From: an uncultured Porphyromonadaceae bacterium
GTDB taxonomy: Bacteria; Bacteroidota; Bacteroidia; Bacteroidales; Muribaculaceae
Reading direction: 5' to 3'
DNA: 39,198 bases
Assembly (NCBI GenBank): GCA_947176755.1
Contig: CAMWRW010000012.1
Span: 1 to 39,198 of the forward strand
In this document: positions 1-39,198 of the stretch, one piece after another
Layout: the number at the start of each line of letters is the position of its first letter
Numbering within the stretch: the first letter of the stretch is position 1
Notes under the pieces: generated by a model
The model's database searches: none
Seen by the model: the letters and a program-made list of their open reading frames with translations, nothing else
What the model was told of the DNA's origin: nothing
Program-made: the position numbers and the translations under genes

Positions 1-60
1 GTGGCGTGCATCATCTGGGTCCACAGATTCAAAAACAAAGACCTGCAGGAAGAAAACTGA
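1..60 (+). CDS. nqrD: NqrD, C-terminal end (partial)
   Basis: The window opens inside a gene. The first 19 codons read VACIIWVHRF then KNKDLQEEN and a TGA at 58-60. NqrE begins 26 bases later and NqrF follows, so this is most likely the tail of NqrD, the membrane subunit that precedes NqrE in Nqr operons. A hydrophobic stretch running into a charged cytoplasmic tail fits the end of the last membrane helix. Identity rests mainly on gene order because so little sequence is present. Confidence 0.7.
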   Translation: MACIIWVHRFKNKDLQEEN

Positions 61-86
61 TTGCGTAACGACAAGCAACCCAAAAG

Positions 87-704
87 ATGGAAAATCTGAA
101 TCTATTCATACGGTCGATCTTTATCGACAACATGATCTTCGCCTACTTCCTGGGAATGTGTTCCTATCTGGCAGTGTCGAAGAATGTAAAGACAGCGTTC
201 GGTCTGGGAGTGGCAGTGACGTTCGTGCTGCTGATCGCTCTTCCCGTGACATGGACGATCAACGAGTATATCCTGAAGCCTGGCGCACTGAGCTGGCTTG
301 GCGAGGAGTATGCGTCGGCCGATCTCTCGTTTCTCGGATTAATTATGTTCATCTCCGTAATCGCCGCCCTTGTGCAGATCCTGGAGATGGTGATAGAGAA
401 ATATTCGCCGGGCCTCTACAACTCCCTGGGCATCTTCCTGCCGCTGATCGCCGTCAACTGTGCGATACTCGGAGCCGTGCTCTTCATGCAGCAGAGAGAA
501 TTCAGCAATGCCTGGACGGCGACAGTCTACGGCGTCGGATCGGGAATCGGCTGGCTGTTGGCCATCACCTGTCTGGCGGCCATCCGCGAGCGCCTCGCCA
601 CCTACAGTCAGGTGCCGGCCCCGCTGCGCGGCATCGGAATCACGTTCATCATCACCGGACTCATGGGCATCGCCTTCATGAGCTTCCTGGGAATCAAACT
701 CTAA
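87..704 (+). CDS. nqrE: Na+-translocating NADH:quinone reductase subunit E
   Basis: NqrE is one of the two homologous membrane subunits (with NqrD) of the sodium-pumping NADH:ubiquinone oxidoreductase. The 205-residue protein has about six hydrophobic segments and the family's start ([16 protein letters not shown]). Cys25 in FLGMC and Cys125 in AVNCAILG lie in membrane segments related by an inverted repeat. In the family such cysteines bind the iron centre between NqrD and NqrE that relays electrons from NqrF. It sits 26 bases after the nqrD remnant and 10 bases before nqrF, so the genes are clearly co-transcribed. Length is normal for the family. Confidence 0.95.
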
Positions 705-714
705 GCCAACTGCA

Positions 715-2028
715 ATGTTACTGAATACGACATATATCGGCCTCACGGCCGCGATCCAGTGGAGCAACGTGGCTGTGGCCTCGCTCATCTTCCTCGCCAT
801 CGTGCTTGCGCTGACAATCATCCTGCTGCTCGCCAAGCACTTCCTTGTCAACTCCGGAGAGGTTGCGATCAGCATCAACGACGGCCAGAAGCTCATTCAC
901 GCCCCGGCCGGCAAGACACTTCTCGCCACGCTGGGCGATAACGGAGTCCATCTCTCCTCGGCCTGTGGCGGAAAGGGAAGTTGCGGTCAGTGCAAGGTGC
1001 AGGTCGTTTCCGGCGGCGGCGACATCCTGCCGACAGAAGCTGTCCATTTCTCCCGCAAAGAAATCAAAGACCACTGGCGTCTCGGCTGTCAGGTCAAGGT
1101 CAAGAACGACCTTGAGGTGAAAGTCTCCGAATCGGCCCTCGACGTCAAGGAATGGGAATGTGAAGTAATATCCAACAAGAACGTCGCCACGTTCATCAAA
1201 GAGTTCATCGTGCAGCTCCCTGCCGGCGAACACATGAATTTCATTCCCGGCTCATACGCCCAGATCCGCATCCCCAAATACGAGATGGACTACGATAAGG
1301 ACATCGACAAAGCGCTGATCACCGACGAATACCTTCCCGCGTGGGAGAAATTCGGACTCTTCACGCTCAAAGCCAAGAACGACGAAGAGACCGTGCGCGC
1401 CTACTCGATGGCCAACTATCCCGAGGAGGGCGACCGCTTCATGCTGACCGTCCGCATCGCCACTCCCCCGTTCAAGCCGAAACCCCAGGTAGGGTTCATG
1501 GATGTTCCTCCGGGCATCGCGTCGAGCTACATCTTCTCGCTCAAGCCCGGCGACAAAGTGCTCATGTCGGGCCCCTACGGCGACTTCCATCCGATCGTCG
1601 ACTCGAAAGCGGAGATGATATGGGTAGGCGGCGGCGCCGGCATGGCCCCTCTACGCGCCCAGATAATGTGGATGACCCGCACGCGCAACTGTCGCGACCG
1701 GGAGATGCACTATTTCTACGGCGCTCGCGCCCTCAACGAAGTCTTCTATCTCGACGACTTCCTCGCCCTTGAGAAAGAATTCCCCAACTTCCACTTCCAC
1801 CTCGCCCTCGACCGACCGGATCCGGCAGCCGACGCCGCAGGAGTGAAGTATACGCCCGGCTTCGTGCATGACGTGATGTACAACACCTATCTCAAGGACC
1901 ACGACGCCCCGGAGGATGTGGAATACTACATGTGCGGCCCCGGCCCCATGTCGAACGCCGTCAACAACATGCTCTTCAACCTCGGCGTTGAGAAAGAGAG
2001 CATCCATTACGACAACTTCGGCGGATAA
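715..2028 (+). CDS. nqrF: Na+-translocating NADH:quinone reductase subunit F
   Basis: NqrF is the NADH-oxidising, electron-input subunit of the Nqr complex and passes electrons through FAD and a [2Fe-2S] cluster. One N-terminal membrane anchor spans about residues 20-42. A plant-type ferredoxin domain follows with cluster ligands Cys84, Cys90, Cys93 and Cys125 (C-x5-C-x2-C then a distant Cys). The FAD-binding motif RAYSMAN lies near residue 229, the NADH-binding GGGAGMAPLR near 305, and YYMCGPGPM near 408. The chain ends in the aromatic tail DNFGG. All cofactor motifs are intact and the length (437) is normal. It is the last nqr gene; glyA follows after 34 bases. Confidence 0.96.
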   Translation: MLLNTTYIGLTAAIQWSNVAVASLIFLAIVLALTIILLLAKHFLVNSGEVAISINDGQKLIHAPAGKTLLATLGDNGVHLSSACGGKGSCGQCKVQVVSGGGDILPTEAVHFSRKEIKDHWRLGCQVKVKNDLEVKVSESALDVKEWECEVISNKNVATFIKEFIVQLPAGEHMNFIPGSYAQIRIPKYEMDYDKDIDKALITDEYLPAWEKFGLFTLKAKNDEETVRAYSMANYPEEGDRFMLTVRIATPPFKPKPQVGFMDVPPGIASSYIFSLKPGDKVLMSGPYGDFHPIVDSKAEMIWVGGGAGMAPLRAQIMWMTRTRNCRDREMHYFYGARALNEVFYLDDFLALEKEFPNFHFHLALDRPDPAADAAGVKYTPGFVHDVMYNTYLKDHDAPEDVEYYMCGPGPMSNAVNNMLFNLGVEKESIHYDNFGG

Positions 2029-2062
2029 GTAAAAACGAAAGCAAAACCATAAATCTATTATC

Positions 2063-3343
2063 ATGAAAAGAGACAACGAAGTATTTGACATCATCGACCG
2101 GGAGCACCTCCGTCAGCGTCGTGGCATCGAGCTGATCGCCAGCGAGAATTTCGTAAGTGACGAAGTGATGCGTGCAATGGGCTCCTGCCTTACCAATAAA
2201 TATGCCGAGGGTTATCCCGCGAAGCGTTACTACGGAGGCTGTCAGGTGGTAGACGAAGCCGAGAACCTCGCCATCGAGCGTGCGAAGAAGCTATTCGGCG
2301 CCGAATGGGCCAATGTTCAGCCCCATAGCGGCGCGCAGGCAAACATGGCCGTGTTCATGGCCTGTCTGCAGCCCGGCGACAAATTCATGGGCATGGACCT
2401 CAGCCACGGCGGCCACCTCTCCCACGGCAGCCCCGTGAACTTCTCCGGCCTCATGTTCGAGCCGATCAGCTACACCGTAGATAAAGAGACCGGCCGCGTG
2501 AACTACGAGGAGATGGAAGAGAAGGCACGCGCCGAGCGTCCGAAACTCATCATAGCCGGCGCCAGCGCCTACAGCCGTGAATGGGACTATGCGCGCATCC
2601 GCAAACTCGCCGATGAAATCGGCGCCATCTTCATGGTCGACATGGCCCATCCCGCCGGACTGATCGCCGCCGGACTGCTTGATAACCCCGTCAAGCATGC
2701 CCACATCGTGACGACCACCACCCACAAGACCCTTCGCGGCCCGCGCGGCGGTCTTATCCTGATGGGAAAAGATTTCGACAACCCCTGGGGAAAGACCACT
2801 CCCAAGGGAGAAATCAAGAAAATGTCGGCGCTCCTTGACTCCGCCGTGTTCCCCGGCGTTCAGGGAGGCCCGCTTGAACATGTGATCGCGGCCAAAGCCG
2901 TGGCCTTCGGCGAAGCCCTGCAGCCCGAATGGAAAGAATATGCCGTGCAGGTTAAGAAAAATGCCGACGCCCTCGCTCAGGCACTCATCAACCGCGGCTA
3001 TAAGATTATCTCCGACGGCACAGACAACCACTGCATGCTCGTCGACCTTCGTCCGAAGTTCCCCGACATGAGCGGCAAAAAAGCAGAGCGCGTGCTCGTT
3101 GAGGCCGACATCACGGCCAACAAGAACATGGTGCCCTATGACTCTCGCAGTCCGTTCCTCACCTCCGGACTCCGCTTCGGCACGGCCGCCATCACAACCC
3201 GCGGAGCGAAAGAGGACCTCATGGAGACAATTGCAGAATATATCGACCGCGTACTCTCCAACGCTGATGATCCCCAGGTGATTGCCGACGTTCGCCGCGA
3301 GGTTAACGAGATGATGAATGAATATCCGATGTTCGCATGGTGA
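2063..3343 (+). CDS. glyA: Serine hydroxymethyltransferase
   Basis: This PLP enzyme interconverts serine and glycine and loads one-carbon units on tetrahydrofolate in the cytoplasm. The 426-residue protein has the family's hallmarks: an N-terminal [14 protein letters not shown], the tract [14 protein letters not shown], and the PLP-lysine motif [11 protein letters not shown] with the Schiff-base lysine near residue 222. All are canonical and uninterrupted. It begins 34 bases after nqrF on the same strand and may be read partly with the nqr operon; I see no terminator between them. A clear intrinsic terminator lies 32 bases after its stop. Confidence 0.97.
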
Positions 3344-3374
3344 TTCGCCTGCGGATAACGACCCCAACAGAAGG

Positions 3375-3404
3375 AAGAGCTGCGAAATTCGCAGCTCTTT
3401 TTTT
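3375..3404 (+). terminator. Intrinsic terminator after glyA
   Basis: A perfect 12-bp inverted repeat (3375-3386 with 3388-3399; in practice a 10-bp stem with a five-base loop) runs directly into a run of seven to eight T. This is a textbook rho-independent terminator for transcripts leaving glyA and separates the nqr/glyA unit from bioD. Confidence 0.9.
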
Positions 3405-3405
3405 A

Positions 3406-3494
3406 GGCTACATCCACTAAGACTCCATCCACTAAAACTTCTTAATGTAAGGCGGTGGATATTTCGGGTATTAAAAATTTTAGTGGATGGAGCC
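3406..3494. repeat. Three copies of a 15-bp element upstream of bioD
   Basis: The element reads GGCTCCATCCACTAA in consensus. Copy 1 (3406-3420) has one mismatch. Copy 2 (3421-3437) is immediately adjacent in direct orientation and extends by AA. Copy 3 (3478-3494) is inverted. Copies 2 and 3 make a perfect 15-bp inverted repeat (3423-3437 with 3478-3492) separated by 40 bases. The block ends about 20 bases before the bioD -7 box. It could be a set of operator sites for a regulator of bioD or a remnant of a small palindromic repeat element. I did not see the element before the bioA operon. Confidence 0.75.
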
Positions 3495-3513
3495 TTATAT
3501 CACGCGGATTTTG

Positions 3514-3521
3514 TAACTTTG
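3514..3521 (+). promoter_or_regulatory. Bacteroidota -7 promoter box for bioD
   Basis: TAACTTTG fits the Bacteroidota sigma-70 -7 consensus TAnnTTTG. Only four bases separate it from the GTG start of bioD at 3526, so transcription should begin at or next to the start codon and the mRNA is probably leaderless. No clear -33 TTTG box is seen at the usual 19-21 base spacing; the inverted repeat arm lies close to that position. Confidence 0.7.
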
Positions 3522-3525
3522 CAGC

Positions 3526-4173
3526 GTGGAACAAAAGATAAATTGGCCGGAGACACTGTTTGTGACCGGCATCGACACCGACGCCGGGAAAAGCTATGCC
3601 ACCGGCTGGCTCGCACGGCAGATGGCTGCCGACGGCCATAACGTCATTACCCAGAAATTCATCCAGACCGGCAACACCGACTTCAGCGAAGATATCGCCG
3701 TCCATCGTCGTCTGATGGAGATAGAGCCCGTGGCCGCCGACCGACTCGGCATCACGGCCCCCGTAATTTTCACCTATCCGGCCTCGCCGTTGCTCGCCTC
3801 CCGAATCGACGACAAACCTCTGCGGCTTGAAATCATCGACGAAGCCACACGCGTTCTGCTCTCCTCCTACGACAATGTCATAGTGGAAGGGGCCGGAGGT
3901 CTGATGGTGCCCCTATTTGAAGAATATTTCACACTCGACTACATACGCGACCGCGAGCTCCCCGCCGTGCTCGTCACAAACGGGCGTCTCGGCTCCGTCA
4001 GCCACACGCTGCTCTCGCTAGAAGCAATGCGCTCCGCCGGAATAAAACTTTTCGCCGTGGTCTACAACCCCTACTACGACAGTGACACCGTGATCAGCAA
4101 GGATACGCGCGAATATCTCCGCCGACAGACCGCCCGACTTTTCCCGAACGCACTTTACCTTGAAATGGACTGA
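3526..4173 (+). CDS. bioD: Dethiobiotin synthetase
   Basis: BioD closes the ureido ring of biotin: it carboxylates 7,8-diaminopelargonate with CO2 and ATP to give dethiobiotin, the penultimate step of biotin synthesis. The 215-residue protein starts with GTG and has the P-loop GIDTDAGKS near residues 16-24 (GTDTxxGKT in the family), then KFIQTG, and later the conserved VEGAGGLMVPL. The fold is that of a P-loop amidoligase and the length is normal. No shorter start is likely because the P-loop begins so early. It is monocistronic or paired with the exonuclease that starts 1 base after its stop. The other biotin genes lie about 20 kb downstream. Confidence 0.93.
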   Translation: MEQKINWPETLFVTGIDTDAGKSYATGWLARQMAADGHNVITQKFIQTGNTDFSEDIAVHRRLMEIEPVAADRLGITAPVIFTYPASPLLASRIDDKPLRLEIIDEATRVLLSSYDNVIVEGAGGLMVPLFEEYFTLDYIRDRELPAVLVTNGRLGSVSHTLLSLEAMRSAGIKLFAVVYNPYYDSDTVISKDTREYLRRQTARLFPNALYLEMD

Positions 4174-4174
4174 C

Positions 4175-4897
4175 ATGGCAAGGACAAGAAAGAAAAACGT
4201 AAAGCAGAAAGCGGAGAGTCCGGAGGCGCCGGCAGTTACCGAAGAACAAATAAAAGAACAGGAGACAATTCCTGTTGAACCCATCTTCGGAGTTTCCATC
4301 CCCAAAGAGGATATGGCCGCACTTCCGGCCGCCCCCTTCCGGGGAGAAATCACGCTCGTAGACCATCCCGAGCAAGTCGCCGAGGCCGTCACAGTGCTCC
4401 GCAGAGCCGAGATGATAGGATTCGACACAGAGACGCGCCCGAGTTTCAAGCGCGGACAGCTGTTCAATGTCGCATTGCTTCAGCTATCCGCCGGCAACAG
4501 ATGCTTCCTCATCCGCCTCAACAAGATAGGGATGCCCGACCCGATCCGGGAGATACTTGAAGACCCCTCCATAATCAAGATAGGACTGTCGACCCACGAT
4601 GATTTCCGCAACCTACACAAGCTCTATCAATTAGAGCCGGCCGGATTCATCGAGCTCCAGGACTATGTCAAACAATTCAAGATAGCCGACAACAGCCTGA
4701 CGCGCATTCATTCCATACTCTTCGGCCAGAGAATATCAAAAGGACAACGACTCACAAACTGGGAAGCCGACACGCTCACCATCCATCAGCAGGAATATGC
4801 AGCGCTCGACGCCACGGCATGCGTGGAAATCTACCGCCGACTGCAGTCAGGAGTTTTTGAGCCGGAAAGCTCCCCCTATTGGCGACAAATCAACTGA
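4175..4897 (+). CDS. 3'-5' exonuclease, RNase D-like (DEDDy)
   Basis: A DEDD-superfamily 3'-5' exonuclease domain fills residues about 45-240. Exo I is seen as GFDTETRP (Asp and Glu metal ligands), Exo II as STHDDFRNL, and Exo III as EYAALDATAC with the Tyr-x3-Asp of the DEDDy subgroup. All four acidic residues and the tyrosine are present. The first 40 residues are basic then acidic and look disordered. There is no HRDC domain, so it is shorter than RNase D and resembles the stand-alone Bacteroidota proteins. I chose ATG 4175 (MARTRKK); a start at 4160 would overlap bioD by 14 bases. Substrate (RNA or DNA) cannot be told. Confidence 0.88.
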   Translation: MARTRKKNVKQKAESPEAPAVTEEQIKEQETIPVEPIFGVSIPKEDMAALPAAPFRGEITLVDHPEQVAEAVTVLRRAEMIGFDTETRPSFKRGQLFNVALLQLSAGNRCFLIRLNKIGMPDPIREILEDPSIIKIGLSTHDDFRNLHKLYQLEPAGFIELQDYVKQFKIADNSLTRIHSILFGQRISKGQRLTNWEADTLTIHQQEYAALDATACVEIYRRLQSGVFEPESSPYWRQIN

Positions 4898-4997
4898 ACC
4901 AAACGCAAACTGGTGCAATAATGTGCATTTCTTTGAGAATAAGCTACAAATAATATAATTTAACTTTTTTTAACAGACGAATAGCGGGAATTTGCTC

Positions 4998-5005
4998 TAT
5001 CTTTG
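4998..5005 (+). promoter_or_regulatory. Probable promoter and leader of the fimbrial operon
   Basis: TATCTTTG matches TAnnTTTG. Transcription would start near 5010, leaving a leader of about 145 bases before the DUF3575 start at 5154. The leader holds one small hairpin (5108-5113 with 5119-5124, loop GAGCA). The region 4898-5153 otherwise contains an AT-rich tract (4950-4975) upstream of the box and no gene. I see no flanking inverted repeats of the kind used for invertible promoters. Confidence 0.6.
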
Positions 5006-5153
5006 CAAAACGTTTAGGCCCTACCAATTACCCTGAACGAACTAACTTGACCTGAAAAGTAAGCCTTAAATTCAACGCAGACTTACCGAAAGAGCAACAC
5101 CAAGGAAGCGGCTGAGCAAGCCGCGGAAAACCTTACAAATCATACCTGAGAGA

Positions 5154-5747
5154 ATGAAACTCTACAAGAAGGCAATAACGGGGCTGGCCCTTGCAGCCGC
5201 GTCATGGAGCGCCGACGCAACGGCGGCCGACATCGCGGTAAAGACCAACCTGCTCTACGATGCGACAGCATCCGTCAACCTCGGATTCGAGTTTGGTGTA
5301 GGACAACAGTGGAGCATCGACATCAACGGCGACGTTAATTTCTGGAATATCGACGACAAGCGCTGGCGCCACTGGTTTGCCCAGCCGGAGCTCCGTTACT
5401 GGTTTTGCCATCGTTCAATCGGCCATTTCATGGCTCTTCAGCTACACGGCGGACAGTACAACATCGGCAACCTCGGTTGCGACGGCTTCAAATTTTTAGG
5501 GACAGATTTCCGCACGCTCAAAGACCAGCGTTGTCAAGGCTGGTTTGCCGGAGCCGGCATCGCCTACGGATATTCCGTGGCCTTCTCGGCGCACTGGGGC
5601 ATGGAGTTCGAGGTCGGTCTCGGATGGGCCTATTCGCGTTACGACAGTTATCCCTGTGCCGAATGCGGCAAGAAGCAAAAGAGCAACGCCGTCCACAATT
5701 ATGTCGGGCCGACGAAACTCGCCGTAAACCTCGTCTATAACTTCTAA
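5154..5747 (+). CDS. DUF3575 family protein, fimbrial operon
   Basis: A 197-residue exported protein with a signal peptide (about residues 1-24, cut near ADATA-AD). It has the DUF3575 look: an early IAVKTNLLYDATAS, then NLGFEFG, WSIDINGDVNFW, and alternating aromatic strands ending in VNLVYNF, as in small outer-membrane beta barrels. DUF3575 proteins commonly head type V fimbrial operons of Bacteroidales, but their exact job is unknown. It is the first gene of the operon and lies 15 bases before the DUF3868 gene. Four cysteines (CDG, RCQ, PCAEC) are in loop-like positions. Confidence 0.82.
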   Translation: MKLYKKAITGLALAAASWSADATAADIAVKTNLLYDATASVNLGFEFGVGQQWSIDINGDVNFWNIDDKRWRHWFAQPELRYWFCHRSIGHFMALQLHGGQYNIGNLGCDGFKFLGTDFRTLKDQRCQGWFAGAGIAYGYSVAFSAHWGMEFEVGLGWAYSRYDSYPCAECGKKQKSNAVHNYVGPTKLAVNLVYNF

Positions 5748-5762
5748 ACAGGGCCACACGAC

Positions 5763-7193
5763 ATGAAAAAGCAAGCAATCAAAGCAACCGCATTTCTTCT
5801 CCTCCTGTCGGCGACGGCCACTGCAGCCGACATCCGTCCTGTGATTTCCGCCATGGACATGGCCCGCAGCGACAACGAGGAACAAGCGCTATACGTCAGC
5901 TATACTGTTGACCTCCCCGCGATGAGCGTGCCGACCAACACGGAAGTGATACTGACTCCGGTGGTCAGGTTTGGCGGCGACTCCATCGAGCTGCAGCCGG
6001 TGATCCTTGCCGGACGCTCGGCCTATCTCGCCCATCAGCGCAACCATAATCTCCCCGTCGGAACGGACATCGTCAGGGCAAAAGGAGAAGCCCTGACGCG
6101 CACGGCCAAACTCGCGTGGCGTCCCGAAATGAAACAGTCGGTGCTGACCTTCCGCGCCGAAACAATCGGCTGCCGATGCAAAGAGGAGGGAGCCGGTTCA
6201 CTGCCCGATATGCTGGCAATGGACTTCACGCCCAAGATGTTCGACCTCATCATACCGTCGGCACAGTTGACGGCCATGGAACAAAAAGTCGACGAGATCG
6301 TAAAGACCCGGTCGCTCTCCAAGAAGGCCTACGTCAACTTCAAGGTTAACTCCACGACACTTCTCCCCGATTACAAGACGAACCCTCGCGAGCTAAAAGC
6401 CATCATGGCCACGATCGACTCCGTTCGTTCAGACAAGGATCTGTCAGTGGAGACCGTGCTCATCCACGGTTATGCATCTCCCGAAGGCAGCTACGAGAAC
6501 AACCGCCGGCTGGCAGAGGGACGTACGAATTCACTCAAGAATTACGTTGATAAGAACTACGGATTCGGAACGAAGCTCCATACAGCCTCCACAGCCGAAG
6601 ACTGGACAGGGCTCAAGGAATGGGTGACAGCATCGAATCTACCCAACCGTCAGGGCCTGCTGGAGATAATCGACTCCAACCTGCAGCCCGATGCCAAGGA
6701 TGCACAGATGAAAGCGAAATATCCCACGGAATACGCGACATTGCTTGCACAGGCATATCCGACACTGCGACGCACCGACTATCGGATCGACTATGTGGTA
6801 AAAACCTTTACCGATCCGAAGACCATAGCGGTTTTGATCGAGACAGCTCCCGACAAGCTCTCGGCAGAGGAGGTGATTCTTCTGGCACGCAGCTACGACG
6901 AAGGGTCGACGGAAAGGATTTCCACGATGGACAAGGCGGCCGACCTCTTCCCTGACAATCAAGTGGCTCAGCTTTACGGAGCGTTCCTCGCCCTTGAGAA
7001 TAAAGACCTCGCCCGGGCAGAGAAACTGCTGAACCGCGGCGGCACATCACCCGTGGCAGACTATGCACGAGGCGTTCTTCTCCACTACAAAGGAGAGAAT
7101 GCCGAAGCCCTCCCCTATCTGAAGAAGGCATCAGCAGCCGGAATCGAGGGAGCGAAAGAGGCTCAGGACGTAGTAGAAAGTCATCTGCGATAA
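5763..7193 (+). CDS. DUF3868 and OmpA-like domain protein, fimbrial operon
   Basis: A 476-residue exported protein. After a signal peptide (about 1-22) comes a DUF3868 beta-rich domain (about 25-150). An OmpA-like region follows (about 185-270) with VNFKVNSTTLLPDY and HGYASPEGSYENNRRLAEGR, which matches the peptidoglycan-binding OmpA motif (usually GHTD, here GYASPEG). The C-terminal third is helical and repetitive and may be TPR-like. DUF3868-OmpA proteins occur beside DUF3575 in Bacteroidales fimbrial loci and may tie the fimbrial base to the cell wall; this is inferred. There is a 15-base gap from the DUF3575 gene, and the major fimbrillin starts 114 bases later. Confidence 0.82.
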   Translation: MKKQAIKATAFLLLLSATATAADIRPVISAMDMARSDNEEQALYVSYTVDLPAMSVPTNTEVILTPVVRFGGDSIELQPVILAGRSAYLAHQRNHNLPVGTDIVRAKGEALTRTAKLAWRPEMKQSVLTFRAETIGCRCKEEGAGSLPDMLAMDFTPKMFDLIIPSAQLTAMEQKVDEIVKTRSLSKKAYVNFKVNSTTLLPDYKTNPRELKAIMATIDSVRSDKDLSVETVLIHGYASPEGSYENNRRLAEGRTNSLKNYVDKNYGFGTKLHTASTAEDWTGLKEWVTASNLPNRQGLLEIIDSNLQPDAKDAQMKAKYPTEYATLLAQAYPTLRRTDYRIDYVVKTFTDPKTIAVLIETAPDKLSAEEVILLARSYDEGSTERISTMDKAADLFPDNQVAQLYGAFLALENKDLARAEKLLNRGGTSPVADYARGVLLHYKGENAEALPYLKKASAAGIEGAKEAQDVVESHLR

Positions 7194-7263
7194 CGACTTA
7201 CCAAAAAGAAAAATAACAAAATTTTTAACAAAACAAAAACCATAATTATTAACAGGGATGAAG

Positions 7264-7277
7264 CCCTCGCAAGAGGG
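7264..7277 (+). promoter_or_regulatory. Short hairpin before the major fimbrillin
   Basis: CCCTC-GCAA-GAGGG is a 5-bp stem capped by a GNRA tetraloop, 30 bases before the fimbrillin start. It lies in an AT-rich 114-base gap (7194-7307) without a good TAnnTTTG box. It may stabilise a processed fimbrillin mRNA or set translation; the stem is short, so this is tentative. Confidence 0.35.
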
Positions 7278-7307
7278 TGGAGTTCCACTAACCACTCAAA
7301 ATCAAAC

Positions 7308-8783
7308 ATGAAAAAATTTCAGTTTGCAGCGGGCTTCGCAGCCCTCGCGATGCTGGCATCATGTTCCAGCGACGCACCTGATTTCAATGGCAGCACCGAA
7401 GAAGGGGATGGACATTCCTTCATCGCAATGCGAATCACCACTCCCGCAACTCGTGCCGATGAGGCGGTAGCATCCAAAGATGACGACTCCGAGATCAACG
7501 ACATCACGCTCTACATCGTTGACAAACAGGGTAACAACTACACGACCCTCCGTCGTCTCTACACCGAGAACATTGAAAACGGCTACGCTTACTTCAATGT
7601 AACCTCTTACGTGTTCGATGACCTCGCAAAATTCGTTTCCCATCAGGATGAAGGCAACACAGAGCTCGGCAAAAAAGTGATGCTTAAGGTTTATGCCAAT
7701 ACTTCCCGCATGAGCGCATTCGCTAATGAAGGAATGTATGTAACCGGCCGTACGACAGATGATGGTGAGGACACTTGGAAAGCAGGCGACTTCTGTATGT
7801 CGAACAACACTGAGACCACAGCATTCCTCTCCCCCGCAGGTGTCGGCAAGGATGGTACGACAAAACAGAATGCATGGGTGATCAACGGCGGCGGCGCCAA
7901 CAACCAGGCTGTTGTGACTCTCGACCGTCTTGCAACCCGTTTCGACCTCAAGTTCGGCGACGGCAAGACTGACGGTGTTTACACTGCAGAAGATATCGAC
8001 AACATGACTATCACGATGCAGGGTGTAGCCATCAACACGCATGAGACCAATGCTTACTGGTTCCTCCAGAATGGTGATGCAACTCCCAATCGTGCTCATA
8101 CATGTTCTCCCAAGCTTCAGTTCAACAACGGCAACTCAGAGCTGACGCCTTCGGACTACACTCATGTATATGACCTCGTGCTTCCGACATCTTCCACTGC
8201 AAAGAGCACCACATACGCACACCCTCATACTCTTGCATCCAGCTTCTACGCAGACGGTAAGTATGACATCGGCTTCAAGAATGCCTCTTACGCAGCAATC
8301 CGTTGCACGTTCTCTCACCCCACTATGGGCAACGCCACTGAAGTATTTACGCACAATGGCTACTACCTCGGAACCTTCGATCAGTTCAAAGCGGGCACTC
8401 TGCAGGACCTCTATGATAACTATCCCGAGACTGAACAGGCTTGGATTGCTGAGACTCAGGCTTCCACAACTCTGACTGCACAAACTCTTGCCCAGGCAGC
8501 CACGAGATTCACAAGAAGCAGTGGCACTGCCCCCTTCTATTGCTACTACTCGGTTGTTCTCCGTAACGATGGAAATGACAGCAAAGACACCCGTACGCTT
8601 GAGAACGTGAAGATGATGCGCAACACTTGCTACAGCATCTCTGTAGACAAGATCAAAAAGATCGGCTTCACCGGCACTGACGTTCCTCATGACGAAGTTG
8701 AGGACTCCATGCTCTGGATCGACCTCAACATTCAGGTTGCTCCCTGGATCAGCAACACCGCCAACGAAGACATTGTCCTCTAA
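7308..8783 (+). CDS. Major fimbrillin, Mfa1/FimA-like lipoprotein
   Basis: Structural subunit of a type V pilus. The 491-residue precursor has a lipoprotein signal with LASC (Cys19). Residues 48-50 read TRA, and Arg49-Ala50 is the same kind of site at which Mfa1 and FimA of Porphyromonas gingivalis are cut by Arg-specific protease before donor-strand polymerisation. The mature part is beta-rich, with the fimbrillin-like strand DEINDITLYIVDKQGN-type segment near residue 62 and a C-terminal LNIQVAPWISN, the usual end of Mfa1-like subunits. It is third in the operon; a hairpin follows. Position, size and the anchor gene directly downstream support the role of main shaft subunit. Confidence 0.85.
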   Translation: MKKFQFAAGFAALAMLASCSSDAPDFNGSTEEGDGHSFIAMRITTPATRADEAVASKDDDSEINDITLYIVDKQGNNYTTLRRLYTENIENGYAYFNVTSYVFDDLAKFVSHQDEGNTELGKKVMLKVYANTSRMSAFANEGMYVTGRTTDDGEDTWKAGDFCMSNNTETTAFLSPAGVGKDGTTKQNAWVINGGGANNQAVVTLDRLATRFDLKFGDGKTDGVYTAEDIDNMTITMQGVAINTHETNAYWFLQNGDATPNRAHTCSPKLQFNNGNSELTPSDYTHVYDLVLPTSSTAKSTTYAHPHTLASSFYADGKYDIGFKNASYAAIRCTFSHPTMGNATEVFTHNGYYLGTFDQFKAGTLQDLYDNYPETEQAWIAETQASTTLTAQTLAQAATRFTRSSGTAPFYCYYSVVLRNDGNDSKDTRTLENVKMMRNTCYSISVDKIKKIGFTGTDVPHDEVEDSMLWIDLNIQVAPWISNTANEDIVL

Positions 8784-8820
8784 AATGAGAAATGCGGCCT
8801 GAGGGCCGACAGAAACCTCT

Positions 8821-8848
8821 CTGCAGGGAGGGTGAAACCTCCCTGCAG
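8821..8848 (+). terminator. Strong hairpin after the major fimbrillin, no U-run
   Basis: A perfect 11-bp stem (8821-8831 with 8838-8848) with a six-base loop lies between the fimbrillin stop and the anchor gene start at 8881. It is followed by AACCAAAACC rather than a T-run. It is therefore better read as a partial terminator or a 3'-end stabiliser that could keep the shaft subunit more abundant than the downstream minor subunits. Confidence 0.6.
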
Positions 8849-8880
8849 AACCAAAACCTACAGAAATTGATTTCATACCT

Positions 8881-9864
8881 ATGAAACTCAAATCCATAAT
8901 ACTACCATCACTTGCGCTCGCGGCCGCCATGACATCGTGCGATGCGGTCTACGAAGATCTCAATCCCTGTCCTCAGGGTGCGGACTTCGTGCTGCAGTTC
9001 ACACACAATATGACCGGCGAGGATCGATTCTCCGCTGACGTGCATTGCCCTGTGCTTTTCCTTTATGACAGCGAAGGAAATTTTGTCGACAGATATAATT
9101 TTGATACTGACGGGAAACTCTCCCTTGAACTTGAAGAGGGGGATTATCACGCAATCAGTTTCGGAGGTATGGACTGCCCGGAAGCTGACTTCGTTTTCAA
9201 TCAGGATTTCCTGACAAGTCATCATTACTCTGAGCTGGAGACCTACATACGAGGCACACGCGGCGGAGAGAGCTCGAAGCGACTTCATGCGCAGCATCAT
9301 GCGATGGAGGATTTCACAGTCATCGCGACCCCCGAGGGCCACACGAAGGTGATTCTTGATTTCATCCGCAACACGAATCTGATAAAGGCGGAACTCGCCT
9401 ATTCCGACGGAAGCGCGATTTCACCTTCCACCTTCAATTACACCATCACGGCCGACAACGCCGCGACAGACCATGCGAACAAGGTCGTTGCCTCCGGCGA
9501 ACATACCGTTTACCGTCCCCACGATACGGGAACCGACCCGCAGGGGATGACCATCGACGGAGCGAATGTTCCGACGGCGTGGGCGGAAATGACCATCGGC
9601 CGCCTTGAAGAGGATATGACGGCCACGCTTCTCGTGACCCGCGCAGCCACCGGGGAGCAAGTCGCAAAAATCGATCTCGTGAAATATTTCGAGAAAATCA
9701 TGGGGAACGAACTCAGCGGAGTGACGCTCCAGGAATATCTCGACCGCCAGGCGCAATGGACGATCTCGTTCACGCTCGACCCGGAAACGGAGAAACTCGC
9801 CGGGTTGCAATTCAAGATTAACGGTTGGATTCTCAACTTAGCCAACGAAGGAACCATACTCTAA
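8881..9864 (+). CDS. Mfa2/FimB-family fimbrial anchor lipoprotein
   Basis: A 327-residue lipoprotein with lipobox MTSC (Cys20), then DAVYEDLNPCPQG, a stretch typical of the FimB/Mfa2 family, which anchors the pilus to the outer membrane and limits its length. The C-terminus (FKINGWILNLANEG) keeps the W-aliphatic strand of the family. Unlike the four other subunits it has no Thr/Lys-Arg-Ala site shortly after the lipobox, as expected for an anchor that is not matured by protease. It starts 97 bases after the major fimbrillin and is followed by the next subunit after 19 bases. Confidence 0.85.
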   Translation: MKLKSIILPSLALAAAMTSCDAVYEDLNPCPQGADFVLQFTHNMTGEDRFSADVHCPVLFLYDSEGNFVDRYNFDTDGKLSLELEEGDYHAISFGGMDCPEADFVFNQDFLTSHHYSELETYIRGTRGGESSKRLHAQHHAMEDFTVIATPEGHTKVILDFIRNTNLIKAELAYSDGSAISPSTFNYTITADNAATDHANKVVASGEHTVYRPHDTGTDPQGMTIDGANVPTAWAEMTIGRLEEDMTATLLVTRAATGEQVAKIDLVKYFEKIMGNELSGVTLQEYLDRQAQWTISFTLDPETEKLAGLQFKINGWILNLANEGTIL

Positions 9865-9883
9865 CGCCATAAGAAACTGAGCC

Positions 9884-11341
9884 ATGAACTACAAAACAAT
9901 CATAAGGCCAATCGGAATGGCGTTAGCGACAACGCTTCTCGTCGGATGTGAGAGCGACAACAGTATAGTGAACCCGACGCCCGACAATGGCCGCGAGATA
10001 TGGATGACGGTAACCGTCAGGAACGCATCCGTTGGCACACGCGCCGACGGCAATGTTCCCGATTGGGATTCACGCGTGACCTCGGCGATCGGATATATCA
10101 CGGAGAAAGGGAAAAGGAATGTGATCGCATACGGCCGACCCTTCAAAATGCCGGCGGAGGGAGTGACCGACGCTGATATCACATACGAAGGGACGACCAC
10201 GAAAATAATGCTTGCCGTCTCCGGTGACCTTGAAGTGGGAAAGGAATATGACCTGTACTTAGCAGCAAACATACCGGCAGCCGACCAGCAGAGCATCATA
10301 GATTCGCGATACAGCCAGACGGGCGTTCAAATCGCAACGCTGACCTTCTCGCATCCCTCCTCAACGTGGTCAAACTGGGCCGCAGCCTCGTTCGAGACAG
10401 CCCACACGATGCCGATGGGATGTGTAGAGCCTATAGTGATAGAGCTTGAGGATACTGACTACAGTCGCGAGAATCCCTATCATGCAGGCGGAGAAGGGGC
10501 AACCCGGCAATCGTTTACGATGACGCGCGGACTTGCACGTGTTGACTTCCGAGATGACTCTCCGGCAGATACGGGAGTGAACGAATATGTGATCGAGAAC
10601 CATTCCGGAGCGTTGAAAGTGCAGTTCAAGAGATGCCAACCCATCAACCTGAACTCCTCCTCCTATTTCGTGCCGACCTATCAGGCCGTCACCCCGGCCA
10701 ACACGATCGTGACGTGTCCTCCGACACAGTCGCGATACCCGGCGAGCATGATAACGCTCCCCACGTCAAAACCGGCAAACAACGGCTTCATCCAACTCTG
10801 CTATCTTCCGGAGAATGTGCCCGCTGTCGACAGAGTCTCCTACCAGACGGCAACCGGCTTTATCTTCACCGGCATCCTCAAGGGAGTCGAAGGGGTTTGC
10901 GACGAAGAACTCATAGCATATCTCGACGGGAGCAAGACCGTGAACGGCGCACACCCGACGCTCTACTATTATGACGACGGAAGATTCCAGTCAATGCCGA
11001 TGTATCGGGCCGTGGCGCCTACGGGGAGCAACTGGCGATCGATCACCTGGAGCGAGACACTCGGCGGCTATGCCGTGAGCTATCGGAAGGCTATCCGCCA
11101 CGGCGGCTATGCCGGCCAGACACCGGCGCCGGTAGCCGACGACGGAGTGGTATCGGAGATGGAATATGGCGTGGTCAGAAACCATAACTACGAGCTTTCC
11201 ATCGGAAAAGTTACCGCCCTGCCCCACCCCGCGGGCAATACCGACATACCGGAAACGAACAAAGAGGACATCGATCTCAAGATCACAGTCGACACGAATT
11301 GGGAATACCACCGTGGCACGACTGAAATCGAAATCAACTAA
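9884..11341 (+). CDS. Minor fimbrial subunit, Mfa-like lipoprotein
   Basis: A 485-residue lipoprotein (lipobox LVGC, Cys22) with a beta-rich fimbrillin-type body. It carries GTRADGN at residues 51-57, so Arg53-Ala54 is a likely protease maturation site. The C-terminal part (EYGVVRNHNYELSIGKV, then DLKITVDTNWEYH) resembles the last strands of FimA/Mfa-family subunits. Placed between the anchor and the two large adhesin-like subunits, it may be a tip adaptor comparable in place to Mfa3 or FimC; the exact equivalent cannot be assigned. It is 19 bases after the anchor gene, and the next gene starts 19 bases after its stop. Confidence 0.75.
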   Translation: MNYKTIIRPIGMALATTLLVGCESDNSIVNPTPDNGREIWMTVTVRNASVGTRADGNVPDWDSRVTSAIGYITEKGKRNVIAYGRPFKMPAEGVTDADITYEGTTTKIMLAVSGDLEVGKEYDLYLAANIPAADQQSIIDSRYSQTGVQIATLTFSHPSSTWSNWAAASFETAHTMPMGCVEPIVIELEDTDYSRENPYHAGGEGATRQSFTMTRGLARVDFRDDSPADTGVNEYVIENHSGALKVQFKRCQPINLNSSSYFVPTYQAVTPANTIVTCPPTQSRYPASMITLPTSKPANNGFIQLCYLPENVPAVDRVSYQTATGFIFTGILKGVEGVCDEELIAYLDGSKTVNGAHPTLYYYDDGRFQSMPMYRAVAPTGSNWRSITWSETLGGYAVSYRKAIRHGGYAGQTPAPVADDGVVSEMEYGVVRNHNYELSIGKVTALPHPAGNTDIPETNKEDIDLKITVDTNWEYHRGTTEIEIN

Positions 11342-11360
11342 TCCGACACAATTATCTTCC

Positions 11361-13952
11361 ATGACACGGAAACTATTATACCTGACTCTCACACTCTTTA
11401 CGCTGTTATTGCCGGCAGCCTGCTCCACCGACGAACCGTTCCGTCAGGGAGAGGGAGAGACGATGCTCAATATTCTGATTCCCTCCACGGAACTCGCACG
11501 CGAGAACACTCGCGCCGGAGGGCTCTATGATGATGAACACGGCACACGCCTCGTAAGCGAGGGAATGATCAAGAAACTGCGCGTAGCGGGATTCTATGAG
11601 GAAGAGGGAACGAATGTGACGAAACATTTCTATGCCGAACTCGACCCGAATCATGCAACGGCGGTCAATGATATCTACCTGAATTATTCGATGTCGGTTG
11701 TGCCGGGCGATTACAGACTCTATATCTTCGCCAACATGGAGCTGAACCCGACAACAAAGAGCAAGCTTCAGGCGGAGGCTACAGCCGCCGATCTTGAGGA
11801 GGAAGTTCAGGCGATCAGCCACTCCTACGTGACCAATTCAAAGGTCACTCTTCCTACAGCCGAGGAGGGTCTCCCTATGGCAAATAAGAACGCGCTGTCA
11901 GTCACGGTTGCCAAAGGGGAACGCCAGACCCTTGAAGCTAAACTCGGATTTCTCTGCTCAAAGGTGAGAGTGAGCGTGATTTACGACAAGGCCTTCGGAG
12001 AAAACGAGAAATTCAAAATCAATTCAATGGACGCACTGAATGTGTGGACCGGCACGCGAGTTTTCGCGGGATTGTATGAGAACGCCGCCAACGGCACGGG
12101 GACCTCGAAAAACACTCTGACTGGCGTCGGCAAAGGAAATCACTACGCTCTCGGAGAGCTCGCATCGATGACTCTTGAGGAACTCGCTGCGATCACCGAC
12201 GAGAACGAAGATCCACTGAACAAACTCGGGACGGTACTCAACGACCCGACCGGATACACACAGAGCGTGTGGCAATCGACAGTTTATCTTCCCGAGTGCA
12301 ACGGCAAGACGGAAGAGGAACGCACGACACTCAGAATAAATCCCGATGGCGTCGGCTCCTTCACATTTATCCCGGGATGTTTTGTCGACGGGTCCGGCAA
12401 TGAATTCAAGATGGAGCGAGGTCATTTCTACGATATCATCGCGAAAGTTGCGGAAGGGGGCGAAGTTCAGTATTCATGGACCGTGAACGGATGGGATCCC
12501 TTCCGACTGACCGTCCAGCTCGCCGGCACGACCGAACTATCGCTCTCGATGACCCGCATCACGGAGGAAATCGACGGTATGAATCCGGCCACGATCTACT
12601 ACAACAGCAACGCACCTCGTCTTGAGTTCGACATTGACAAGGATGAAAACGGCGTGGATTATTTCATTATCACCGAAGACAAGGCTTCGAAGACAATCAC
12701 CGTGCGAGTGAATCCGGAAATCGGTATTCACGCCAATCTGATCACAGGAAAGACATTCCGGGTTATCGCCGGAAACATCAACAAACAGGTTGTTGTCGAC
12801 GCGATCAACATGAAGGCTTACCTTCATATATACCCGGATTCGCAGTCACTTAACCTGAAAGATATTGCCAACTCGAATTCATTCAGCTTCTATCTGGATT
12901 ATTCGACGAATGTCGACGGACTTGCGCTCAAGATAAGCCAGATAACGAATTCCAATACCAACAAACAATACACGACGTCCGGCGGCAACGTGACGGGAGG
13001 AGCCTACCTTGAGGTGGTATCCAACGACACGACGACAGTGCTCTCCGAAAAGATCGCGTTATTGGCGAACACAAACATCGGCGATAAGATGAAGACAGGG
13101 GTAACACTTCCGAAGAGCGGACTCCTGCGCATCACGGTAGTCGATCCGACGTCGGCCACATTCTTCGCATCCCAGATAGCGGGAAAAATCGTCGGCACAG
13201 CCGACGGAGGCTATACCGACGACGGTTCGTTCACGATCGTACCTAATCCGACGAAGTATGTGATTCATTTCAAGGCTGTGAGAAACAGTAACGGCGATAT
13301 CGACACCGGATGGCAGAACGACCAGGGAGCCGTTCCCCACATCTATATTTACCAGCCGCTTTATTACAAGGGTTATCCGGTCTACGGACAATCCGGAAGC
13401 GACAAAATCAACTGGATTGAATATTCCTTCACGGGGAATTACGCCTTCAAAGGATGGTACAGCGGCGGAGGCGATGTTGATGACCTGATGATTGACACGA
13501 GCACATTCCAGGATAAAACCGGATCGGACATCACAGGCTATAACGTCGAAAGCACTTGGGGCGACCCGGGAACACCCTCAGGCGTGACCGATAACATGAG
13601 ATACCAGAAGATCAATCTTTTGGGCAGCTTCAGAGGCACATGCTCGACATGTCATCCGAATACCGGGGAATCGAATCAGTCTGCGTTGTGGCCGGGAGTC
13701 GGAATGCTGAAGGAGACGGGCGACAACGCAGGATGGTACAAAATCGAACTTCCCCTTTTGGCGAAGCCGGGCTCGGCGATGGTGATGTTCACCAACAATC
13801 ATTCCGGCAGCTACCGCTATCCGCTGGCTGCGATGCCGGGTATCCCATTGCCGAACTATGCAGACTGCGAGGCATGGTATCTGCTTGACACGAGCATCGG
13901 AGGCGACAACTGCTATTTCACCGATGACCGACACGACTCATACGCTGATTAA
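11361..13952 (+). CDS. Large fimbrial subunit with a C-terminal glycan-binding-like module
   Basis: I chose ATG 11361 (863 residues) because it opens directly into a lipoprotein signal ending PAAC (Cys21). The longer frame would overlap the previous gene by over 170 bases. ENTRAGG puts a maturation site at Arg51-Ala52. Residues about 30-440 are fimbrillin-like and end TVNGWDPFRLTVQ. About 440-630 look like Ig-like strands. The C-terminal part (about 630-863) has HIYIYQPLYY, then WPGVGM at 777-782, GWYKIELP, and AMVMFTNN. The order WPG-x-M, a W-Y strand and an IF-N-N strand resembles starch-binding module CBM26. Probable tip or near-tip adhesin; ligand unknown. Confidence 0.7.
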   Translation: MTRKLLYLTLTLFTLLLPAACSTDEPFRQGEGETMLNILIPSTELARENTRAGGLYDDEHGTRLVSEGMIKKLRVAGFYEEEGTNVTKHFYAELDPNHATAVNDIYLNYSMSVVPGDYRLYIFANMELNPTTKSKLQAEATAADLEEEVQAISHSYVTNSKVTLPTAEEGLPMANKNALSVTVAKGERQTLEAKLGFLCSKVRVSVIYDKAFGENEKFKINSMDALNVWTGTRVFAGLYENAANGTGTSKNTLTGVGKGNHYALGELASMTLEELAAITDENEDPLNKLGTVLNDPTGYTQSVWQSTVYLPECNGKTEEERTTLRINPDGVGSFTFIPGCFVDGSGNEFKMERGHFYDIIAKVAEGGEVQYSWTVNGWDPFRLTVQLAGTTELSLSMTRITEEIDGMNPATIYYNSNAPRLEFDIDKDENGVDYFIITEDKASKTITVRVNPEIGIHANLITGKTFRVIAGNINKQVVVDAINMKAYLHIYPDSQSLNLKDIANSNSFSFYLDYSTNVDGLALKISQITNSNTNKQYTTSGGNVTGGAYLEVVSNDTTTVLSEKIALLANTNIGDKMKTGVTLPKSGLLRITVVDPTSATFFASQIAGKIVGTADGGYTDDGSFTIVPNPTKYVIHFKAVRNSNGDIDTGWQNDQGAVPHIYIYQPLYYKGYPVYGQSGSDKINWIEYSFTGNYAFKGWYSGGGDVDDLMIDTSTFQDKTGSDITGYNVESTWGDPGTPSGVTDNMRYQKINLLGSFRGTCSTCHPNTGESNQSALWPGVGMLKETGDNAGWYKIELPLLAKPGSAMVMFTNNHSGSYRYPLAAMPGIPLPNYADCEAWYLLDTSIGGDNCYFTDDRHDSYAD

Positions 13953-13987
13953 TCACAAACGAACAGAAACCAACAACACAGACGATA

Positions 13988-16900
13988 ATGTCAAGATATA
14001 AATCATATCTACCGACCCTCCTCACCCTCCTGTCGATATTGACGGGAGGCCTTCTCACGGGATGCTCCGACGATTTCAACTGGCGGGGAGAAAACGTGGC
14101 CGAGGATGAATATCTGATAGCTTTCTCGACCTCCTCACCCATCGTGGAGAGCATCACTAAGACACGCGCGACCGACCAGGAAAGAAACAAGGTAAAGGAA
14201 GTGGCACTGGTGATGTTCAACGGGGACATGAATGTCGGAGAGCCACAATATTTCACACTGTCTTCCACACCGGCGATCACGCCTGAAGGGGATGGCATAG
14301 GAGGCTCGATAAAGGTGAAAAAATCGAGTGTCCGCGAAGGCGACGGCGGGGATTGGTACTTGATTGCCAATGCCAACTCGCTTGTCAAGCAGTTTATGGA
14401 TAATCATGCAGGCGACACATTTGACACGCAGACCTTTCTTGACGGTATCAGCGCGTCGAAGAATCAGCTTGCGGATAGCGGTGATGAACCGTTCATAATG
14501 GCAGCCTCGAAAGCGGCCGTTAATATAAGAGAGGCACAGACGACGGCACCCGTTTTCAATTTCGACCGGTTGTTCACCCGCATTTCCGTCTTGAACTACA
14601 CGACGGAAGGGAAATTCCTCATGACGGGAACAATTCTCGACAAATATGCCGCAACGGGAACCGCATCTCTGAGCGGAGCAAATGCGCTCACTGCAAATGA
14701 TCTCAGGGCAGCAAGCGATTCCTGGCAGAGGACTCCCGCCACCCAGACCACAGACGGAATCACGCATACAAAGGCGGGAGCGACGGGCGACCAGCTTACG
14801 ATGGCTTCATTCCCCTACAGCGTTCCGACGGACGCAGAGGGAAATGTTTCGACAGACGCTTCAAAGATAATGTATCTCGTTATCGAGGGATATTTTGATC
14901 AGGCAACCCAGGAGGATATCGACAACGGCATTCTCCACAAATTCGATTCCGGCAGACCATGCTATTATGCAGTGGCGCTACCCAACCTTGAGGCGAACCA
15001 TCTATACAGGGTGATAATCGAAAAGGTTCCGGGCGAAGGGCATGCGACTGCGGAAGAAGCAATAGCGAATCCGGGCGGTCTGTCGATTGACTTTATCGAC
15101 ACAACGGACAGAATCCGCGACATCATATCCGACGGCAAGAATGTGCTTGCAGTCTGCGACACGGTGAGAATCGAGGCCGTGCCTGAAACGGGAAACATCA
15201 TCACCAGAAATCTGCCGATAAAAGCACGCCACGAGGGAAAAGGCAATCCTACGGTAACGCTGACAAGGGTCAGCGGCGGAGAAGGCTGGCTCACGCTCCC
15301 GTCGCAGGCGGCATACACGTTCGAGACTATCACTAATGAAGAAGAGACAAGCAACGGACTCTTCACATCCGCGATCTCAATCGAGGCAAAGGCCAGCATG
15401 AATGAAGGCTCGGAACGCGAGGCGGTGTACAAAGTCAAACTTGAAGGGACGGAGCTTGAACGCAACGTCGTGTTCCTTCAGGCGGCCAACACCAACGTGA
15501 AGTATAGCAAGGCGATGGACATCAAACTTACTATCAAACGCGGCTCGACGAATGACCTGACACAGATCGACTATCTACGGTTTATCAATCCGGACATCAC
15601 CACGGCGACGTCCGGAACGGAAGCTCTCGGCGTAAAACCCTATCAGAACGGAGGACGAATCCGCAACCTCGGTCTCCATGCACCGATGCCTAACGGCGGA
15701 AACGTGACCTACACCTATACGATCACACTCCTTGACGGAGCGACGATAGAAGAGAACGGCGTAACCGGGACGAAAAGCGGCAACACGTATACCTACACGT
15801 TTACAGACGGCACGGATTACGGCTATCGCGTGACTCCGGATGCGATCACCATCAAGCAGGGAACGACTACCTACACACTTGACGTCTATCATACAGGCTT
15901 CTTCTACCATCACACACGCGACGGATTCATCAACTGGCACTATTATGAAGTGTTTACCCAGAATTCGAATCTCCACTGGCTTGACCGAAATCTTGAAGCC
16001 ACGAGTGCGGGTATGGGTGTTAGAACCAACAAGACGACGACCCTGACATCGGAGAGCTGGCCCATTGTAGGAACGGAAGCAATGGGACAATTATACCTGA
16101 AATCAGAAGCGGATGCTCAGATGATACCGGGCTGGAATCTGCCGACCTACGCCCAGATGCGCTCACTGACAGTGCTCGCCGGGTTCACTACCCAGCGCCT
16201 CTCGACCGTACCGGCCCAGACACCCTATTACGCACCCTCCTATCTCTTCGCGGGAACGGAAGGAACGAAAAACATCTCCGTTCATTCCTACTTCCCACAG
16301 AACATGCTTCAGGAAGTCAGCGGAGGCACTCGCTCCTACGCGGGCGACAAATCGTCGGGCTATTATATGACGAGAACTTCGGCCGACGCAATCGGCTGGT
16401 ATCAGTGTATGCAGTTTACGGGCATGAACGTGACCTCGCTCAACCGCAATGTGGGCACAGCATTCGCGATGTCTGTCAGACCCTGCACGGGGACCTATAA
16501 TCCGGAAGTGGAGGATGAAAAATACACGGTAAGCGTGAAGGGATACACGCATGTGTTCCTCTACTATCTGAACACTGACGGATCGAAGACCTATCTGACC
16601 TCATGGCCGGGCGAACAAGTTGCGGTTTATGGCGACACGGAACGTTACCATCCGTTTGAAATCACTCCGACGATGGCTTACAATAAGGAGCGACTCTACG
16701 TTATTTTCAACGAGGTTCAGAATGGCGTCGTCAGGAATTCCAATGTAGATGCAGCGAAAGTCAACAGCCGCACCGGTATCAAGTTTATCAACGGCGGATT
16801 ATATGATAAGGATGCTACGACCACAGCGACCGGAGCGAAAGAAGGAAACTGGACGACTCCACCCGAGCGTCCCTATCTCGTCGTCCGCGCTCTAACGAGC

Positions 16901-18184
16901 GAGATCGGAACGAGAAACCACTGCTACGTATGGACAGGCGACGGAGATAACCTATACTTTGGCGTATATGGCTCTTCAGCAGCCAGCGCAGGAACAAAGA
17001 ACGGCTATCGCTACTGGAAGGTTGCCGTAAGCGGCACAATTGCCACACCGACCGGAGTTATCTTTAAAGATAATAACACAAACAATGACGGCAAGCTGGA
17101 AATTACAGATCCCTCAAAGATCATAAAAGAGACAGATCCCGAACTTTTGGCAGAATATGGAGCAACCGTGCTTATCACGGTTACAACCGACGGCCAGTCG
17201 ACAAGTAATTACACCTATAACTTGCACGGCCAGTTCACAAGTTCAGACTGGACGGACATCAATCTGGTGAAGAATGCATCCACAGGCCTGTTTGAAGCAA
17301 AAGTCAATGTCACTTATAGCGGTGGCTGCTCCTTCGGTATCCAGAGAAGTGACAACGCCTGGATCTGGCTTAAATCAGGAGAAACGCTCCAGACGAATGG
17401 AACGGCGATGAATTGCGCGGTCCAGAGCGGAAACAACGGAACGAACTGGAGCGGACTTGGAAGCGGAACATACGACTTCGTGTTCGACGAAACCGCGATG
17501 ACACTGAAGATCACAGGCGCCGGAGGTGGCGGCGGCGGTGGTGGCGATGACAAGAAATATCTTGTGATCCGCGTTCCGAACGGAGAAGTCTCACAGAATT
17601 ATATCCATGTATGGGGTGCAAAGGATTATACCACATACAGTTCGGCACCGAGTTGTGAGTCCACGACATTGAACGGATATAAATACTGGAAGATAGAGGT
17701 GACGGATGCCGTTACTTCGCTAAACGGAATTATCTTCAAGAACGCTGCATCCGGAGATGACGGTAAAGATCAATATGGCGACAGCAAATATTGGCATCGA
17801 GTAACCGACGCGACAGTTCTTGCACAATTCGGAGCAACCTCCATGTTCACGTTTGATCTCTACTGTTACGAATTCCATGGAGAATGCTTCGGCAACGGCA
17901 GCTGGGAAACTAAAACCGCCGACTGTGACGGCAACGTATGGACGTTAAGCAACATTGGTATCGTTTCCGGTGACTTCGGAATTAGAAAGAAGAGACATTC
18001 CGATGGCGGTCAAGAAAAATGGATTCAGCCTAAGTACTCGAGCGATGCTGAAGTTGTTCTAAGTACGGATATAGTATGTGCATACGAAGGTGAGTCTTCA
18101 GGAAATAACTTTGAAATGAAAATTTCCGGAACTTATACATTTAAATTTGATCCTGTAGCAATGACGCTTAGAGTAACAAGATAA
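13988..18184 (+). CDS. Giant multi-module fimbrial tip adhesin
   Basis: A 1398-residue lipoprotein (LTGC, Cys26) with KTRATDQ, so Arg60-Ala61 is a likely maturation site. The N-terminal third is fimbrillin-like. Residues about 655-835 resemble the FISUMP/lectin-like fold: WLDRNLEAT at 664, PGWNLPTYAQM, a GYYMTR strand, and a closing SVRPC at 829-833. Residues about 845-955 look like CBM26 (SWPGEQ at about 872, LYVIFNE). Two tandem copies of an approximately 215-residue unit follow (962-1177 and 1190-1398), joined by eight glycines. Each has a YVW/HVW...YWK...IFK half and an HGxF...W...FGI half like SusE/SusF-type starch-binding domains. It is last in the operon, so probably the tip. The functions are inferred from pattern only. 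Confidence 0.72.
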   Translation: MSRYKSYLPTLLTLLSILTGGLLTGCSDDFNWRGENVAEDEYLIAFSTSSPIVESITKTRATDQERNKVKEVALVMFNGDMNVGEPQYFTLSSTPAITPEGDGIGGSIKVKKSSVREGDGGDWYLIANANSLVKQFMDNHAGDTFDTQTFLDGISASKNQLADSGDEPFIMAASKAAVNIREAQTTAPVFNFDRLFTRISVLNYTTEGKFLMTGTILDKYAATGTASLSGANALTANDLRAASDSWQRTPATQTTDGITHTKAGATGDQLTMASFPYSVPTDAEGNVSTDASKIMYLVIEGYFDQATQEDIDNGILHKFDSGRPCYYAVALPNLEANHLYRVIIEKVPGEGHATAEEAIANPGGLSIDFIDTTDRIRDIISDGKNVLAVCDTVRIEAVPETGNIITRNLPIKARHEGKGNPTVTLTRVSGGEGWLTLPSQAAYTFETITNEEETSNGLFTSAISIEAKASMNEGSEREAVYKVKLEGTELERNVVFLQAANTNVKYSKAMDIKLTIKRGSTNDLTQIDYLRFINPDITTATSGTEALGVKPYQNGGRIRNLGLHAPMPNGGNVTYTYTITLLDGATIEENGVTGTKSGNTYTYTFTDGTDYGYRVTPDAITIKQGTTTYTLDVYHTGFFYHHTRDGFINWHYYEVFTQNSNLHWLDRNLEATSAGMGVRTNKTTTLTSESWPIVGTEAMGQLYLKSEADAQMIPGWNLPTYAQMRSLTVLAGFTTQRLSTVPAQTPYYAPSYLFAGTEGTKNISVHSYFPQNMLQEVSGGTRSYAGDKSSGYYMTRTSADAIGWYQCMQFTGMNVTSLNRNVGTAFAMSVRPCTGTYNPEVEDEKYTVSVKGYTHVFLYYLNTDGSKTYLTSWPGEQVAVYGDTERYHPFEITPTMAYNKERLYVIFNEVQNGVVRNSNVDAAKVNSRTGIKFINGGLYDKDATTTATGAKEGNWTTPPERPYLVVRALTSEIGTRNHCYVWTGDGDNLYFGVYGSSAASAGTKNGYRYWKVAVSGTIATPTGVIFKDNNTNNDGKLEITDPSKIIKETDPELLAEYGATVLITVTTDGQSTSNYTYNLHGQFTSSDWTDINLVKNASTGLFEAKVNVTYSGGCSFGIQRSDNAWIWLKSGETLQTNGTAMNCAVQSGNNGTNWSGLGSGTYDFVFDETAMTLKITGAGGGGGGGGDDKKYLVIRVPNGEVSQNYIHVWGAKDYTTYSSAPSCESTTLNGYKYWKIEVTDAVTSLNGIIFKNAASGDDGKDQYGDSKYWHRVTDATVLAQFGATSMFTFDLYCYEFHGECFGNGSWETKTADCDGNVWTLSNIGIVSGDFGIRKKRHSDGGQEKWIQPKYSSDAEVVLSTDIVCAYEGESSGNNFEMKISGTYTFKFDPVAMTLRVTR
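16871..18181 (+). repeat. Tandem protein repeat joined by an octaglycine linker
   Basis: Copy A is 16871-17518 and copy B 17555-18181. Shared order of motifs: YLVVR/YLVIR, YVW/HVW, GYRYWK/GYKYWK, GVIFK/GIIFK, DGK, LAEYGAT/LAQFGAT, NLHGQF/EFHGEC, FGI, then YDFVFDETAMTLKIT/YTFKFDPVAMTLRVT. The linker 17522-17545 encodes eight glycines. DNA identity between the copies is low, so the duplication is old and kept by selection at the protein level. Confidence 0.85.
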
Positions 18185-18201
18185 GATCATAAAACCCGAT
18201 A

Positions 18202-18237
18202 GATAACGGCGACGGAGCATTCTCCGCCGCCGTTATC
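18202..18237 (+). terminator. Hairpin closing the fimbrial operon
   Basis: A 15-bp stem with one mismatch (18202-18216 with 18223-18237, loop GCATTC) starts 18 bases after the adhesin stop. It is GC-rich in the middle and lacks a T-run after it, so termination may be partial or Rho-assisted. Confidence 0.65.
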
Positions 18238-18422
18238 ATATCCCCACCCTACTTCTCCGGCTGCGGACATACCAACAGACATCTTTCAGCTAACTGTTGC
18301 AATGTGACAATACCGCGAATGGGACAAGTAGTCCGCATTGCTGAAAAGGGCGACGGGGGACGATTGCGTGTTTTAAGCGAGATTATTTGCGGGGGGATGA
18401 TATTTAGGCTAATTTTGCCGAA

Positions 18423-18508
18423 CGTTTGGCATTGGGCCCCGGGACAGCATGGGCTTTGCTCCCGCGGATAGCATGAGCATTGCGCCACGGGAGAGCATGG
18501 GCATTGCG
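18423..18508. repeat. 24-bp imperfect tandem repeat
   Basis: Units begin at 18423, 18447, 18471 and 18495, with the last one partial. The best-kept core is GCATGGGCATTGC; between units the GC-rich part varies (CCCGCGGATA, CCACGGGAGA). About 3.5 copies end 22 bases before the lpxH -7 box. There are no unique spacers, so it is not a CRISPR. Copy number may vary among strains. Confidence 0.75.
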
Positions 18509-18529
18509 AATCCATTTGGGGGTCAAATT

Positions 18530-18537
18530 TAATTTTG
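18530..18537 (+). promoter_or_regulatory. -7 promoter box of lpxH
   Basis: TAATTTTG fits TAnnTTTG and lies 11 bases before ATG 18549. It falls inside the longer open frame that begins at 18480, which argues that the longer frame's start is not used. Confidence 0.65.
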
Positions 18538-18548
18538 CATTAACTGTT

Positions 18549-19352
18549 ATGATTGCATATTTTCTTTCAGATACACATCTCGGAGCCTCTTACATAAAGA
18601 ATCCACACGAGGCGGAACGACGGCTCTGCAGTTTCCTTGACTCGATAAAGGAGGAGGCGGAGGCAATCTTTCTCGTAGGGGATATTCTCGATTATTGGTA
18701 TGAATACCGCTATGTAGTGCCGAGGGGATATGTGAGGTTTTTCGGGAAGTTAGCAGAGTTGGCCGACCGGGGAATAAGGATAGTATGGTACATAGGCAAT
18801 CATGATATATGGATATTCGATTATTTGCCTAACGAGTTAGGGATCGAGGTCGTAGACGGCTATACGATAGAGGAGATGGACGGGAGGCGGTTTCTGGTGA
18901 CTCACGGCGACGGCATCGGACGTCTGAAGCGCTCATTCAAGATGCTTCGCCGACTGTTCAGGAGCAAGACATGCCAGAAGATGTTTTCGGCCATCCATCC
19001 TCGATGGACCGTTCCGTTCGCCTACCGTTGGAGTTCCCACAGTCGAGAGACCGGGTCATTGCCCGGCGCTCAGCCTACTCTTCCTGATGCTGACAGAATG
19101 CTGACGAATATCAATCAGTTTTCGGCGGAGATGCTTGAGAAAGACCCGACGATCGACTACTTCATCTATGGGCACCTGCATCTGCTGAGGCGCTATCCGG
19201 TTCCGCTCGCCGAGGAAATAACGAGCCCGGCGGCGAAGGAACGCGACCGGGCATCGGAAATCGTGGTATTGGGAGAATGGCTCCATCAGTGCAGCTACGC
19301 GCGCTGGGACGGTCGGAGCCTGACGCTCCATCGCTATCAGGAGGAAGCCTGA
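18549..19352 (+). CDS. lpxH: UDP-2,3-diacylglucosamine diphosphatase
   Basis: LpxH removes UMP from UDP-2,3-diacylglucosamine to give lipid X, the fourth step of lipid A synthesis, at the inner face of the inner membrane. The 267-residue protein shows the calcineurin-like metallophosphoesterase series in order: SDTHLG, LVGDILDYW, GNHD, THGDG, and a late YGHLHLL. All metal ligands are visible. I chose ATG 18549 because it gives the family's beginning (MIAYFLSDTHLG) and sits just after a promoter box; the upstream extension from 18480 is encoded by repeat DNA. It converges on the MIP18-type gene 23 bases away. Confidence 0.9.
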   Translation: MIAYFLSDTHLGASYIKNPHEAERRLCSFLDSIKEEAEAIFLVGDILDYWYEYRYVVPRGYVRFFGKLAELADRGIRIVWYIGNHDIWIFDYLPNELGIEVVDGYTIEEMDGRRFLVTHGDGIGRLKRSFKMLRRLFRSKTCQKMFSAIHPRWTVPFAYRWSSHSRETGSLPGAQPTLPDADRMLTNINQFSAEMLEKDPTIDYFIYGHLHLLRRYPVPLAEEITSPAAKERDRASEIVVLGEWLHQCSYARWDGRSLTLHRYQEEA

Positions 19353-19375
19353 CAGACCATATTAAAGATAGGGAA

Positions 19376-19693
19376 TCAGAGGAAGCCGAGTTCGAGTTTG
19401 GCTTCCTCTGTCATCATGTCGCGATTCCATTCGGGTTCGAACACGAGACGGAGGTCGACCTTCTCCGGGCCGTCGATAGAGACGAGCTTCTGTCGCACAT
19501 CCTCCATGATGAAGTCGGCGGCAGGACATGACGGGGCTGTGAGAGTCATGTCGACATGGAGAGTGCGGTCGGCTTCAGTGTAATCGATTTTATAGATAAG
19601 ACCAAGGTCGTAGATGTTGACTGGAATCTCCGGGTCGAAGACAGTTTTGAGCATCTCGACCGTCTTTGCTAAAATTTCTTCTTGTGTTGGCAT
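19376..19693 (-). CDS. MIP18/DUF59-family Fe-S assembly protein
   Basis: A 105-residue single-domain protein of the MIP18 (DUF59, SufT/PaaD-like) family that helps assemble or insert Fe-S clusters. Family features are visible: VFDPEIPVNIYDLGLIY near the N-terminus and LTAPSCPAADF with the conserved cysteine. I chose the ATG at 19693 (MPTQEE); the longer frame uses TTG. No suf genes lie beside it. It follows the two outer-membrane barrel genes after 20 bases on the same strand and is probably the last gene of that unit, an odd pairing. Confidence 0.85.
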   Translation of the reverse strand: MPTQEEILAKTVEMLKTVFDPEIPVNIYDLGLIYKIDYTEADRTLHVDMTLTAPSCPAADFIMEDVRQKLVSIDGPEKVDLRLVFEPEWNRDMMTEEAKLELGFL

Positions 19694-19713
19694 AATCAAA
19701 CGAAAGAAAGGGC

Positions 19714-20322
19714 TCAGAAGAGCCAGGTGAGATCGATAAACGCTTGCTGAGTGCGGGCCGAGAGGTCGTCGAGTTTAACGGTCCGGATATCGTAGGTGAG
19801 CCCCCAATGGTAACCGGCGGTGAGCTGGAGACGTTCGAGGATTTCCACGCCTCCGCCACACTGCAGGCCGAAGCTGGCGGCAGGATGTTCGAGTGCATCG
19901 CAACGGCTCGTGGCGAGGTTGAAACTAAGCCTGGGGCCTGCAAACGCGATGGGGGCGAGATAATGTTCGAAGCCATTCAGGCGAGTCCATTTGAACCGGA
20001 CGTTAACAGGGATGTCGAGTTTGTGGATAGTGAGACGTTCGGTCCGATATCCCTCGAGAGCCCATATCGGCCGATCGCCGAGATGAAGGCGAGTGCCGAG
20101 ATTGACATATTTGAGGGCCAAATCAACGCCGAACCCGATTCCGGGAATCATGATTTCCCCCATCAGGCCGGCCTGAAATCCGGTCTGCATATCGGAGGGA
20201 ATGAGACCCTGGGTCCAGTAAGCATTATTGAAATTGACGCCGGCGGTCGGTCCCCAGCGGAATTTCGCTGAGGCACCGACGGCGACGCATAACATCAAAA
20301 TGGATAAAAAGAGTTTTCTCAT
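19714..20322 (-). CDS. Outer-membrane beta-barrel protein, PorT-like family (copy 2)
   Basis: A 202-residue exported protein with a signal peptide (cut near ASA-KF) and alternating amphipathic strands typical of the small barrels often called PorT family or OMP_b-brl_2. It begins KFRWGPTAGVNFNN and ends in a strand with a terminal aromatic, IDLTWLF. It is a paralog of the next protein upstream: GLMGEIMIPGIGFGVDLALKY here compares with the same position there. Its ATG overlaps the upstream stop in TGATG, so translation is probably coupled. Function unknown. Confidence 0.82.
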   Translation of the reverse strand: MRKLFLSILMLCVAVGASAKFRWGPTAGVNFNNAYWTQGLIPSDMQTGFQAGLMGEIMIPGIGFGVDLALKYVNLGTRLHLGDRPIWALEGYRTERLTIHKLDIPVNVRFKWTRLNGFEHYLAPIAFAGPRLSFNLATSRCDALEHPAASFGLQCGGGVEILERLQLTAGYHWGLTYDIRTVKLDDLSARTQQAFIDLTWLF

Positions 20323-20969
20323 CAGAAGAGCCAGCCTACGGTTACGGTCCAGTAGTTGTTTTTAGCCTTCAGGTTTTCCACCTGCATACCGGGCATACCG
20401 GCGAGCTTGTTGACATCGAGTTTTTCAGCGATATTGTTGATACCCCACGTATATCCGGCAGAGAGCTGGAGATGACGGATAAGTTCGAAAGAGAGGCCGA
20501 GATTCCAACCCCACTGACAAGTCTTGGTTTCGAAGGCATTCTTGTCGCCGTCGAGGCAAAGAGCAAGCGTCGGACCGGTATAAATCGCCGGGGCGAAAAT
20601 GCGGCTGATTGCGGGAATCGAGAGACGATATTTGAGGTTCAGTGGGATTTCGAGGAAGTTTTTGCCGAGGGGGAGACGTTCGCTATCGGAGGAGTATTCA
20701 ACGCCGGGGTTGGATTCCATGCGGGTGTACATCAAAGAGAGGTCAACACCGACACCTACCATCGGAATCATGTATTCACCCATCAAACCGGCGGTCCAGC
20801 CACAACGGTTGTTACCATCGAACGTGCCGAAGCCTTGAGAGGAGCCTGCGGAGAGGTCGATTTTATTGATGTTAAGACCGGCTTTCACACCCCAGCGGAG
20901 ACCGGCATTAGCTGAAAAAGCCGAAAGCAGGGCAACGGCTACGAGTACGAGGGAAGCAATTTTTTTCAT
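20322..20969 (-). CDS. Outer-membrane beta-barrel protein, PorT-like family (copy 1)
   Basis: A 215-residue exported protein, signal peptide cut near SANA-GL, then GLRWGVKAGLNINK and barrel strands, ending TVTVGWLF with a C-terminal Phe as in outer-membrane proteins. It is first of a minus-strand unit with its paralog (one-base overlap) and the MIP18-type gene. A promoter box is present about 80 bases upstream. No specific motif ties it to the type IX secretion protein PorT itself; only the fold family is claimed. Confidence 0.83.
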   Translation of the reverse strand: MKKIASLVLVAVALLSAFSANAGLRWGVKAGLNINKIDLSAGSSQGFGTFDGNNRCGWTAGLMGEYMIPMVGVGVDLSLMYTRMESNPGVEYSSDSERLPLGKNFLEIPLNLKYRLSIPAISRIFAPAIYTGPTLALCLDGDKNAFETKTCQWGWNLGLSFELIRHLQLSAGYTWGINNIAEKLDVNKLAGMPGMQVENLKAKNNYWTVTVGWLF

Positions 20970-21050
20970 ATCTTCATTATTTTTGATTAGGCGGCCCGGA
21001 GAGGCCGCGGAATTACAAAGCGATATGCGGGCCTTTCAGGCCTTTGCCCG

Positions 21051-21058
21051 CAAAATTA
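21051..21058 (-). promoter_or_regulatory. -7 promoter box for the barrel-protein unit
   Basis: Read on the minus strand this is TAATTTTG, a match to TAnnTTTG, 81 bases before the ATG at 20969. Just downstream in the transcript is a 7-bp inverted repeat (21026-21032 with 21046-21052) that touches the box and could be an operator or leader hairpin. It is back to back with the priA promoter. Confidence 0.6.
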
Positions 21059-21090
21059 CTAATAATTTCTGAGAGTCGGGAGTTTTTTCA

Positions 21091-21098
21091 TAACTTTG
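21091..21098 (+). promoter_or_regulatory. -7 promoter box for priA
   Basis: TAACTTTG, with TTTC at 21066-21069 as a near-match to the -33 TTTG at a 21-base spacing. Four bases separate the box from the priA ATG at 21103, exactly the geometry seen at bioD, so the priA message is probably leaderless. Confidence 0.75.
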
Positions 21099-21102
21099 CA
21101 AT

Positions 21103-23559
21103 ATGTTCGCAGAGATAATTCTTCCGCTGCCGCTCTACGCGACTTATACTTACGCCGTGCCTTCCCGATTTGAGGGAATGCTACAGGCGGGATCGCGCGT
21201 GCTCGTGCAGTTCGGCAAGAAGAAATATTACACGGGGCTTGTCGAAACCCTCCACAACAACTCGCCGAAGGGACGGGAGGTGAAGGAGATCATCGGGCTT
21301 CTCGACGCGGCGCCAATCGTGCGCTATCCTCAGCTGAATCTGTGGAAATGGATTTCGGAATATTATCTGTGCTCAGTCGGAGAGGTGATGCGCGCGGCCC
21401 TACCCTCCGGACTGAAGCCTGAAAGCGAGACTTTCGTGACCCTCGCAGATGAATCGGATTTGCGCGCGCTGACAGAGAAAGAGGCGAGCGTAATCATGGC
21501 CCTTTCGGAGAAGAAGGGGAGGATGAAAATTTCCGAGATTGAAGCCCGCACGGAAATCCGGAATATTATGCCGGTGGTGAACGCGCTGATGGAGTCCGGC
21601 ATAGTGGCTGTCGACGAGAAGGTCGTGGAACGCTACCGCTCGAAGAAGGAGAGCTATGTGGCGATAAATCTCGAACGTGGGGATATGGATGGTCTGCACG
21701 GCTTTTTTGACCTGACACGCCGTTCGGTCGCTCAGGAAAAGGGATTGATCGCATGGCTCGATATGTCGGGATGGCTCGCGCAGGGGAAAGAAGAGCAACC
21801 GGTGAAAAAGGAGGATTTTCTGAAGGGGGGCGTGAGCCCGAATGTGCTCCGGGGCATGATCAGCAAAGGTATTTTCAGGATAGAGAAGCGAGAGATCAAC
21901 CGCTTCAATCCCCGTTCGGAACATCATGAATCGCGTTTGGCGAAGTTGTCGGAGGCCCAACAGAGAGCGAAAGATGAGATAGTCGCAAATTTCCGCGAAA
22001 AGAAAATCACACTGCTACACGGGCTGACGGGAAGTGGAAAGACGGAAATTTACACCCATCTGATCGACAAATGTCTTCAGGAGGGGAATCAGGCACTTTT
22101 CCTTGTGCCGGAGATATCGCTGACGACCCAGCTCACCGACAGACTGCGCCGAGTGTTCGGCGACCGGTTGCTTGTCTACCATTCAAAATTTTCCGACAAT
22201 GAGCGTGTCGACATCTGGAAGCGTCTACTCGGGGGCCGGGAGCCGCTGGTTGTGATCGGGGCGAGAAGCTCGCTGTTCCTGCCGTTCGCGCGGTTGGGGC
22301 TGGTGATAGTCGACGAGGAGCATGAGAGCAGCTACAAGCAATATGACCCGGCGCCACGCTACAACGCACGCGACACGGCCACCGTGCTTGCCTCGATGCA
22401 CGGGGCTGACGTACTGTTGGGTTCCGCGACACCCTCAGTGGAGACTTATTACAAAACGCAACAGGGGAAATATGGTCTTGTGACCCTCTCGGAGCGTTAC
22501 GAAGGATCGACGTTGCCGGATGTGACCCTTGTCGACATGACCGATCAACGGAAGAAAAAGCTCAACGACGGCATCCTTTCCGCCCCCCTTAAAGAGGCAC
22601 TCGACAAAGCACTTTCGGAGGGAATGCAGGGGATAGTGTTCCAGAACCGGCGCGGATATGCGCCGATGGTCGTCTGCCGGCAATGCGGCTGGACCCCACG
22701 CTGCGAGAACTGCGACGTGTCGCTCGTCTACCACAAGAATACCGACCTGCTGAAGTGTCATTATTGCGGCTTCACCCAACTTCGACCGCGGACCTGTCCG
22801 GCATGCGGGAGCAACGACATCGCGACCTACGGATACGGCACGGAGCGCATAGCCGAGGAGATCCATCAGAAATTCGAGGGGAAGCGCGTGGCGCGCATGG
22901 ACCTCGACACGACCCGCAACAAGGATTCATACCAGGAAATTATCGAGGAGTTCGCCTCGCAGCAGACGGATATCCTCGTGGGGACACAGATGGTGTCGAA
23001 GGGGCTGGATTTCGCAAAAGTGAAGGTTGTCGGGGTCGTGAACGCCGACACGCTGCTCAACTTTCCGGATTTCCGGAGCAATGAACGGGGTTTCAACATG
23101 TTGTCGCAAGTTGCGGGGCGAGCCGGGCGTCGCCGGGAGAAGGGGGAGGTCGTGATTCAAAGCACGCGACCGAAAGACCGGATTCTGCAATATGTCGCCG
23201 CTCATGACTATGAAGGCTATTACCGCTCCGAGATTCTGGAGAGGGAGAAATATGGCTATCCGCCATTTACAAAAATCGTGAACATCTACATCAAGCATAA
23301 GGATGCGTTGACGGCCGACAGGGCGGCCGTGGCTCTTGCCCTGCGTTTGAGGGAAATTTTCGGGGCGCGCGTGTTGGGCCCGGAGAAACCGTTTGTGAGC
23401 CGCGTCGCACTCTGGTATCTTCAGACAATCATGCTGAAGATGGAGACCGGCGTCTCGATGAAGAAAGTGAAGAAGCTCCTGCGCGAAGTCTACGAGGAGG
23501 CCGCCGGAGAGGAATACATGAAAGGAACACAGATATATTATGATGTCGACCCGGGATAA
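21103..23559 (+). CDS. priA: Primosomal protein N', replication restart helicase
   Basis: PriA recognises stalled forks and reloads the replicative helicase. The 818-residue protein has the N-terminal 3'-DNA-binding region (MFAEIILPLPLYATYTY), a SF2 helicase core with Walker A GLTGSGKT at about 307-314 and DEEH at about 404, and later VGTQMVSKGLDF and QVAGRAGR. Between the helicase lobes lies a zinc-binding insert with paired cysteines (CRQCGW, CENC, CHYCGF, CPACG; about 525-570). All elements are intact and the length is normal or slightly long. It is first in an apparent operon with bioA, whose frame begins shortly after. Confidence 0.96.
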   Translation: MFAEIILPLPLYATYTYAVPSRFEGMLQAGSRVLVQFGKKKYYTGLVETLHNNSPKGREVKEIIGLLDAAPIVRYPQLNLWKWISEYYLCSVGEVMRAALPSGLKPESETFVTLADESDLRALTEKEASVIMALSEKKGRMKISEIEARTEIRNIMPVVNALMESGIVAVDEKVVERYRSKKESYVAINLERGDMDGLHGFFDLTRRSVAQEKGLIAWLDMSGWLAQGKEEQPVKKEDFLKGGVSPNVLRGMISKGIFRIEKREINRFNPRSEHHESRLAKLSEAQQRAKDEIVANFREKKITLLHGLTGSGKTEIYTHLIDKCLQEGNQALFLVPEISLTTQLTDRLRRVFGDRLLVYHSKFSDNERVDIWKRLLGGREPLVVIGARSSLFLPFARLGLVIVDEEHESSYKQYDPAPRYNARDTATVLASMHGADVLLGSATPSVETYYKTQQGKYGLVTLSERYEGSTLPDVTLVDMTDQRKKKLNDGILSAPLKEALDKALSEGMQGIVFQNRRGYAPMVVCRQCGWTPRCENCDVSLVYHKNTDLLKCHYCGFTQLRPRTCPACGSNDIATYGYGTERIAEEIHQKFEGKRVARMDLDTTRNKDSYQEIIEEFASQQTDILVGTQMVSKGLDFAKVKVVGVVNADTLLNFPDFRSNERGFNMLSQVAGRAGRRREKGEVVIQSTRPKDRILQYVAAHDYEGYYRSEILEREKYGYPPFTKIVNIYIKHKDALTADRAAVALALRLREIFGARVLGPEKPFVSRVALWYLQTIMLKMETGVSMKKVKKLLREVYEEAAGEEYMKGTQIYYDVDPG

Positions 23560-23610
23560 GGGTCATCGCTAACCATGAGAGAAACCGAACAAGGAAAGGG
23601 GACTGATACT

Positions 23611-24876
23611 ATGGAGAATGAGAATTTCGACCGATTTGACCGGGAGCATCTATGGCATCCCTACACATCGACCGACAATCCACTGCCGACCTACAAAGTG
23701 AGGGAGGCGCGGGGGGCGGTCATCACGCTTGCCGACGGAACGGAGCTGATCGACGGGATGTCGTCGTGGTGGTGTGTGATCCACGGCTATAACCATCCGG
23801 TGCTTAACGAGGCGATCAGACGCCAGACAGAGCGGATGAGCCATGTAATGTTCGGGGGTCTGACCCATGAGCCGGCAATAGAACTCGGCAAGCTGCTTCT
23901 GGAAATTCTTCCTCCGGGAATGAACCATATCTTTTACGCCGACTCGGGGTCAGTGGCGACGGAAGTTGCGATGAAGATGGCCGTGCAGGCACAGAACGAT
24001 GCCGCGCGGACGAATTTCGCAACTATCCGGAGCGGTTATCACGGCGACACATGGAATGCGATGTCGGTGTGCGACCCGGTGACGGGGATGCACGGGGCCT
24101 TCGGGCCGGCACTCCCGATCCGCTATTTCGCCCCCGCACCCTCCTGCGGCTTCCACGACGAATGGGACCCGGCAGATTTCGAGCCTATGCGCCGTCTGCT
24201 CGAAGAGCATGCCGGGAAACTGGCGGGAGTTATTCTGGAACCTGTCGTGCAGGGCGCCGGAGGAATGCGCTTCTATCATCCGCAATATCTGAGGGAGTTG
24301 CGTAAGGAATGCGACCGACACGGCATATTGCTGATTTTCGACGAGATAGCGACTGGCTTCGGTCGAACCGGCAAACTTTTCGCATGGGAACACGCCGGTG
24401 TCGAACCGGACATCATGCTGATCGGAAAGGCACTGACCGGAGGCTTTATGACCTTTTCGGCCGTGGCGACCACTCGGGCCGTGGCCGACCGGATATCGGC
24501 GTCGGAGTCGGGCGTGATGATGCACGGACCGACATTCATGGGGAATCCGCTGGCGTGCGCCACGGCTCTGGCCTCGACGCGACTTTTGCTTGAATCCCCC
24601 TGGCAGCAGCGAATTGCCGAAATCGAGGCAATCATGCGCGAGGAACTCGGGAAAGCTGAGGGTCGCCCCGGAGTGAGAGACGTCCGCGTTTTAGGGGGCA
24701 TCGGCGTGATCGAACTTGAAGAGCCTGTCGAGCTCGGAGAGTTCCAAAAGAAATGCGTCGCCAACGGCGTGTGGATACGTCCCTTCGGCCACAATGCCTA
24801 CATCATGCCTCCCTACCTTGCTGTGAGCGACGAGCAGGTAAGGAAACTATGCCGCTTCCTTGTGGCAAATGTCTGA
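23611..24876 (+). CDS. bioA: Adenosylmethionine-8-amino-7-oxononanoate aminotransferase
   Basis: BioA uses S-adenosylmethionine as amino donor to turn KAPA into 7,8-diaminopelargonate, two steps before biotin. Family hallmarks: [11 protein letters not shown] at the start, [15 protein letters not shown], the GYHGDTW segment, [12 protein letters not shown], and the PLP-lysine in IGKALTGG near residue 273. I chose ATG 23611 (421 residues), since [15 protein letters not shown] matches the usual length and a purine-rich GGAAAGGGG precedes it; ATG 23575 in the same frame would add 12 residues. It follows priA closely and overlaps the start of bioF. Confidence 0.94.
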
Positions 24877-26032
24877 ACCCGAAATAATGAACGCAGAAAA
24901 CGACCTTAGAATCGACGGCTTCTCGGCCGTGCTCGATGATTACGAGCGCGAGGGGCGACTCCGTCATCTTCCTCCCCATCGCGCCGGACAGGGGCTTATC
25001 GATCTGACCGGGAACGATTATCTCGGTTTGGCGGCCCGTCAGGAAGAGTTCCGCGAGGAATATGCCCGACGCTTCGGGGAAGCTTCTATGACCTCATCCG
25101 CCTCCCGACTTCTGGCCACCGATCAGAAAATATACGCCGATTATGAGGGGTTGCTCGAGGGGCTTTACGGACGCCCTGCCCTACTCTTCAATTCAGGCTA
25201 TCATGCCAACATGGGCATCACCCGCGCTCTCGCTCTTCCCGGCACGGTTTTCCTCAGCGACAAATTAATCCACGCTTCGGCAATCGACGGGCTGCGCATG
25301 AAGGGGACGGAATGCGACCGCTGGCGACATAATGACCCCGGACACCTTCGCAAACTGCTTGAGAAATACGCCGGCAAGGCAGAGAGAATGGTGGTGATAG
25401 CAGAAAGCGTCTACAGCATGGACGGCGATTTGGCACCGTTGGAGGAGCTCGCTGCCCTGCGTGAAGAGTTTCCGAATATGCTCCTCTACATAGATGAAGC
25501 CCATGGCTTCGGAGTGTTCGGCAAGTATGGACTCGGGTTGGCTGAAGAACGGGGACTCCTCGGCAAAATCGATATACTGATGGCCACGCTCGGCAAGGCG
25601 GGGGCCTCGGCGGGAGCGTTCGCCGTCACGTCGCGCCGAATGAAAGACTACCTCGTGAACGCGGCGCGACCGCTTATCTTCTCGACGGCATTGCCTCCGG
25701 CGAACGTGGCCTGGAGCCACCTGATGACAGAGAAGATAACGGGGATGGAAAAGGAAAGGAGACATTTGCGGGAGCTCGCCTCGCGGCTAAGAGCCGGGCT
25801 CCGCGACGCCGGAGGAGGGTCGGAAATTTCGGGGAGTCAGATTGTGCCCTTCATCACGGGGGATGCGAGAAAGGCCACCCGACTAGCGGCGAAACTTGAA
25901 GCGGAGGGAATCTTAGCCTCAGCGATCCGTCGCCCGACCGTGCCTCCGGGGGGCGAACGACTGCGCCTATCGCTGAACGCGCTTCTGTCGGAGATCGATA
26001 TTGACAATATAACCGAGAAACTGAAAGAATGA
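24869..26032 (+). CDS. bioF: 8-amino-7-oxononanoate synthase (KAPA synthase)
   Basis: BioF condenses pimeloyl-ACP (or -CoA) with L-alanine to make KAPA in a PLP-dependent decarboxylation. Visible family features: [20 protein letters not shown], the [10 protein letters not shown] tract, [12 protein letters not shown] with the cofactor-binding Asp, and TLGKAGAS holding the PLP lysine (about residue 243). The ATG at 24869 overlaps the end of bioA by eight bases; starts at 24860 and 24887 are in the same frame. Its stop overlaps the next start (ATGA at 26029). KAPA synthase fits better than a KBL or serine palmitoyltransferase given BioA and BioG-BioC beside it. Confidence 0.93.
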
Positions 26033-27396
26033 AAGCGACGTATGTAAGCCGAAGAAAGGAGAATACGCGGCTTATACTGATAATGACAGGCTGGAGCACC
26101 GGCCCGGAGCTTTTCGGCGACATCCGGGCCGAGGGCTGGGATGTTGCCGTCGTGCATGATTTTACTGAGGAAAACCTTCCGGAGGGATTACTCGACGGAT
26201 ATTACACCGTGTATCTTTTTGCCTGGTCAATGGGAGTGTTTGCCGCCGAACGCCTTCTTCCGAAGGATCGCATCACTGAGTCATTCGCCATCAACGGCAC
26301 GGCCCTCCCGGCGGATGATTTACGGGGGATTCCGACCGCTATCTATGACGGAACGGCGGAAAATCTCACTCCCGCGAGTCTTAAAAAGTTCAGGCGAAGG
26401 ATGATGCCTTCGGCAGAGAGCTATAGCCGGCTATTCTCCGAGGCGGAGGCAACCGAGGCGGAAACCGCCAACCTGCAGCAGCAACTGAAGGCCATCCGCG
26501 GCCGCATGGGGGAAAATCCTTCAGAAAGGGAGCCCTTTCGCTGGACGCGAGCTTACGTCAGCAGTGAGGACAGAATTTTCCCCCCGGCCAATATGCGACG
26601 CTTCTGGGAGGAGAAACCGGAGACGGAAATCATCGAATTGCCCGGAGAAGCACATTACACTGACCTCAGAAAGATTATAGGAAGCGTAATCGCCGACACG
26701 ACCCGCGTCGGGAGGCGATTTGCAGATGCGGCGACGACCTACGACAAGCACGCCATCGCGCAGAGGGCGATAACGGTCAGGATGGGCCTCAAACTGCGCG
26801 AAAGAATCGAGGGAGAGACAGGATCGCTCTTGGAAATCGGCCCGGGCACGGGACTCTTCACCCGGGAATACAGCCGGTTTCTTCATCCCCGGAAAGCGAC
26901 GTATGTCGACATCTCCCCTGTCGGACCTTTCGATATCGCAGCGGAAGAGGATTATTATCAGGGAGATGCAGAGCACTGGATAGAAAACACGCCGGAAACC
27001 TTCGACGTGATAGCTTCGACATCGGCCATCCAATGGTTTGCCGACATTCCTCGTTTCCTGCGGAAATGTGCGCGGCGATTACGCCCCGGAGGCGTGCTGG
27101 CCCTCTCGACATTCCTGCCCGGAAACATGGAGGAACTTGACCGGGTAAGACCTGTGCCCCTCCGCTACCCCACTGTCGAACTGCTCCAAGGGGCGCTTGC
27201 AGGAGAGTTCGAGCAGATAGAGATAGAGCCGGATGAAATCAAGATCGAGTTCCGGAGCGCCCGGGAAGTGCTGATGCACCTGAAGCACACGGGCGTAGGA
27301 GGGTCTGCCCTCGGATCGGGAGGGGGATTGCGGGCAATGGCGGATGTGAGAAGCCTCACTTTCAAGCCCGTCTATATCTTCGGAATCAAAAATTAA
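26029..27396 (+). CDS. BioG-BioC fusion: pimeloyl-ACP methyl ester esterase and malonyl-ACP O-methyltransferase
   Basis: Two early biotin enzymes in one chain of 455 residues. Residues 1 to about 220 are a BioG (DUF452) alpha/beta hydrolase: ILIMTGWSTGPELF, nucleophile Ser67 in AWSMG, Asp181 as a likely acid, and His209 in GEAHY. This part frees pimeloyl-ACP from its methyl ester. Residues from about 226 are BioC: FADAATTYDKHAIAQ, the SAM-binding LLEIGPGTG (268-275), and STSAIQWFAD, which methylates malonyl-ACP to start pimelate synthesis. The start ATG overlaps the bioF stop (ATGA). Fusion of these two has been noted in Bacteroidota. The stop overlaps the convergent DUF4250 gene by four bases. 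Confidence 0.9.
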   Translation: MKATYVSRRKENTRLILIMTGWSTGPELFGDIRAEGWDVAVVHDFTEENLPEGLLDGYYTVYLFAWSMGVFAAERLLPKDRITESFAINGTALPADDLRGIPTAIYDGTAENLTPASLKKFRRRMMPSAESYSRLFSEAEATEAETANLQQQLKAIRGRMGENPSEREPFRWTRAYVSSEDRIFPPANMRRFWEEKPETEIIELPGEAHYTDLRKIIGSVIADTTRVGRRFADAATTYDKHAIAQRAITVRMGLKLRERIEGETGSLLEIGPGTGLFTREYSRFLHPRKATYVDISPVGPFDIAAEEDYYQGDAEHWIENTPETFDVIASTSAIQWFADIPRFLRKCARRLRPGGVLALSTFLPGNMEELDRVRPVPLRYPTVELLQGALAGEFEQIEIEPDEIKIEFRSAREVLMHLKHTGVGGSALGSGGGLRAMADVRSLTFKPVYIFGIKN

Positions 27397-27563
27397 CGAA
27401 ACTGATTGGCGGAGGGAAGATATTCAAAACCTGCCTCGCCCAGACGACGCTCCAGTTCGGCACGGTCGTAGCCTTCGCTCTTGCACAGAGAATCGAGGTC
27501 TTCGCCGCTGTCGCGGAGTTTCATGTTGATTGTGCTTAAGAGAATAAAGGGATCCTGAATCAT
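27393..27563 (-). CDS. DUF4250 family small protein
   Basis: A 56-residue protein too short for usual ORF cut-offs. It starts MIQDPFILLSTINMKLRD, continues DLDSLCKSEGYDR, and ends FEYLPSANQFR. This pattern (PxILLSxINMKLRD near the start and GFEY...NQFR at the end) is that of DUF4250, a small cytoplasmic family of unknown function found in Bacteroidota and Firmicutes. It lies 42 bases downstream of the DegT aminotransferase gene on the same strand. Its last four bases overlap the end of the convergent bioG-bioC gene. Confidence 0.85.
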   Translation of the reverse strand: MIQDPFILLSTINMKLRDSGEDLDSLCKSEGYDRAELERRLGEAGFEYLPSANQFR

Positions 27564-27605
27564 AATTATTAATGGTTAGAATGGGGAGGGACCGCAGCCA
27601 TAGAC

Positions 27606-28718
27606 TTACCGGAAAGAGTTGACGGCGTCGATCACCTCGGAAACATCGGAATCGGACATCACCGGAGAGATCGGAAGACTCAACTCGGTGGCGGCCAAAC
27701 GTTCGGTGAGGAGAAGATTTCCGGAACAGCGGATTATATTTTTCCCTCTGTAACACTCCTGAAGATGCGGAGGCACGGGATAATGGACAAGAGTCCGGAT
27801 GCCGGCCTCATCAAGATGTTTTTCCAGTCGGTCGCGGTCGTCGCAGAAAACAGGGAAAAGATGATAGACATTCTCTCCGGCCGGAGCGCGACGGGGCAGC
27901 CTGACAAGAGGATTCCGAATCTCGTCATAATAACGGGCCGCCACAGCGCAACGGGCCTCGTTGTCCTGGAGAAGCCTCGGGAGCTTCACCGACAACACGG
28001 CAGCCTGAATTTCATCGAGACGGGAATTACGTCCGGCATAGGGGAAGATATATTTTCGGGAAGAACCGTAATTGCCGAGACTGCGGACCATTTCAGCGAG
28101 GCGGGAATCATTAGTGGTGACGGCCCCGGCATCGCCGAGAGCCCCGAGATTTTTGCCGGGATAAAAACTGTGGCCGGCAGCATGGGAAAAAGAGCCCGTG
28201 AGACGGTTCAGATAACGGCAGCCGTGTGCCTGCGCGTTGTCCTCGACGACGAGCAATCCATGTTCACGGCAGATCTCCCCTATCCTCTCCGACCAGGCAC
28301 AACGGCCATAGAGATGGACAAGAAGGAGGGAGCGAGTGCGGGGCGACAGGGCGGCTTCGAAACGGTCGGGGTCGAGCTGGAGCGTATCAGGGTCGGGGTC
28401 AACAAGGACCGGCACAAGACCATTTTCCGAAACGGCAAGAACGGAAGCGATATATGTATTAGCCGGGATAATCACTTCGTCGCCGGGCTCGAGCAAGCCC
28501 ATCTCGATCCATGCACGATAGATAAGAGTGAGCGCATCGAGGCCGTTTCCGCAACCGACACAATGCCCGGCGCCAATGAAACGCGCATATTCGCGTTCGA
28601 AGGATTCGACGCGGGGGCCCTGAAGATAGCGGCCCGAGGCGACAACTTCCTCCACGACCTTTTCAATGCGTCCGCCGAAGGAGGCCGTGATTGCTTTGAG
28701 GTCAAGAAATTCAACCAT
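27606..28718 (-). CDS. DegT/DnrJ/EryC1/StrS aminotransferase, QdtB/FdtB-like
   Basis: A 370-residue PLP-dependent sugar aminotransferase. Motifs: GCGNGLDALTL near residue 55, PANTYIASVLAVSENGLVPV, VVEDNAQAHG (cofactor Asp), and SFYPGKNLGALGDAG with the PLP lysine near residue 188. With ketoisomerase cupins just upstream, the likely substrate is a dTDP-3-keto-6-deoxyhexose, giving a 3-amino-3,6-dideoxy sugar for lipopolysaccharide or glycan as in FdtB or QdtB. The start overlaps the end of the preceding cupin by eight bases, so translation is coupled. The acetyltransferase of the classic pathway (FdtC/QdtC) is not here. Confidence 0.9.
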   Translation of the reverse strand: MVEFLDLKAITASFGGRIEKVVEEVVASGRYLQGPRVESFEREYARFIGAGHCVGCGNGLDALTLIYRAWIEMGLLEPGDEVIIPANTYIASVLAVSENGLVPVLVDPDPDTLQLDPDRFEAALSPRTRSLLLVHLYGRCAWSERIGEICREHGLLVVEDNAQAHGCRYLNRLTGSFSHAAGHSFYPGKNLGALGDAGAVTTNDSRLAEMVRSLGNYGSSRKYIFPYAGRNSRLDEIQAAVLSVKLPRLLQDNEARCAVAARYYDEIRNPLVRLPRRAPAGENVYHLFPVFCDDRDRLEKHLDEAGIRTLVHYPVPPHLQECYRGKNIIRCSGNLLLTERLAATELSLPISPVMSDSDVSEVIDAVNSFR

Positions 28719-29136
28719 TTCTCAAATTAATAAAATCAGCGTAAGACTTGATATGGTCGGCGGGGTCGAAATGTTCGGAGGTCATGACAAGGGCGACGGC
28801 TCCGGAAGAAAATTCGTTGAGCGTGACCCAGATGCCGGCTTCGACAAGCAGGCCGCGGTAGGGACGGTTAAGAAAGACAGTTTTCTTGCGCAGACCGTCG
28901 TCGACCGTCACGGAGAAGCTGCCGGAGACGGCCACGATGAATTCCTTGGTCAGGAAATGGGCATGGCCGCCGCGACTTTCCCCTCCGGGGACATCGTAGA
29001 TATGAAATACCCTCCGAAGGGGGAAGGGAAGCGTGGCGCCACCCTCCACGACAGAGAGGTTGCCCCTCCTCGGGGAATCAAAGCGATTGAGTTCGATCAG
29101 GAGACAATCATCGACGGAGTTTTGAGAAAGCGTCAT
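28711..29136 (-). CDS. Sugar 3,4-ketoisomerase, QdtA/FdtA-like cupin (HAH intact)
   Basis: A 141-residue cupin of the WxcM/FdtA/QdtA family that would move the keto group of dTDP-4-keto-6-deoxyglucose from C4 to C3. Visible: an SPRRGNLSVVE strand near the start, RRVFHIYDVPGGESRGGHAHFLTKE with the paired histidines (HAH) used in catalysis in the family, and AVSGSFSVTVDDG. I chose ATG 29136 (MTLSQNS); the longer open frame runs back through the previous cupin gene in another frame. It overlaps that gene by 29 bases and the aminotransferase by eight, a tight three-gene unit. Confidence 0.87.
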   Translation of the reverse strand: MTLSQNSVDDCLLIELNRFDSPRRGNLSVVEGGATLPFPLRRVFHIYDVPGGESRGGHAHFLTKEFIVAVSGSFSVTVDDGLRKKTVFLNRPYRGLLVEAGIWVTLNEFSSGAVALVMTSEHFDPADHIKSYADFINLRNG

Positions 29137-29509
29137 AGTCGGAAATATAATCTTCGGGGTCGTAGGCAATAGAGGAGAGAATAAGGGCCACGGCGTTAGT
29201 TGAGAAGTTGGTGAGTTCCCTCCAGACACCGGGAGGGACAAGCACGGCCGTGTAGGAGCGATTGAGGGAGAGGGTCTGATGATGGATGCCGTTATCGAGG
29301 AAGATATCAAAGGATCCTGAAAGAGCTATTATCAGCTCCGTGTTTCGCCGAAATGCATGACCATCGCGGGCGCCACCTCCGGGGACGTCATAAATCCAGT
29401 GGCACCGGGCGATTTCGAAAGGGAAATCATCGAGGGCCTCGATCACGGAGACATTGCCTCGGGAGTCAAAAAAGACGGGAAGCTGGATGAGTTGCCAGAC
29501 TGGCTTCAT
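29108..29509 (-). CDS. QdtA/FdtA-like cupin, second copy with altered HAF motif
   Basis: A 133-residue paralog of the adjacent ketoisomerase. The frame of the fold is shared: FFDSRGNVSVIEAL, CHWIYDVPGGGARDGHAF, LIIALSGSFDIFLDNG, and LVPPGVWREL. Where the neighbour has HAH this one has HAF, so one of the two histidines thought to act in FdtA/QdtA is missing. It could be an isomerase with different chemistry, a non-catalytic partner, or act on another sugar. It is the first gene of the minus-strand sugar unit; the ATG at 29509 is preceded by a leader of about 245 bases with hairpins. Confidence 0.85.
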   Translation of the reverse strand: MKPVWQLIQLPVFFDSRGNVSVIEALDDFPFEIARCHWIYDVPGGGARDGHAFRRNTELIIALSGSFDIFLDNGIHHQTLSLNRSYTAVLVPPGVWRELTNFSTNAVALILSSIAYDPEDYISDYDAFSKLRR

Positions 29510-29759
29510 TTGCTTGGGAAATACTTAAAAATTAGAGATTTCTCCCCGAAGGGGGAAGCGGACATTATTGATAAGTATGTGATCGAAATTATTTAATGCA
29601 TCGCCTCATAAATCCTGAGGCGAACTTTAGAATCCGGCTTCTGTTGCTATGGAACCCCATAACGCCTTCAGCCGAATCCAAAATTTCATCCACATTCTTC
29701 ATAATCCGATACGATAAATAATTTCGCAGACATACTTAACCAACTCCGCTCCACAACGG

Positions 29760-29767
29760 CAAAAATA
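29760..29767 (-). promoter_or_regulatory. -7 promoter box for the sugar unit
   Basis: TATTTTTG on the minus strand matches TAnnTTTG. No clear -33 TTTG is seen upstream. The predicted leader to the first cupin is about 245 bases, long for this genome segment. Confidence 0.5.
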
Positions 29768-29785
29768 CAAAAAATAACTTAAAAG

Positions 29786-29817
29786 TTTGCATATAATCCA
29801 TGAAACCTTTAATTTTA
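29786..29817 (+). promoter_or_regulatory. Promoter for the tlpA-like operon
   Basis: TTTG (29786-29789), a 20-base spacer, and TAATTTTA (29810-29817) fit the Bacteroidota -33/-7 arrangement with one mismatch in the last base of the -7 box. The leader to ATG 29906 would be about 80 bases. Confidence 0.55.
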
Positions 29818-29905
29818 TCGGCTGAAAGGGAGGGCTGAAACGAAGGCCGATTTTCCCTGAGAGAAGAAACAATAATATAATCAACCAATAGAAAAACCAT
29901 CATTA

Positions 29906-30406
29906 ATGAAAACGATTAAGAAAGTATTCGCGCTAATGGCGCTTGTGATTGCCTCGGCATTCGCAGCTCAGGCCCAGCTTCCTTCCGTGCAGCTGAAGGA
30001 CATCAACGGCAAGCCGGTCGACACGGCGCAGTTACAGAACGATGGGAAACCTTTCGTTATCAGTTTTTTCGCGACGTGGTGCAAGCCGTGTCTCCGCGAG
30101 CTCAAGGCAATTGACGAAGTATATGCCGACTGGCAGGATGAGACGGGCATGAAGCTGATCGCCGTTTCGATCGACGAGGCCCAGAACAGTTCGAAAGTGA
30201 AACCGCTCGTTGACCGTCTGGGCTGGGAGTATGATGTGCTTCTCGATCCCAATTCCGATTTCAGCCGCGCGATGGGAGTTCAGAATGTACCCCACGTTGT
30301 TCTTGTCGATGGAGAAGGGAAGATTGTCGAGTCACACTCGGGATACACCGACGGTTCGGAAGAGCATCTGATCGAGATGATCCGCGAGCTCGTAAACAAG
30401 AACTAA
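29906..30406 (+). CDS. TlpA-like thioredoxin-family secreted protein
   Basis: A 166-residue protein with a Sec signal peptide (about 1-23, cut near AQA-QL) and one thioredoxin fold of the TlpA/ResA type. The active site is WCKPC with Cys59 and Cys62, and the cis-Pro loop is VQNVPHVVLVD. Such proteins reduce disulfides in the cell envelope, for example in cytochrome c maturation or in secreted partners. Here the partners are probably encoded next door: a DUF6029 barrel 18 bases downstream and an Omp28 protein with a CxxC. It has no N-terminal TlpA extension, so it is the small form of the family. Confidence 0.9.
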   Translation: MKTIKKVFALMALVIASAFAAQAQLPSVQLKDINGKPVDTAQLQNDGKPFVISFFATWCKPCLRELKAIDEVYADWQDETGMKLIAVSIDEAQNSSKVKPLVDRLGWEYDVLLDPNSDFSRAMGVQNVPHVVLVDGEGKIVESHSGYTDGSEEHLIEMIRELVNKN

Positions 30407-30424
30407 CAAGGCTCAGCCACCACC

Positions 30425-32101
30425 ATGAAACGCACGATAACAACAAGAATGATACAGGGCTGCCTCGCAATATGCGCGGCGGCCTTTATGCCTGATACGG
30501 CCCTGGCAGCGGGCGACGTGGCAGTCCACGGGTCGGTTTCGGCCGACATCCTGTTTCCGGAGGAAGACAAGGAGATCGGTACGGAGGAATACAATTCGTG
30601 GATTCTTTTCAACACCTACGCCGACGTTAACCTCTACAGCCGCTATGTCGACGCCGGACTGCGCTTCGAGTTCATGCGCTGGCCGATGCCCGGATATGAG
30701 AAGGATTTTGCCGGATGGGGAATCCCGAACATCTATGTGAAAGGGAAATACAAAGGATTCGAGCTTACGGCGGGAGACTTTTACGAACAGTTCGGCTCAG
30801 GATTTATCCTCCGCACATACGAGGACCGTCCGCTCGGCATCGACAACTCCCTGCGCGGCGGCCGACTGAACATCACGGCCCTGAAAGGTTTCAAATTCAC
30901 GCTTCTCGGAGGCGTTCAGCGCCACTACTGGAATTGGGACAAGCATTCCCAGATTTACGGAGCGAACGCGGAGACCTATCTTCAGGATTACATGACGGCC
31001 CTTCAGGACCATAACGCGAGCTGGATGATCGGCGCGAGCTATGTGCTCCACCATGAGGATGACCAGCAGATCGACGTCCCGGGCGTGAATTACAGGCTGA
31101 ACCTGCCGAAATATGTGAACGCCTTTGATGTGCGCTCGTCGTTTAATAAAGGGCCGTGGAACGTTCTGGGAGAATTTGCATGGAAAGGCCAGGACCCGAA
31201 CTTCAACAACGGTTACACATACGGCCCCGGAACAGCTTACCTGCTCAGCGGCTCATTCTCGAAAAAGGGAATCAGCGCGATGCTGCAGGCCAAGCGTTCG
31301 GAGAACATGGCGTTCCGCAGCGACCGACTGACCGACGGCACGGCCGTGTTCATCAACAATATGCCGGCCTTCTCCTACAACCATACCTACGCCCTGCCGG
31401 CCCTCTACCCCTATTCGACCCAGACGGAGGGAGAATGGGCATTCCAGGGATCGTTCGGATACACGTTCAAGCGCAAGACACCGCTCGGCGGAAAATATGG
31501 CACGAAGATCAGCGTCGACGCCAGCTATATCAGCGGCCTTGTGGCTTCCGACAATCCTCAGGGAATCAACGGCGGACTGATAGGCACAAATGGCCGCGAC
31601 ACATATTTCTGGAAGATAGGCGCCTGCAACTATTATGACATCAACGTTCAGTTTGAGAAAAGATTGAGCGGCCCGGTGCAGTTGAACCTGATGTATGCCC
31701 ACCAGTATTACAACAACGAGGTTTTGAAAACGGTAGAGACCGATGATGATTTCGTGAGGGCGAATGTTGTGGTTGCCGACGTGAAATATAAGATCAACAA
31801 GAAATTCACGCTTCGCGCCGAAGCACAGTATCTGTTCACGGAGCAAGATCAGAAGGACTGGGCCTACGGTCTGGTGGAATTCTCATGGACACCCTACCTG
31901 ATGATTTCGGCGAGCGACATGTGGAATTGCGGAGAGACAGGCCGTCATTATTATATGTTCGGCGTGACGGGCAACTATCGGGCAAATCGCCTCATGATCC
32001 AGTACGGGCGCACCCGCAAGGGTTACAACTGCTCGGGGGGCGTATGCCGCCCCGTACCGGCGATGCACGGCCTGATGCTGACTTATTCCTATAACTTTTA
32101 A
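30425..32101 (+). CDS. DUF6029-like outer-membrane protein
   Basis: A 558-residue exported protein with a signal peptide (cut near ALA-AG) and a long series of amphipathic beta strands ending LMLTYSYNF with the C-terminal Phe of outer-membrane barrels. The tracts GKYKGFELTAGDFYEQFGSGFILRT-type and YEDRPLGIDNSLRGG resemble the Bacteroidota proteins grouped as DUF6029, whose function is unknown. Two cysteines near the end (CSGGVC) could form a disulfide on a surface loop and be a target of the neighbouring thioredoxin. It lies 18 bases after the tlpA-like gene and two bases before the Omp28 gene. Confidence 0.75.
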   Translation: MKRTITTRMIQGCLAICAAAFMPDTALAAGDVAVHGSVSADILFPEEDKEIGTEEYNSWILFNTYADVNLYSRYVDAGLRFEFMRWPMPGYEKDFAGWGIPNIYVKGKYKGFELTAGDFYEQFGSGFILRTYEDRPLGIDNSLRGGRLNITALKGFKFTLLGGVQRHYWNWDKHSQIYGANAETYLQDYMTALQDHNASWMIGASYVLHHEDDQQIDVPGVNYRLNLPKYVNAFDVRSSFNKGPWNVLGEFAWKGQDPNFNNGYTYGPGTAYLLSGSFSKKGISAMLQAKRSENMAFRSDRLTDGTAVFINNMPAFSYNHTYALPALYPYSTQTEGEWAFQGSFGYTFKRKTPLGGKYGTKISVDASYISGLVASDNPQGINGGLIGTNGRDTYFWKIGACNYYDINVQFEKRLSGPVQLNLMYAHQYYNNEVLKTVETDDDFVRANVVVADVKYKINKKFTLRAEAQYLFTEQDQKDWAYGLVEFSWTPYLMISASDMWNCGETGRHYYMFGVTGNYRANRLMIQYGRTRKGYNCSGGVCRPVPAMHGLMLTYSYNF

Positions 32102-32103
32102 TA

Positions 32104-32934
32104 ATGAGAGTCACGATGAAAAAGATACTTGCGGCCGGCGCGCTCCTCGCCGGGGGACTCGGCCTGACAAGCTGCGACTATATAGGCGAGAACGATCGCT
32201 ATATCGAATTGCCGGTTGTGGAAGAAAAACGCGCGGTGCTTCTTGAGGATTTCACGGGCCAGATGTGCACGAACTGTCCGGAGGGTCATGAAATAATCGA
32301 GCAGCTGGAGCAACAATACGGCAAGGATTATATGATAGCGGTCAGCATTCATTGCGGCGACTTCGGATTGAGTGTGAACAGAACGAGCTTCGAAAACTCG
32401 CGCATCGGCCTGATGACCGAGGAGGGAAATTCGATTTGCGCCGCCTACGGCATCGACCGCTGGCCGATGGGTGTGGTCAACATGGGAAGTCCGATCAATA
32501 TGGACCAGTGGGCCACGGCCGTTCGTCAGGCAATCGAAAGCACCACCGACGTTCATGTGGAAGCAGAAGCTCTGGTCGAGAATGTCGAGGGCAAGGATAT
32601 GATCAAAATCAGCTCCACGACAGAGTCGGGCAGCACATACGTGAATACAAAAATCCAATACTGGATTGTTGAAGACGGAATCATCGCTCAGCAGAAGGAT
32701 GGCTCAACGACAATTCCGGACTATACGCACAACAATGTGTTCCGCGCGCAGGTGTTTCCCGGAATAAAGGGTGAAGACATCGCCCTGACTCCGGGAGTGG
32801 AGACGACCACTACGGGAGAAATCGAACTCCGCTACACTGATAAAGAACGCTGGGCAAAGGAAAATCTCCGCGTTGTCGTTATCGTGTCGGATAACAACGG
32901 CGTGCTTCAGGTGAAGTCGATCGATATCGAATAA
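32104..32934 (+). CDS. Omp28-family lipoprotein with CTNC motif
   Basis: A 276-residue lipoprotein with lipobox LTSC (Cys24). The next part, LLEDFTGQMCTNCPEGHEII, is the Omp28 signature (EDFTGxxCxNCP), and Cys55-x2-Cys58 in a thioredoxin-like fold suggests redox activity. A second half is beta-rich (about 175-276). Omp28 of P. gingivalis is a surface protein once proposed as an adhesin; its chemistry is not established. Two bases separate the start from the DUF6029 stop; ATG 32116 (MKKILAAG) is an equally good start. A strong hairpin follows the stop. Confidence 0.85.
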   Translation: MRVTMKKILAAGALLAGGLGLTSCDYIGENDRYIELPVVEEKRAVLLEDFTGQMCTNCPEGHEIIEQLEQQYGKDYMIAVSIHCGDFGLSVNRTSFENSRIGLMTEEGNSICAAYGIDRWPMGVVNMGSPINMDQWATAVRQAIESTTDVHVEAEALVENVEGKDMIKISSTTESGSTYVNTKIQYWIVEDGIIAQQKDGSTTIPDYTHNNVFRAQVFPGIKGEDIALTPGVETTTTGEIELRYTDKERWAKENLRVVVIVSDNNGVLQVKSIDIE

Positions 32935-32949
32935 TGATGATATGAACAG

Positions 32950-32988
32950 ACCTCCGGCCGATAACGGGATTCCCGATCGGCCAGAGGT
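32950..32988 (+). terminator. Long hairpin after the Omp28 gene
   Basis: A 13-bp arm pair with one mismatch (32950-32962 with 32976-32988) encloses a further 4-bp stem (CGGG-ATT-CCCG). No T-run follows. It may end most transcripts of the tlpA-DUF6029-omp28 unit or act as an mRNA-processing site before the next gene. Confidence 0.6.
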
Positions 32989-33037
32989 TCGTGATTATAA
33001 TTAACAAAGAATTAACAACCATATAAAAATCAACAAA

Positions 33038-33748
33038 ATGAAGAAAATCTACATTCTTGCAGCCTGCGCCATGATTGCAGGCACCATGTCCGCCCGTCAG
33101 CTCACTTTCGAGATGGGAGGCGTCACTCTTGAACCGGGCCAGACGAAGGGTTTCACTGACATCGAGATCGACACCACGATTGACCCGGAATATCCCGACA
33201 TTACAATGGATCCCCATCTGTCGCTTCTGAGCGATGTGACATCAGAAGACGTGACTCTGACAGCCACTTGCACGAGCGGACAAAAGATACAGGTTTGTGC
33301 GGGAGGCGAATGCGAATCCAACACGACCGTGACCAAGACGAATGTGAAAGTCACAGCCGGGGAAGCTCTCGAAACCCAGTTTGAGTTTAAGGACGTGACG
33401 GGAAAGATTGCAATTGATGAAATTCCCGTTGTCGTGACTGAGATTTCGGCTATGTACGGCACGGACGCATCGACGGAAGTAAAATGCGTGATCGTTATGG
33501 GCACGAAGGACGACGTGAATGCAGCAAGCATTACGATGATCAAGGAGGATGATTCTCTCCGCGCAGTAGCCGGCGGCGTAGCATATAACGTGTACGGCAA
33601 GTCAAGCGTGGCTCTCTACGACCTCAACGGCCGCAAGGTGATCGAAACGACTGTCAACGGCGAGGGCGTTATCAATGTTCCTTCCGGCGTCTATGCTTTT
33701 ACTGTTAACGGCGCTGTGAAGGCTCAGGGTAAGGTTTACGTTAAGTAA
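33038..33748 (+). CDS. Secreted protein with a T9SS-like C-terminal domain
   Basis: A 236-residue exported protein with a signal peptide (cut near MSA-RQ). The middle is beta-rich and contains three closely spaced cysteines (CTSGQKIQVCAGGEC) plus one later (VKCVIV). The last 50 residues (VALYDLNGRKV...SGVYAFTVNG...GKVYVK) have the form of a type IX secretion sorting domain (type A): a YDLxGRKV strand, a G-Y strand and a basic end. Function is unrecognised. It lies 103 bases after the Omp28 gene and ends at a shared, perfectly palindromic terminator. Confidence 0.75.
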   Translation: MKKIYILAACAMIAGTMSARQLTFEMGGVTLEPGQTKGFTDIEIDTTIDPEYPDITMDPHLSLLSDVTSEDVTLTATCTSGQKIQVCAGGECESNTTVTKTNVKVTAGEALETQFEFKDVTGKIAIDEIPVVVTEISAMYGTDASTEVKCVIVMGTKDDVNAASITMIKEDDSLRAVAGGVAYNVYGKSSVALYDLNGRKVIETTVNGEGVINVPSGVYAFTVNGAVKAQGKVYVK

Positions 33749-33760
33749 CCAATTAGATTG

Positions 33761-33802
33761 AGACATAAAAAAAGCTCCCCGCGGGGAGCTTTTTTTATGT
33801 CT
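33761..33802. terminator. Bidirectional terminator, perfect 42-bp palindrome
   Basis: Bases 33761-33802 are a perfect palindrome of 21 + 21 bases: a GC-rich centre (AGCTCCCCGCGGGGAGCT) flanked by A7 and T7. It gives an intrinsic terminator with a T-run on either strand, serving the secreted-protein gene (plus) and the Omp28-like gene (minus). Confidence 0.95.
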
Positions 33803-33812
33803 GACTTGCGAG

Positions 33813-35762
33813 TTATCTTACTGCAACTTTGGAAGCGCGACCGTCGGCAACCACTACGTAGACGCCGGAGGGAACTGCCGTGACAGCCTTCGTGGAAACA
33901 CGCGCACCGTCGATTGAGTAAACAGCCACCTCGGACGCACCTTCAACTGAGATCACACGGTCAGCGATGGTGACAACCGGAGCCGTTTCTTCGGAGATTC
34001 CGTCAACACCTGTCATTTTAGAGACAACCACTTCGTCAGCATTCATGATCTCACCGGTGTTGCCGTTAACGACGAGTGCAACGAGACGGAAAGTGTCGGA
34101 AACGACGTTACTGATGGCCATCTCGAGAGAATATTCATATTCCTCGCCTTCCTCAATCAGGAGCGGGAGTGCGCCCTCGATACCGGGATAACCCTGGATA
34201 TTGCGTGCGACATCGTCATAGATTGTTTTATAGGGATCGGTACGGTCGTTCCATTCACCCATCGGCATGCTGTGACCTTGTTTGCCGACCGCAAAGTAAT
34301 TGGTCTGATCGTAAGGACCGACGCCATCCTCAACTACTACAAAGGAGAGAAGATGAGGCGCGGTGGTGCCGACCGAGAATTTCACCTTGGCGGAAGCGTT
34401 AAGAATCTTGTCGCCGGCTACTCCGTCAGCCTTAACGGAAATATAACTCGGAGCAGCGATTGTTTTCTTTACGAAATTATCGACAAGATTATCAGCTCCG
34501 GAGGCTGTCGGCCCGATTTCCTCGGTACGGTTGAACCATGCTGTCGGGAATCCGGAAACGTACTCGCTGATGAAGCCCATGTAGTTGGAAACCTGCATGC
34601 GGTCGCCCTGATGAACGGCAATACGAATCACATCGTCGGGATAAACTTCTTTAAGGCGTTCCATCATCACGATACCTGCGGGACACCAGCCGCACCAAGT
34701 GCCGGTTGCTTCCTCACATACCACCTTGCGGGGGAAGCCTTCAGTAAAGCAGGAAATGTAGCCGGAGGCACCGGAAGAATAAGTGTTATCGACTCCATTC
34801 ACCTTTTTCACTGTGGATGAGAGCATGTCAACGACGGGTGCTTCAAAAGGAGGAATATTCACAGTGAGAGTGGCCATTTTGCCTGCGGGAAGGGGATCTG
34901 AGAACTCGTATGAGAAGATGGATTCCTCCAAACCGGCGATATAGCTGCCCACCTCAAGAGAGTTGATTTCGTTATTTCCACGGTTCAGGATGGTGATATC
35001 GTAGGAATAGGGTTTACCGACAATTGCGGTCGAGGGAATATTCGAACTGACAATCTGAGCCTGATTCATGGGAACGTGGGTTCCTTCGATTGTAGCCGAG
35101 ATACAGAGAGAACCGATTTGACTGGTATAATCGCTGAAAGAAGCGGGGAACTGGCTCACCTTCGTAGTAACTCCGACGAGAGTACCGTTAAGGGGAGCAA
35201 CGACCTCATCGACGGCGGCAAAGTAACCGTTGGTGCTGGCGACTTTGAAAATGTAGCCGATATAGATTGGCTGGTCGCCGGAGATTTCGTATGGTTCCTC
35301 CAGTTCGAAAGAGTTGACTGTCAATGCAGTTTTTTCAAATTTGGCACTCTGACGGGCAGCAAAGGTCTCCAGATCGCGGGAGATGAAGAGAGTTCCGGAG
35401 GAGATACCCTGAGAGGAGGAAGAACCACCGAGCGTACCGGTCGTGATGTTGATAGCCTTGATTTTGTCGCCGGCAAGTTGAGCGACTTCATTAGCCGAGA
35501 TGCCGAAGGCGAGATAGAGATAGCCGGACTTTGCATTATTGAACGAATAGCAGTTCATGGGCTCCGCAGGGTTGACAGCCACGCTGTATTCGTAAGTGCC
35601 ATCCTCGGCGGCTGCACGGCGCGCACCGGGACCGATTTCATACTGCGAGGGCTGAAGGTCAGCGGCAGTGAAGTCGGCGCGAGATGCCGGAGCCGAAGTC
35701 CACGCCATTGCCGAGGTCGCACAGGCGACTCCGGCCAGCGTTGCAAGTAAGTTTTTTTTCAT
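33813..35762 (-). CDS. Large Omp28-related protein with CGWC and a T9SS-like tail
   Basis: A 649-residue exported protein (signal peptide cut near AMA-WT). The N-terminal 230 residues are a beta-rich jelly-roll-like region; an Ig-like part follows (about 240-340). An Omp28/thioredoxin-like domain comes next, with EEATGTWCGWCPAG and Cys357/Cys360 as a CxxC, followed by IRIAVHQGD. The final 60 residues (VISVEGASEVAVYSIDGARV...SGVYVVVADG...KVAVR) look like a type A T9SS sorting domain. It shares the EDFTG-CxxCP domain with the Omp28 lipoprotein of the facing operon and converges on it through the palindromic terminator. Envelope disulfide chemistry is a plausible role. Confidence 0.82.
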   Translation of the reverse strand: MKKNLLATLAGVACATSAMAWTSAPASRADFTAADLQPSQYEIGPGARRAAAEDGTYEYSVAVNPAEPMNCYSFNNAKSGYLYLAFGISANEVAQLAGDKIKAINITTGTLGGSSSSQGISSGTLFISRDLETFAARQSAKFEKTALTVNSFELEEPYEISGDQPIYIGYIFKVASTNGYFAAVDEVVAPLNGTLVGVTTKVSQFPASFSDYTSQIGSLCISATIEGTHVPMNQAQIVSSNIPSTAIVGKPYSYDITILNRGNNEINSLEVGSYIAGLEESIFSYEFSDPLPAGKMATLTVNIPPFEAPVVDMLSSTVKKVNGVDNTYSSGASGYISCFTEGFPRKVVCEEATGTWCGWCPAGIVMMERLKEVYPDDVIRIAVHQGDRMQVSNYMGFISEYVSGFPTAWFNRTEEIGPTASGADNLVDNFVKKTIAAPSYISVKADGVAGDKILNASAKVKFSVGTTAPHLLSFVVVEDGVGPYDQTNYFAVGKQGHSMPMGEWNDRTDPYKTIYDDVARNIQGYPGIEGALPLLIEEGEEYEYSLEMAISNVVSDTFRLVALVVNGNTGEIMNADEVVVSKMTGVDGISEETAPVVTIADRVISVEGASEVAVYSIDGARVSTKAVTAVPSGVYVVVADGRASKVAVR

Positions 35763-35865
35763 TCTGAAAATAGTTTTGATTTCACAATGGAGGGAATACG
35801 AAGATTCCTACCGATAATTATTGCAAATAAACGACAAAAATGCGGAATAAACAAATAAAAATATT

Positions 35866-35928
35866 AATTGCCCGCATAATTTAACCATTTATGGAGAAGA
35901 AACGTTAAATGTATAATTGCGGGCAATT
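35866..35928. promoter_or_regulatory. Spaced inverted repeat between divergent genes
   Basis: An 11-bp perfect inverted repeat (35866-35876 with 35918-35928) has a nested 7-bp pair (35879-35885 with 35904-35910) and a loop of 18 bases. It lies in the 231-base region between the Omp28-like gene (minus) and the sodium symporter (plus), close to both likely promoters. It could be an operator or an RNA hairpin in one leader. No exact TAnnTTTG box is seen on either strand. Confidence 0.5.
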
Positions 35929-35993
35929 TGCGCTCGTCACTCTCTCTGTCAATTACCCAATATTCCCTCCAATTACTTTTAAAACGGTTAAAG

Positions 35994-37322
35994 ATGTCTG
36001 ACAAACGTACTTTTTTCTCAACCCGATTGGGTGTTCTCGCGGCCACTGTCGGATCGGCAGTCGGACTTGGCAATATCTGGCGATTCCCTTACGAAGCGGG
36101 GACTCATGGCGGAGGGGCCTTCCTGCTCTGCTATATCTTTTTTGTGTTTCTTATCGGAGTGCCGGTTATATGCTCGGAATTTGCTATGGGACGAAGGAGC
36201 CGGACGGGCATCCCGGGGGCTTTTCAGCATCTGAATAAGGGCCGGAGCGGCTGGAACTGGATCGGTTGGATTGGAATTGCGGGAGCGGTGATGATCATTT
36301 CGTTCTATTCGGTTGTGGCCGGCTGGACACTTGAATACACAATTGATTCCGCCGTCGGGATGTTCAGCGACCATGTTCAACATAATCGACACGCCGAGTT
36401 CCTGGCTTTCACGCAGGGCTGGAAGCCGTCGCTTTGGGTGGTGGTATTCATGGGAATCAACGGGTTGGTGCTTCTCGGGGGTGTCCAAAAAGGAATCGAG
36501 AGGGTAAGCAATATCCTGATGCCTCTTCTATTCCTTATTCTGCTCGCCTTCTGTATCAATTCCCTTCTCCTTCCGGGAGCGGGCGAAGGACTCCGGTTTC
36601 TTTTCAATCCGGATTTCTCACAACTGACTCCGACCGTTATTCTCGGGGCAATGGGTCAGGCATTCTTCTCGCTTTCGTTAGGAATGGGCTGCATGATTAC
36701 TTACGCTTCCTATTTTAAGGATGACACACCGCTTATGAAGACTTCCATTCAGATCGCGACGCTCGACACGCTTGTGGCAATCCTTTCGGGCGTGATTATT
36801 TTTCCGGCCGTGTTTAGTTTCGGTATGTCGCCGGCTGAGGGACCGACACTCGTGTTTGAAGTTCTACCCAATATCTTCCAACAGATGTCGGGTGGGAGAA
36901 TCTGGAGCACACTTTTCTTTCTGTTGCTTGCCGTGGCCTCACTGACCTCGCTGATATCCGTCAGCGAAATAGCGATTGCGTTCTTCGTGGACCATCTAAA
37001 AATGAAACGCCACATGGCCACACTGACCCTGACACTGGTCGGGACAATTCTGGGAGTACTTTGCGCGCTGTCGTTCGGTCCGCTGAAAAATCTTGACCTG
37101 TTCAATGCGTTCGATTATATCTCAAGCAATATCCTTCTACCTCTCGGAGGAATGTCAACGAGTATCTTCGCAGGATGGGTAATGAAGCGGTCGACACTGT
37201 ACGCCGAACTTCAAGGGAAAGGAAAACTGCCTCGCGCGGCGGGAGAAGCAATCGTGATCAGCCTGCGCTGGATTGCCCCGGCATGCGTACTGGCAGTTTT
37301 TATCGCAGGGCTCATGATTTGA
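35994..37322 (+). CDS. Sodium-dependent transporter, NSS/SNF family
   Basis: A 442-residue inner-membrane symporter with about 11 hydrophobic segments, in the LeuT-fold neurotransmitter:sodium symporter family that imports amino acids or related compounds with Na+. The first helix carries LAATVGSAVGLGNIWRFPYEAG, the family's sodium- and substrate-binding signature with the unwound G-x-G. I chose ATG 35994 (MSDKRTFFSTR), since the upstream 22 residues of the longer frame come from repeat-containing leader DNA. Sodium use fits the Nqr pump encoded earlier in the window. The substrate cannot be told. Confidence 0.93.
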   Translation: MSDKRTFFSTRLGVLAATVGSAVGLGNIWRFPYEAGTHGGGAFLLCYIFFVFLIGVPVICSEFAMGRRSRTGIPGAFQHLNKGRSGWNWIGWIGIAGAVMIISFYSVVAGWTLEYTIDSAVGMFSDHVQHNRHAEFLAFTQGWKPSLWVVVFMGINGLVLLGGVQKGIERVSNILMPLLFLILLAFCINSLLLPGAGEGLRFLFNPDFSQLTPTVILGAMGQAFFSLSLGMGCMITYASYFKDDTPLMKTSIQIATLDTLVAILSGVIIFPAVFSFGMSPAEGPTLVFEVLPNIFQQMSGGRIWSTLFFLLLAVASLTSLISVSEIAIAFFVDHLKMKRHMATLTLTLVGTILGVLCALSFGPLKNLDLFNAFDYISSNILLPLGGMSTSIFAGWVMKRSTLYAELQGKGKLPRAAGEAIVISLRWIAPACVLAVFIAGLMI

Positions 37323-37380
37323 ATTTACGGTATATTTTAGATATATAAAACAGTAATAAAATAGGCTTATTTAGGCAAAA

Positions 37381-37396
37381 TATGTTTTAAAACATA
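37381..37396. promoter_or_regulatory. 16-bp perfect AT palindrome
   Basis: TATGTTTTAAAACATA is a perfect palindrome in the AT-rich gap (37323-37447) before the lysozyme-like gene. Its size and symmetry suit a dimeric repressor site, but AT-rich palindromes can arise by chance. Confidence 0.35.
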
Positions 37397-37450
37397 AAAA
37401 AGTAGCTTTAAAAGGCAACAAAGCGGGCATAAACGGGGTTTTATATATTG

Positions 37451-38080
37451 ATGAAAAAGATAACAGCGATAGCGATAGCTCTGATGGCTCTCACTTCGCT
37501 TCCCTTTATCGGAAAAAACGACGAGCAGACGAAAGGAAGCGAAGCGGAGACGACAGTCACGCAGAGCATCGAGAAAGAAGAAATCTCAGATTTCGAGAAA
37601 GCCGTGCAGATCATCAAGAAGTATGAAACATTGCACCAACCGAAGCACTGGCCGCTTGTAGGCTACGGGCACCGAGTGCTTCCGGGCGAGAAGTTCAGCC
37701 GGACGCGGGCACTCTCCGAGGCGGAAGCCGATGCCTTGCTCCGGAAAGACCTGAAGAAAAACTGCGCCGTGTTTAGAGAATATGGCGCGGATTCACTGTT
37801 GCTTGGCACACTTGCCTACAACATAGGAAGCGGAGCGGCCAAACGTTCGAGTGTGGCGACCAAGCTTAAAAACGGCGACCGCAACATACGGTCGAGTTAT
37901 CTGGCCCATTCCCGCTATCGCGGGAAGACCCACAGCCAGATATTGAAAAGGCGGACGGAGGAGTTTGAAGCCCTGTTTCTGACCGACCCGGAGAGATCGG
38001 GGGAGAAGGAGGAAATGAGCACGACGACTCCGCTGCAAGCTGCAGAAAATATCCTTTCTTATTTATCAACACTTAACTGA
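37451..38080 (+). CDS. Lysozyme-like protein, GH24-related
   Basis: A 209-residue protein with an N-terminal hydrophobic segment (about 1-20, signal or anchor). Residues about 45-175 resemble phage-type lysozyme (GH24): FEKAVQIIKKYETLH gives the catalytic Glu (Glu59), followed by VGYGHRV, LRKDLKKN, and LAYNIGSGA. T4-lysozyme-type Asp and Thr partners are not seen; PLVGYGH replaces the usual TIGYGH. This variant is common in Bacteroidota, where the role may be cell-wall remodelling rather than lysis. I chose ATG 37451; the frame also has a TTG at 37448. The next gene is 16 bases away. No phage genes surround it. Confidence 0.8.
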   Translation: MKKITAIAIALMALTSLPFIGKNDEQTKGSEAETTVTQSIEKEEISDFEKAVQIIKKYETLHQPKHWPLVGYGHRVLPGEKFSRTRALSEAEADALLRKDLKKNCAVFREYGADSLLLGTLAYNIGSGAAKRSSVATKLKNGDRNIRSSYLAHSRYRGKTHSQILKRRTEEFEALFLTDPERSGEKEEMSTTTPLQAAENILSYLSTLN

Positions 38081-38096
38081 CAACCCACCTATCGAA

Positions 38097-38933
38097 ATGC
38101 AGATAACAAACGGAATTCTGACATTGCTCGTCAGCGGAATCGCGCTGACGGGATGCGGCAATAGCCATCAGGCGTCGACGGCCGTGGATCAGATAATGGC
38201 CAGCGATTCGGTGCCGACTCCGGTAAAGGGTGTTGTAAAGGCGGTTGCAGACGACGACAGCGTCGAGTTTGCACGTCTTGTCAGTTACCCGCTCCAGCGT
38301 CCCTACCCGCTACGCGACATCTCAACTCCGGAAGAGATGACTTCATATTACAAGACGCTTGTGGACGACTCATTACGCAAAGTAATTTCCGGTTCGCATC
38401 CTTCGGAATGGACCGAGGAGGGATGGCGCGGCTGGACGCTCGACCACGGACAATATGTCTGGATCGACGATAACGTTTACGCCGTGGATTATGTCTCGGA
38501 GGCGGAGCGGAAGGAACGCGACAAGCTTGAAGAGAACGAGATCCGCAGTCTTCATCATAAGTTGAGAAAGGGATGGAAACCGCGTCTCTGCCTTGTTGAC
38601 ACAGTTTCAGGCCGCATCTACCGCGTGGACCGAGCTGATAAGCAGAGCAAGGAAATGGAACGGGAATACCGTCTTGCAGTCTATGCCGACCGCAAGCATC
38701 TCCACGACGCTCCGGAAGCCTCCTACACAGGAAGGATGGACAGCGAGGGTTCGGCGGAGACGCCGGTCTATGTGTTCATGCTCCCGGGAGGGAACAGAAT
38801 CATGATTGAACCCGCACCTTCCGACGGTCCGAATCCAAGGATGTTCAAAGGTCCGGAAGATGAGGGCCGAGAACTTAAACGGGTCTACTGGCGCGATTTG
38901 CTGGAAGAAACACCGACCGACACCATACATTGA
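38097..38933 (+). CDS. Lipoprotein of unknown function
   Basis: A 278-residue lipoprotein: signal peptide with ALTGC (lipobox Cys at about residue 20), then a low-complexity Ser/Ala stretch. Residues about 45-130 (VKAVADDDSVEFARLVSYPL, then STPEEMTSYYKTLVDD) look like a helical NTF2-like or DUF4878-type domain; this is only a resemblance. The rest (about 130-278) is highly charged with EWTEEGWRGW and a C-terminal part holding PVYVFMLPGGNRIMIEP. I do not recognise a specific family. It is paired with the lysozyme-like gene (16-base gap) and closed by a strong terminator. Confidence 0.75.
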   Translation: MQITNGILTLLVSGIALTGCGNSHQASTAVDQIMASDSVPTPVKGVVKAVADDDSVEFARLVSYPLQRPYPLRDISTPEEMTSYYKTLVDDSLRKVISGSHPSEWTEEGWRGWTLDHGQYVWIDDNVYAVDYVSEAERKERDKLEENEIRSLHHKLRKGWKPRLCLVDTVSGRIYRVDRADKQSKEMEREYRLAVYADRKHLHDAPEASYTGRMDSEGSAETPVYVFMLPGGNRIMIEPAPSDGPNPRMFKGPEDEGRELKRVYWRDLLEETPTDTIH

Positions 38934-38942
38934 CAGAACATT

Positions 38943-38972
38943 TAACGGGGTTGCCTGACGGCAACCCCGTTA
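38943..38972 (+). terminator. Terminator after the lipoprotein gene
   Basis: A perfect 13-bp stem (38943-38955 with 38960-38972) with loop TGAC, nine bases after the stop. It is followed by CTTTTG. That T-run overlaps a -7-like box for the next gene. Confidence 0.8.
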
Positions 38973-39041
38973 CTTTTGCAACGGAGTTGCATCGTGAATG
39001 ACTTATTTTCGCGGGTGGATAACCATATCCATCCGTTTTTT
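38971..39041 (+). promoter_or_regulatory. Promoter box and terminator-like leader before the last gene
   Basis: TACTTTTG (38971-38978) fits TAnnTTTG. Transcription from about 38983 would run into a hairpin (39013-39020 with 39027-39034, loop AACCAT, one G-T pair) followed by six T (39036-39041), an intrinsic-terminator shape 35 bases before ATG 39076. Around it GTGAATG (near 38994) can pair with CATTCAC (near 39050), an alternative fold. This may be an attenuator or the end of a short RNA. Confidence 0.45.
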
Positions 39042-39075
39042 ATATTGTCCATTCACTAACATCGATAGAGAAACG

Positions 39076-39198
39076 ATGAAAAACATCCGATTCATTTTCA
39101 TTCGCGCGTTGCTGACCGCCGCCCTCGTTGCCGGAAGTCATACCATAACAAGTTGCGGCGGCGACCATGACCATTCCCATCACGGCGAAGAGTCCGAA
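39076..39198 (+). CDS. His-rich lipoprotein, possible metal-efflux adaptor (partial)
   Basis: Only the first 41 codons are in the window. The peptide has a lipoprotein signal with TSC (Cys at about residue 28) followed at once by GGDHDHSHHGEESE. A lipobox followed by a His/Asp cluster is common at the start of periplasmic adaptor subunits (CusB/CzcB-like) of RND metal-efflux pumps in Bacteroidota, and also in some zinc-binding lipoproteins. The family cannot be settled without the rest. Confidence 0.65.
   Translation, partial: MKNIRFIFIRALLTAALVAGSHTITSCGGDHDHSHHGEESE

Follow-up and report, generated by a model that had tools for sequence, protein, structure and literature searches.

Two candidate tip subunits of a type V pilus from a Muribaculaceae bacterium carry starch-type carbohydrate-binding modules and probably bind alpha-glucan

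The window (the whole stretch of DNA analysed, 39,198 bases) is contig 12 of a 2.27 Mb, 97-contig genome, G000, and contains a pilus operon of seven genes transcribed in one direction. Its last two open reading frames, designated TIP1 and TIP2, together fill positions 11361-18184, and they lie at the end of the operon, as in the original prediction.

5154..5747, + strand: DUF3575 outer-membrane protein, operon gene 1 (Pfam DUF3575, 221 bits)
5763..7193, + strand: OmpA/DUF3868-like protein (Pfam: OmpA at 23.9 bits and DUF3868 at 18.4 bits, each under its cut-off)
7308..8783, + strand: candidate stalk pilin of the Mfa1 family (Fimbrillin_C, 49.9 bits; Mfa1 family of NCBIfam, 115.3 bits against a cut-off of 130)
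8881..9864, + strand: anchor pilin, Mfa2 family (PF08842, 121.7 bits)
9884..11341, + strand: minor pilin, Fimbrillin_C (PF15495, 27.0 bits, at the cut-off)
11361..13952, + strand: TIP1, 863 aa; two-domain pilin, Ig-like domains, CBM26-like end
13988..18184, + strand: TIP2, 1398 aa; pilin-like start, FISUMP-like and CBM26-like parts, X-Y-X-Y end

An operon with stalk and anchor genes, by which a type V pilus is recognised, is thus present, and stalk, anchor and accessory genes share one operon as they do in the type V pili of Bacteroidales (FimA and Mfa1 of Porphyromonas gingivalis). The anchor is the only Mfa2 match in G000, which also has two Peptidase_C11 matches. DUF3575 genes are found upstream in several related loci as well. 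No inverted repeat of at least 10 bases exists in 4880-5200, and a phase-variable promoter for the operon was accordingly discarded. Between the stalk and anchor genes, positions 8819-8850 form a 13-pair stem (the scan scored the other strand) that may be an attenuator favouring the stalk gene. Among the neighbours of the operon that were examined in the window there are no starch genes; biotin genes, PriA and others are found instead. The biotin set is seemingly split, with what is presumably bioD on one side (3526-4173) and what we take, from Pfam class and gene order, to be bioA and bioF on the other (23575-27396); among the genes between them is the pilus operon. The latter group includes a fusion of BioG (named by Pfam) to a BioC-type methyltransferase.

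TIP1 is divided as follows.

11442..12512, + strand: residues 28-384, pilin fold (predicted model)
11511..11513, + strand: Arg51, putative protease maturation site (TR/A), invariant in the 16 sequences of TIP1 set A1
12528..13244, + strand: residues 390-628, two Ig-like beta-sandwiches (fold matches of 390-485 and 486-628)
13254..13832, + strand: residues 632-824, CBM26 core (YVIHFK, W651, HIYIY, WPG, GWYKI, MVMF), from Pfam, alignment and conservation
13356..13676, + strand: insertion in the CBM26 module, about residues 666-772, with EYSF, GW and CxxC

The mechanically called TIP1 frame begins upstream of 11361, at 11166. Both proteins had been predicted to start like fimbrillins, and this holds: the TIP1 N-terminus matches P_gingi_FimA (33.2 bits) and its predicted model has the two-domain pilin fold, while the start of TIP2 resembles the FimD tip adhesin at 44.5 bits, below cut-off. 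Pilin fold, lipobox and conserved arginine are shared with the FimA and Mfa1 systems. Lipoboxes were read by eye from the sequence in both proteins (PAAC21 in TIP1, LTGC26 in TIP2; no predictor was used); Arg51 of TIP1 is the putative maturation site, and its counterpart R60 of TIP2 is kept in at least 90% of the 20 sequences of TIP2 set A2. Folds matching the next two TIP1 domains include Ig, T-cell receptor, cadherin, S-layer, adhesin and phage-tail domains, among others. (In two related loci, L054 and L057, up to five unlabelled ORFs precede TIP1, some of them pilin-like lipoproteins by eye.)

The CBM26 module of TIP1 is borderline in the window protein itself: Pfam CBM26 covers residues 771-815 with 25.2 bits by hmmscan against a cut-off of 28.1, and in a search of its own genome it reaches 28.1 bits and is marked as over the cut-off. 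Its relatives are clearer. Of the 16 A1 sequences, the window's TIP1 counted, 15 have CBM26 at E<=0.01; it exceeds the curated cut-off in 8 of ten further TIP1 proteins, with all ten matched stretches inside the TIP1 core, and it scores 33.4 bits in the TIP1 of a related genome, G309. The core can be aligned to G000's own CBM26 modules. The CBM26-like end that had been predicted for TIP1 therefore stands, though not as an uninterrupted module, since a conserved insertion splits it. Within this insertion Y688, G698, W699 and C764 are present in 60 of 60 sequences and C761 in 59. The conserved CxxC, at 13641-13652, is perhaps a disulfide or a metal site. Residues 632-863 are modelled with low confidence, too poorly for the CBM26 fold to be judged, and fall outside the rows of the fold listing; no starch domain is among the 50 matches given for TIP1 in either of two listings. 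An hhalign match of A1 to the CBM26 profile (86%) was set aside because it aligns an extra C-terminal module that some relatives have, and not the core.

TIP2 is longer and more composite.

14024..15067, + strand: residues 13-360, FimD-tip-adhesin-like part (NF052322, 44.5 bits, cut-off 170)
15875..16495, + strand: residues 630-836, FISUMP / tip-lectin-like domain
16511..16864, + strand: residues 842-959, degenerate CBM26 (HVFLYY, WPG, VIFN)
16868..17191, + strand: residues 961-1068, X1 module, CBM26-like
17198..17521, + strand: residues 1071-1178, Y1 module, SusE/SusF X25-like
17549..17857, + strand: residues 1188-1290, X2 module, CBM26-like
17858..18184, + strand: residues 1291-1398 plus stop, Y2 module, SusE/SusF X25-like

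The FISUMP-like middle that had been proposed is borne out by relatives: FISUMP (PF09603) is unlisted in the Pfam scan of the window's TIP2, is found in 7 of 20 A2 members at E<=0.01, and exceeds the Pfam cut-off in L041 and L043. In its predicted model this part resembles 4EPS, the B. ovatus fimbrial tip BACOVA_04982, beyond which TIP2 goes on with the CBM26-like module and four more. Residues 842-959 score 15.1 bits against CBM26 by hmmscan and 21.8 in the own-genome search, fail the cut-off of 28.1, and are called CBM26-like only; with the protein scanned alone Pfam gives CBM26 at E 0.026 and PUD at E 0.0041, both below cut-off, and the TIP2 core matches the CBM26 profile weakly in hhalign (8.7%).

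What the two proteins have in common is an order of motifs, Y-x-[YFW], then WPGxx[MLV], then IF, which recurs in none of 2000 shuffles of each. (The pattern was composed after the two proteins had been viewed.) The original prediction gave this order as WPGxxM with a W/Y strand and an IF-N strand; at the WPG motif TIP1 reads WPGVGM and TIP2 reads WPGEQV. The same Y/W strand, WPG and IF strand occur in the CBM26 modules of E. rectale Amy13K and R. bromii Sas6; unlike these, TIP1 has the conserved CxxC insertion and its carrier is a pilin. Conservation was assessed after removal of identical sequences in 60 TIP1 (the window's, 15 of series P, 44 of series L) and 64 TIP2 (1, 19 and 44, respectively), P0001, the window's own protein, being left out of the alignments. 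In TIP1, H660 and Y664 are present in all 60, Y662 in 56 (F in 4), and W777 is W in 55, Y in 2, F in 2 and G in 1, hence aromatic in 59. Among the 62 TIP2 with letters at these positions Y859 is kept in 61, W873 in 58 (F in 4), and P874 and G875 in 62. An aromatic platform as expected of CBM26 is thus conserved in both proteins, which fits a kept, putative binding platform; comparison with Y60 and W72 of Sas20d1 (as given in an excerpt of PMC9112005) suggests which residues would stack on sugar.

Direct sequence searches reach less far. A profile of G000's own CBM26 modules (i-E<=0.01) finds 7 of the 60 TIP1 and 15 of the 64 TIP2, the window's two not included. Searches of PDB sequences with whole TIP proteins or alignments return no starch module, the matches being RpoD (E 0.33), P-selectin, the pilin 4GPV (E 0.0037), one other entry (E 1.6), antibodies and TIA1. 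The same search with a CBM26 protein of G000 likewise returns no starch module.

The end of TIP2 consists of two X-Y repeats, and the SusE/SusF-like halves proposed for it are recovered as folds. X1 and X2 match each other (phmmer E 4.2e-13, small sequence set), and the X profile matches the CBM26 profile at 93% in hhalign. The structure prediction that had been put forward as a check (mean pLDDT 80) returns alpha-glucan-type folds: Foldseek against 350,542 chains places SusF first, X25-2 of Sca5 second and SusE ninth, and 20 of the best 22 rows of the VIA list are starch-binding or amylase-type entries. The modelled Y modules show the X25 beta-sandwich of SusE/SusF. At the level of sequence TIP2 is only 11-17% identical to the modules of SusE/SusF of B. 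theta, which bind starch at the cell surface, and to the X25 modules of the R. bromii scaffoldin Sca5; none of these carriers is a pilin. The sole match of the Y profile among PDB sequences is Sca5 (7RPY), at E 2.1, and residues 961-1398 as a protein query find nothing at 1e-3 among proteins of 0.55-1.75 times the query length. Y2 also matches a 591-aa protein of the same genome (L039; phmmer E 3.5e-6, 21.9 bits, small set); this is a lead only, because the own-genome search with residues 961-1398, which found only itself at E<=1, omitted that protein. At L039:5529-9593 the 591-aa protein, with its Y-like modules, adjoins a CBM26-bearing alpha-amylase; its start is CBM26-like by eye, and Pfam gives only AMPK1_CBM at E 0.0085.

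At 1e-10, TIP1 residues 625-863 find relatives in 14 of the family's 297 genomes (its own included), in 5 of 30 genera. Where named, sources are mostly "Muribaculaceae bacterium", and also Bacteroides sp. and "Porphyromonadaceae bacterium". Forty-five TIP1 genes were collected in 43 distinct loci, after L062 and L097 had been dropped as repeats of L040 and of the 16 kb of L096, respectively, and TIP2 is next on the same strand in 43 of the 45. This is 23 of 25 in loci found through TIP1 and 20 of 20 in those found through TIP2 (L096-L115, where TIP2 is present by choice). As to the two exceptions, L063 is at a contig edge, and in L061 a TIP2-start-like ORF follows and reaches the contig end. 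Of the 43 stretches, 30 have a labelled anchor. In L050 two TIP2-matching ORFs are separated by unrelated genes, as if split by insertion. X and Y modules occur on TIP1 as well as TIP2 of relatives and the ends past the cores are variable; exchange of modules among tip proteins therefore looks likely.

G000 has 18 CBM26 matches, carried by GH13 amylases, one GH31 and one triple-CBM26 protein (lipobox by eye) that adjoins a SusD-family gene and a GH13 gene; judged by these carriers, CBM26 is part of its starch toolkit. A link of the tips to nutrient capture had been predicted, and in two relatives the tip genes do stand in line with starch-utilisation genes. G273 has, on one strand, a SusC-type TonB receptor, SusD, a triple-CBM26 protein, GH13, the Mfa2 anchor, a gene in the minor-pilin place, TIP1, TIP2 and GH97; the minor-place gene has no Pfam match and no stalk gene is recognised in the line. 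G309 has, also on one strand, anchor, minor-place gene, TIP1, TIP2, GH97, a triple-CBM26 protein and GH13 with CBM26. GH97 as the next co-directional gene is seen 2 times against 0.033 expected over 50 loci (P 0.0005, a test chosen post hoc, with G309 counted once in the expectation); GH97 within 10 kb (2 of 50 loci against 0.60 expected, P 0.12) is not unusual. The two GH97 proteins (L056, L096) are 93.7% identical, and the two Sus-linked cases are therefore probably one event; the corresponding TIP2 are 49% identical, so the tips may evolve fast. Other apparent starch links were rejected: the pullulanase beside TIP2 in L044 is a single case on the other strand, the 'pull' label in L055 is a match of 26% identity and was left uncounted, and in L104 two genes separate TIP2 from GH13.

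Taken together, the modules and their conservation argue that this is probably a type V pilus whose tip subunits bind alpha-glucan (starch or glycogen); gene order and the C-terminal domains suggest that TIP1 and TIP2 sit at the tip. TIP1 and TIP2 might instead belong to a Sus-like complex, as lipoproteins that bind starch at the cell surface outside any polymer. The G273 copy, with anchor, TIP1, TIP2 and no recognised stalk, and the lipoboxes read by eye would suit that arrangement, but a labelled stalk gene precedes in the window and in L040, L041, L053, L064, L065 and L113, and TIP1 has a whole pilin fold with its conserved arginine, so that we regard it as improbable.

The modules could also be lectins for other glycans (mucin O-glycans or bacterial surface polysaccharide), reusing CBM26 and X25 folds, with the target set by FISUMP or by the variable ends. 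Glycans of bacteria, diet or host are the presumed targets of type V tips (PMC12632263), the FISUMP part is like 4EPS, a fimbrial tip reported as a target of a diversity-generating retroelement (PMC8143477, in part), and the protein ends do differ among relatives; there are also matches to P-selectin (TIP2 residues 1070-1152, E 0.31) and of X to beta-galactosidase (E 0.16), neither of them significant, and Lcl_C in 3 of 20 A2 members (best E 4.7e-4). Both by fold and by family the best matches are nonetheless to alpha-glucan modules, and the near invariance of the CBM26 aromatics fits a fixed ligand, which makes another glycan an unlikely target. Of the two ligands originally proposed, starch-like glycan is thereby favoured, and mucin, which gains no support from these weak matches, is dropped. 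That the modules serve as structural spacers only, as Ig-like beta-sandwiches extending the tip without binding anything, seems very unlikely.

For the alpha-glucan-binding pilus the following course can be envisaged. TIP1 and TIP2 would be made as outer-membrane lipoproteins, cut after the conserved arginine and joined to the pilus by strand exchange, by analogy with type V pili generally, whose pilins are processed by a surface clostripain and assembled through the freed groove (per an extract of PMC12632263). The CBM26/CBM25-like and X25-like modules, going by family, fold and conservation, would then use stacked aromatic residues to hold the alpha-1,4-glucan chains of glycogen or of starch granules. 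Both CBM26 and SusF_SusE domains were picked in a starch phage-display screen of a gut metagenome (PMC10076258). The pilus would hold the cell close to starch, which would then be degraded by the amylases with CBM26 and the Sus proteins that the genome encodes. A more speculative extension, possible but doubtful, is a dedicated starch pilus, in which type V pili have been recruited into starch use: in the Sus operons of some species anchor and tips, lacking a recognised stalk, make a short surface device docking granules to SusCD, a long pilus fishes for granules elsewhere, and the interrupted TIP1 module is a new CBM26 subfamily on pili.

Tip pilins with C-terminal ligand domains are already known (PMC12632263), and a von Willebrand factor domain is present in Mfa5 of P. 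gingivalis (PMC7835359); unlike the P. gingivalis systems, the tip candidates here end in starch-type modules. Non-catalytic adherence to starch through CBM26-like and X25 modules is described for Sas20 and Sca5 of the R. bromii amylosome (a passage of PMC9112005). These module types are common to both systems; the amylosome is a cohesin-dockerin complex, whereas here the carrier is a predicted pilus. Searches of open-licence PMC articles listed none that connects type V pili to the binding of starch; within the reach of these searches the starch-type modules, the split CBM26 and the linkage to Sus genes look new.

Very little is known of the ligands of gut Bacteroidales type V pili (PMC12632263), and the role of these pili in Bacteroides colonisation is described as mostly unknown (PMC8551831). 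The sequence analysed here names a ligand class and the residues for a test, and so offers an answer, open to experiment, to the question of what these pili grip. Since the tip modules resemble those of starch-degrading enzymes, the pilus may catch food starch, and adhesion would then be tied to the use of dietary starch in gut bacteria.
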